DNA of 64,000 nucleotides. Origin: Plumapathes pennacea (lineage: Eukaryota > Cnidaria > Anthozoa > Antipatharia > Myriopathidae). Shown piece by piece: positions 1-64,000 of the stretch; the stretch's first letter is position 1; every line of letters begins with the position of its first letter. The notes beneath the pieces were generated by a model. It searched no databases. It had not been told where the DNA came from and was given only the letters and a program-made list of their open reading frames with translations. The DNA is taken from positions 31,830,855 to 31,894,854 of the forward strand of contig OZ038462.1 of NCBI GenBank assembly GCA_964036295.1. Direction: 5' to 3'. A program made the translations under genes and the position numbers.

Positions 1-3000
1 ACCAACTGGCTAATGAAAAGCTCTGTTTCAAAGGAGGGAGATAATTCCTTGAGATCTGAAGCCAGAAAGTCTACCACGCCTGAAGACACGAGAGAGAATA
101 CCGAGAAGAAAGTGAAAGGCGGTTTTAACGGAAACTTGGATGACCCCACGTCTAATTCCACGTGTGATCGAGATGCACGTCAAGCTGTGATCTGCACTGC
201 AAGAGAGATTGACTCTGGCGCATGCCCACCTAAAGAGATTCCAAGTGCTACCAACTGGCTAATGAAAAGCCCTGTTTCAAAGCAGAAAGATAATTCCTTG
301 AGATCTGAAGCCAGAAAGTCTGCCACGCCTGAAGACACGAGAGAGAATACCGAGCAGAAAGTGAAAGGCGGTTTTAACGGAATTTTGGATGACCCCACGT
401 CTGATTCCACTTGTGATCGAGATGCACGTCAAGCTGTGATCTGCACTGCAAGAGAGATTGACTCTGGCGCATGCCCACCTGAAGAGATTCCAAGTGCTAC
501 CAACTGGTTAATGAAAAGCCCTGTTTCAAAGCAGAAAGATAATTCCTTGAGATTTGAAGCCAGAAAGTCTACCACGCCTGAAGACACGAGAGAGAATACC
601 GAACAAAAAGTGAAAGGCGGTTTTAACGGAAACTTGGATGACCCCACGTCTGATTCCACGTGTGATCGAGATGCACGTCAAGCTGTGATCTGCACTGCAA
701 GAGAGATTGACTCTGGCGCATGCCCACCTAAAGAGATTCCAAGTGCTACCAACTGGCTAATGAAAAGCCCTGTTTCAAAGGAGGGAGATAATTCCTTGAG
801 ATCTGAAGCCAGAAAGTCTACCACGCCTGAAGACACGAGAGAGAATACCGAAGAAAAAGTGAAAGGCGGTTTTAACGGAAACTTGGATGACCCCACGTCT
901 GATTCCACGTGTGATCGAGATGCACGTCAAGCTGTGATCTGCACTGCAAGAGAGATTGACTCTGGCGCATGCCCACCTAAAGAGATTCCAAGTGCTACCA
1001 ACTGGCTAATGAAAAGCCCTGTTTCAAAGCAGAAAGATAATTCCTTGAGATCTGAAGCCAGAAAGTCTGCCACGCCTGAAGACACGAGAGAGAATACCGA
1101 GCAGAAAGTGAAAGGCGGTTTTAACGGAAACTTGGATGACCCCACGTCTAATTCCACGTGTGATCGAGATGCACGTCAAGCTGTGATCTGCACTGCAAGA
1201 GAGACTGACTCTGGCGCATGCCCACCTAAAGAGATTCCAAGTGCTACCAACTGGCTAATGAAAAGCCCTGTTTCAAAGGAGGGAGATAATTCCTTGAGAT
1301 CTGAAGCCAGAATGTCTACCACGCCTGAAGACACGAGAGAGAATACCGAAGAAAAAGTGAAAGGCGGTTTTAACGGAAACTTGGATGACCCCACGTCTGA
1401 TTCCACGTGTGATCGAGATGCACGTCAAGCTGTGATCTGCACTGCAAGAGAGATTGACTCTGGCGCATGCCCACCTAAAGAGATTCCAAGTGCTACCAAC
1501 TGGCTAATGAAAAGCTCCGTTTCAAAGGAGAAAGATAATTCCTTGAGATCTGAAGCCAGAAAGTCTGCCACGCCTGAAGACACGAGAGAGAATACCGAGC
1601 AGAAAGTGAAAGGCGGTTTTAACGGAAACTTGGATGACCCCACGTCTAATTCCACGTGTGATCGAGATGCACGTCAAGCTGTGATCTGCACTGCAAGAGA
1701 GACTGACTCTGGCGCATGCCCACCTAAAGAGATTCCAAGTGCTACCAACTGGCTAATGAAAAGCCCTGTTTCAAAGGAGGGAGATAATTCCTTGAGATCT
1801 GAAGCCAGAATGTCTACCACGCCTGAAGACACGAGAGAGAATACCGAACAAAAAGTGAAAGGCGGTTTTAACGGAAACTTGGATGACCCCACGTCTGATT
1901 CCACGTGTGATCGAGATGCACGTCAAGCTGTGATCTGCGCTGCAAGAGAGATTGACTCTGGCGCATGCCCACCTAAAGAGATTCCAAGTGCTACCAACTG
2001 GCTAATGAAAAGCTCTGTTTCAAAGGAGGGAGATAATTCCTTGAGATCTGAAGCCAGAAAGTCTACCACGCCTGAAGACACGAGAGAAAATACCGAGAAG
2101 AAAGTGAAAGGCGGTTTTAACGGAAACTTGGATGACCCCACGTCTAATTCCACGTGTGATCGAGATGCACGTCAAGCTGTGATCTGCACTGCAAGAGAGA
2201 TTGACTCTGGCGCATGCCCACCTAAAGAGATTCCAAGTGCTACCAACTGGCTAATGAAAAGCCCTGTTTCTAAGCAGAAAGATAATTCCTTGAGATCTGA
2301 AGCCAGAAAGTCTGCCACGCCTGAAGACACGAGAGAGAATACCGAGCAGAAAGTGAAAGGCGGTTTTAACGGAATTTTGGATGACCCCACGTCTGATTCC
2401 ACGTGTGATCGAGATGCACGTCAAGCTGTGATCTGCACTGCAAGAGAGATTGACTCTGGCGCATGCCCACCTAAAGAGATTCCAAGTGCTACCAACTGGT
2501 TAATGAAAAGCCCTGTTTCAAAACAGAAAGATAATTCCTTGAGATCTGAAGCCAGAAAGTCTACCACGCCTGAAGACACGAGAGAGAATACCGAACAAAA
2601 AGTGAAAGGCGGTTTTAACGGAAACTTGGATGACCCCACGTCTGATTCCACGTGTGATCGAGATGCACGTCAAGCTGTGATCTGCACTGCAAGAGAGATT
2701 GACTCTGGCGCATGCCCACCTAAAGAGATTCCAAGTGCTACCAACTGGTTAATGAAAAGCCCTGTTTCAAAACAGAAAGATAATTCCTTGAGATCTGAAG
2801 CCAGAAAGTCTACCACGCCTGAAGACACGAGAGAGAATACCGAACAAAAAGTGAAAGGCGGTTTTAACGGAAACTTGGATGACCCCACGTCTGATTCCAC
2901 GTGTGATCGAGATGCACGTCAAGCTGTGATCTGCGCTGCAAGAGAGATTGACTCTGGCGCATGCCCACCTAAAGAGATTCCAAGTGCTACCAACTGGCTA

Positions 3001-6000
3001 ATGAAAAGCTCTGTTTCAAAGGAGGGAGATAATTCCTTGAGATCTGAAGCCAGAAAGTCTACCACGCCTGAAGACACGAGAGAAAATACCGAGAAGAAAG
3101 TGAAAGGCGGTTTTAACGGAAACTTGGATGACCCCACGTCTAATTCCACGTGTGATCGAGATGCACGTCAAGCTGTGATCTGCACTGCAAGAGAGATTGA
3201 CTCTGGCGCATGCCCACCTAAAGAGATTCCAAGTGCTACCAACTGGCTAATGAAAAGCCCTGTTTCAAAGCAGAAAGATAATTCCTTGAGATCTGAAGCC
3301 AGAAAGTCTGCCACGCCTGAAGACACGAGAGAGAATACCGAGCAGAAAGTGAAAGGCGGTTTTAACGGAAACTTGGATGACCCCACGTCTGATTCCACGT
3401 GTGATCGAGATGCACGTCAAGCTGTGATCTGCACTGCAAGAGAGATTGACTCTGGCGCATGCCCACCTAAAGAGATTCCAAGTGCTACCAACTGGTTAAT
3501 GAAAAGCCCTGTTTCAAAACAGAAAGATAATTCCTTGAGATCTGAAGCCAGAAAGTCTACCACGCCTGAAGACACGAGAGAGAATACCGAACAAAAAGTG
3601 AAAGGCGGTTTTAACGGAAACTTGGATGACCCCACGTCTGATTCCACGTGTGATCGAGATGCACGTCAAGCTGTGATCTGCACTACAAAAGAGATTGACT
3701 CTGGCGCATGCCCACCTAGAGAGATTCCAAGTGCTACCAACTGGTTAATGAAAAGCCCTGTTTCAAAGCAGAAAGATAATTCCTTGAGATCTGAAGCCAG
3801 AAAGTCTATCACGTCCGAAGACACGGGAGGAAATACCGAACAGAAACTAAAACGCGGTGCGAAGGGAAAATCAGGAGGCCCACGAAACACCCAGGCTACA
3901 TGGTCACCTGTGATTACTTGTGATCAGCATGCAATTTCACGGACGGACATGCCACGATTGGGACACGCCAGGGAAAAAAGCTGCTTGTCCGAGGCTGGTG
4001 TCTTCCACAATGGACTGCCACAGCGGATGTCTGATCAGGATGCACGTCAACCTTCGACCTGCACTGAAAGAGAGTTTCTCTTAGGCGCACCTCCATCTAA
4101 AGAGATTCCAAGTGCTACCACCGGGCTAATGAGAAGCCCTGCAAAGCAGGAAGATAATTCTCTGAGATTTGGATTTGACGACAGAAAGTCGACCACGCCC
4201 GAGTACACAATAGGGAATACCAAGGAGAAACCGAAACGCAGTTCCAACGGAAATTCAATTGACCCACCAAGCACCCAGGCTGCAAGATCACCTGTGATTC
4301 CTTGTGATCAGCATGCAATTTCACCGACGGACATGCCACGATTAGGACACGCCTGGGAAGAAAGCTGCTTGTCCGATGCTGGTGTCTCCTACAATGGACT
4401 GCCACAGGGGATGTCTGATCAGGGTGCACGTCAAGCTGCAACCCGTGCTGAACGAGAGCTTCAGTCGGGCGCGTCGGCATCTAAAAAGATTTCAAGTGCC
4501 ATCTCTGGGAAAATAAGAAGCCCTGTAGCACAAAAGGTAGAAAATTTCCCCAGGTCTGACGACGCCAAGCCCCAGGGCACGAGAGAAAATGGCGAGTTGA
4601 AACTGATCCGCAGATCCAACGGAAACTTAAATGAGACACAAACCAAGGTGGCCGCAAGATCACTTGTGATTCCTTGTGATCGGTATTTAGTGCCACAAAT
4701 GAGTATGCCACCATTGAGATACGCTGGGCAAGGGGGCTCATGCAACAAGGCTGGTGTCTCCAACAAAAGATTGCCACAGCGGATGTCTGGTGCAAATATT
4801 TCTGACGCGGTCCGCGTGAAGGCACTCTACCATTTTGAAGGAATGGCGTCGCTAATGTTTAAATCATCGCACATGTTCAGTGAAGAGCTGCTCAAGCTTG
4901 TAATGGAGGTGAGTGGAAGTTGCATTTGAGAAACTTAATTTAATTAACTTCGCAAAGATGGAGATCGGATTAGAATGCGACAACAGAGTGAGCCGTCTTT
5001 ACACTGAGCCTTAAAGCGATTGTCGTGTGGTGTCGCTAATACCATCCGCTGTGATAAATAATGCAACTTGGCAACAATCAAGTACTCATTTTCATTGGGA
5101 ATTTCATTTGTTTTGTGGTAGTGTCAAAGCTGTTAGAGCAGGTATTTTGTCGATAAGGCACACAAGGAGCCCAGGTTCTCATCTGAGGTAGCTTTTAACA
5201 GCGTAGGGTGTCACATATATCTTTGACGACGTGCATGTATACAGCAAACGATGTGTGTTTCCCCTTACTGCACAAGCTACTCCAAGTGCCACCAAAACTG
5301 ACGTTTTAAAATTTATTTTGTTGCTAGATGAGTGACCACTTTACCCCTTATTATACTCCGAGTGACGAAGAAGTTTGGGTTCCTGACTGGAAAGAAATGT
5401 TGCAAAGCCGATTGCGTGACAAACAGGTAAGTAAAACTTTTACAGACAATATGTAAAGTAGGTTTTCTACGAGGGCTCGCCGTAAGCTTTAGATTTTTAT
5501 GAGCTGGTGATCCTTAGCGACACAATGTACCGGGGTGTTCCAACTCTATGCGCGTTTTCTTGTTAGTTTATTTAACCCGTCTCTATTTAAAAATCATGTG
5601 TCACAAATTAAGGCCGTTTACACTAGAGAAAATGATGCAAGCCGTGGCTTACATAAGACCTGAACAGACCCACTTATACGATTACGGCTTACACAAGACG
5701 CAAACTTCTCGTTGAAATTGTGCTTAAATTATCTATTTTACTCAGCAAACGACATATCCTTGTTTGTTCAGAAAGATAGATGATTTATGCACAATATCGA
5801 GTGACAAACCCAATTGAAGACCCAGCTGACTCACAGACAGTTTCTCTGTCTTTCTAGGCCAGGGACAAATCCAGCGGATACCCAACTAGCTCACAAACAG
5901 TTTCTGTGCCTTTCAAGTCCAAAGATAAATGCCACGGAGACCCAACTGGCTCACAAACAGTTTCTGTGCCTTTCAAGTCCAAAGATAAATGCCACGGAGA

Positions 6001-9000
6001 CCCAACTGGCTCACAAACAGTTTCTGTGCCTTTCAAGTCCAAAGATAAATGCCACGGAGACCCAACTAGCTCACAAACAGTTTCTGTGCCTTTAAAGTCC
6101 AAAGATAAATGCGACGGAGACCCAACTGGCTCACAAACAGTTTCTGTGCCTTTCAAGTCCAAAGATAAATGCGACGGAGACCCAACTGGCTCACAAACAG
6201 TTTCTGTGCCTTTCAAGTCCAAAGATAAATGCGACGGAGACCCAACTGGCTCACAAACAGTTTCTGTGCCTTTCAAGTCCAAAGATAAATGCGACGGAGA
6301 CCCAACTGGCTCACAAACAGTTTCTGTGCCTTTCAAGTCCAAAGATAAATGCGACGGAGACCCAACTAGCTCACAAACAGTTTCTGTGCCTTTCAAGTCC
6401 AAAGATAAATGCCACGGAGACCCAACTAGCTCACAAACAGTTTCTGTGCCTTTCAAGTCCAAAGATAAATGCCACGGAGACCCAACTGGCTCACAAACAG
6501 TTTCTGTGCCTTTCAAGTCCAAAGATAAATGCCACGGAGACCCAACTGGCTCACAAACAGTTTCTGTGCCTTTCAAGTCCAAAGATAAATGCCACGGAGA
6601 CCCAACTAGCTCACAAACAGTTTCTGTGCCTTTCAAGTCCAAAGATAAATGCGACGGAGACCCAACTGGCTCACAAACAGTTTCTGTGCCTTTCAAGTCC
6701 AAAGATAAATGCCACGGAGACCCAACTAGCTCACAAACAGTTTCTGTGCCTTTCAAGTCCAAAGATAAATGCCACGGAGACCCAACTGGCTCACAAACAG
6801 TTTCTGTGCCTTTCAAGTCCAAAGATAAATGCGACGGAGACCCAACTAGCTCACAAACAGTTTCTGTGCCTTTCAAGTCCAAAGATAAATGCGACGGAGA
6901 CCCAACTAGCTCACAAACAGTTTCTGTGCCTTTCAAGTCCAAAGATAAATGCCACGGAGACCCAACTGGCTCACAAACAGTTTCTGTGCCTTTCAAGTCC
7001 AAAGATAAATGCCACGGAGACCCAACTGGCTCACAAACAGTTTCTGTGCCTTTCAAGTCCAAAGATAAATGCCACGGAGACCCAACTGGCTCACAAACAG
7101 TTTCTGTGCCTTTCAAGTCCAAAGATAAATGCCACGGAGACCCAACTAGCTCACAAACAGTTTCTGTGCCTTTAAAGTCCAAAGATAAATGCGACGGAGA
7201 CCCAACTGGCTCACAAACAGTTTCTGTGCCTTTCAAGTTCAAAGATAAATGCGACGGAGACCCAACTGGCTCACAAACAGTTTCTGTGCCTTTCAAGTCC
7301 AAAGATAAATGCGACGGAGACCCAACTGGCTCACAAACAGTTTCTGTGCCTTTCAAGTCCAAAGATAAATGCGACGGAGACCCAACTAGCTCACAAACAG
7401 TTTCTGTGCCTTTCAAGTCCAAAGATAAATGCCACGGAGACCCAACTGGCTCACAAACAGTTTCTGTGCCTTTCAAGTCCAAAGATAAATGCCACGGAGA
7501 CCCAACTAGCTCACAAACAGTTTCTGTGCCTTTAAAGTCCAAAGATAAATGCGACGGAGACCCAACTGGCTCACAAACAGTTTCTGTGCCTTTCAAGTCC
7601 AAAGATAAATGCGACGGAGACCCAACTGGCTCACAAACAGTTTCTGTGCCTTTCAAGTCCAAAGATAAATGCGACGGAGACCCAACTGGCTCACAAACAG
7701 TTTCTGTGCCTTTCAAGTCCAAAGATAAATGCGACGGAGACCCAACTAGCTCACAAACAGTTTCTGTGCCTTTCAAGTCCAAAGATAAATGCGACGGAGA
7801 CCCAACTGGCTCACAAACAGTTTCTGTGCCTTTCAAGTCCAAAGATAAATGCGACGGAGACCCAACTAGCTCACAAACAGTTTCTGTGCCTTTCAAGTCC
7901 AAAGATAAATGCCACGGAGACCCAACTAGCTCACAAACAGTTTCCCCGTCTTTCAAGGCCAGGGATAAATCCGACGGAGACTCAACTGCAAGTGGCTTCC
8001 AAACAGTTCCTCTCTCTGTGAAGTCCAGAGATATATTTAATAGAGACTCTACTCCAACTGGCTCAAACACAGTTCTTCCGTCTTGCACACTTACAGATAA
8101 ATCCAACGGAGGCTCTCCCAAAACTCCTCTCGTGCGTGAACAAACGGAGTCGGCTGACTTGGTTAACATGGCGGACTCAACTTCAACTGATTCACAAACG
8201 GTTCTTCCGTCTTGCGCACTTACAGATAAATCCAACGGAGGCTCTCCCAAAACTCCTCTCGTGCGTAAACAAGAACTAACGGAGTTGGCTGACTTGGTTA
8301 ACATGGCGGACTCAACTTCGACTGATTCACAAACAGTTCTTCCGTCTCTCACGCCCACAGGTAAATCCAACAGAGGCTCTCACAGAACTTCCCTCGTGCG
8401 TAAACAAGAACAAATGGAGTTGGCTGACTTAGTTAACATGGCGGACTCAACTTCAACTGATTCACAAACAGTTTTTCCGTATTGCGTTTCCAGAGATGAA
8501 TCCAACGGAGGCTCTCCCGAAATTTCTCTCATGCGTGAACAAGAACAAACGGAGTTGGTTGACTTGCTCAAGTCAGGTACCAAATATGTCGCATCTTCCT
8601 CCGATACGCCGGAGTCCTTGACGGTGAAGACCACAATAAGGGACGAACCAGGGGAAGCATGTGAGGTGAATCATGTAACCATGAGGAAAGGCAGAACACA
8701 CAGAGATGTAAGCGCTCGACACCAGGGATGCAACTCAACAAAGGCTGACGTGAACGCCCAGACATCTCTGAGTTATATGGAGGTGAAGAAAAGCCCAGCA
8801 AACATTCCCCAAACAAAGCGCGATGTCTCCACAAAATCACTTGTGTGCCACCATGATGAAGGAGAAACCTGCGGGTCTGACGTGCTCTCGGATCCAAAAA
8901 CAAGATCCATTTTGCCAACACCACCTGGCAACACAGAGGAAACGGACTCATCTCTTAGCGCATTTTTCAGTCGTGATTCTGGAGATGAAGCACCTCAAAT

Positions 9001-12000
9001 GCCGTTTAGAGTTCAGAAGCCAAAAGAGACAACTTCTGAGAAATCCCAAGACAACCGGGATGAACGATCGCATAGGAACCCGTACAGAAAGTGTCATGCA
9101 CCAGCCTCGTGTCGCAAAGAAGTCGACGAGGACCTTGGCAAACAGAATCGTGGTCCCCTCTTCATTGCCACAGGTGTCTCCCTCAAACAGCCCACGCTTA
9201 CTATTTCTGCCTTGTCGGGCATTCCTATCCAACCAGCGCATGCCGGACAAGGAACAGGCTCATCCCGGTTGTCCTTTACAACGGGTGCTCCCAAAGACTC
9301 TGAGCTGGCTGCTCCATTAACTTCACAAGATGCTGTGCCTATGTTTGAACCAGGTAAGCCTTGACGGCTTAGATCTTCTTTTTTTTGTGACCTTTCTTAA
9401 TAGCAGGTGTTCTAACATGACTATATCTTTTTCTGGTTAAAACAGTTCCTTCTTTATCTGGTAACCTGGTGACCATGTTCCAGTTTGAAAATAACCTTAT
9501 CTCTGTCCGTTTGTCCTCCTCGTCTTCTTATCGTTCATTAGTCGTAGTTTAATTGATGTTTCTGTGTCTATATTTCTTTCAAGATTCCTATCCAAGAAGA
9601 TTCCTTACCTGGTTCAATTACTGGCATTTTTCCACAATATCTGTACCTTGTGGAAACATACCAATATTTGAACCAGGTGCCTCCCTCAAACAGCCCACAC
9701 TTACTCTTTCTGCCTTGTCGGGCATTCCTATCCAAGAAGATTCCTTACCTGGTTCAAACATTGGCATGTTTCCACAAGATGCTGTGCCTTATGGAAACAT
9801 GCCAATATTTGAACCAGGTAAGCCTCGACAGCTTTGACCCTCTTTGCTTGTGAGCTGTCTCAGTAGCCGGTGTTCTAAGATGACCTTATCTTATTCTCGT
9901 TAAAGCAGCTCCTTCTTTATCTGGTAACCTGGTGTCCATGTTGGAGTTTGGAAATAACCTGATCTCTGTCCGTTTGTCTTCCTCGTCTTCTTATCGTTTA
10001 TTACTCGTAGTTTAATTGATGTTTCTGTGTCTATGTCTATATTTCTTTCACGGTCATGCCATATTAGCCCAGACTAACTTGATTTTAAAGCAAATCAAAT
10101 TGTGTGGCTGTGTAACATTGCGGATGGTTTTCAAAGCTCTGGCCGAAAGAAATAAATGTATTGTCTACTATTTCAATTTGGGAATTATTTTAACGTAGAT
10201 GTATTCGCAGTACCAAAGCATGGACTGATCCCAGGTAAAGAGACAAAACCAAGCCCACCAGAGCAGGATTCTCAAAAGGTTAGCTAACAGAGTGTGCTGT
10301 TTATTCTTGGCCTTCAGAAATATGAGTTATGATCAAAAGTTACCATACCACATGAGCAATAAAGTTATATTTGTACGTGGGTGGATCATTCCGTTTCTAA
10401 AGAACAGTGTGACAAGCTTTCATTGAGCCCTATGTTTTCGTGTTTTTTGTTTTGTTTTTGTTTTTGTTTTTGTTTTTGTTTTGTTTTTTGTTTTTGTTTT
10501 TGTTTTTTGTTTTTTATGTTTCGTATTGAAGTATATAGCAGCAGCCATTCTCAGCACACACACATAAGGCCGATTTTTTTTAAGCACGATTAAGCAAATC
10601 CCGAATTAGGTCGAAACTCGAGCCTGAAATGAGACGATTCTGCTCGCAAAAATCAAAACTGTTTGTTTGTTTGTTTGTTTGTTGACCACAAGGCGTCAAT
10701 CAAACATCTGAATTTTACATCTTGTTATCACAGGGGTGGTTCTCCTTTCTGTCATCGTTTGTGATGAAAATGATTTCCCGTCGGCGGAATGAAATCAAAC
10801 TTCCGGATGACACCAACAAAACGGTAAGACTTAAAACATATTAGGTGTATTTGAAAACCCACCGTATTGTCCTTGAAGCAGCCTCAGCTTTGTGTATGTT
10901 TGTGTATCTTTAGAATGCTTTTTACGGCATTTATCGTGCTCAAATTGCCAGCTAATTAAACTAACTTTGTAGGAGCAGTTGCCTTCATTAACACAAGTCT
11001 TCACAACGTTCTTGCTGAGTTGATACGGCTATGTGCTTAATTCGCCATGGTATACAAATCAGACCACTTAAGGTGACTTCTTATCTCACCGTTCCCGTAA
11101 GTAATAGATCTGAAGGTTCCTTTCAGATCTATTAAGGCCGATTTTCAATAGTGAAGTAAGCGGAGACGGAGAAGGAGACGGGGACGTAAGACACTTGCGC
11201 GCGTGTGAAAATTAGCGAACGGAGACGGAAGCGGAGAAGGAAGCGGTGAAGGAAGCAGAACGGAAGGCTTTCTTTTTCTTGCGTCTCCGTCTCCGTTTAC
11301 TTCGGTTACGTTCAGTGAAAATCGATTGAACGGAAGCGGAGACGGAGACGGAACGAATCAACCAATCAGAAGGCGTCTCCCGAGGCTAAAATACTAATAG
11401 TTCCCATGCCCAACGCGTCTTGCCACCAAACAGAAACAAATATGTCATTTAACCTGATTTCTTTTATCAGGTTTTCGAACTGCCCATGGGTTTTCCTCTT
11501 CAGAAACATCTCCCTGACCCAAAATCTCTTTGGTTGTCTCTGACAAGCCAGTTCTCGTCTCCTCCTCCGCCGCTTCAAGAACAGGAAAAGAAACAGGAGT
11601 AGTTTATCAGCGTCGTCCTCCATGTTTACAAAGATGTTGAGGCCGATAAAAACATGTCCCCAGCCCACTGACCGCGCGACCGTACGCCAAAAATAGCATC
11701 TCCTTCCTTCTCCGCTTTCGTCTCCGTTCGCTAATTTTCACACGCGCGCAACTGTCTTACGTCTCCGTCTCCGCTTACTTCACTAGTGAAAATCGGCCTT
11801 TACGATCAGCTACTAAAACGCTGGGTGACATAACTGTAGGAATAGATCAGGTTAAAAAAAATGAAATGGCAGCTTTTAATTCGTGAAACGTTTGTTTCTT
11901 ATCTGGCTCTTTTTGTATTGATATTTGTTTGATTTATATTTGATTGTGATCAGACCACTTGAAGTAACTTATTATTTACCGTTTCAACAGATAAGCAGCT

Positions 12001-14682
12001 TTTAACTCGTGTGACGTTTGTTTCTTCTCTGGCTCGTAAAACATTTTAAATAATCTCCGAACGGAAAATAAACAAGAATCCCGCTTTCCGAAAACCCACT
12101 ACTGAGCGAGGGGATATCTGCGATTATCGTATTTCTAGTAATATATATATTTGATTGTGATCAGACCATATGAAATGGCTTCTTATGCCACCGTTTCCTT
12201 AGATCTATTACGAGGTAAACAAATGGTTATTAATTCTTAATTCAACAGATAAGCAGCTTTTAATTCGTGTGACGTTTGTTTCTTATTTGGTTCTTTTTTG
12301 TACTAATATACGTTTAATTTATATTTGATTGTGATCAGGCCACTTGAAGTGACTTGTTATCTCACCGTTTTCTTTAGATTTATTACGACCAGGAGAAGAA
12401 ACGCTGGATCGACACCAGCGAGGAAATAAATCAGGTAAAAAAAATATGAAATGGTTACTGCTAATTTTTAATTCGACAGATAAGTAGCTTTTAGCTCGTG
12501 CGACGTTTGTTTCTTCTCTGGTTCTTGTTTTAGATATTTTTAATTTATACTTGATTGTGATCAGACCACTTGAAGTGACTTACTGCCTCGACGTTCCATT
12601 CAGATCTATTATGATACAATTCAGCGTTGCTGTATTTGATCATGATAGATGCCGTGAAGGAAACGCAGTGGACACGCTAAGAAAAAAAAAAAAAACAAAA
12701 AAAAAACAAAAAAAAAAAAACAAAAAAAAACAAAAAAACAAAAAAAAAAATCCGTAAAATGAAACTGTTGAAACTTGTCAGTTCTTCTACGCAGTTCTCA
12801 AATTATAAATACTTTCCTATTCACCTCCCGGCGACTTCCGGTTTGAAACAAAATGGCGCCTGTTTTGCTGCTGTCACCGAAGCAGAATTGTTTCGGTAAA
12901 CGAGGCAGTTGTACCAGACAACACAAAAAAAGCTACAAAGTTGTTTTTAGCAGTGTTCACTGGTGAGCTTTTGTGCTTCATTTTGGTACTAAGACGCTGG
13001 TACGAGGTGTTTTGTTTTATACGAGTGTCCATTTACTCAAGCTTGCATGAAAAAGCTTAACGTTTTCAACTCAAAGATGAAACTTTTAATGCGTTTAATA
13101 ACTGCAAATCGCGCGTAATCCGTAAAATTGCCTCGACCTTTTACCTATGTTTAGTCGGAAAATAGGAGCCTGGCTATTAAACTTGTGTTGTATATACTAA
13201 AACAGTTATCATATTTCTAGTGTGTATTTGTGTATTTCTTTGTTGTTGTTGTTGTTGTTTTTTTCAGTTCGTTTCTTCTTTTCTCCACTTCTGTTTCGTA
13301 CTCTACCATAAAGCACATTCTTCTTTTCTTAATAGGTCAAAGCACCCCCACCCCCTCCCCCAACGGCCTTCCAGCTTAGGTCTGACATTCTCTCTCCGCC
13401 ACTCCCCTGGGCTGGAGTACGGAGTGCCTCAACTGAAGTGGATGGCGTCTCTCCTTCAAATTTCCCGAGAAATCGTCTAGCACACAAGGGAAGACTTGGT
13501 ATGCTGATCTGTTGGAATAGTCTGTCACTACTGCATTATTTCACTCAGACCATTTTCGTTGAGCATGCTATCTTGACAGCTTTAATAGTTATGGGAATAA
13601 CAGCTTTCCAATTTCGACAGCAAATAGTTTTCCCTTAGAGTTACACAGGTAGTCCTATATTTAACGTTATCTTACATTAGGACGTTGCGAAGTACTCACG
13701 ATGTCTTGTTGAACAAGGATAGGAGCTCAACACGTTTTATATTGAATTTTATATTGCGTCTTTCACGCATGATGTTAAGTCTTGTTTTTCTCTGGTGAAA
13801 CTTTAGTACTAGGACTCGTCCGACGTGCGCTCGGTGTACTTTTACACGGACTGTAGCGAAGTTGTCAGTCTATTCCCCATTTGTCCAAACGAGATAACGT
13901 CCCGATTATTATCCTCGCAGGGCTCAGTGGTGACAGTTTTTTTTATTATTTCTCTGTCCATTAGGTGCGAGAGCCAGGTATGTTGACGTGTTGAAAAGTG
14001 GCCCAGCTTCCCCGGCTGTTCCAGCGTCGTTGTTTCAAGTGCTGCCGGGCAATGTTCCGGTGAGTTGTATGAACTTTAAATACGGCATACACTATTTTAG
14101 TCAAGATCTTCATTCCTCAGCTTCTGTCTCTTTGTCCCGTTTACAATGGCATGCTAATCCGTATAAGATCCAGCCTATTTCTCTCTGTGTCGGCTTGGAA
14201 TAAACCGCGTGACGTGTCCATGAGGATAGATTACGCTTAACCCTTTCACTCCCAAGTGATCAACTTCAATTTTCTCTTTTCATTCTCCACCAGAGATATA
14301 TCATAAAGTATGGAGAATTTGGCATTTGATACCTTGCTCAAATGACAGCTGATTAAAACATAAATTCTCTTTTCACCACTCATACATTTTCTTATTTTAT
14401 GATTAGGATAATATGTATTTTGAGCTTGGGAGTTAATGGGTTAACACCATAAAAGATCAGTATTTAAGCTGGCGTTGCTAGCGTTTGTCCTTGGTCGGAG
14501 CGTTGAAAACCCTATATATATATATATATTTTTTTGTTTTTTTTTTTGTTTTTTTTTTTGTTTTTTTTTTTTTTGTTTCTTTGAGTGTGCTGGGCATTAT
14601 TCTCACATAAAACGCTGCTTGTTTCTTTCAGAGCGCAGCAGCGCAGCAGCCACAGATATTTGTGCCCCGTCAAGAAGACTGA
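1..14682 (+). CDS. SEC16: SEC16-like COPII scaffold, 3' part of gene (10 exons, 5' partial)
   Basis: SEC16 organises ER exit sites and scaffolds the COPII coat. Coding exons read in phase: <1-4908, 5328-5426, 5858-9353, 9584-9817, 10211-10278, 10734-10823, 12378-12434, 13336-13498, 13965-14059, 14632-14682 (stop TGA). The C-terminal exons give GWFSFL, then LPDDTNKT joined to IYYDQEKKRW, then KAPPPPPP, RARYVDVL and QIFVPRQED. Order and spacing match the C-terminal end of animal Sec16A (LPDD-NK-I-W-D, KAPPPPP, RARYVDVL, FVP). The conserved central domain must lie left of the window. The first and third exons are dominated by in-frame tandem repeats that I do not know from other SEC16 proteins. 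Exon 9584-9817 is the least certain. A frame-neutral extra exon or alternative splicing cannot be excluded. Family call rests on the C-terminus only. Confidence 0.82.
13..3747 (+). repeat. In-frame 249-bp (83-residue) tandem array, 15 near-identical units
   Basis: Fifteen units of exactly 249 bp start at 13, 262, 511 and so on to 3499, each beginning MKS[SP]VSK and ending SATNWL; bases 1-12 are the tail of one more unit, so the array continues left of the window. Each unit is hydrophilic and probably disordered, with three cysteines (STCDRDA, VICTA, GACPP). Variants are few: EGD or QKD after VSK, STT/SAT/MST, NLDD or ILDD. Their order shows higher-order duplication: the block at units 1-3 recurs at units 9-11 and 13-15. 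Near-identity indicates recent amplification or homogenisation. Confidence 0.95.
3748..4800 (+). repeat. Diverged longer repeat units at the 3' edge of the 83-residue array
   Basis: Units beginning at 3748 (127 residues) and 4129 (128 residues), and a last diverged one from 4513, share the opening and closing motifs of the 83-residue unit. They carry an extra central segment of about 44 residues including CDQHAIS, TDMPRLGHA and NGLPQ. The short unit matches the two flanks of the long one (CD...DARQ joined), so it reads as an internal-deletion form. The exon then continues in a unique segment (ALYHFEGMASLMF) to the GAG|GTGAGT donor at 4908. Confidence 0.8.
5821..7980 (+). repeat. 60-bp (20-residue) tandem array, 36 units
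   Basis: Thirty-six consecutive 60-bp units; unit zero (5821-5880) straddles the intron-exon boundary and 35 follow inside the exon. The coding unit is PFKSKDKCxGDPTxSQTVSV, with His or Asp after Cys and Gly or Ser after Thr. Rarer variants are Leu for Phe (units at 6061, 7141 and 7501) and one Phe for Ser. A Ser-Leu/Asp/Asp/Asp-type block recurs about three times, showing duplication of multi-unit blocks. The unit is a multiple of three with no stop in several frames, so long spurious ORFs exist on both strands. Confidence 0.96.
8070..8575 (+). repeat. Four diverged ~45-residue repeats at the 3' edge of the 20-residue array
   Basis: Four units of about 132-135 bp read as LPSC-L-TDKSNGGSP, then TPLVRxQ, then ADLVNMADSTSTDSQTV. 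Their ends resemble the two halves of the 20-residue unit (DKS-G and DxTxSQTV), with an extra central helix-like segment. Units between 7981 and 8070 are intermediate in form. The rest of the exon (to 9353) is non-repetitive, Ser/Thr/Lys-rich sequence with no domain I recognise. Confidence 0.75.
9160..10060 (+). repeat. Tandem duplication spanning an exon end and its intron
   Basis: The end of the long exon and its donor (about 9171-9560) recur at about 9675-10050: the coding string SLKQPTLT-SALSGIP, the FEPG|gtaagcc donor, and then the downstream intron including GGTAACCTGGTG and CGTCTTCTTATCGTT. A smaller repeat of about 90 bp (GAAGATTCCTTACCTGGTTC to ATATTTGAACCAGG) lies within the second copy (9593-9675 versus 9727-9817). 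This created the exon at 9584-9817, which is open in phase 1/1 with an acceptor TTTCAAG. Confidence 0.75.
10441..10516. repeat. (GTTTTT)n low-complexity tract
   Basis: A run of TTTTTG/TTTTGT units in the intron between the SEC16 exons ending 10278 and starting 10734. The same intron has a short (GTTT)n run near 10661-10682. Nothing else is recognisable there. Confidence 0.9.
11135..11799. mobile_element. PIF/Harbinger-type non-autonomous element in a dead SEC16 exon copy
   Basis: A 665-bp element is bounded by long terminal inverted repeats (over 100 bp, starting AGGCCGATTTTC and rich in CGGAGACGG) and by a TTA target duplication at 11132-11134 and 11800-11802. Removing the element and one TTA rejoins the exon copy ATCTATTA-CGATCAG, confirming the insertion site. 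TTA fits the TWA target of PIF/Harbinger. An internal minus-strand ORF resembles the N-terminus of a Harbinger transposase, which supports the class. Confidence 0.85.
11366..11668 (-). pseudogene. N-terminal fragment of a Harbinger-type transposase
   Basis: A 100-residue ORF with an acidic start, a poly-Arg stretch (KRRRRRREL) and KRFWVREMFLKRK...GQFENLIKEIRL. That layout is typical of the start of HARBI1-like transposases (RRR, then a WVRP-like motif, then a FxxLxxEx segment). It diverges after this and lacks the DDE catalytic core, so it is a remnant inside the element. Judged from memory of the family pattern, not from an alignment. Confidence 0.6.
12677..12752. repeat. A-rich (AAAAAC)n tract
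   Basis: Low-complexity A/C run directly after the last decayed exon copy, at the end of the duplication tract. Confidence 0.9.
14241..14440. mobile_element. 200-bp MITE with TTAA target duplication in the last SEC16 intron
   Basis: Imperfect terminal inverted repeats CCCTTTCACTCCCAAG and CTTGGGAGTTAATGGG are flanked on both sides by TTAA (14237-14240 and 14441-14444). There is no coding capacity. TTAA targets suggest a Kolobok or piggyBac-type source. Confidence 0.7.
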
Positions 14683-14908
14683 ACTTTTACCCTAAGGGAC
14701 ACTTTAAACTCGAGAACTTTTATATGCTTTGGTCCGTCATTTTTTGCTTCCCAATTTAAATATGGTTTGTACTTATGTCGTTAAGATTTGAGGGTAATAT
14801 ATTGGACACTGTATCAGTGCAGTTGATCAGTGATTGATGCATGAAATTTCGTGCGAATATGTACATTGTGACAGTTTGTAAATTCTGGAATGGTAATTGA
14901 GTACCACT

Positions 14909-14914
14909 GAATAA
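14909..14914 (+). terminator. Polyadenylation signal AATAAA of the SEC16 gene
   Basis: AATAAA lies about 230 bases after the stop codon at 14682 and is followed by T/G-rich sequence (TTTCTGCTACG, TTGTGTGTTTT). Confidence 0.55.
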
Positions 14915-16687
14915 AACCGCTATTTCGCTTTTTCTGCTACGTTTACTGTTGTGTGTTTTACATGACGGCTCTGGATAATTCGCGTACAGCTAAATAACAG
15001 GCTTTCTATTTGTACATAGATTTTCAGTTTAAGAAACCATGGATGCGTCGTCTTTTGGGACTATTCCATCTACTAATTCCGGTATAAATGTAGTTGACGT
15101 GCTGAAGGCCCGTGGAAACGAACGCAACATGTGCACTGAGTGCTTCATGCGACGGTAAGAGCAGCAATTGCGATGAATTTTTGCGTTTTCCATCGTCTGT
15201 TTTCATAGGGCGATGTTTTGCCAGCATGTTGCGTTCTTTTGCACTGGCCTTAAAGGACGAATGCAAGCCCAAAACGACTGTTGCTCATTTAAGGGTCTTT
15301 CTTGTAAAACGCATGTTTAATACAGAAGTGGGCTACAAACCACTCAAGCAAATCACTTCTCTTAGTCTCTCCGTGAACAACTTGACACGTTTTGGGAAAA
15401 AAAAAATGAACGGCGAGATTAGAAATTAGGCTTTTTTTCTTTTTTCTTTTTTTCGGAGGGAATTCGTTCAGTTTCTAGGCCTATATAGATTTAGGCTAAG
15501 TTAGGCTGAACTAATTCAGGATTAGGATAATCATGCTTATTCTAATTATTCTAACGCCTCCGTCTCGCTCTTTTGGGCGACCATAAGTAAGCCGCTTTCC
15601 TTATATGACACTTCTTTGTCAAAATCTCGTGACACCGCTCATATAGTAAGCACTATATACATCTTTCATGTTTACTGAAACGGTTAAAATTATTTTCCGG
15701 TTATATTTCTTTGTCTAAATAATACTTGAGAAATATCAACTCCACTCAAAAGCGGTAAACACCGCTAGAAGGAGAGTTTCGGAAACTGAGCGTTTTCTAT
15801 TGGTCGTCCCTTTGCAAGTGGTGTCGACGTCGAACACTAAAAGCTTTTGAATCCTTTTAACATTTTTTTTTTTAGCAATATATATACCGCAAACTGTAAT
15901 CAATGCTAAGACCCTTGCTACGTGCGAAAATTTTGTTCTGCGTAAAACCAGCAAAAGCTTTTGTATCCTTTTCGTTGTTTTTAGTAATATATACCGCAAA
16001 CTGTAATCAATGCTAAGACCTGCTACGTGCGAAAGTTTTGTTCGGCAGTCCCTTTGCTAAGGTATCCCCTTTAGTCAATTCCGGAAAACGACGTTTAATT
16101 ATTCACACGGCCCTAATGTGAGTCTTTGTAAAACGTGAGAGAGCAGCATTTGTTTCTAACACAACATTTCAGAAGATATGTTGAAAATGTTTATTCTGGA
16201 ATAAGAAGTCATATGATATGATGATTCAATGTCAATCCTTGTTGTATTTTTAATTTCTCTAAGTATACCGAGCAAGTGGCAGTTTGTCACGTCGCACTTA
16301 ATTCTGTTTGTTTATTATGAACGCTTTTGCCATCCCAAGTAGCTTTGTACAGCCAGGAAAAGAATACTAAACTCCTTTTGTGGGGTTTGAAATTTAGTAA
16401 AATACATTGTTATTTTCTAACAAGACGAAAAACGCACCGTTTCGGTTACAAATAGCAAACTGGTGTTCTTTTTTGTTATTGTAAATAAATGCAACTTAAA
16501 GCTGCTTCATTAGTAGTAATTGTCAAGCCCCTACTTCGACAAACATTTTTACTACATTTCTTTGACATGTTAATGACTCTTGAGTCTCACAATCTACGAG
16601 ATAAGCTACAAAATGAAGCATTGAATGGGATAAGGTCTCGGGTATTGGAAAGTCCAGGACAGTCAAAAAACCTTTTCGCCGTAAACG
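14915..16687. other. Spacer between SEC16 and the GPCR gene
   Basis: No convincing gene. ORFs here (15112-15429 and 15736-15999) show no recognisable domain. The spacer holds one tandem duplication of about 105-113 bp: the block from AAAAGCTTTTGAATCC near 15839 is repeated from AAAAGCTTTTGTATCC near 15952, including the string ACCGCAAACTGTAATCAATG. The promoter of the GPCR gene presumably lies at its right end. Confidence 0.6.
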
Positions 16688-17710
16688 ATGGATTGGAACC
16701 CTTCTCCACTTCCTTCTCGGTCACAAGTCCAAGTTATTGTCGAGGTTCTCATGTCAATCCTTATCATGATTTCGGCCATTTTCGGGAATTCCCTCGTGTG
16801 CCTGGCTGTCTACAGGACAAGACGATTGCGAACAATCCCTAATGCTTTCATTATCAATTTGGCCGTGACAGACCTACTCCTGGCCACTACAGTTCTACCA
16901 GTGCTCGTTCAAACGCAGATTACAGGTGTTTGGTCCTTGGGAGTTGCTTACTGTGAATTCCAGGCTTTTCAGAGTATCTACCTTTTCGCAGTTTCCCTTT
17001 TCACTCTCACTTTCATCAGTGTCAATCGCTACTTCAAAATCGTGAAAAGACAACTGTATGACACCGCATTTCACAAGAAATCCGTAATAATCATCGTTAT
17101 TGGTATTTGGAGTATGGCGTTCCTGTTGTGCATGGGTCCCTTCGTTGGGTGGGGTGGGTACACATTTAACGAACAAAAAGCACTCTGTTCCTCGGACGAT
17201 TCGAGTGACTCGTTTCGCACTACAGCAACTGTTGTCATAATAGCCAACATGGTTGCTATTCTGGCGTGCAATGTCTTGATATCGGTTTCGGTCAAGAAAC
17301 ACCGCCGGCAAATACAGCCAAGAGAAACGGTCCGCCAAGAAAGACACGAACCGAGCGGTTTTCACACATTGCAACAGAACCCTCAAGCGAACCGAAATAT
17401 TTCCACATTTTCAGCATCGGCTGACACTGGCGGCGACAACCAACGCGTCATGAGGGATCCTCGCGAGACGCGCGGGGAAGATGTACACATCGCGAGGACA
17501 ATCTCCTTGGTTGTTTTTCTACTCTTTTTGTCATGGTTACCAAACCTCCTTCTCGATAATCTCGTGTTAGCTGGGGTGCATGTTCCATATAAGGTGCGTA
17601 TGTTCGGAGTGTACGCGGTGTTTCTTGATTCAGTCATAAATCCCGTCATTTATGGCGTGAAAAACCGCGGCTTTCGGCAAGCTTTCAATAATATTTTGAG
17701 GTGTCGCTAA
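16688..17710 (+). CDS. Class A (rhodopsin-family) G protein-coupled receptor, single exon
   Basis: A 340-residue seven-helix plasma-membrane receptor. Class A landmarks are present: GNSLV in helix 1 (N34), LAVTD in helix 2 (D62), the disulfide pair C89 and C167, W141 in helix 4, SWLP in helix 6 (W283, P285) and NPVIY in helix 7 (318-322). The helix 3 motif is NRY (113-115) instead of DRY, as in melatonin receptors. The third intracellular loop (about 203-268) is long and polar, and the C-tail is very short (VKNRGFRQAFNNILRCR). There is no cleavable signal peptide; the N-terminus is about 17 residues. An intronless class A receptor fits the many orphan and melatonin-like receptors of anthozoans. 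The ligand cannot be read from the sequence. AATAAA at 18191-18196 could end the transcript. Confidence 0.88.
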   Translation: MDWNPSPLPSRSQVQVIVEVLMSILIMISAIFGNSLVCLAVYRTRRLRTIPNAFIINLAVTDLLLATTVLPVLVQTQITGVWSLGVAYCEFQAFQSIYLFAVSLFTLTFISVNRYFKIVKRQLYDTAFHKKSVIIIVIGIWSMAFLLCMGPFVGWGGYTFNEQKALCSSDDSSDSFRTTATVVIIANMVAILACNVLISVSVKKHRRQIQPRETVRQERHEPSGFHTLQQNPQANRNISTFSASADTGGDNQRVMRDPRETRGEDVHIARTISLVVFLLFLSWLPNLLLDNLVLAGVHVPYKVRMFGVYAVFLDSVINPVIYGVKNRGFRQAFNNILRCR

Positions 17711-18239
17711 ATTGTAATTCACACAAACTGCACAAACTATAGAATTTTGTAGATTTTACAGCATGTTTGACCATAATAACGGTAAACAAAAACGATTACA
17801 ATCAGCAGCGGAGTGCTAACTTTTTGGCCTGCACTCTTCAGAGTTTTTGGCGCTAAATCTTAACCCAAGCAAGAACTGCTTCTACCTTTAGTTGTTTTGA
17901 TTCAAAATAATTGCACTCTTAACAGCACATGTCGTGAGCGATGTACCTAATTACTTGATAAGTTCTTTCTCTCATTTTTCGCAAGTGGCGTTAGCCAGTT
18001 AGTACGGGCTGACTAAGACTTTTTTGCAAAATTAGAATATATTAATGTAGTACAATTATTAAGTAGTACTGTTTCAGAGTTTTAGTGGGTCAATGTTTCA
18101 GTACCTGGGGTTTAGTAAATTTGATTTTTAGTATTTTAATGTTTTCTAGGATATGTTAGCTTTATCAGCTATACTGTAAATCCAAATTTAAATAAAGTTC
18201 ACGTATTGTGTGTATGTATGCATATAGTATATATATATT

Positions 18240-18447
18240 TATTATATACATACTGAGACATACTCACGAAAAAGCCATATCGTAAAATTTCGTACGCAAA
18301 TGAGTTCTAGCCAATGAGAGGCCGCGAACGACGCTTTTCACACGTGAAAAAAATCGTTCATCCAATCACAAGCTGCGAACGACGCTTTTTCACTACTTTT
18401 AAAGGGTTTCCCGGTCCCATCATAAATGTCTCAGTATGTATATAATA
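18240..18447. mobile_element. Short inverted-repeat element (MITE-like)
   Basis: Ends share a 22-bp inverted repeat, TATTATATACATACTGAGAC and its complement. The interior contains a near-duplicate pair (CGAACGACGCTTTT twice). No coding capacity. Confidence 0.65.
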
Positions 18448-18459
18448 AACAGAAAACAT

Positions 18460-18595
18460 CATGGAAAGTGCTTTGTACAGTTTTTATTCACTCGTTGTTT
18501 CGTATCATAAAACTCACTCGCTCGCAAAGCCTCGCTCGTTCGTTTTATGATACTTCACAACTCGTGAATAAAAACCGTACGCGCGCACTTTCCAT
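18460..18595. repeat. 136-bp imperfect palindrome
   Basis: CATGGAAAGTGC, TTTTTATTCACTCG and TATCATAAAAC on the left arm pair with GTTTTATGATA, CTCGTGAATAAAAA and GCACTTTCCATG on the right arm around a CTCGCTCG-rich loop. It lies between two other hairpin elements. Confidence 0.7.
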
Positions 18596-18610
18596 GAAGT
18601 AATCTCTATT

Positions 18611-18924
18611 TATTATATAGACACGAGTGTTTTACTGGAAAATATACCGTGCGTAAAATCCATACGAAACTACATCCGGGACCCGAGTGGCGTATTTTCC
18701 ATATCCCCACTAGTGAGGATATCGTTGGAATCATTTCTCGCTTTTGCACGGTTGTTTGTGCAATTTCTCGTAAAACACTCGTGTCTAATATAACTAATAT
18801 AATAAAAAGAAAATTACACGGCGGCTTGAAGATATGGATTTTATTTTCTCGTGTTAAAAACAATATTTTACCACTCGAAAATAAAATTCATATCTTCGCG
18901 CCGCCGTGTAATATCCTCTATATA
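18611..18924 (+). mobile_element. Double-hairpin repeat, copy A
   Basis: About 310 bp made of two adjacent inverted repeats. The first is bounded by GACACGAGTGTTTTAC and GTAAAACACTCGTGTC. The second is bounded by TTACACGGCGGCTTGAAGAT and ATCTTCGCGCCGCCGTGTAA. Two more copies occur at 39397 and 42602. No ORF is conserved among copies. Confidence 0.8.
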
Positions 18925-19049
18925 TACTATTCAATTATAAATATTTCCATGAAAACCAGTAATAAAGAATGAGAAAAACCGTTGTTTAGTATATAGGTTG
19001 GTTGTGATCGTCTGGGTTAGAGTAGTCTCCAGGGAGACTGTTGTTATGA

Positions 19050-19205
19050 CTTGACTCTGAAGAGGACTTCCACTCGAGTAGTCCAAACGTCAATCAACAA
19101 CAGTCTTTGGTTGAGATCCTCAGTGTTCTGAGTAGGCTCCAGGAAGACTGTTGTTGTTGACTGACGTTTCGACTCCCTGAGCGGAAGTCATCTTCAGAGT
19201 CAGTT
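19050..19205. ncRNA. Pair of hammerhead-like ribozyme motifs in opposite orientation
   Basis: On the plus strand, CTGAAGA, a GGACT/AGTCC stem and AAACGTC lie within 19050-19095. On the minus strand, CTGAAGA, a GACTTCC/GGGAGTC stem and GAAACGTC lie within 19155-19205, with a TGACT/AGTCA stem I. Both resemble the minimal hammerheads (core CUGANGA and GAAA, very short stem III) carried by Penelope-like elements. The plus-strand copy has C for G before AAA, so it should be inactive. The minus-strand copy keeps both core strings but has one unpaired base in stem II. Confidence 0.45.
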
Positions 19206-19940
19206 GAAAAGGATTTCGTCAGATGGTGGTATATATTTCTCTGGTCGTGGTTGCGTTTCGTTATTGGTCGGTTGATGTTCTGTTTTTCTCTCTCAAACAC
19301 TCTTCAGAAAGGAAGCCGCCGTTCCGTTCAGTTGCACACGTTTATTCGTATCGGCCCGACGGCACCCCAAACTCTATAGCTAGTAAGGAATGCACATCAT
19401 GTACGTTTTAGCGTCTGTTCAAGGCAGGCAAAATTAGTAGTTTTGTTGTAAGTCTTAATAGATAATAATGCTGAAAAGACTAGCAGATTAACAGCTGGAC
19501 TGAAGGGCAGTCTTACTCATGATGTCAATGCGTAGTGTTGGTTTCTCAATCTTTTGCTATAAATCTGGCTTTGTTCTAATAGGTTGCATCATTTCGCAAA
19601 ACTACAGTTCTATCCTCAGCCCCATGAGTAAAAACGAACTTTCCGTCCAGATGAGTCCTAAACTCTTGGTCCATAATCTGCTTTAAGAGTTGTTTAGTAT
19701 ACATATTATATACATAATAAACTCATGCAAACAGAAATTCAAGTGTTCTGCGTTGCCAATATGGATGTTTGCTTGGTGCAGGGATATAGTTAACATTGCT
19801 GTTTTGGGATTAGTAACTAGGTAATTAGGTAAAATATAGGGGCACTATAAATCTCACCAAGGAACTAACTGGATGCTCCCTAAGTACCAGTTCTCACCTT
19901 GCCCACAACTAAGTAGAAAATGTTATTTTCACAATGTATA

Positions 19941-21976
19941 TCAAAGGCCCTTGGGCTGATCTTTGTCAGTGTCACATACACTGCTGTGAGGTGTTTGGGA
20001 GCTCTTCATGAGACAGGCCTTCCTGTACGGTGGGTTAATAGGGGCTTGGGTTGGCGGCAGTGAAGAGTGCTCTCCAGAACTCAACAAGTATGTCTGGTCA
20101 GAATCATAAGCACTCAGGTCCCCACAAGCCAGAAAAGGAACTACAAACCGATTCACTCCTTCAAGACTGGAAAAAAAAAAAAAACAAACAAACAAAAAGA
20201 ATGAACAATAGAGAATAATTTTAGTAAACAACCAGATATTTTGGTAAATATCTACCACTCTTCACCTCCTCTTTAGCAAATAATATTGTTTTACATACAA
20301 ACCAGTGAGTACAAAGTGACAAAGAGCAGATTCTATTTTGATCACTAACTTGCATCATGGTGGTCTAGCCATTAAAGTTTTTACACACATTGTGGCTGTT
20401 CAGGTGGCCAAGTGGTTAGTAAAAGCAGTCTTTCTTCATGCTACAAACAATATAGCAGTTTCAAACTGCATGTGCCCTCAGGGCTGCATCAAGATATTCA
20501 ATTAGCATAGACTCTGTACAGGGGAGTCAATTCCACTCATTCCTATTGTTTCAGATGATACATTTGAGGGCCATAAGTTTATTAGTGTTATTGTCACAAC
20601 AGAGAATCTGCTAGACTCGTCCATCAGCCGGTACAGAGAACCAGTAGAAATATTTTTCCCACTACGGAGCCACCTGGAACCAGTACAACATATATGTGAA
20701 GCAAAATAATCGTTTCTTTTGCTGCAGTGGAACTGGCCATGAGATAATCTATTTTATCGAGTTTTTGACTGTTTTGGAGCATTTCTTCGTCAGAATGAGT
20801 AGAATATCCAGTGTGGGCTCCCTGTGGACAGGAGAGCCGTCAGAAGAAGAAATGTTGTACTTCAAATTTTCCGGTACAGAATATCGGCAGCCTCAATTTT
20901 TTTCTGGTATGGTACAATTTTTATCAGAGTGAAATACTGGCATATGCCGGTCTAGCGGAATCTCTGCACAATTACATGTATACATTTGTTACATAGTTAT
21001 TAATTATTATTATCATTAATTATCATTATTATTTTTATTATAATAATAACTGTATTATAAGTGTGGGCCATGTGCACAATGCAACACTGTTAATTGACCT
21101 GCGTCATTTATTACAAATCCAGCACTAACCTGTCAAAATTAGGACTCCTAGGTTGGTCCAACAATGGGTTGGCCATAGTTGGAATATACCCATCTGGAGG
21201 TGAGTAGTTTTGACAAACCACAAAAGCTTCAATGCTTGAATTCCGGCTGCTTCGTGGTTTACATATTGTGACAATCGGAAAGAAAACTTTAAGCTGGGCG
21301 TACAGAAGTGACACATCCTTCCCACGGAATATTTTGGCTACAAAATGACCCCCTCTCTTCAGGACATGTGTTGTAATATTTAAAGCTGATAAAAGCAGCT
21401 GTGCTTGAATATATTCATCAATGTCATGAAGTCCTGTCACATCTGGGGCTCCATCACACACTACCAGATCTGCCTTCTCACCTTGAAAATGACTAATTAT
21501 ATCAGTAGCAGTTGATACCTGTGTAGACAAAAAGAATCTTCATTCACATATGTGTATAGTTCTGGCATACTACGGTCGGTACTACGGTCGGTACTACGGT
21601 CAGGGAGGGGGGTACTCCCTTATATTTGCTATATTGGGACATTCCGCCCAATAGGGTATCATTTTCAGGGTCCTCTGTCTTAAACGGGGTATAGAATTTT
21701 ACATGTCATGTTTTGGGTTATCCCCCAAAGATCTCCTCCTCCTCTCCCCTCCTCAACCACAGAATTTCTTTGTATGCTCCAGTGGAAGCGTGTGCAATGC
21801 AGGCTAACATATATCTGTGTTGCGTAGTTTTTGGTTTGAACAAGGTCACAAATTAGAGCACTTTGTCTCAGACAGGATAGCAAAATTTACATCTGTTTGT
21901 CTTAAATAGGGTCAGGGTTTTGTAGTCATCAGAACCTCCCTTCCCAAATTTCTACTGAGTGACCATCGCTCCCCCC

Positions 21977-22007
<31 letters not shown>

Positions 22008-22522
22008 ACACACACACACATCATAATCACAACTAAGCAAATACTTTCAGACTTTTTCAGCAGATCTGCTCAGAAAAACGTGGTAAACGTGGTATGCCAT
22101 ACAACAAATGAATCACGTCATACATTTCAGTTATAAAGTCCATGAACTTTTTCTCGTAGTAAATGGTGTGATTGTTTTTGTTTGTAAATTAATGTCACAA
22201 TCGCATTAAACAGCAAAGTTCGTACCTTGGTGATATCTCCTTGAATCTGAATCACACCAGGTAGTGGGGCCATAGCCTGTAAATCTACCGCTACAATTTT
22301 CACAGCCTCTCTCTCCTCTCCTGCGTGATCCACCAGTTTTCTGCTCAAAACCTGACTCCAACTCCCTGGGGCAGCACACAGATCAACTACACGGGATACT
22401 CCCGAGAAGAGGTTGAAGTCCTCGTCAAGCTGTAACAGTTTAAATGCACTTCTTGCTCTCCAGCCCTCTTCCTTCGCTGTTCTGTAGTAAACATCTCGTT
22501 TGTCCTTTGATGATCGACCCAT
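19941..22522 (-). CDS. FTSJ1: FTSJ1/TRM7 tRNA (cytidine/guanosine) 2'-O-ribose methyltransferase, 3 exons
   Basis: Cytosolic SAM-dependent enzyme that 2'-O-methylates positions 32 and 34 in the anticodon loop of certain tRNAs. Coding exons on the minus strand are 22522-22226, 21518-21130 and 20166-19941, with phases 0 and 2 and all GT-AG. The product is 303 residues; human FTSJ1 is about 329. The start [14 protein letters not shown] matches the family start; an upstream in-frame ATG adds only four residues. The SAM motif is [16 protein letters not shown]. The K-D-K-E catalytic tetrad is visible: K28, D in [10 protein letters not shown] in FVAKIFRG, E in SSIEAF. The last exon carries the family's C-terminal [15 protein letters not shown] segment and [11 protein letters not shown], but the remaining tail is short. 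Confidence 0.95.
20398..20480 (+). repeat. tRNA-like segment, possible tRNA-derived SINE head
   Basis: TGGCCAAGTGG fits a pol III A box and about 45 bases on, GTTTCAAACTG fits a B box, the layout of the 5' end of tRNA-derived SINEs. A full cloverleaf is not obvious. Lies in FTSJ1 intron 2. Confidence 0.35.
20600..20966 (+). mobile_element. MITE with CAGAG termini, copy 1
   Basis: Begins CAGAGAATCTGCTAGAC and ends with the imperfect complement GTCTAGCGGAATCTCTG. It is flanked by CACAA on both sides (20595-20599 and 20967-20971). The body is similar, in reverse orientation, to the element at 41423-41762. CAGAG-type ends resemble hAT elements, but the flanking duplication is shorter than the usual 8 bp. 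It lies in FTSJ1 intron 2. Confidence 0.7.
21519..22225. other. FTSJ1 intron 1
   Basis: Contains a short tandem repeat (ACTACGGTCGGT, about 21567-21603) and a poly-C run followed by (CA)n at 21971-22020. No gene seen. Confidence 0.8.
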
Positions 22523-24293
22523 CTCTCCGTGCACTGAACATTGGCTGAGCCCGCGACACGGAACGCGGTCTTATTCGGGGTCTCCCCATTCCCCCTCAGC
22601 TCGCTTGCTCGTTCCAGTTCCCTCTAGCTCTTCGGTTCTCATGAAATAAGGTTTCTTTTCAGAGGAAATACTGATAAACAGAAATATTTCTGCATTCCGC
22701 AATCCGTCAAATTCGTCTGATTCTAAATCAGGAACTTTTAGTTGTTTTGGAGAGGGAAAAGTGAGCTCTTGGACCACGTTCACCTAGCACATAACATGCC
22801 GCGCGCAACGCCGCGTGTCCGTGGAGCTAGCTTTGGCTGTTTGAATTGCAAAGAGGGATAAACCTCACACCATCAGCACCTTTCAATATTTTTATGTCAG
22901 ATCTTAACAGTATGGACTCAAACTTCGAACCAGCAACCGGTTTCTGTTTGCTCTAAATTGTGCAAAAGAGTCGTTAACGATATTATGTTCATTATATAAA
23001 TATCTTGTTCAAATAAATGCACGACTAATATCATTATGTTCTCTGACTCGCACTTGGTAAACCTTTGATAGTAGCTGTGTAAATATTAGCCCGGGTTGGG
23101 GGTTATGGAGGAGGAGGAGGGGTACTCTTCATCATTTCGGGACTGAGAGTGTACACCCGGTTCTGAAAGTTAGTCTGCTGTCTGGAATTGCAAATTTCAC
23201 AGATATCAGTAATATCACAATTTTTTTATATGAGAATGTTTTATACACATATAGCTGCGTAAACCTTTCTTTCGTAGTTGATACTTTTTATGTGTGGGGG
23301 GAGGGCACAATCAATTATGTACAACATTTGCGCAAAAAGCGCTCAGACTATGACCCCAAAAGTGAAGGTTGGTATTCAGGCACCATCCAACGCCTGTCTC
23401 TTTAGGCTTCGTTTGAATTTTTCATCTGGTGACATACATGCCAACCACGACCGCTTTAAAGGCTTATAACCATCCCCCCCACCCACCCCCCCCCCCCCCT
23501 CCCCTCCCCGTCACAGGCTAATCCTACGATAGAGCCAAGCATTTCTCACTGCCATGAGCAAAACAAGCGATTTTATTACCAAGACTGTACATTAAAGATT
23601 TCAGTGTATGTCTACAAACTGTACACACAAATGCAATATAAACAATTATCCGCATTAACTCAAAGGGTCAGTACGTTTCCTGACTGAGCACTCTTGCAGG
23701 TGCGAAGGCTTTAAGGAAATTCTACTTATTCCTTCCTATTTAGTAATTAATCATCAGTTTTTATTGAATTTATCAAGGAGATGAGTCAACAGCCATTGTG
23801 GATTGTTGTGAAAGCAGAGGGGGAAAAGATAGCAAGGTAGAAATTAACAGAAACATGTTCACTGTTCCCTATTTGGTAAATCAGTCAGGATACACAAAAT
23901 GTTCTGACGACGAATATGTTAGTGTATTTTGCCTTTTGGCAGTAAATGGCCTTTGAACAGCCAAGATTAATATGGTTTTCTAAGTATATCTTCTAGCATT
24001 CAATTGTAACGTACTACAGCTAAATTTAGACCGTAGCTCGTACTATAGCGTAATAGAGCTTTGAAAAAATTGGGTCAGGTCTTTTGGCTGTGTTTGTTGT
24101 TACTGAAGTCTATACTTATAGATTTTATGATTCATCTGTGAATTCATTTGTCGGTAAACCTTTGCTTATACGCTGCCATAAATATATATTATTGGCTGTA
24201 AAATGCTAAAAATTCGCATACATTTTGTCTTCAGAATTGCGCAGACATGTCACTGCTATCATGGTATATAAGAAAAAACTAACTGACTGCAAA
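22523..24293. other. Spacer between FTSJ1 and the dystroglycan-related gene
   Basis: Both flanking genes are on the minus strand, so this holds the FTSJ1 promoter (left) and the 3' UTR of the dystroglycan-related gene (right). A 70-residue ORF at 22571-22783 has no recognisable domain. A C-rich run lies at 23474-23510. No other gene is supported. Confidence 0.6.
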
Positions 24294-26777
24294 CTACGTG
24301 AAGCCACTGTCACTTTGAAACAGCCACTTTGACACGTTTCCTTCTGACTGACCCAGAATTCCCTTCACCTGAGTTTTGAAGAAGCCTGTGATACTACCGC
24401 TGTCATCTTTGTCCTGCTGCTTCAAAGAAAAGATCGAGCCGAGCAAAGAAGCCCCTCTCTCCCCCCCGGATTGACGCCGAGGCCGCTGTCGTCCAGGCGG
24501 CTGCTCAAAAAGTTCCGGCATGGACGAGAAGCATTCTTGCTGTGATCTGTGCAGATTCTCCTTGCCATACTCGTCCTGGCAAAAATTCTCTGACGATAAT
24601 CGGCTCCTTCCTCTCGGCGTAGTCAAAGAAAATTGGTTTCTGGCCCCATCGTCGTAGTGATAGGGGTTGACGTACTCGTTGTAGATCCCTCTGTCACTGC
24701 AAGTATCCCCGAGTTCCCATTCGTTCCGCGCCAAAGAAGAGTCCACCACAAAACTCCTCATGAATCTAGATGCCTCCTCTTCTTTCTGCCGGTATAGCTT
24801 ATTCATATCTACATCTCGATACTCGTCGTAAACGCAAGACGGGGCATTTGTTTCCGTTTCACCAGTGTACCTCAATGTGTGGTCTCTATATTCCAAATCA
24901 TTCGTTGTCACGTCATAGAAGTTATAGCAACATTCGTCTACGTGACTAGGAGTGTCGTACTCAGGGATTTCCATATCAGATGGTCCGTAGTCTCCATGAG
25001 CATCGTCCCATCCGTACAATTGTGAAGTTTCGTTGTCGGAATAACCATAAGGCTCCCATGGTTCCGAGGGGTCATCGTTGGACAGGCCTTGTCCCCCTGC
25101 GAGGCTGAGCACGGACTTGCCGAAATGTCTAAGTTTTGTGAGAGTAGACGATTCATTCTCAAACGTGTCTGATGGAGTTTGGGATTGACCCTGGGAAACA
25201 TTAAGCATCGACTTGGTGAAGTCGACTAGTTTGCTGGAGATGCTAGGCGAGGCGCTGATTGAGCCCTCTGCTCTTACATAATCTGTTTGTTGGTTTGCAA
25301 ATGGCTTCCCCGATGGGTTGCCCGCACCCTGTGGTTTTGATGATAAGGTTGATATTTCATCTGTAGCTATGTTTTCCACCGGCTCAGCTTGAGTTGATGT
25401 AGCATTGAGCACACTTTTCCCAATATCCATCAGTTTGGATGAAATGTTGCCGGCCAGCTCCGTAATATTCACGTCTGGCATGATTGACTTGGCTTCCTCG
25501 GCTTCCCCTTTACGGATGTTGTAATAAACTGGAATGTTAAGTTCCGCTTTCTCGGCTGATTCATTATCGTCGTCATCGTCATACATTATTTCTCGCATAC
25601 TTCGGATGGGTTTTTTGATATTCTCTGGCTTTTTCTCTACGTTCTGGTTCAAGTTGCAGGTACCCGAGTTCTGAACACAAGGGATCTTTACCGTCTTGCC
25701 GTTGGGAATGGCAAGTCGACGACTGTTTGAAATGTTCGCGTTAGCTTCGTAATTTTTCTCTTCGTCCGTCATGGCCTCCTCCTTGGAGTTATTCGATACA
25801 GACAGCATGGAGGGGTATCGATTGTTATAATGAACCGTGTGGTACGTAAAACTGGCGTCTTCTTCCTTTCTCGTTGCATTGGCTCTTCTTCTCATCTCCC
25901 TTGCGGCTTTGGCTTTGGACTTTCTTACAAAAATCGAAATAGTTACTGGGATACCAACCACCGCTAATAGAATTAGGACTGGTAGGACATGTTTCATCCA
26001 ACCTAAGCCAACTGGGGCATCCGCTGGACCTGAATTGGGGTTGCACGGGCCTAGGAGATTCACTTCCACTTTTGTCACTTTGATCCAATATTTTTCTCTA
26101 GGTGAGGACGATTCTACCATCAAATGATTGCGTTCGTTTAGCTTTTTCTCCATATTGTCGATGGCTTTTTTGTCACAAGGCGAATACTCTATATTTCTAA
26201 AAACTATCGTAAGTGTCATTTCTTTGTCGAAATCTTTGACCCAGACATCGCCCCAGACATCGCTGGGTGAGTGACTCATGACGTAGTTTGCGATGCTGGT
26301 GACAAGATTGAATCTCAAGTCAATGTTTCTCATGTAATCCTGGTAAGGCAAGTCCTCCGTGCTCAAAATTACCTCATGGTTATGAGGAAACGATCCATCT
26401 TTCACTTGTATAATGAGGTCTGTCTTTGCTGTAGCGTTTTGTGAATTATGTGCAATTATAGAAAAGTTGAAGGTATGCGGGGCGTTCCCTGGCAGTGGAA
26501 ATCCATAGACCTTTGGATTATTTTTTTCTCCGTTGAAGCGAATCCATGGAGGAATCTTCTTTCCATCACCCGTGGTCATACTTAACCGCAAGTTCGTGTT
26601 GTCCTCCCTGTCGTAAAAGGTATTTTTAGGGATGGGAATAGTAAATGCCCCGCCAGTGTACACTTCTGTTCTATCAAGAGGATTCGTAACTTGTGGAGCC
26701 CCTTGAGATGGCAGCTCAGTTGAATTGATGGATACCAACGAAAAGAATAACTTGAGGACACCCAGTGCTTTGGACAT
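24294..26777 (-). CDS. Dystroglycan-related single-pass membrane protein, single exon
   Basis: An 827-residue protein. A hydrophobic start (KALGVLKLFFSLVSI) fits a signal peptide. Residues about 28-130 form a dystroglycan/sarcoglycan-type cadherin-like domain (NTFYDREDNTNLRLSM, PPWIRFN, VYGFPLPG). Residues about 130-245 match the SEA-like domain that follows it in dystroglycan (NHEVILS through LLGPC). A transmembrane helix (VLPVLILLAVVGIPVTISIF) lies near 262-283, followed by a basic stop-transfer stretch. The cytoplasmic tail is about 540 residues, acidic, with three related segments (SSKLMDIGKSVLN, SSKLVDFTKSMLN, TKLRHFGKSVLS) and no C-terminal PPxY. It has one module where its neighbour dystroglycan has eight. 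The dystroglycan PPxY tail is absent, so dystrophin WW binding is not expected. It could instead be called sarcoglycan-like; the NHE-type second domain favours dystroglycan. Confidence 0.8.
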   Translation of the reverse strand: MSKALGVLKLFFSLVSINSTELPSQGAPQVTNPLDRTEVYTGGAFTIPIPKNTFYDREDNTNLRLSMTTGDGKKIPPWIRFNGEKNNPKVYGFPLPGNAPHTFNFSIIAHNSQNATAKTDLIIQVKDGSFPHNHEVILSTEDLPYQDYMRNIDLRFNLVTSIANYVMSHSPSDVWGDVWVKDFDKEMTLTIVFRNIEYSPCDKKAIDNMEKKLNERNHLMVESSSPREKYWIKVTKVEVNLLGPCNPNSGPADAPVGLGWMKHVLPVLILLAVVGIPVTISIFVRKSKAKAAREMRRRANATRKEEDASFTYHTVHYNNRYPSMLSVSNNSKEEAMTDEEKNYEANANISNSRRLAIPNGKTVKIPCVQNSGTCNLNQNVEKKPENIKKPIRSMREIMYDDDDDNESAEKAELNIPVYYNIRKGEAEEAKSIMPDVNITELAGNISSKLMDIGKSVLNATSTQAEPVENIATDEISTLSSKPQGAGNPSGKPFANQQTDYVRAEGSISASPSISSKLVDFTKSMLNVSQGQSQTPSDTFENESSTLTKLRHFGKSVLSLAGGQGLSNDDPSEPWEPYGYSDNETSQLYGWDDAHGDYGPSDMEIPEYDTPSHVDECCYNFYDVTTNDLEYRDHTLRYTGETETNAPSCVYDEYRDVDMNKLYRQKEEEASRFMRSFVVDSSLARNEWELGDTCSDRGIYNEYVNPYHYDDGARNQFSLTTPRGRSRLSSENFCQDEYGKENLHRSQQECFSSMPELFEQPPGRQRPRRQSGGERGASLLGSIFSLKQQDKDDSGSITGFFKTQVKGILGQSEGNVSKWLFQSDSGFT

Positions 26778-27010
26778 TGAAGAAGGCTTAATGTCGACTT
26801 GTGGGAAAGCGTGCTCATCGCCCCGTCAAGTGGTGCACAACTGCAATATGTGGAAGAGCCACCGGGCTGCTACGTACCTGGAACAAAGAGAGCACTTTCA
26901 AGATTTGCAACGTCGGATTATATTTCAAAACTGATAAACATCTTGGTGCCGTCCTTACTTAATAAACTGTTTTTACAAAAGAGAGAATAAACAAAAGCAC
27001 AATACAATCT

Positions 27011-27150
27011 CATCCTCATCCTTTATAAACCTTCTCCTAACCCCCATCCCAGTACTTGCTCAGACGAAGGGCTAGCGCTCGAAACGTCAGCTTCAAACTT
27101 TTTTACGGCGTCCAGTTTGCAGACATCGACCCTTAGTCGATACAAGTTAT
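27011..27150 (+). mobile_element. Short hammerhead-bearing retroelement copy with 14-bp target duplication
   Basis: A 140-bp insert is flanked by the perfect 14-bp direct repeat GCACAATACAATCT (26997-27010 and 27151-27164), the signature of a retrotransposed copy. Inside, 27055-27095 reads GCTCAGACGA, then GGGC-TAGC-GCTC, then GAAACGTCAGC. This is a hammerhead-like layout with a short stem III and a GCT/AGC stem I, but the core has A where CUGANGA needs U, so it is probably inactive. Resembles ribozyme-bearing repeats of Penelope-like elements. Confidence 0.6.
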
Positions 27151-27164
27151 GCACAATACAATCT

Positions 27165-30100
27165 ATCAACTCCAGAACCAAAGCCGTCAGAAACGTGTCC
27201 TAGCTTGCAGTGGTGAATGACGTCTGCAACTCTTGGTTTACATCAGATGTCAAGGAATCCGAAACTCTAAGAACTTTTAATTCTAGAGGCTAGTTCATTT
27301 CTAATATCTATATTTAAGGACTTTTACATTGCGTATTATTAATTTCTGTGGCCGGAACGGCCTATAAAAATGAATGATGGGATTCTGTGTTATAACTATA
27401 GTAGATCACTCACTCGCTAATTTTCGCTGGAGATATTCCGTCTGGCTGGAACGATGAAATACTAGTGAAGGAAAAGAGTCTTTTAATATGAAGGCATAAA
27501 AAAACGTTTTTGTTCCCACAAAACTACTAGGCTATAAAAAAGCTAGACAAAGTATACCAACTGAGGCCTTCATTTCACACTACGTTGATCCACAGTTGCA
27601 GTACGGTACGAGTAACACAGATAGAAACAAAGACCACGGCGACATAACTCCAATTTATGGCTATCGAGGCACTTTTGTGTTCGAATAAGTATATAGAATA
27701 ATGGAATATATAATGATAGATATAATTATCATTTCAGGCTTTTACTAAACACCCATCCCACTCAAGCCCAAGCAACAGGATTTGAATCATCTCTTTTGTT
27801 ACGTAGTTCTTGCTGCATGCAGTTAACTATATAAGTCCTGGAATAAATTAAAAAAAAAAAAAAGGAAAAAATGCGTACTACTTAAAAACTCAAGGTTATG
27901 GGGAGTGTTTCATATACCTGAACATGTACTGTTTTGTCCATAATTTCCTGTGAGTGCCAATGATGTGTTTTCCCATTTGAGGGTGGAAAACGAAAGGTCA
28001 CGGTTACCGCAAAACGACAAAACAGCATGGCTATGCTTTTAATTAGTCTTGTGACGAGCAGTGAGGTTTTGCATCAAGAGAACGTAATTAAATAAACACC
28101 CGACGAGATTCAAACATACGGCGAAGCATTAAGAAGATCTGCAGATCTCTTGTCTTGTTCACTGACAGAACTGAATAGGAAGCAGTCAATCAGGTGAAGT
28201 CGAGTGTAGTGGGCAGTCTCTTTCTCGCATTGAAAAAAAATTTTTAACTTCAGCTGCTGTACATTCTTAAGGTTTTCTATTAATAACAACACTCGTTAAC
28301 ATATTGTTATACATAGCATCGAATCTAAGACCTAAAAGGAGACAATGGTTGAGATAATTCTGGCCATTGTGATTGATTTTCAGTGCTTTTCATATCGGAT
28401 ACATATAAAAGAAACATTAGACAAATTTTAAACGACCCCACGTCCGATTTGAAAGTTTATCAAAGCGTTCATCAACCCTAACATTAACGTTACTAAAACG
28501 GGTTCTTGCTTTTGTAATCGGTTACTGCTATTGACGTAAAGACGTATATTTTAGCTCTTTTCTAGCTTAAAAACTAATTACTCAGACCAGGTTGTGCTAT
28601 TTATTTCTCCACTAACAAATCAACTACACTGTCATGTACGTCAGAAGCGATCCCAAAATAAACGATGTGAGAACGATTTTTCATGAGAAACGAGACACTT
28701 TCACGCACTTTGAATTGCCAGGCTCCTAAAACTGAAATTAGCTATCGATACACGTGCGAGACAGGCAGTGGTTCTGGAAGAAACATTCACAGCCGCATTG
28801 TTACAATTGTGGCGATTTAGTTGGTCAGCAAAATGCAGATAAAAGCCCTGAAAGTATCAAGGATTTTACTTTTAGGATGTTCTCATGCACGTTATGCGGC
28901 AAAACAGCAGATGATTCAATAGCCTGTTTCTCTTGTGAAAATTTTCGTTCCGGTTCAAAGCGGTTAACGGTTTGCCTACTGGACGAGAACAGTTCGAATA
29001 AAACTGAACATTAAGAAAAGGGAACCCTGAAAACATAACGTGAAACACTTGTATGATCTTCGATTGAACGAGTGCAGGGTACAAATTTGTGGGGTGTGTT
29101 TATTTGTCGCGCAGGTCCGAGAAGTTCTACACGGAGAGATTCGCGATTCCTTACCTCAGATTTACGTCCCATTTCCTACTTCTTGACGTGTTTTAAGTAC
29201 CCGCCTTCAAGTCGATTTCCTCTCCAGAACTCTACTTTTTGTTCCTCCTCGGATGGATTCTTTCTTGAATAATTTAGTTCGGGAAAGCGGGCCTAATTAC
29301 TGATCGTCTGTGTATATGACTATAATTGTCGCTCCAATAAAAGCAGCATGAAAATTTAATCGCTTATTGTGATTCAGCAAAAACCCGTGACAATGAATGA
29401 AGCATGTGCAACTCCAGGGTACAAATGCCTGTATCATGTGGTCACCAGCGATGGGTCACGTGATGGACGTAAAACAGCTGGATTCAGCTGTCAATCAAAT
29501 CGGGAGAAATAAAACGGGTCTCACAGAATGTTCCAATTGTCATGGCAAATAAAGTCAACTGGCCGCCTGATACAGAACAAGTTAAACCAAGGTCATCAGC
29601 AAGAACAGCAACGAAAAACTCACCCGCTTCGGATGTGATTCCTTACACAGTGACGACGTATTGAGATACCCCCTATTGTCAGGAATTTAATTTGAAGTGG
29701 TGTTTTTAAAGGCAATGTCACAGTGTAGGCAAGTTTTCTTACAATGCAACGCCGTTGCGAGACAAGTTGCAGAAGAAATGGCGCGTGCGACACCCTCTTT
29801 GCAACTTGCAACCGACAAAACTTTGCGAGACAAGTTGAACTACACAATTTGCGTACGAACGAATCAAAATGTTTTTAGTATGACGGATCGGACTAATGAC
29901 TTACGGATGCAGAAACGCGAACACTTTCGTTTGTACGCAAGTTGTGTGGATACGGCAGCCTGAAATTCAGCCGCTTCCCAGTTCGTCACCAGATCTAGAA
30001 GAGGTTCGATCTCATGAAATACAATGCTATTACTTTAGGGTGCGTTCTTTTGGGACCTATTCTGATTCCAAAATGGACGGAATAGTATTCTGCTCCAGAT

Positions 30101-32255
30101 AGCAAAGTAGACGGAATGGATAGGTAGACCGGTAATCGTGTTTTTCTTGGATGTTTTTGCCGTATTCTTTCATGTCAGCTAAATGAGGAAAGTGTGTTCT
30201 TTTGGTAACTGGTGCCTAACATGTAACGGCCAGTTGAGCGGCGACTAATTTTAGAGGTAACATACCTCTTTGCCAGCTGTGAAACGCAACCACAGAAAGG
30301 TCAAAAATAAATTGTCACTGCTTGAGTTCGATGTTCTGATATTTTTTCGCTATCGTGCACAGACGCTTCAATCGAAACATGTTAAACTACAATGACAATG
30401 CCTTATGCCACAGAGAAACACCTGATACGTGCAGTGTGACCAGCCGGAACCCTGGGAACCACGCGTGCGGAGAGCTTTGCAAGAGCGACTCACAACCAAC
30501 ATTTCCATAATTACACAAAAGTGCATATTACAATTTTAATCCAAAAACAATTTCTACGTCTTCTTGTAGGATTGAATGCATATTTGTTGTGTCAGGCAAT
30601 AACACCAAGACAGTAAATTCATGCGCACAAATAACATGCATCCATTATTGCTAACCACGTGCTAACATCACGTAGAATACTACAGCACGTTGACGCACTA
30701 CGAAGTATTCATAAAAGAGACGGGGAAAAAAAGGTAAAATGTGAGCTCAAACACTGAACTAATAGAAGAAAAAAGCTTCCGACAAATTTCATCAGTAAAA
30801 TTGGGCTACTCTTTTTAACTTTATGGTTCGCATTTATGCCTTGTGGCAGTTCAAATGAAATTCGAAAAATATAAAATCTCTAAGCAAAAGTTCACCTGGT
30901 AATATTTCCTTTGGTCCTACATAATAAACTATTTTCCCCTTCATAGTGCGCCTCGGTCTATAGACTATTATGGCTCATAAGATTTCCATGGCATACTTAA
31001 TTTCGTATTTATAAAAACGTTTTCTCATTATACTGACTTAGCAAAAGCAAATAAGAAATATACTCAACTTTACTGAAAAAGATTTGCAACGAAATTTTAG
31101 CAAAATTGGCTAAGGATTCTGGGAAAAAATAAGACCAAGTATTAAACCACACATTCACATTTAAAGCTATCTGAAGCGTCCAAAACATGCGTAACAAATC
31201 GTACCAAACAGGAACCCTCGAACAACTTACGCATAAAAGCTATAGGGCCCTACAAACAGGACCAACGTCGAGGCTGACTCGACATGATTATCTTAACGAA
31301 ACTGGCCAAATATTTGGTAGTTTGTATGTTGGCTAACTGACTTTGAGATTAGTACTGCACTTTGAACAGCTGAGCCTCAATTCATAAGCTTTCTACAAAT
31401 TTCCTACTAAAACCTTAAAAGTAGGTTTCAGTTTTTTCTTGAAAAGTTTATCATAGCTAAATGAGGCATGGAAAGTAAATCTAGCAGGTGATCTGCTTAC
31501 TAGGCTATAATTTGTAAAATATAATTATCTGCCTTGTGACAAGCGTATTGTTCTGCCAGAAGGCTCAAGCTCAGTTATACACTTGGACCTCACTATAATT
31601 TTGTTCTAAACCCTGCCAATGAAAGTTGTCCCTCCAACAAAGTTAACTTGAAACGTTTTGAGCTATAAACAAGTTGTTTTGTTGATCAAAATGTCTCCTG
31701 CTATTCAATAAAAAGTCCAGAAAAGGAATTTGGCTGATATCGAACGACTGGACCCAGAACAATTCGATTAGGTGCACATTAAAACAGACAAAAAACAAAA
31801 CAAACGTGACGAGGCCCAGGATCTAGTCACGAGGTACATACTGGGATGAGAGTTGTGCAAACTCGAACCTTCTTACGTTACAAGGATCAGCTGCGCAGCG
31901 AGAGACTTGGGAGATTTCTTAAACGAGACTTTGGTTAGGTCCTTGGAGCGGTTTTCAGATGGCTGTCGAAAGTAATCGTGTGAAACCTTTGGCTTTGAGT
32001 TTGCAATGCTTTCAAATTGATCCAAACAAGTTTGGCAACGTTCTTGGCCAATCAGGAACAAGGAATACACTATTACGATCTCCTCACGCAAGCAATCACG
32101 AGGCGATGACGTATTTCCGCATTGTTGATTTGTCTGCACGGCTTGGCTTTCGAAATTCACCAAAAACCGCTGTTCTGCACAGAATACCCTAAAGGATAAA
32201 AAGGCGTCTCCCACAAATTTATATAAAAAAAGCCACAATCGGCGAAGGTAATTTA
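27165..32255. other. Gene-poor spacer between the two dystroglycan-type genes
   Basis: About 5 kb with only short ORFs that show no recognisable domains and no splice pattern I can link. It contains A-rich runs (27847-27870) and a GTTGCGAGACAAGTTGC-like repeated segment near 29750-29840. It should include the promoter and 5' UTR of the dystroglycan-related gene at its left end. Confidence 0.55.
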
Positions 32256-32451
32256 AGCCTTGTCCTCACTAGCGCATAAGCATAAGCATAAGCATAAGAA
32301 TAAAAGAGCGACAGTGGCGACATAAGCATAAGCATAAGGATCAAACATGTTCGTTCCTTATGCTTATGCTTATGTCGCCACTGTCGCTCTCTTATTCTTA
32401 TGCTTATTCTTATGCTTATGCTTATGCTTATGCGCTAGTGAGGACAAGGCT
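32256..32451. mobile_element. Nearly perfect palindromic MITE built of CATAAG units
   Basis: A 196-bp palindrome begins AGCCTTGTCCTCACTAGCGC and ends with its complement. It is flanked by TTA on both sides (32253-32255 and 32452-32454). The arms are filled with (CATAAG)n and (CTTATG)n around a short loop near 32340. The TTA target suggests PIF/Harbinger mobilisation. It lies about 260 bases past the dystroglycan stop codon. Confidence 0.85.
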
Positions 32452-32716
32452 TTAGAGGGAGAGGAAGGGGAAGCATTGTTTTAGCTCCGGTAAGCTCTTG
32501 CGGCTAGGCTGATCCTGGACGTTAGCGATCTTTATAATATACTTAAATCCGCAGGAACATTACAGAGTAATATATCAGAGAAATGTTTATCCTCCTTTGT
32601 ACATGAAGTCAACGTACCTCGTATAACAAGCCTAAGAGGCCTTTGCGGTATCAGCACTTAAAGTGTAACAAAAACAGCTTCCACGATAAACACATATGGG
32701 GTCACCTGTCATCAAT

Positions 32717-35700
32717 TTAAGGCGGGACGTACGCAGGAGGCAGCCTGTATCCAGAGTAGGACACCATCCGCGAGCTGGTACTACTGACGCTGCTACTGTA
32801 ACTGTAACCACTGGAATTGGAAACCATTTGAAAGCTGCTTCCTCCTCCACCACCAGCGCCACCACCACCACCACCACCACCTCCACCTCCACCTCCAGCA
32901 CCACTACCGCCTCCACCAGCACCAGCACCAGCACCAGCACCGCCTCCACCAGCACCGCCTCCACCTCCCGCACTTCCTGCAGCACCGCCGCCTCCACTTC
33001 CGCCAATACCTCCACCTCCGCCTCCGCTACCACCACCACCACCACCACCACCACCCCCAGCAGTAAATGTATTGCTAGCCCCAAGGGTAGTGATTCCACC
33101 TCCCGAACTCAAACCACCAGCACCACTGCCAAAAGGAGCCTGGTAAGACATGTTCTTCCTTTCAGAGGCTACGACTGGAGACGAGCTGGGACTACCTCCA
33201 GGGTTACGCGAGTAGGTCGGCGGGGGAAGAGGGGGCTTCTCATTGGGAAGGACAAGCGGCTGTTTTAAAAGCAGTTCCTTCACTTCATACTCCTCCCTAA
33301 ACACAACCGGTTTTCGCTTGTAGATAAAAGTGGTTTGGTCTGCACTAGAGAGCTTTTGGCTGCGACGACAATGCATCATGACACAGGCAGCGCCACCAAT
33401 GATAAGAAGAACAACGCCCACAACGACGACTGGAACGATGGCGTAGGTCCACCACACGCCCTGCAAACGTCCTCCGGCGAGGGCACCTACGTCTGGCGGA
33501 ATTGCCACACAAGGTCCACGGAATTCATAGGAACTGCCTGAAACCTTAAACTGCGGCTGCAAAGCACTAACCATTAAAGGGTTCAAATTGTCCACGCCAA
33601 ATAACTCCCTGATAATTTGCCACTCAGGAGAGTCACAGGTCGCTGCAAATCGGAAGGTGAAGAACACTCCGGCACCATATTCAAGAACGCGTATGTCGCC
33701 AAATGGTACTTTAAAGTATGCAGCAAGTTTGCGCAATAATTCTACCCGCACAGCAACATCATTCAAGAAGGTAGCATTATCAATGCTCAGCCAAATAGTG
33801 AATTCGTGATTGTATTTCTGGGTGTCTTCATCCACATAAACTTCAAACGCATCTTTTACCATCAGTCCACCAGAATCTGTGGCAGTCATGACGAATTCAT
33901 TATGACCAAGCCTCCTTTTTAAAGGGAGACCATATATAACCTGGCTGGATTCGTTCAACAACACCCAAGATGTATTCAGCAGTTCCTCGTTCTTAATGGT
34001 CGTCATTTTCAGGCTCAGATTTCGGGTTTGTCCGTCTTCAGTGTCAAAGAAGGTATCGTTGGGTATTAGGTAATATAATCCTTGTCCCTCAAGCACCTCG
34101 ACGCGGTCAATGTGATTTAGCACCACGGGTGCCTTGTTGGGTTGGCCACAATGACCAAGTAACTCAAACGTACTCTTCAGAACCGGCACTTCCGGCGCCA
34201 GCGCGGCCTTCAGCTTGGGATCTGTTGTCTTGGACGCAAAGCCTTCCTTCAAACTAACCAAGAAAGGGTCACGGCAGTCGTCATATGGTATATCAGTGAA
34301 GTGAAATATGAATTTGCTTCCTGGTCCCATGGCAACTATACGAATTCTTGAAACAAGAACGCTAAAGTACCTTGCGATACTGTCAACAAGTTTGATCTTG
34401 TCTGCCGCATTCCAAGCACCGTCATCAAGTTCAATCTCCAAGATAATCTGATGATTGTATGGTGCAGGCTGCATGACGTCGACTTCGAACTTGGCGTGAG
34501 CTGTTAGTTTTTTCGAGTCACTTGCAATTATCTGAAACTCTTGAAGTCCAAGATTTTCCTTCATAGGGATGCCATAAATAACCTGACCACTGCTGTTCAT
34601 CTTGATCCAAAAGTTTGCACCTAGCACTTTGTTATCTGATGAACGCAAATCCAGTTCCAGATTTGGGGTCCACTTGTCTTCTCGGTCATAAAAAGTCTTC
34701 TCAGGAACAGCATACCGTATGACCGATCCTGCAATTACCTTGAATGTCTCCATTTCTTCATTCACATGTGGAGGTGAGTTGCTGCAAGATTTAAGGAGTT
34801 TGTACGTTCCATTCAGGAGTTTGAACTGCGGTCGAAGGGCTTTTATGAACTCGTCTTCCAGTTTCATTTCTGAACCAAATGACTGTATGATCCCAGGGAG
34901 TTGAGATGTACAGTCACTGGGAGGGATGGAATCAAAGCGGAAAGTAAACTTTACTCCAGAAGAATATGACACAGCACGCACATTGGACGTATTCACAGTA
35001 AAGTAGGAAGCAATCATGTCCACAAGCTGGAGCCTTTTCGCTAAATCGTTCATTAAGGAGGAATCGTCAACCTCGATGTCGAACTGGTGATTGTAATCGT
35101 TGCTATCCTCTTCAACCTTCACGGTGAACGTACTGTTTACTGTAAGGCCCTTACGATCCGTTGCTCTGAGCGTAAACTTGTGAGATCCCAGTTCATCCTT
35201 CAATGCCAGTCCATATATCACATTCGTCTTCTCATCAAAACGGACCCAGTCGGAGGGTGGGAGGAAATCGACCTTTAAAGTGTTCGTGTCTTCTTTGTCG
35301 AAAAAGACATTGTCGGGCACTTTAAAGCGTTTCACTTGTCCGCTTATTAGTACAAGCTTGTCAATGGGATTGCGCACCTCGGGAGGCGTATTCTTGCATG
35401 GGTCGAGGAGCTCAAGGTCCCCAGCAACAACTTGAAACGCTTTCATAGACGCCTTAAAAGCAGGATTAATCTTCCCATTGGATAAGAACCCGCTCTTAAT
35501 TTTCGCCAAAGCAGGATCATCGCATTTATCAAACGGCACATTGGCAAACCGGAAGGTCACAGTTGGACCTGCAGCAATACTCGCCACACGGAGTTCGTCC
35601 TCGTTCACATCAAAATACTCTGCAAGTTTCTGAACAAGTAAAAGCCTGTTCTCCACCTTGCTGTTGAAGGCATTTTCATCGTAACCCAGCTTTATAACTA

Positions 35701-38700
35701 ACTGATGGTTGTATTTGTTCGTGTCATTTGAAACCGTAATTTTGAGGTTACCATAACCCTTCCTATTATCAACGTCCGTTGCAGACATAACAAACTTGTT
35801 GGCGCCTTGATTTGCTTCCAAAGGAAGTCCACCTATTGCACGTTTGCTTCCGTTGAACATGACCCAATAGGATGACGGGAGCTGTTTCCTGTCCTCTGTG
35901 AGTAAGGAAAGTTTTAAGTCGTACTTGTCCTGGTGGTCATAGAAAACGTCACTTGGCAGGACTTTGTATAGAACCTTCCCAGCAACAGCAGCTATGTCGC
36001 CGATGGGCTTTATTGCCTGAGGAACACCAAGATTCAAACAAAGGCCAGACACCTTGTACTCTCCAGAAATCACTGGGAAGTCCGGCTCGAGGGCTGTTTT
36101 CAAGGCAGGGTTCAGCTCCACACCAGAATAGAGACTTTCTATTGCTTTTATAAGGCCTGCATATTGACAGTCGCCAAATGGGAAGGAGGCAAATCGGAAG
36201 ACGACCTCGACACCAGATTTAAAGGACACCATCCGCATGTCGTCTTTATCGACTAGAAAGTAATCTGCGAGTTTCTTTAGCAGGCCCACTCTAACGTCTA
36301 CATTGTCTTCAAATGCTGGGAAATCGTACTTGATCTTTATGCTGAAATGGTGGTTATATTGATTAGGATCTTGCTCCACTTTGACAGTAACAGGCTCCTC
36401 GGCTGTTAAGCCGCCTGAATCTGTCGCCTCTACGATGAATTTATTCTCTCCAGGCTTCAGTTTTAAGCCAAATATGACGCCATCTTTAACAGTCCACGAG
36501 TCAGATGGAAGTGGCTTACCATCAAATTTCAATAGTTTCAGTGCCAAACTGCTCGCGTCTCCATCTTGACGATCAGCAAACACATCGCTCGTTCCAATCT
36601 CTATTGGCTGACCGGCAATTGCTGTGATTGGTTCAATGGGATTCATTACTCGAGGACCAGTGTTTTCGTTGGCGCAAGGCCCCAGAAACTCGTACTCTCC
36701 ATTTTGAACTTGAAACTTTGAATCCAGTGTCGTAATCAAGTCTGAATTTAGCTTTCCCTTCGTCCAAAATTTCTTGATAAAGGTTTTGAGATTTTGGTTC
36801 TCACAGTCATCCAAAGGTATACCACTGAAATGAAACGAGAAGCGCAGAGCAGCATCATAAGAAGCGACTCGAATGTCTGATAGGTCAACTCCGAAGTAGG
36901 AGGCTAAACCTGATAGCAGATGGAGGCGGTCTTGAAGATTATTATCGAATGTGTCAAAGTCATAATCTAACTGGATACTGAACTTGTTGTTGTAAACTTC
37001 CGAGTCCATGGCAACAATAACTTGGATTGTGTCTGTCGCTGACAAGTTGTGGGAGTTTGTAGCTTCTACAATAAAGTCTCGCTGTCCAATATCTTGCGTA
37101 AGAGGAAGCCCGTAAATTTCTTGTTCTTTGTTGAGAAGTAGCCAAGAGGAAGGGGACACAGGTTTGCTGCCAGAATCAAGCAGTTTCAGGTTCAACAACT
37201 GCGTATTTCCATCACTGACATCAGCGAACGTGTTGCTGGGGATCTGAAAATAAAAGGCTTGCCCAGACACCTTGTGGATGGAGCCAATTGGGTTCATAAG
37301 CTTCGGAGGCACATCACGTTCTTCGCATATTCCAAGAAGTTTGAAGTTTCCACCCACGACCTGGAACTCGGGCTGGAGGTGGGAAATGAACGATGGTCTC
37401 AGTTCGTCACCCGACGTGAACGACTTCTGTTTGTTCAACAACTGTTGGTAGTCACATTTTTCATACGGCACAAAGTCAAACCGGAAGATAAACTCAACCC
37501 CGGGCTTAAAGCTGACAACCCGCATGGACGACAGTGGGACATCGAAGTACTTGGACAGCTTGTTCAGGAGCGAAATTCTGACAGTGACGTTATTCATAAA
37601 CGAAGCCTCGTCGTGCTTCAATGAAATGCTAAACTGATGATTGTATTGCTTTGTATCTAGCGTTGTGTTCACTTCCACATCTTCGTAGGCCTTTAAGGCG
37701 CCACTGTCCATGGCAGTCAGGATGTAATCATGGGTTCCCACGTCAGCCTCCATGGGAAGGCCATAAATCGTCTGATTCAAACTATTAAACAGAATCCATG
37801 AAGAAGAAGGTAGTGAGCCTTCGCCAGATGTCAGCAGAGCCAGCTGGAGCTTTCCATCGCCACTAAAACCATCTTCCTTGTCAAAGAAAACATCGTTTGA
37901 CAGCTGAACCTCAAAGGGCTGTCCAGCAAAGGAGCTGATCGGGTCGATCGAGTTGTAAACGTCAGGAGAGTTATTTGCACACGGATCCAATGGCTGGTAG
38001 CTACCATCACGAACGACAAAATCCTTCCCAAGCGCGTCTATGAAGTTCTGATTTAAACCGTTACCGCTCCAGAAAGCGTCTTTAAGTTTTAGCAGTTTAG
38101 CTGACTGGCACTCACTGAGAGACAAACCAGCAAACCGGAACGTGAACTCCACGCCAGGGCCATACGATACGACACGTACGTCACCCGAGCCGACAAGGAA
38201 GTAATCCTCTAGCTTTTTCACCAGATTCAGTCTCAAGGCTACATCTCCTGAGAAGACAGCATAGTCGTTGTCCAGTTGGATTTTGAACAGGTGGTTATAC
38301 TGGTCAGTGTCTTGCTGTACATCGACTTTAGCTTCAGAAGAAACTTTGAGTCCTCCAGAGTCCACTGCAGACACGAAATACTGATGTGCACCACTTTGTG
38401 CGTCCATAGGAAGGCCATAGATCTCTTGCCTGGCAGTATCAAACAAGATCCACGATGAAGAAGGCAGTGGTCCATTCGAGTCTGTCAACATCTCTAGCTT
38501 CAGCTTATCTGTCCACAAGTCTTCAGCGTCGAAGAATGTATCGCCCGGTATTTTGAAGCGTAAGGGCTGGCCCGTAAGTGCCGTGATCTTATCGAGGACT
38601 TTGTTTACTGTGGGTGGCAGGTTGGGAGGCACAGGTTTTGCAGAAGCGGTAGGTCTGATTGTGGTCCGAGTGACTGAGATAGAAGGTGTAGGGATGGTCT

Positions 38701-41211
38701 GTGTGGGTGTAGCAGTTGCGACTATTGTTCGCGTTGGACGTTTTCCTGCTGCGACATATGTGGGCTGTCCAGCGGTTGGCAGGGGAGTGGGTGAAAGGAT
38801 GACGATATCACGACGTGTTCGCTTGTGGGTGCTCTTGGGATACCCTGAAGTGATGTGCCATCCACTAACAGGTACCTCAAGCACTCGCACAAAGGTCCCT
38901 GTTGCTGCACTAGACTTTAACAATGAAGCAACACGGTTACCTGCAAGAAAATGAAGTAAAACAATAAGCAGTATGCAAAGATAACTGTAACCTTACCACC
39001 CACTAAAGTATAATGAAATGTACTGTAATGAAAGAGGAGAGGGAACAGGACAGATAGGATAGAGGCAAAAGGACAAAAAGAGTGAGGAAGGAGGGTAGAT
39101 GAATTGAAGTGGAGCTAAAGAGGAGAGTAGAAGGAGGAAGAAAAGAGGGAAGGAAGGAGAGAAAAAGAGGAGGGAAAAGAAATGAGGAAGGGGAGAGAGG
39201 GTGGAAAGAGAGAGGACTGAAAAAGAAAAAGATGAGGATGGAAAGAGAGAGGACTGAAAAAGAAAAAGATGAGGAAGGAGAGAGGACTGAAAAAGAAAAA
39301 GATGAGGAAGGAAGAAGAGAGAACTGAAAAAGAAAAAGATGAGGAAGGAAGGAGAGGCAAAGAAGTGGAGAGAACAAGAACATAACCTATAATTATTTAT
39401 TATATAGACACGAGTGTTTTACTGGAAATATACCATGCATAAAATCCATAAGAAACTACATCCAGGACCCAAGTGGCATATTTTCCATATCCTCACTAGT
39501 GAGGTTACCGTTGGAATCATTTCCCGCTTTTGCATGGTTGTTTGTGCAATTTCTCATAAAACACTTGTGTCTAATGTAATAAAAAGAAAATTACACGGTG
39601 GCTTGAAGATATGGATTTTTATTTTCTTGTGGTAAAAACAGCTCGTTTGTAAAATATTGTTTTTACCACTCAAAAATAAAATTCATATCTTCGTGCTGCC
39701 ATGTAATATCCTCTATTTATACACCAAGTCTCTTCATATTTACATGTTCTTCCAGAGAGCTAAAATCTATACAATACACGGAAAGAAAAGAAAGAAAGAA
39801 GAAACTAGGGAAAGAGGATGAGGAGTGGTGATGGAAAGAGGAGAATAAAAAATATGAAGGAAAGGAGGGGAAAGGGAGGAGAAAAGTGGACGAGAAAAGA
39901 GGAAGGAGAAGAAAAGGATGACAAAAAGGAGGAAGGATCTGGTACTGCACCAACTGAAGCCAATGTACCATACATGTACTTCCTGTTTTCATGAATATGA
40001 TACTGTATGGTAACATACTGCACCTGCTATGTTGATGCCACAATCGATCTGCCATGACACAGCCACACCGGGTTCTTTAGCATCGGTGACGTCTCCCGGG
40101 CCAGCAGTAAGGATCATGATGTCTTTCAGACCAAAGGCCGTATTATGACCTTTGCCAAGTGCCATGTGTAACTTCTCAAGTTCAATGTCAAAAACTGTTG
40201 AGACCTTCTTCAGAAGTTTTATCCTCTGGTCTCCACTCAGGCTTGTAATTTTCACATCAAATACAATAGTTGCAGCTGTTACTGGCATCCTATCCACACA
40301 GTGTGGTTGATTTACCACAGCAGTTTTGGTCCTGTTTCCTTGGCTTGGGTTTTCTATGACATCACTGACATCTTTCACAATGACATCAAAACTGTGCACA
40401 GAAGACAGTTTAACTTGAAGGCTGTGTGTCCCTTTGTCCCTCCAGGATGGGACTCCTTGGAGTACACCATTGGTGGAGTCATATGACAGCCAATTTGGTA
40501 AGGATTCTTTTCCTGTTTGTGTTACCTGTGAAAACAAGGAGGATACAGCCACATTTGATTAATTCAAGAAGCTATAGACCTCCAAGAAGTACAGACTTAA
40601 TGCTAATAGAACAGTTGTATTTGTTGTATGTATTGTGCCGGAATCCATGCAGCACCATACTGTATACATACTGTAAGTACATGTACTGTATTGTATTGTC
40701 ATACAAATAAGAAAGTGCCAAATAGCCACTTTAGAAATTAAAAAAAAAAAGAAAAAAAAAAAAGAAAGAAAAGGATTGGCACCAAGTGTGCAAAATTTAT
40801 CAAGTTAAAAATTGAACACTGTTGCTAGAAAGGGAAGATCCTAAATTATTAGTTAACTTACAGCTTGTGCTTAGCACTGTAACTATTTTGGTTTTGGTTT
40901 TGGTTTTGGTTTTCAAAAATCATCCACAAACTGGTCAAAAGACATTTGGAGAAATAAAGCTGCTTCAGTAAAGGATTCTACTCTGATAGGCTCAGCAGTT
41001 ACAAATAAAACACAGCTGACAGACTCCACACTACTGTATATGTACATACCTTGCCAGGTGCTTTAGAATCAGCCAGGTTGGGAACATAGTAAATAAATGG
41101 ATGACCAACAACAGCCACAATGTTGGGGAGCTCTTGATCAGATGATGACATGCCTGTTGCAACAGCAACAAGTGTGCAAAGAAGACACAAAATCTCTTTC
41201 AAGAACATCAT
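32717..41211 (-). CDS. DAG1: Dystroglycan with eight tandem ectodomain modules, 3 coding exons
   Basis: Links extracellular matrix to the dystrophin complex at the plasma membrane. Minus-strand exons 41211-41050, 40525-40024 and 38940-32717 give 2295 residues; vertebrate dystroglycan is about 895. In order: signal peptide (MMFLKEILCLLCTLVAVATG), N-terminal alpha-dystroglycan domain (residues about 27-215: GKESLPNWLSYDS, DQRIKLLKKV, LTAGPG), furin-type site KRTRR (261-265), short Thr/Pro mucin-like segment (SPTPLPT, ATPTQTIPTP), eight cadherin-like plus SEA-like modules, transmembrane helix (about 2047-2070), and a tail with RRSQKLSSADQTTFIYKRKP and KPPLPPPTYS that match beta-dystroglycan. The end is LPPAYVPP, a PPxY ligand for dystrophin WW-EF domains. 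A Gly-rich insert lies before it. The human Gly-Ser autocleavage pair is not evident in the last SEA-like domain. Confidence 0.95.
32850..33135 (-). repeat. Glycine-rich coding repeat in the dystroglycan cytoplasmic tail
   Basis: About 90 residues of nearly pure Gly with scattered Ser and Ala, encoded by GGT/GGA/GGC/GCT codons (CACCACC-rich on the plus strand). It occupies the place of the Pro-rich segment of vertebrate beta-dystroglycan, between the PPTY and terminal PPAY motifs. Mixed codons suggest an old but still slippage-prone repeat. Confidence 0.92.
33500..38612 (-). repeat. Eight tandem ~630-bp dystroglycan modules inside one exon
   Basis: Modules start (minus strand) near 38612, 37940, 37290, 36640, 36005, 35360, 34755 and 34110. 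Each begins with a NPI/IDxI-type strand, then GQ...(I/V)P...FxDxxD, SSW(I/V)L, IYGLPL and ATDSGGL, then YNHxFxI and a SEA-like half ending in (L/G)PC. Identity between modules is moderate, so the expansion is old. No intron separates modules. Confidence 0.92.
39020..39375. repeat. Polypurine (GA-rich) tract in dystroglycan intron 2, first block
   Basis: Almost uninterrupted A/G on the plus strand with internal tandem units (GAGGACTGAAAAAGAAAAAG, several copies). Long ORFs here on both strands are low-complexity artefacts. Confidence 0.9.
39397..39720 (+). mobile_element. Double-hairpin repeat, copy B
   Basis: Same two-hairpin layout and orientation as the copy at 18611, with scattered mismatches and a short extra segment (CAGCTCGTTTGTAAAATATT) in the second loop. 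Lies in dystroglycan intron 2. Confidence 0.8.
39775..39945. repeat. Polypurine (GA-rich) tract in dystroglycan intron 2, second block
   Basis: GGAAAGAAAAG- and GGAGAAGAAAAGG-type purine sequence, 60 bases beyond copy B of the double-hairpin repeat. Confidence 0.85.
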
Positions 41212-41306
41212 GCAATGATGATGTGAAGCTGTTATATCCAACTTCTAGCACTTCATGCAAAGTCCTGCAAAACCAAAGGTTGACAACATTGAATTATGCG
41301 AGAATA

Positions 41307-41338
<32 letters not shown>

Positions 41339-41422
41339 TAAAAAAAAAACTGACACAAGATAAACTGACGTTCCACTTTCAAAACGCGTACATGTACAGT
41401 AACTTCACTGTGGCACACAAAG

Positions 41423-41762
41423 CAGAGATTCCACTAGATCGGCATATGCCCGTAATTTACCAATAAAAATCATACTGTACTAGAAAAAATTGAAGCTACC
41501 GGTATTCTGCACCGGAAAATGTGAAGTACAACATTTTTTCTGATGGCACACTTTATATTCTACTCATTCTACCAAAGAAATGCTCCAAAACGGTAAAAAA
41601 CTTGAAGAGATACTTTATCTTGTGTCCAGTTCTGCTGCAGCAGAAGAAATGATTATTTTGCTTCACTTATATGTTGCACTGATTCCAGTGGCTTCGTATC
41701 AGAGAAAATATTTCCTACCGGTACTCTGTACTAGCTGATGGACAAATCTAGTGGAATCTCTG
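41423..41762 (-). mobile_element. MITE with CAGAG termini, copy 2
   Basis: Bounded by a perfect 17-bp inverted repeat CAGAGATTCCACTAGAT and flanked by ACAAAG on both sides (41417-41422 and 41763-41768). It is the reverse-oriented relative of the element at 20600-20966, sharing GTCCATCAGC, AGCAAAATAATC and TTTTGGAGCATTTCTT. Confidence 0.8.
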
Positions 41763-42601
41763 ACAAAGACTTTTCTCACATGTGAATGGTACACGTGGGA
41801 CTGTGCCATGTTGGGGTTTGAAATTAAGGTAATGATGGGAGGCAACTATGTAGCTGTGGGAACTAGTTAGTTGGTAGCTGATGAAGATTGGAAGCAATAG
41901 TAGAACTATATATTTTGTACTGTATTTTATGTGCAACAAGAATGTTCAACCACACAGCTCCTACAAAGAGGTTTAGACTTTATAAAGAAATGGACAAAGA
42001 CAAAGGTGTTTGATTTTGCACATCTACATGTACAGCAGGCAAAACAATGGTCAGTTCCACATTTGGTTTCTAAAAGCTTAATTTAACAGTTTCATACTCC
42101 TCATTTCAGACAAAAGAACTGGAACATGTTAAGTGCAAATATTTTCATAACAATTCTTTGAACTAGCTAGAACACTGTATATCGACTGCTATTTTTCCCA
42201 CCATTATAAGAAATTAACCACTGAAACAGTGTGAACTGCGCACAACAATAATTTTCTATTGGTTTACATGTGATGTCATCAAAAATTATCCCAAAAGTTA
42301 TGCATTCTACAGAACCATTATGTTAATATTTTCTACTGTAGAATACCATAAGTTAAGCCTCTATGAAAAGTTCTTGGCAGATACAAAGTTTCTATCAAGA
42401 ATGATGGATGTTTTAAATTTGTGACAACAAGGCTGAGTGTCACGCTCTTCACTACAGGAATCCTAATTTTTGTGTGTGAAAGTGGATAGAAAATAATTTC
42501 AAGCAACACAGAATCAAATTAAGGTCCAATTCAGCTTTAGTTTGCACCCCAAAAAAAGGTTGCTACACTGGTGTACTGAAGCTGTACATGGCGGCTCCAT
42601 A

Positions 42602-42903
42602 CATAGAGGATATTACACGGCGTGAAGATATGAATTTTATTTTCGAGTGGTAAAATATTGTTTTTACCATGAGAAAATAAAATCCATATCTTCAAGCCGC
42701 AGTGTAATTTTCTTTTTATTATATTAGACATGAGTGTTTTACGAGAAATTGCACAAACAACCATGCAAAAGCGGGAAATGATGCCAACGATATCCTCACT
42801 AGTGAGGATATGGAAAATACGCCACTCGGGTCCCGGATGTAGTTTCGTATGGATTTTACGCATGGTATATTTTCCAGTAAAACACTCATGTCTATATAAT
42901 AAA
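42602..42903 (-). mobile_element. Double-hairpin repeat, copy C
   Basis: Reverse-oriented third copy, closest to copy A. It includes ATCCATACGAAACTACATCC, GGACCCGAGTGGCGTATTTT and the CTCACTAGTGAG palindrome on the minus strand. Confidence 0.8.
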
Positions 42904-45900
42904 AAGCACTATTAAATTTTGTAAGAGGTTAGGTCTCAATAAACTCACAATGCAGTGAGCAATTTCTCTATAATTTTGCCTGCTGTAGTGATGTATTTTC
43001 AACATATTGGTTGGATGATTTAGAAGATAATTTTCCAAAGCCCCATCCTTCCTTTTCTCAAAATCTTAGTTCAGAAAAAATGCCTATATGTTTTTGATTG
43101 AAATGAAAGGATGAAAATTTAGCACAATGACTGCTACCAGGAGTGAGGGTCCAGCTGTTGCTGCTGAGGAACAGCTGCATTCATCAGTCATTTTGTTTTT
43201 TTACAGAAACCTTTTTACTGAGGCAAGAGATTTCAAACATTAAAGGAACAGGACCCCAGGAGGGATTAAATTTATCTTTCTCACCAGATAATGGACAATG
43301 GTGCCATCTGATAGATTTGATTTAACTATCAATTCTCACTACACATCACCAATACATCTTCTTAAGCACTTGGGAGAATTTGCCCAGGTGTTATAATCGG
43401 GTTATGCAATAAAGCTGATACGCCGATACCTTTGGAACTTTCCGCAGTCAAAACAATGATAGCAGAAAGACTCAGATAAGAAAGTTTGTGTTTGCTTCGC
43501 TGTGTCAAGCCAACAAAAATAAGTGAAAGTTTTCCACGATTAGAGAAACGACTTCATAAAGGGGTTGTGGACGACGACAAACAATGATCAACTTAACTTT
43601 TGAAGAGCTATTTACGGAGTTGATCTCAGCTTGGACCACCTGTTCACGGCGTATTTGCCAAACGCGGTTAGAATGCATTTTACTTATGACAGGAAATCGA
43701 AACCGATTGATAACAGTCGAAAACACACAAGCAGCTGACAAGAAAATGCAATCGAAAAATTCACCGATATTTACACTGAAACATTGTATAATAGTACTTG
43801 AAGCTAATTTATTGGTCACGGAAGGTTCAACTTAAATAATTCATTGCATAATTCTGTATTCTGGATAAACAACCTGAGGAAACAGTGGTTTCCTGTGGAC
43901 GATGTCCCACCAAGAAGGGTGTTTCATTTCACAATTCCTTGGATACCGTAAGGTAATAAAATTATCGTCTTGTTTGGTTGCCAAAAGCTCCGGCGAAACC
44001 GGAAACTTTCTTTCGTTATCGGTGGAGAACGAGAAAGGCTATCGAATTCCGTCCGCTTTGAAGGTTTGAAGATATCACGAAAATCATAGTATTCGTACGA
44101 TCACACACAAGTAAGGGAGTACAGGAAAATATTTGATTAGCGGAAGAACAGAAAATTGGCCGCGCAGACAAACGCGAGTGTCGCCCCGATTAAAATTGCT
44201 CACTTTCAATCCGATCAACAACAACGCAGCAGGTAACGTGAGAATGAATTTACCAGGCGCACCATCACCGCAGAGCTCCAAATTTTACATAAGTCAATTA
44301 TCATGGAATGAAACAAATATAAAGGTCTCAAAACATATCGGTCAAATGGCCAAGCTCCAATAATGACCCTTGAAAGCTTCAGCAAATTCTCTGAGGAGAT
44401 GTGAACAGGGCATTTTTCTTCTTTTATGTCATTGGATTAACGACGCCAAACGTGATGATAGATGGACAGAGCGAACTGCATTGGCAATCTCAGTTACCTG
44501 CGGTGATGTACATGTCGCCTTCTTTTTCTCCGCCTTGATGCTTCGTGTCGACAAACGGATGTTCGCCGCCCATGTGCGTCTTGACCGAAATTAAAACACA
44601 ATCCAATACGACGCAACACTCCTGGAGTTTTTTTGCACTTTTCAAATATATTCGAGAGGAAACCAATACTTAACTGCTAAAGAAGGACAGCGAAAAATTT
44701 CACGAAAATCGACCGTTGTTCAAAGATGTAAACAACCCCGTCATAATCAATAGTTCTTTCTTTGACCAGCACCACAGTGGATAATTTATTCAGTCTTTCA
44801 ACACATGAAAATTGCGATGGTTTAACCTTTTATCGTTTTGTCGTGAAAGTGAAGAGCAAGGCGAATACAGAAAGAATATGCAATACAGAACAATGAATAA
44901 GAGTGACTCGATGCCGACACTGTTAAATTATGCAGTCGTAGCAATATGTTTCTTGGTTCTCCAGAAGTCTATTAGGAACTTAAACAACAGCGTCACCACA
45001 AGTTATCCGACAGAAACGCCAAAGAATAACATAACTCTTTGAGCGCAATAGAGAACGCTGGCAAAAGAAGCGAAGCCACGCCATCAACTGAAATGCCCCT
45101 GAAATGTGATATAAAGGATTGCTCACTTACCCGGTCACACTGAATCCTTCAAATTGTAGATGCTAAGCAGTAAGGCCAACAAGAAACGGAAGTAGGGCGA
45201 AGTATATCACTGACACTCTGAGCTACAGTGAACGAATTTCTGGTTCACCACAGCAAAAACTCACTTCACGGGACTCCAGACCAACAGGCTTGGCTGAACA
45301 ATTGACATTTGATTGACACATACTCTGAATACCTCTGAAAAAGATTAACCAATCAGAATTGCCTTTTGTTCGCGTCTTTGGAGATCAGTTGCCGCGAGAT
45401 TGATGTTGCCGCGAGAAGGGAACTGTCCTGCACTGTTACGTTTCATGTACAATAAAGCATGTTCCAGAACACTTACTTTGCTGTTTCATGTTGAAGATTC
45501 AGTATTCGTTCATTGTTCCCCACCCCCCAGATTGAATGTGAAATGGTTTTATAAATCTCTCTTTTAGGGCACTCCACAAAACCCGCGACAGCTGTTTGTG
45601 ACTGTCAGAATGCCTTCCATTTCTTGGCAAGAACATACTCAAGACAGGCGAACATGGAGGCAAGAGAAGTAATCAAATACAACGGCAGTTATATTGGCAA
45701 GAGCGGGCTCTTGTGTGACAAGTGGCCATGTATGTCTGTTTTCAAGCTCTTCAAAGCGTTTTCAATATTTCTTTCCTTTTATCTGAGAATCGGGGAGAGG
45801 GATGGGATGTACTTAACAGGGCGGGGAACTTTTTGTCTTCCGCTTTTCTGGATCCGCATGGCTGTTGTTCGTCCTGAATTAGAACTCACACGTACACTGC

Positions 45901-46745
45901 TATAGCATCTGCTCTTTTTGCTCTCAGTATCAAAATGGACTAAAACAAGTTTTCCCTAAATAACTATCAGGCGTTGTAGTTGAAGAAATGTGGTTACATC
46001 AAATGAAAATTGTCGTAAAAATTGCGTGTCTTTTACAAGGTGTTTGCCTTGTGATATTGAATTCCACTAATTTAGCTGACCGGGATACCCAAAAAAGAAA
46101 TACGACCTGGGTCTTTCTTTTCGCCAACAGTTTACAAAATCATATTTACATTTCAGATATGATTTTTCATAAAGATTGTGTGGATTTCCCGAATTTTTAA
46201 ATTGCACAACCGAACGACACCATACTATCTCCACGGAGGCACCGGCAACAGTTCATAACGCCCGGAGGTCTATCGAATTAATAAGTTTTCTTCGCCAGGC
46301 ATCGTTCCCCCTTCTTCTGTGGGTCGTGCCCAGGTCCCTGTTCCATTAGAGCTCTAAGCTGACAGTTTGCAAATAGAATTTAGGCAACTGGTGAGGGCGG
46401 AATATTCCCATAGCAAATGAGGTGTCTGCATGACCAAAGTTGAAAGCTCCCGATCTCACAGTTTCGAACGTCACGCTTGTCATGGCAGTGACTTGTTCCA
46501 CAACGGATATTGCATTCTAGCCAAAACGGGGCAAAATATTGCACTTCTTCCACTGTGCGTCGCCGAGAATTGACATCCGCAGTACTGGGCGGTGGAAAAA
46601 CATTAGAATCATTGGACAGATCTCCGTAGTCGAGAGTCGTCAAGCGCTTGCGAAAAGCGCCCGCGGCGAAATTTGGTCGTTACACTGATTTGAGGTGAGT
46701 TTCCGTCACCACCGTGGCGAAACGGACGTGCCACGGCCGTTTGCG

Positions 46746-46752
46746 TATAAAA
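46746..46752 (+). promoter_or_regulatory. Possible TATA box
   Basis: TATAAAA follows a CpG-richer stretch and points toward the RhoGEF gene. Position and composition are the only evidence; no first exon is proved. Confidence 0.2.
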
Positions 46753-48931
46753 TCCCTCTTTTGCTCAAACACTTGCATGAACACACGTTCGTTTATATAT
46801 CAGCGTAGCCAGCTTGAGTTCTACACTTGGCTTTTCGATGACAAAAGTAACACACACGTAACCAGTCTCTGCGACCAAGTTGTTTCAATCTAATATAATT
46901 TTTATTGACTTTTGGAGTTGTGCTGTATTGATCAGGTGGCTGTTCCATTTAATCTGCTGTATTGGGGTTCTTGCTGTCAATGATCATGAGACTGTAAAAC
47001 TTTCTCAAACTGCGTGAACACTACTTTCAAACTTGCAGCAGTACCCATTAATACACGTGTTCATGAGTCACTGCGTATTTATACTTTAATCTCCAAATTG
47101 TATTTTTGTCTTTTGTTTACCCAATTTTTACAAATCAAGTAACCACCATGACTTCTGCACAATGGACTTGTTTATGTTGCATTAATTAAATCAGTAAACA
47201 AAATTCCATGGTTGTGGCCATTACAAAAATTTGACCACACAGTATGGGGTGGGCCAGGTTGGGGATTGGGTAAATTTTGTATCAAAGCCTCAACATTTTT
47301 GTAAGATCCAGGATCTGTGTAGCCTCCTGTGCAGATGCTCTGAGCTTGTTGCTCAAAGATTTCTGTGCAGGATGCTAGGATCTGTGCTCCAACAGGAAAA
47401 ATTCAAAATCAAAATTTTAGAGGAATCTCAGTGATCTGGTGCACTTTGACAACTGTGAGCCTGTAAAAAACACCTGTTGAAATCCGAAATCTGTGCTTCA
47501 CAGGACTAAATCTGTTGATCTGCAGACCATTCACCCCCAGCATAGTTGTGGAAAAATTGGAAGAAACCTGGAGGGTCACTCAGTCTAAATTACATCCAGT
47601 TGGAATATTATTGATCAAAGTTGTGATATTTTTGAAATCATGGGAAGGAACAATACTATTTTAGATAGTTCATGTAGGTTTGTCCCAACAGATTGAAATT
47701 GCAGGAGGAACATCAAATTTTGGTTCACACACTACTCCTGTACACTGTATAGTACATGTATTTTGGATATTGTCATTACGATAAGGAGAGTATGCTACCT
47801 TATAAAGGCAAAATCTGGTGTGACTTCAGTAATAATGGAATACAGTATAAACAGGGAGATTTTTATGCCCATCGATTGCTGATTTGCCAAATGGCATCAC
47901 CACCATGACTCTGTGAACAGCATCCAATTTAAAGAAAATTCAATAGGGAGAAAAGGAACAGAAATTCCAATGTCACCCATGTTTTATGGGGGTCCCGCTA
48001 GTACAGTATATATATTTTGCCTTTGTCCAAGCTGGATGACCATAAATTAGCATATACCTGGATCACTGCCAGATGTTGATGCGTGCAGCAGGTGAAAGAC
48101 GTTGTAAATCTCGATTGGAAACAACTAGGAAGAGGGCAAAGTTAGATTAGCTGTAACTTGGAGCAGAAACACTTGTCTAGTTTTTATGCAGATCAACATG
48201 AAGTTTAATGCATTCATAGTACCTACCAGATTGCCACTTCATTAGGACTCTGCTGTTTATCAAAAAAATGTAACTTTCTGATTTCGATCTGCAGTACTAG
48301 TGAGTTCTAGTTGTTGCAAATCATATGTATGGTAAACGAACCGGCGGTATGGAAATATATTATTTGTGTTATATTTAGTGTCATAAAGAAAGTTCCATGC
48401 AGTAACAGTGAGCAAAATCACTTGAGCTAATAGGCAGCCAACAATTATAATAAGAACAAAATAGATACATTTTATTGGTTGCCTGGGCTTTACGAGGGCC
48501 TATATGGGGGTAGTAAAAAATTCAGGCCCATAACGTCACTTAACAGTAAACTCCATTTAGACCCTCCTCTACTCTACTTACTCAGACCGCAATTGAAATC
48601 AGACAGCGCATTAGTTTACCGAAATGATCTACTGGTAGTCAACTTTTTGTGGATTGCTATGCTTAATATTATTTTGGAGAATCTTTTTACACAACTAAGA
48701 GTACAGCCTGCGCATTGGCCCAACTTCAAATAGAACACATTTATGCTGTTGATTCTGAAACCGATAACCTATTGACACAATTGCTGTTAGATCAGATATA
48801 CCTAGTGCACCTGGTGCATAATAAGAATAATTTAATTATCCTAGTTTATCCAGAGTAGTGTTACATTATCATTTTTTGATACTGGCACTAATTATTGACT
48901 TTTTTTTTCTTTTTTTTTCTTTTTTTCATAG

Positions 48932-51900
48932 AACAATATCTTAACCAACAGAGAGTTGCCAGACATGCAAGACACAGATTCAATACAGGTACAGTGTTAT
49001 ATCTTAGATTACTGTACTGGTAGACCATATATAATATATATTACAATAATTATTATAATAATTATTGCCAATATACCTTTTACTTTGAAATCTGGCTGTT
49101 AATTCACATCGGCACATGGATGTCTGTACAAAATAAATATGAAAATAATGTAAGAAAATAGTAGGAACAGGCTTATAGAGAGCTATCAAATGCTATTCTT
49201 TTGATGTGACATAGATGACATGCAGTGGAGTATTTATATGGATGTATCAACTGTGACTACAGACTGAGTTTGACTTGCAAGTAAAGTGCTGCCAATATGA
49301 AGCACATATACTGTGTACAACTTGACATGTGTACGTGATAGTATTACTGAAATTGAATAACAAACACCAAGAACTGTAATGTACAGAATAGACTGTAAAA
49401 CTCCTATGGAAGTGCATCACATGCACATGAGTATGACTGACTTTTACATGGAATCATTCTTGTGCTGAACCAAAATAATCAAAAACAACAAAAACAGAAA
49501 ATTTACAGTGCACATGTGCTCTTGATCGCGCCCAGGGCGGTAACCGAGTTGTGTCTTTATTTTTAGCATTTTTCACAATTTAGCGAGGGTCTTCGTTTGG
49601 TGGGTTTTAGGTCTTCGTTTTGTGCACCCACTGGCATGATAAACAGCTTTCTTGCACATTTGAAGTACGTATCCAAAACTTTACAGCATGTTTCCCGCAT
49701 CACGATTTTAAAATCTAGGGCGGCCATGCCATCTCAAACCTGTACCGTACGGCTTTCCCTGCTCCTCGAGGTTGACCAGTACGATCGAGCATTTTGTTGA
49801 AGCTTCGTCGTGATCAACATTGAAATATCTTTTAAAGAAATGCTTGATTGAGATGCTCAACCGTCGGTTTGTTCACATTTGCAAACTCTGCAGATCTGCC
49901 ATTATGATTTACAGCAGGCTTCTCCCCAGGGCCATCCGGGGACTTCTCACGCGGATGGCCCTGCGGCGAGGTTTACTCACGGAGGATCTTTGAGTTAAAA
50001 ACAGTTGCATAAATCAAATCTAAGCTACAAACAAACACGTTAAGGCCCCGTTACACTGTGCATTCTCCTCACAATTGCAACAGGCCACTGCAGCAACATT
50101 TCTCGAAACTTTTCGGGAACAAAATTTCGCAAAATAATTCCTCGCAAACTGATTACTCTCTCTCTAGTCAAGTGGCCGACTCTGCTCTAGCGCCACTGGA
50201 ACGATATGGAAGACGGCACTGGTATCCCTTTTGTTTGATTGCTAAGATTATGTTTCCTCTCTATTTATGTTTAGCTGCTTGAATCGGAAATCGCAAACAT
50301 AAATTTGGGCTACAGACGATGTCAATCATCGGCAAATCGCAAAAATATGTTCCCGCAAAATACGGAAAACGCCTATACGTTTATACTCTACACTGGCAAC
50401 CGAGATACCTTATTCGGCTCTGTGTGCCGAGCGCCAGTTGGAAATAAATAGCATTCCAATGGCCCAAATTTTCTTCTTTTTTTTTTTTTTTCCAAAATTG
50501 TCCATTTTAAAATAACCTGTCAATGAAGTTGAAACCGCTGACCAGTCGGTGGGCATCCCCTCTCCATTTCTCTATCACGCATCTGTACATTCACCAACCT
50601 CCCACCAAAACCAGGCCAACTCGAGGGTTAACAGGTGTCTACACTGTCAGTGGGGTGGGTAGGAGCACCGAGTTGGCAAGAGGGGCGGTGTGGGGACGGA
50701 ATGTTGGTCAATGTCCTGTCTAGCCTTTTTATGTAATCCGATATGCGCTGACTCATATCAGTATTTCAGATATCTGATGGCCCCTTTGAACAGCTTCAGT
50801 CTTTATTGCCTGTTATTGTATCACATTTGATGGAATGTGCTGTATGTGATCTGATTGAAACACTTCGAAAAAAGCGGGCAAAATTTGCCTGCATGTAGTG
50901 CGAACGCATTGTGCGTGCTTCTGAGAAGTGGTTCAAGTGTCAATGGATAGCAACAGCATGCAGCGTGGAACCATTCGCCGACATAGCTTCTCCACTGCTG
51001 TACCTTATTACGAACCTTCCCCTGTACAAACAGTGGCCGTCTCTCACAAGGTTTCTTCCTTTGTCTTAATATTTAGTTCATTGCTTATCATGTACTTCTG
51101 TGTCATCAGTTGAAGATTGCATTGTTTGTATATTGTATTTCAGAAGACGGCGACAAAAGATTGTTGTTGTTCTTCACCCCAGCTCACTACTGCGACCGCC
51201 TCTTTCCCTGTACAAAGCAAGAAAATTGCCTCAGTTCAGGTATGACGGTCACTTATTGAGTTTTCGTTCAGCAAAGCATTTTGTGGTGCTGTATGTACAA
51301 ATAGTTTCTGGGGTATATTGGAAGCAAACGGGGTATAAATTACACCCCAAACAGTTTGAGATTTGAGACTGAGAACTGAAATACTTCATACTTGCTCCTT
51401 TTGTGCCCACATTGGAGTGTATATGAGCGATTTCTGGTGAAAGGGATACATCATGCACGAAAAATCGCTCAGATCGACCAAATGGAACGCTAAACGCATG
51501 GTTTTCCCGTTGTAAAATATCCAAACTGACTGGAGTGTTGGTAGTTAATTGTCGGTGTTTTCGGCGTTGAAGTCTTAAAATAAACGTTGTTATCTAATGA
51601 AGATCTGTCAATATGTATTTGTCTGAATAGTTGAAAGACGTACTTGTGATACGCAGATTTCTTTAGAACTGTGTATTCGCAGAAAGGTTTCCAGTGGTTT
51701 AATTATAAATAGTATGACCACAGTAGCGCTAGACCCTTGTGTGAGATAGTAACACCGTGCAGCCGTCGTCTATCACCAGGTGAAGGGAAGTTTTTCCTTT
51801 GACTAAAGCCTAGTTTCCATATGATCGCCTCGATCGCTTCGATCGTCCGCAAAACTAGTGGGACGATCAGTGCGATCAAAGCAGTTTAATGTATGGAAAC

Positions 51901-54900
51901 ATTGTCACCAGCGATTGTGGCGATTGCCGTCGCAAGGATACGGTTCTATATCAGGCGATCGGGGCGATAGAAATGTTTGTAATGGAAACCAACTCGGACG
52001 ATCCCAGACGATCGTATGGAAACCTCTGGGCGATCTAGCCGGTTCGGGCGATCGAAGCGATCATATGAAAACCATGCTTAAAGGCCAGCCCTGCCAAAAC
52101 ATTCTTTGCGCCCTTCAACGCAATAACTGTAGGCTACGTCCGTGCATTTATACGCAGTCCAAAACCGGTTATGACAGGGACTCGGCGTTTCATTGTATAC
52201 ATATATCATGCCGGTATATATTACATACTCGATGAGCTCTGAATCGTTCTGTGATGATTACTAAACAGTGTTTTTAATAATTCGTTTGCAGCGTTCGATC
52301 AGTTTGCGTTCAACCTTGTACAAAGATTCTGATTTCGCCAAGAAGTACAGGCTTCCTTCCACGCGAGCTAAACAACGGGCGAACAAGGTACGTGATCGAG
52401 TCAGGAAGGGTTCGTGTCCGGGTGTTGAGTGGTTTGTCACTCGTTCGCGTGGTATGAGTTTCATGATGACTCTTATCGTTTAATTGGTTCAGTTCCAAAA
52501 ACTTGCGTTGCTTGATTGCGACGCTTGTAGAAAACGCAGACTAGCTCAAAGGAATTCGTGCTGACGACACAGTATTCCTACCAAAATGAAGATGCTACGT
52601 GCATTATTGATACAGGCTAGTCCAACCAAGAAGAACAGATTTACATGTGCGTGCATGGCTCCTTACAACCGCATCAATGTCACGCCCACCATGCATAGAG
52701 CCCCCACCCATAAAAAGGTGGTGTGGTTTCTGTGGTTTGACTCATTTACCAGGCATAGTAATTCGACAAAATCACTTCTGAAACTAGTATATGCATATAG
52801 GTGCTATTTCACGGCTAAGTGAACAAATCTGGCCAGCTTTCATCCAAACCCTAGTCCAACGCTATAATCACAAGGCTTATTTCGAATTACTAATGTATGT
52901 ACTACTTTTTTTTAGTGAATTGTTGTTTATAATATAGATTGGAGATTTACTAGGTGATATGTGATATTTTCAATGATATTGCATGTCATTTGACAATTAC
53001 AGGTACACCCGGAAATTTCTGGTTTAAGCAACTTGCGCTTTGACTGTAATTTGAACGCCAGTTTTCTATTTTGCCGCATGCCAACCAGGTCACGAGAGAA
53101 CATGTCGACAATACTGCGGTGAGGAGCCACCTCGTTACTCCGCACAAATAGTTTCTTTCACAAGAAATAGTGGCAAAGAAGCTTAAAATAGGCCAGTTTT
53201 TTGAAAGTCTGTGCACATCCAAACTTGACAAGGTACAAATTGGAACTTAATTCTGTCTTCGGTTAACCACATGTTACACAGTGGGTTTTTGGAACTTCCA
53301 CTCGTCGATCAAACTTGAATGGGCGCGCAACCCTGAGAAACAAGTGAACCCAGACTGACAAAAAGAAACAAGTTGTTTGGCTTGCAACTTCAGTACTACA
53401 GATAAACGCGCCAGGACACGGCAGTGCGTTATTCATATGTGAAATGAGTAGGGTTTTACCTATCGATCGTTCTCCTGATCTCGCTCTTGTTCTCCGTTGC
53501 CTTTTTTTTTTTTTTTTTTCATTAAAAAAAGAAGCATGTCCATGTTTCATGGAAATCAAACTCATTTTCAAAAGAAAAGTTTTACACCGGGCCTCACTTT
53601 CAAACACTGTTCAGTGCGCATTTCGGCGATCGCTCTACTTAAACAGTTGAAAGTGCAATGTTAGTTCCATACCACGGAAGACGGGAAATTTTTTTATAAA
53701 TAGATTTGGATATGTTTGGAATTTACTTGGGAATTATGTTTCCATATAGTGGAAGGAAAATTTCCATTGCATCACTATTTTAAGTGGACAGCGTGGGACG
53801 CTAGGGCTTGGTCTCACGGAAATACTTTCGCACGAACATTCGCGCATTATTGGCATAGTTCTCAGAATAGCTCGCACTTCCGGGGTTGGAGCCTGTTGAA
53901 AAACGTCTAGGATGGAGAATTACGGGCTGTTGTACTTGGTAGACTTGCATGATTCCCTTATGTGTGAACTAGAACGGCGCAAGCAAAAGAAGAAAAACCC
54001 AACAACAATAACAACAACAACGAATAAAACAACAAAAAACATAACATAAGAAAAACATGCTGATTGTTTCATCTTTCTCTTCCAGTCATGGAGTGAGTCC
54101 GTAAAAACAAATGGAATTTGTGAAACACTTACCCCGACTCAACTCAAACGACAAGAGGTAAGCACTGAAAATCTCAGGAATTTTTCCGCAAAGTCAGTCG
54201 AGGTTACTGAACTAGCATTCACAGAAATGTGAGTCATTTTCTTCTCAACGAGTGGGTGTTTGGTGGTCGCCTTCCATTTTCAGGATAATTGCACCAATAA
54301 GAAATTTGGAGGGAGGTCATACAGTTCTGATTTACCACTGATTTAGGAAGAGGACTTTTCTTGTTTTAAGCCAGGATTTCACTTTTTACAGGCCATGTTT
54401 GAATTGTACACAGGCGAGGAAGATGTTGTGGCCGACCTTCAGATGTTATATGACGTATGTACTGTAAAGTAAATAAATGTTTACTGGTAATCCCATATAA
54501 CAACACTGGGCTAGACAATTGTGTCGCATAAATCTACACTGCAGCTTAAGCTAAGTCTGACTTTGCGCCTACACTTTTTTTAAGGTCTATTATTTACCAA
54601 TGTACAAGCTAAAGTTGATGAATGAATATGAATTCCAGAAGATATTTGGCTGCTTTGAAGATTTGTTAGTGCTTCATCGAGGTAAGTCCAAACAGGTTGC
54701 TTTAGTAGCTACACATGAGTACACACACAGGAAGGTTCACTTTACGCAAAGCATGCATGCACATTTGTCACAGCTTACAGTACAATCATGTGCAAAATCT
54801 AGTATCTAGTACGTGAAAACTGCAAATTGAAATGCGCCATACTCCTGTTTCTTAGTATACCACCATTACCTCTTTGGGTGCTCATAGTTCATCTCTCTTT

Positions 54901-57900
54901 GCAGATCTTCGAGCTAGACTCAAGCGTGCACAGTCGTCAGATGGCACGACTGACAGCATAGCAAGTATTATGATGAATTGGGTAAAAACAAGTTGTGTTG
55001 AATACATTCATCCTGACACTGGAAATAGTTCGTTGCAGATATATCTAAATGTTAAGTCAGACTCATACCGAAAGAGTTTATTAATCAGCACCGCCGTTCC
55101 TATCTCGCAGTAGGTCAAACAAATGCACCTTTAATATATAGCACGGGGTATAGACTGCGAGCAGTTCCTCCTTTTCAACCTTCCAACCATTTTCCGTGCG
55201 CCATACTCTTCTGCGTTCACGACTGGGCTCTTGTAATACTACCCTACTCCTTCAAAAGTTTTCCGACAAGAACAGCGGCGACCAAGCAAGCGGAAAGGAC
55301 CTCTGGGCGCGCGAGCAACCTCACTTCCATGAGTTCAGCTGAACTTCGTCGCTGATTGGTTAATGTTTGACAATCACAATGGCAATCGCCAGCGAGAAGA
55401 ACTGGCATGGAAGCGAGGTTGCTACCTCGCGCCCAGAGGTTCCCTCGCCACTGTTCACCCTTGCCGCTCTCTGCCGCGCCTTCGCTGCTCTTTGGCTCTC
55501 TGGAACCGGGGTATCGCAATACGGTCTTGGAGGGAAAAGGAGGGACTGCTCGTAGGCTATACGGAGTACGGAGTGAACTAATTTGTTTCTCCGTCACTTT
55601 CGTTTTTCCTTATTTTAGTTTCCCGGACTTCGCTGTTACGTGAAATATTGTGCGAATCAATTCGAAGCCAAGGCGCTCTTGGATGACAAGATGAAAAACG
55701 ATGTCAATGTAAAAGATTTCTTGCAGGCGAGTGCTGGGTCTGTTTTACTACTCTCCAGTGTTGGATAGCATTCACTGTGTCACGAGTGAGCCAAGCAAGC
55801 ATTTTAAGCAATGCACTTTAGTTTACTGTGAATTATAAGAATCTTCGATCAGGACTTCCAAATGACACGTAATGGGAAACTGGGTTGGGTGACAAACGTT
55901 CCGCCAAGGCATTTTTTTTTTTTTTTTCATACACACCCTTCACTTTTGATGAATATGAGAATCTTCATTTTCTTCATTTCTTGCTACTTTCTGGCTGCTT
56001 TTAATTGCGTTCCTTGAATGACGTTATAACTCTACCAGTGTCAATACGCGGTACTGAACCGGACGCCAGGATTTTGACACCTTCAGATCTCGAGAAACGT
56101 TATTTGGGTCTCAGAGATTCCTGGGAAAGAAAGTGGTAGTGAACTTGTTTTTATACTTCAATACGAATCCCCGAAAACATATTCTTATCTACAAGTCTGT
56201 AAATGTTTTGCTCACACAACTTTTTTGACAAGTTTTGAGCTAAGATTTTTTACTTCGTCTTTCACTAAAACGTTTCAGTGCTCGCCAAAGATTTGGAGAA
56301 GTAAGTTGATGAGTTTAAGAGCCGTCTACCTTTCAATCGATCGCTTTCTTTGTGTTTCAGCTTATCCTGGTTTTATCCATCTGATGATTTTTGTACTAGT
56401 TTCTCTAGTTGTTCTCCCAATATAATGCTAAGTTTTCTGTTTTTATTTTTAACAGAGGTGTCAGGATTCACCGTTCAGTCGCAAGCTAGATCTTTGGAGC
56501 TTTCTTGGTAGGTAGTTTAATCAGTATATAAACCTGGCTAAGTCTTGCATTTGAATTTGTACTTGTATTTGCTGGCGTTTCTAATTTTGCACAGTGACCG
56601 CTGACTAGCAAAATTAAGTGACCGCGGAGTTGGAAACGTATTTCCAGGGTAGCAGTTCGCGGCGATTGTATGCAAACGTGTAAACAGTGTCTTTGCAAGG
56701 GAATAACTGAACGCTATAGCAATTCTGGAGTGCTGTTTTTGATCAAACACGCATTCAAAAACCTGATTTACGCATTCTAACGAGTCTCCATTGATTAGAC
56801 TGACACGTTTTGTTCAAGGTGTGAAGCAAATGGCATAAACTTTCTAAACCTGTAATTAACCTCTGTACTTTGTTTCAATCTCTCTTTCTCTCCAGCTAAT
56901 ATCTTGAAACACATATTGAAACTGTCTTCCTTGCGTCATTTATCTTCTTGCTCAGTATGTTTGGCTTCTTAAGGAAACCCTGGGTGTTGGGACAAATTGG
57001 CATTAAATTGTTGGCAATATAGTCTAAATTGAAAATTGTTTAGAATAGTAGAAAACTATATTTGTTCCTCAAGAAAATTGGATAGACGTATGCGCCATTT
57101 TGGATTTGAATTTCGCGGGCGCCGCCATCTTGGATTTGGTGACGTTTCACGGCTGCTCCTATTGTAAGAAAACAATAGACTATTGTTTTCTTTCCTTTTT
57201 CAACAAATTTTCAATATTGCCAACAATTTAATGCCAATTTGTCCCACCCGGGGCTTCCTCTAATTAACCTGATTTTCTGGACGAACATCGTAGCTTTGCG
57301 CGAGAAGGAGGGATTCTCCATTGCCTCACAGTTCTTTTGTTACTTTTATAGATTCACCTAGAAGTCGCTTGGTCAAATACCCACTCATGTTACGAAATAT
57401 TAAAAAATATGTAAGTATAGAGTAACAGGTGTAATGGAGCCTCTGCGTGCGGTGTGTCCAGTGCGCATGTCCACAAGTTGCAGTGGCGATTGAGGAAGAG
57501 ACGAGTCTCCAGTGCATAGATTGGCTATATCAGTGTTAGTAGCATTAGTTTGTAAGATCCACCTGGTAAACTACTGTGCTTCTGTTCATTTGCATTAGAC
57601 GCCAAGAGATCACCAAGATTACGAGAAGCTCGAACAAGCGGTGAGCACTTGTACTCCATGTAATGCTGCTATTCTTGGGTATCGTGTGACGTCATGGCGG
57701 CCATGTTGGATAAACTGTAACAGAAGATTTATTATACTCGGATGTCCTTTGTATTCTGAATCTCTGAGGATTGATTGCAAACCAAGAATTGGCTGTTTCA
57801 TTTGAGCCATTCCGACTCCTTTTCCCCTCGGCTGTCCTTCCCACCAAGGCTAGTAGACACTTGTTTGTAGGATCATGAGGTGTTATTTCCTTTGTTGCGT

Positions 57901-58255
57901 CATGCACAACGCCTCATCGGACGCACCTCTCTGGAGTAAATACTTGTCAGTAGACCAAGGGCCAGTTCAAAAAAATCATTTAGATGAAGTGTATTTTACA
58001 AGTTGGACCAATTCCGTTACCCCATCCCCCCACGCCTCTTGACTATCTGATTTACCGCCATTTTGTCCTGTTTCCGTTGTGCAGTCGTGTCCTGAATTCC
58101 CTCCCGCTACACTGCCTGACTATACGAGTTTGACTGTTCCATCATTTTGTCCGTTTTCGTCCTTCAGGTGCGCTCCTTGGAAAGTGTCATAGAAGAAGTG
58201 GATAGAAAAACTGGCGAAGCCAAGGTGCGTGCACATTTCTAAATATCCTCTCGCT

Positions 58256-58287
<32 letters not shown>

Positions 58288-61200
58288 CATTTGCCTCAGT
58301 GTTCGACATACCCTGGCGTACATTTACACATTCTAATAAAGGCATCATTCCCTTTATTTTTGTAGTGCCAATACGTTCTCAGCCGAGTTGTTTTTTTGGA
58401 CAACAGACAGGTGAGCTTTATCTTGGCGTATAGTTTGGGTTCGGAATTTGGAGTGACCTTTCAGGGCAATCTCCATTAATGTTGGCATAGAAGCATCACA
58501 GCTCTCTCGCCAGATATGCCCCTCAGATTCTCTCACCCCCTGAGTTCTCTTCCTGGTTTGCGGACTTCTTTTTTCGCGTGATATATAAGTTCCTCCTTGG
58601 CCTGCCTTTGCAGATGTGCCCAGCTTTGTTCAAGAGCACAACTCTGTTGTGCAGTGGCGTCTTGAAAAACAAGCACGGTACGGTAAGTGAAACATGGCGC
58701 GTTTGACGTCACGGCGTGACGTCATCTGTTGTTACTAATGTGCCTATCAGAGAGTTCACGTAAAATATTTGTAAACAGTGCTTGTACGTATTTCACATAG
58801 TCTAAACTGCATCTTAGGATTGCTTCGAGGATTTAATTGTCTTCCAATTTGCTCACATTTAGTTTAGTCTCGTTTGTAGGGGGAGGCAGTGGGTACTAAA
58901 GTACGGTCGTGGAACTAGAGGTGAAATAGTCATGCGATTATTTTAATGACTCGAGTTGAATGGTATGAGCATCCTTGAAACCGCTTTTCGAAGGTTTCCC
59001 CTCAAATCCGCGAACAGTTTCCTTTCATCGTGTATCCTATCAATTTGTGCACTAGTTGTTTCTTTGTCCTTTCAGTACTCGTCAGTGTTCACTTCGTTTT
59101 CATTTTGCAGAAGCTACAAGCATTCCTTTTCGATAACGTTTTTATGCTGACAAGACCAGTGACGAGGCAGGACAAGCAGAGCTACCAGGTCTTCTCTCAG
59201 GTACTGTGGTTGCGCAGAAACGCCGGTAACTCATGTCGATCTCGTCCCGGTTGTCGCTCTTTGGCTCTTTACATCTGGAAATGTGTTTGTTTTGGTTTCC
59301 AACACGAAAAGCATAATAAATCAGTGATAATGCAGATAAATAGCACTTTTTAGGCCAAATGAAATTCTCGAACGTGTCGACTAGAAAATGGATTGCCAAT
59401 TGCTTTCGATTTTTGAAGCTCTGAAGATTTCAGGACTTGTCACGTGCAAAATCACCCGGACAGGCCGACATGTGATTGGTGCATTGTCTCATCTTTAGAT
59501 TATGTTGGTTATGTGGATAGGTGTTCCTTTATACGGCATTTACAGTGAACTACAATAAAACATAGCTGGGTTTAGATGTTCAAAGAACGATTTAGATCGA
59601 AATTTGTTATTGTCTTGAAGCCTGAAAATGCGACGATTTCTTTTTATACCAAGTGACTTCCTGACATGTTTTGAATTAGAACCCGTTCTTTGATCAAAAC
59701 CTTGCAGTTTTTTTTACCCATGATGTTAATAACATGTATACTTTAGTCAATCCTGGGTTAGATTATCGAGCTTGAAAACCCGAGCTGGGCCCACAAACTG
59801 TACGCGAACATCTTCTTATGTGGCATCTGTCTAGGAATCGAAAGTGGTGTTGTCAAAACTACTCGGCAGTAAACAGAGTTCCTGACTTTCACTTAAAGGG
59901 GTACTTTGACCAAAATCGGACCATCACTTAAATTCAAATAAAAACAGTCAAAAACAATCTTTAGCACACCACTAACAATCCTACCAAACCGTTTGCCGAA
60001 ATTATTTTTGGAAGTGCCACTTTTTGACCTCTGTTTTTCTTGAGCCGTGAATAAATCGATAATTCCGAGTGGGGATTGGAGAGACCGGCGTGACGTCATC
60101 TTACCAACGCAAAGTATCACAACTATAAGGGAAGTATGAAGTTTTGCAGAAGAGCGCGTGTAATTCTTGATCGAAATCGAAGTAGAATTTGGAATTTTCA
60201 AACAAAACTGCACAACATGCCAGGTAGGTGTGTAGTGCAGGGCTGCGACAGCAAGTCCAACCCGAAAGAGGGCATTTCCCTTTACATTTCGCTCAACAAT
60301 AAAGCGCTGTGCGCGATGTGGAAGAACGGTTTGTGCTACTTTATCGCAAGAACTTCAATCCTGGTGATCGCTTCTCTGTCTGCTCGAAGCATTTCGAAGA
60401 GAGCTGTTTTTCAAGGCTCCACCAAGAAGGTTTTCTCCAGCAGACTGATTCCAGGATCAGTCCCCACAATTTGGAGAGCAACTAAAGATCGAGGCGAAAG
60501 TGCAAGAGATCGTCGTAAGTCTTGACGAGGGAATTTTTTCGAAGTTTGAGCAGTCTAAGAGTCCCAAAATTTGCAAACTGTCATCAAACTGCTTTCTTAG
60601 ATGTTTCGTTTAGCAGAAATTGCAAGAATTGGACTTTCGTTTTCATCGCACATCGCACGCTGTGGCGGCGTGACAACTTGTTATGAGTCCATTCGAGTAA
60701 ATTTGGAGCATTTTTCGGACTGATGCAACTAAAAACCATACTATTACAAGCGTTAGTGAATACAAAAAGGCGGTGTTTCAGTGTGATTGTTGTAGCTTAA
60801 TAAAACGGTCAAGTTAACTAGACGGCGGCTTTTCATATAGACACAACGCCGGGCGGAATCACACAACAGTCGGCATGTCAAATCAACGTAATTGTATTTA
60901 TTCAAAATAGTGGCATTGTATACGATCTATGAATTTCACTTTACATTAAAACCCATGCATTTACTAGATCCTTCAATAATTTGATAGAATCAAAAAGTTC
61001 ATGTTGATTTTGCAGTAGTTTGTGTGCTACTGACTTCGTAAATTTCCGAGTTCTGAAGTGTGTTAAAATTAATAATGATCTTACCAAGTTCCAAAATTTA
61101 CTTCTCGGCTGAATCTTTTCTTGAATTCGGCTTCTTCTTCGACCGTGACTTGCTCGACGTACGCCGCTAGTTCTTCGATGTTTTAATAGATTTGAAATGT

Positions 61201-62735
61201 TTTGACAGAATCGAAAAGTTCATGTTGATTTTGCAGTACTTTGAGCGCTACCGTCTTCGTAAATTTCCGAGTTCTCAAGCGACATTAATAATGGTCTTAC
61301 CACGTTCCAAAATTTACTTCTTGGCTGAATCTTTTCTTGAATTCGGCTTCTTGTTCTTCTTCGACTGTGACTTGCTCGACGCACACCGCTAGTTCTTCTT
61401 CCGTGGCAGCTGCTTCAAAGACTGTCGTCGTACGCAAACGTACTGCCTTCAACACTTGAATGTACATGTCAAACATCTAATAATGACTCGAGAGTCCATA
61501 AAATAGAAGAATTTGAAGAAATTATCAATGAAAGTTCGCTCTCACTCGAAGACATTTGCAAAGAAATGTGTGTGAAGTCCGTGTCTCGTTGGTAAGATGA
61601 CGTCAGAGTGGTAAACCGCTGGCCCGAAATATTTATTCACGGCCAACATGGCGGACAGGCGTTTTAGCCTCCTTTGAATTAATATATCTCGGGAGTCTTA
61701 CATCTGAAAAAAAAGTTTTTGGGACATTTTGCTATTCATAGCATACACTTTCATTTAAAGTGGTTAAAATAGTATTTCAAAGTGGTCCGATTTTGGTCAA
61801 AGTACCCCTTTAATTTTCAGCCCATCCTCGTGGCAAACATGCAGGTGGAAGATCTTCCTGATGGTGATGTACGAATGGGTGGCTCCTTTAAAACTGCCAT
61901 TTCCCGTCTAGTAACAGGTGCGTTGTGTGCTTTATGAAACGACACACCATAGGATAGGAACAGCGTGAACCGCCATCACAAAAGTGTGCAAGTCACACAA
62001 GTCAAGGTCGCACGCGTATTCAAGCTTAACGGGCCACAACTTTCAATTGACCATTTGTGTGTCACGTGACCTGAAATGGGCAACACGCCCAGAATTTTGC
62101 TCACTCATTCGGGTATTTCTGGGCGAATTATTTGATCGATAGTTAAAAATCTGGTAACACCGTGATATTGTACTGTTACGTAGGGACGCATGTACTTAGA
62201 GAGCCATTTCAGGTCACGTGACACACTAATTTAGACTTCATTTGAAGGCCTTGGGTCCCAGCAACTTTTCTCAGACAAACCTTTTAAATTTCTGAAGTTC
62301 AAACTGCTGCCAAATTCGATATATAAATACTATGAGCCTGAAATTTTTACGCTGTTTCATATTTTTTCACGCTTTCCATTTCTGGCATTAAAAAATCCTG
62401 TGTGAAGAATTTCGGTCATTTGGTGAGACCAGCCTGATGCAAGGGCCTATTGTTTCGAGAACTGCGAAGAACACTTTCACTCTCAGGTTTTCTTGTTCTT
62501 CCTTTGACTTAGTTTAGTTATATCAGGAATAGGAATTGGCTGTCGATTTGAAGGTAATGAAAATCTACTGTTTTCCTTATCACCAGCAAAGAATATATTC
62601 CGCGTGTCAAGTCCAGGCAAAGAGACTGGGCACTCGCACACGCTCCAGGCCACGAATGAACACGAGAAGAAGCAATGGCTGCACGCGCTGCGCGTCACAA
62701 TGAGGAAACCCGAACAATACAAAACTTACTTATAG
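48932..62735 (+). CDS. ARHGEF3: RhoGEF of the NET1/ARHGEF3 family, 18 coding exons recognised
   Basis: Exchange factor for RhoA-type GTPases. Exons: 48932-48988, 50964-51050, 51144-51239, 52292-52387, 54086-54157, 54392-54454, 54585-54681, 54905-54981, 55619-55726, 56456-56507, 57352-57410, 57599-57640, 58168-58224, 58366-58410, 58614-58682, 59111-59200, 61821-61917, 62587-62735. All join in frame for about 470 residues; human ARHGEF3 is 526. The DH domain runs from LKRQEAMFELYTGEED through KALLDDK, DFLQ|RCQDSPFSRKLDLWSFL and PRSRLVKYPLML. The PH domain follows (LQAFLFDNVFMLTRPVTR, VEDLPDGDVRMGGSF, SHTLQATNEHEKKQWLHALR). These match NET1/ARHGEF3 motif by motif. The 5' end is uncertain: the first two exons are frame-compatible, but ATG 50943 could be an alternative start. 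The exon ending at 55726 uses a GC donor. Confidence 0.93.
51807..52078. mobile_element. TAA-flanked MITE rich in GCGATCG
   Basis: Terminal inverted repeats AGCCTAGTTTCCATATGATC / GATCATATGAAAACCATGCT, with TAA on both sides (51804-51806 and 52079-52081). The interior repeats CGATCG and CGATC many times and the phrase ATGGAAAC. TAA fits a PIF/Harbinger TWA target. In a RhoGEF intron. Confidence 0.75.
55149..55561. mobile_element. Inverted-repeat element in a RhoGEF intron
   Basis: Ends TATAGACTGCGAGCAGTTCC and the complement of GGACTGCTCGTAGGCTATA form about 27-bp imperfect inverted repeats. A second nested pair (CCTCTGGGCGCGCGAGCAAC at 55299 and GTTGCTACCTCGCGCCCAGA at 55420) forms an inner stem. 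No clear target duplication. It ends 57 bases before exon 55619. Confidence 0.65.
56972..57259. mobile_element. MITE with long inverted repeats in a RhoGEF intron
   Basis: Arms of about 45 bp include GACAAATTGGCATTAAATTG and its complement, bounded by AGGAA...TTCCT. Flanks are TTA (left) and CTA (right), compatible with a decayed TWA duplication. Confidence 0.7.
58258..58287. repeat. Poly-T tract
   Basis: Run of about 29 T in a RhoGEF intron. Another of about 18 T lies at 53503-53520. Confidence 0.95.
59897..61809 (+). mobile_element. Kolobok-type DNA transposon remnant with a THAP-domain reading frame
   Basis: A 1913-bp element flanked by TTAA on both sides (59893-59896 and 61810-61813). 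Perfect terminal repeats start AGGGGTACTTTGACC and continue AAAATCGGACCA. Subterminal inverted repeats include GACGTCATCTTACCAACG. The interior holds a broken THAP zinc-finger frame and a tandem duplication of about 190-210 bp (about 60980-61170 and 61190-61395). TTAA target plus THAP points to the Kolobok superfamily; no catalytic core is seen. Confidence 0.8.
60217..60530 (+). pseudogene. THAP zinc-finger domain remnant, frameshifted
   Basis: MPGRCVVQGCDSKSN opens like a THAP domain (C-x4-C near the start, then a W in CAMWK). The rest of the domain, NFNPGDRFSVCSKHF followed by EESCF, is in the +1 frame, so a frameshift falls shortly after residue 36. THAP domains bind DNA and occur at the N-terminus of Kolobok and P-type transposases. 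No intact protein is encoded. Confidence 0.8.
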
Positions 62736-64000
62736 TTCCACGAGCGACCAACACCGCAACTCCACCTGGGAAGGCCTATGGATGATCAAGTCACGTGCCC
62801 AACCCCACCCCATTGGCGAAATTCAGAGCGGGAAAAAAAGACAAATAAAAGACCAAGTTTCAGGTCTGGTATATTACGCATAGACCTTCTCCATAAAAGG
62901 GGAATTCCCGCCTTTTCAAACATATTTGCATACTTTTCATCGTGGCCGTACAAAAGAACTTCGCGTCCTAAAATGTACGTAACATTCACTCGGCCAGGAT
63001 ACTGTGACGTTGAACTCAAGTCGATAATTTGAGGTAAATGTGGCGTTTATTTCTTTGCACTACCGCAGCGCATGGCTGCACGATGTGCACCTATAATTTT
63101 CGTCATTCACTTTTCTCGAAATTAATGTTCTGTCGCTGAAACTTTGTGAAGCATCATATTTTTGTTTGCGTGATATTCAGATACGCAGTTTATAAGAAAC
63201 CCTTTGTCATTTCACTGATTAGGAGCTCTTGTAATTGACAACTGATTGACCTCTTTCCTTTGCCTACGGCCTTTTTGTAGCGCAGCCCTGCTTGTTTTAA
63301 TGGCAACACTTTGAATTTCCGGAGAACAAGCTTTACTCGCATTTCGACCTGCTCTTTTATTTTTGGAGTTATAAAATTAGACTCTGCGTGGGGCGACCCC
63401 AATCTCAAGGCTGAAAAACGTCGAAATAAATTGGAATCATGTTACTGAGGCCCTGTCCTATATTTTTTGCCTCGATTCGTGAACATTTCGCTCATTTCCA
63501 AGAAGTCTTCGTTAACATGAATAATTATTTGAAATGGCCAGTACCGTAAGCTGTTCTAACCCTATGGGAAAATACAGTGAGTCTGCAGGAGATGCGATGC
63601 CCCTACTCGCCTCAGTTTCCCATGCTGGGTGATGGTACAAGACAACATAGTTGCGACGCAAACATACACAGGTGTAGTGCTACGCGCTTTATCTACACGC
63701 GACCTGAACAACCTGCTGAACAAATCATGCTAAAGATTTGCTTAGTGAACACTTTCACATGAGAATTTGCGAGAAGTTTGATATCACTTAAAACTTCGAG
63801 TTCAGATTTTCATATAATGCATCACGTATTTCAGAGTAGCTTCCCTTTGCCTTCATTTGTGGAAATTCTTCCGTGTAATTTTCGAATTCTCCTCGAGAAA
63901 GGCAACTTTATAAATCGTTCAAATGCCTCAGCTGCACTTTTTGTTGGGGACTGGGCCGGTTAGCTGGTCGCTTTTGTTGCGCGTGCCCTCTCTCTTTGCT
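62736..64000. other. RhoGEF 3' UTR and downstream sequence
   Basis: AATAAA at 62844-62849, 109 bases after the stop, is a likely polyadenylation signal; a second AATAAA lies near 63425. ORFs of 60-84 codons here lack domains. No further gene is supported. Confidence 0.5.

Follow-up and report, generated by a model that had tools for sequence, protein, structure and literature searches.

On the minus strand of the window (the whole stretch of 64,000 nucleotides analysed here) lies DG-1, a dystroglycan gene of three exons whose spliced product, as given by splice signals and frame, has 2295 residues (Table 1). GT and AG flank the introns at all junctions, and phases 0 and 1 fit. A single open frame spans 38992 to 32717; the true start of exon 3 within it, at 38940, is preceded by a TTGCAG acceptor, and the chance of its 2091 stop-free codons is about 2.5e-44 assuming uniform codons. 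The product comprises, in order, a hydrophobic N-terminus (residues 1-25, by hydropathy alone), IG1, S6, the furin-type motif HKRTRR, a part bearing Ser, Thr, and Pro, eight modules, a transmembrane (TM) segment, the DQTTF motif, and a cytoplasmic tail. The only C-terminal hydropathy peak, at residues 2047-2080, corresponds to a single TM segment. A first-pass annotation of this DNA had recognised a dystroglycan of the same length, with a conserved N-terminal domain, furin-type site, juxtamembrane DQ-TF motif, and PPxY end, and a mucin region of about 60 residues. Pfam searches and the spliced model bear out the family and the length, the three motifs are in place, and the mucin-like part measures 64 residues. 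IG1 and S6 are present as well (PF05345, 7.5e-6; PF18424, 5.9e-11, in the open reading frame of exon 2), but they lie mostly in exons 1 and 2 (41211-40024), outside the interval 32717..38940 to which they had been assigned. A CCA/CCG-type simple repeat (32834-33059, minus strand) encodes the Gly-rich stretch of the tail. Directly downstream of the stop codon, at 32274-32421, there is an inverted repeat with two perfectly abutting 74-nt arms, 95% complementary and built of GCATAA-type units. An element of some 200-300 nt recurs at three dispersed places in the window (18606-18903, 39426-39624, and 42618-42906; 92-96% alike), one copy being in intron 2 of DG-1.

Table 1. Positions in the window of DG-1, its parts, and the neighbouring gene DG-3.
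Feature	Positions	Strand	Remarks
DG-1 exon 1	41050..41211	-	start Met, N-terminal hydrophobic segment, first part of IG1; donor AAG/GTATGT, phase 0
DG-1 exon 2	40024..40525	-	remaining IG1 and most of the S6 domain (a_DG1_N2, E 5.9e-11 in the containing ORF)
DG-1 exon 3	32717..38940	-	end of S6, furin-type site, mucin-like part, eight modules, TM, cytoplasmic tail, stop
Furin-type site	38810..38827	-	HKRTRR (motif only)
Short mucin-like part	38618..38809	-	64 residues, 28% Ser+Thr, 19% Pro, one Thr-Pro-Thr
M1	37970..38617	-	IG2 + SEA-like (fold prediction)
M2	37310..37969	-	
M3	36659..37309	-	
M4	36026..36658	-	
M5	35387..36025	-	Gly-Pro at the maturation-site position
M6	34775..35386	-	
M7	34133..34774	-	Gly-Ser at the site, then Lys
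M8	33503..34132	-	membrane-proximal; Gly-Val, without Gly-Ser; five N-glycosylation sequons
TM segment	33368..33457	-	by hydropathy
DQTTF	33326..33340	-	aligned opposite DQATF of vertebrate beta-dystroglycan
Gly/Ala/Ser run	32834..33004	-	57 residues, cytoplasmic tail, within the simple CCA-type repeat
C-terminal end	32720..32749	-	YRLPPAYVPP, putative dystrophin-binding-type end (motif)
DG-3	24294..26777	-	one module (26702-26037), TM, 827 residues from the Met used; no IG1/S6, mucin, or PPxY

Elsewhere in the window, a frame of 1642 codons (1-4929, plus strand), open at the window edge, consists largely of a 249-nt (83-residue) repeat in at least 15 copies of 95-100% identity, and a 60-nt repeat array (5698-8379, 36 copies counted) has a long frame on each strand, of 1168 and 841 codons. 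An FtsJ-type RNA methyltransferase gene with at least two exons occupies 21111-22570 on the minus strand (PF01728, 3.3e-22 and 4.4e-27). An Rfam search of the window gave no match. The genome that we searched comprises 290 Mb in 24 contigs, of which one, of 17.7 kb, is the mitochondrial genome, with TGA read as Trp. Searched in two halves with ARAGORN, it has two tRNAs, one for Met and one with anticodon TCA (SeC under the bacterial code, read as Trp); a LAGLIDADG frame (PF00961, 2.6e-12) separates the pieces in which COX1 matches, and ND5 has its C-terminal piece elsewhere, beside ND3 and ND1. This combination is a mark of Hexacorallia (anemones, stony corals, and their kin). A search of the genome for GFP gave no match, which carries no information on the taxon.

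The eight modules of DG-1 are 204-220 residues long and cover residues 330-2034 without gaps, all in exon 3 and with linkers of just 4-6 residues, which confirms the eight cadherin-like/SEA-like modules in one exon proposed in the first-pass annotation. Pfam matches the product with PF05345 (E 6.1e-40, seven stretches) and PF05454, DAG1 (E 1.6e-36, four stretches), and a whole-genome search with M1 recovers all eight modules in the DG-1 frame, M1 itself at 1.2e-144 and the other seven at 2.4e-50 to 3.0e-28. Every module has exactly two Cys. Pairwise identity among them is 29-44%, third codon positions are 26-37% identical, and the closest pair reaches 44% in amino acids and 53% in nucleotides, which rules out a recent tandem expansion. 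All 5101 15-mers of the array are unique on the strand; together with the divergence of the closest pair, this indicates that module turnover in DG-1 is not ongoing. The lack of repeated 15-mers and the divergent third positions also answer the concern, raised with the original finding, that the modules might collapse, and an assembly collapse or expansion of the array is rejected. That the number eight is an artefact of misassembly, of an exon 3 really split into several exons, or of a pseudogene is thus highly improbable, given that repeated 15-mers account for 3648 of 3772 and 2036 of 2266 in the true satellite arrays of the window, that the window contains no N, and that the frame is open throughout exon 3; only the CCA-type tract in the tail, a simple repeat, could be mis-sized.

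A number of traits place DG-1 with the array type of dystroglycan, as this is described in the text passages of two papers. The protein of Nematostella has six tandem IG2_MAT_NU modules, a short mucin region, no Gly-Ser, and a cytoplasmic insertion (Adams & Brancaccio 2015, PMC4582122); the module repeats are not exon duplications, all Nematostella modules are in one exon, and cnidarian genes have an S6 intron (Brancaccio & Adams 2017, PMC5216574). DG-1 fits this description, with more than two tandem modules of distinct sequence in one exon, a short mucin region, a furin consensus, no Gly-Ser maturation site, an insertion in the cytoplasmic domain, and an extra intron 3' in the S6 region. It differs by its eight modules against six, a comparison made on the published description. 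Like vertebrate DAG1 (8yt8, 9c3c, 8uf4), DG-1 has IG1-S6, the furin site, the IG2+SEA fold, the Cys pair, the TM segment, DQxTF, and the PPxY end, whereas the vertebrate protein has one module, a longer mucin region, and a Gly-Ser cut into alpha and beta chains. In the account of the 2015 survey, arthropod, hemichordate, and placozoan dystroglycans have the same tandem module but in two copies only, having duplicated it independently, as did urochordates; mucin length varies widely, and nematodes are without the mucin region (PMC4582122). A survey of 2021 describes cnidarian mucin regions as much shorter than those of vertebrates (PMC8478517). The module expansion as such is therefore already known, and eight modules are a new variation on it: a published cnidarian dystroglycan with the same count had been named as what could overturn the first-pass finding, and the same kind of expansion is indeed in print, with six modules and not eight. 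The accompanying idea that the expansion replaces the glycosylated stalk as a spacer is reasonable, but it was already published in 2015, when Adams & Brancaccio speculated that such growth stiffens the ectodomain and that the N-terminal and laminin-binding region is presented at a greater distance from the cell (PMC4582122). From its sequence, DG-1 looks like a functional member of the array type known from Nematostella, with eight IG2+SEA modules.

The number of modules might also have drifted neutrally, unequal crossing-over adding modules once there were two and length being loosely tolerated, such that six versus eight is noise. The independent duplications in four other groups (PMC4582122) and the different counts in Nematostella and the present genome would agree with this, but there is no recent pair in DG-1, and all eight modules retain the fold residues and the Cys, so that we regard drift as quite unlikely.

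The maturation site sets DG-1 apart from the vertebrate protein, whose cut falls between Gly653 and Ser654, this Ser being the first residue of the solved beta chains. According to the 2015 survey, the consensus is Gly-Ser followed by three hydrophobic residues, with Gly-Pro in Nematostella, and the cut is not universal, being missing in nematodes, urochordates, several arthropods, and Nematostella (PMC4582122). This consensus is absent from the membrane-proximal module M8, which has Gly-Val instead; M3 has Ala-Leu, M5 Gly-Pro, M7 Gly-Ser-Lys, and the other four modules Gly-Val. We do not class DG-1 as a cut dystroglycan because of the residues in M8, M7, and M5. Since M8 is without Gly-Ser, the chain is probably uncut next to the membrane, and load would then be carried by one polypeptide; a cut inside the array, at the Gly-Ser of M7, is possible. 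While the conserved motifs listed in the first-pass annotation hold, it had passed over the missing alpha/beta site. SEA domains may also be cut by metalloproteases without Gly-Ser.

The same contig carries another full dystroglycan, DG-2 (C1:27594708-27605893, plus strand), 4.3 Mb from DG-1. A genome search for S6 gives two matches in all, in DG-1 and DG-2, both of them scored, and the second DAG1 match was likewise found. The model of DG-2, built by hand from splice signals, has four exons and, of three candidate start Mets, uses the third, which gives 2092 residues (the others give 2097 and 2170). It encodes IG1-S6 (PF18424, 3.1e-7), a furin-type site RHRVRR with CTPTP (Thr-Pro-Thr-Pro) ten residues further, a Ser/Thr-rich stalk of 1383 residues (43.5% Ser+Thr), a single module bearing Gly-Ser-Val-Ile-Phe at the site, a TM segment, and a tail with four PPxY that ends in PPPMYALPPLLYKK. 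DG-2 is thus nearer to the vertebrate design than DG-1, but for the length of its stalk. The two proteins are 29% identical over 291 columns from IG1 to past the furin-type site and 40% over 68 columns of the juxtamembrane tail, and the junction of exons 1 and 2 is at the identical place in both genes, in phase 0; the post-S6 intron is in DG-1 only, and the introns of DG-2 sit within its mucin part. We read the two genes as duplicates with two stalk designs, whose functions we infer. The middle mucin exon of DG-2 (C1:27599946-27601442, 499 codons) has phase 1 on both sides, so that in-frame skipping is possible and could set the length of the stalk. A literature search limited to text passages of freely accessible papers found no cnidarian described as having a second dystroglycan (the papers include PMC4582122, PMC5216574, PMC8478517, PMC10293626, PMC5253434, PMC6441219, PMC8480191, PMC7853314, and PMC8382919). 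For Nematostella, in contrast to the present genome, the text passages of the first two mention no second, mucin-type dystroglycan. A transcript table of Acropora digitifera lists two assemblies both named dystroglycan 1, which could represent separate genes or fragments of a single gene (PMC5864212).

Closer to DG-1, 5.9 kb downstream and on the same strand, is the one-module gene DG-3. Its module is 28% identical to M1 (E 2.2e-8), and its TM segment and tail together have 567 residues. Pfam (E up to 1) matches it with PF05345 (4.2e-7) and one weak unrelated model, no sarcoglycan family model being among the matches, and a PDB search returns dystroglycan chains (9.3e-7 to 4.7e-6) and one weak unrelated chain. 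At the N-terminus no 19-residue window exceeds the hydropathy threshold and the only hydrophobic run, a short one, is close to residue 7; the model may lack an upstream exon. The first-pass description of the array stands, but it had noticed neither DG-2 nor DG-3. Genome searches with M1, the DG-3 module, and the DG-2 module (at least 10, 9, and 10 places, respectively) gave no further module loci. Two loci of the genome encode GT49-type enzymes, and three encode dystrophin-type EF-hands.

We built trees of one vertebrate module, M1-M8, and the DG-2 module, with or without that of DG-3; with no other cnidarian among the rows, orthologues cannot be told from paralogues, nor the duplication dated, from these trees. 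Without DG-3, the DG-2 and vertebrate modules group together against all eight modules of DG-1 (support 100/99); including the long-branched DG-3 lowers this to 93/96, and the forks among M1-M8 lack support in both trees. Either DG-2 carries the conventional module and DG-1 a derived array, or DG-1 evolved faster. A placement of M8 as sister of the DG-2 module alone is disfavoured (p-AU 0.024). A group of M8, DG-2, and the vertebrate module is not rejected (p-AU 0.42), and M8 may therefore still be the founding module.

These features suggest a mechanism, which as a whole we favour with moderate confidence. 1) The N-terminal IG1-S6 of DG-1, which like the vertebrate domain would be removed at the furin-type site, would help glycosylate the 64-residue Ser/Thr/Pro piece; 2) eight folded, disulphide-closed modules with short linkers, and not a long mucin, would hold the glycan-bearing tip off the membrane; 3) the tail would bind dystrophin via its YRLPPAYVPP end; 4) DG-1 would then be a stiff, uncut, dystrophin-linked receptor, its rod shape, lack of cleavage, and ligand all being presumed; and 5) DG-2, with one module, the Gly-Ser site, and an enormous stalk, would be the mucin-stalked, cut form in a putative division of labour. 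A model of the M1-M2 pair from a four-row alignment (pTM 0.58) is too weak to fix the angle between modules or a straight rod. According to the passages of PMC12514197, vertebrate LARGE1 makes matriglycan only if the N-terminal and mucin-like domains are linked, and Thr 317, 319, and 379 bear the core; our literature search found no paper on a Thr-Pro-Thr recognition motif of POMGNT2. Being short and having one Thr-Pro-Thr, the mucin part of DG-1 may bear hardly any matriglycan or none, and the array may then have another role than its presentation. The contrast between DG-1 and DG-2 agrees with the spacer idea but does not test it, and it gives no reason for eight modules rather than more mucin.

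The main rival to the spacer is that the modules act as eight separate binding or force-sensing units, each SEA-like domain being a latent protease-sensitive switch or a ligand site. Intact cadherin-like and SEA-like units of dystroglycan work as proteolytic switches in chimeras, in the passages of PMC6586460, the divergence of the modules permits separate specificities, and the numbers of N-glycosylation sequons differ between them (0, 3, 1, 0, 2, 3, 1, and 5 from M1 to M8). Yet such deep divergence is also expected from age alone, a cut of the Notch type sits by the membrane, so that outer modules could free only the tip, and the putative ligand sites are without a known ligand. We hold this alternative to be rather unlikely.

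Returning to the spacer, the proposal of two receptors follows from the conservation in DG-1 of the N-terminal domain and a short acceptor, the huge stalk with Thr-Pro-Thr-Pro in DG-2, and the presence of the GT49-type enzymes and dystrophin-type EF-hands. Tentatively, and with somewhat less confidence than in the mechanism above, we suggest that dystroglycan may be split here into complementary forms: an uncut, dystrophin-linked protein rod, DG-1, with eight modules, little mucin, and the canonical YRLPPAYVPP end; and a cut, matriglycan-bearing brush, DG-2, with one module, a long mucin, Gly-Ser, Thr-Pro-Thr-Pro, and the diverged end PPPMYALPPLLYKK.

Dystroglycan joins the basement membrane to dystrophin, and many muscular dystrophies involve faults in its mucin stalk. 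One genome with a protein rod and a mucin brush on otherwise equivalent receptors would let stalk length, stiffness, and cleavage be probed. The reciprocal pair is a more interesting result than the module count. If the split is true, the same pair is expected in other hexacorals, and the view of cnidarian dystroglycan as having a short mucin and no maturation site would rest partly on the array paralogue alone. Surveys of early animals may thus have compared paralogues and not orthologues.
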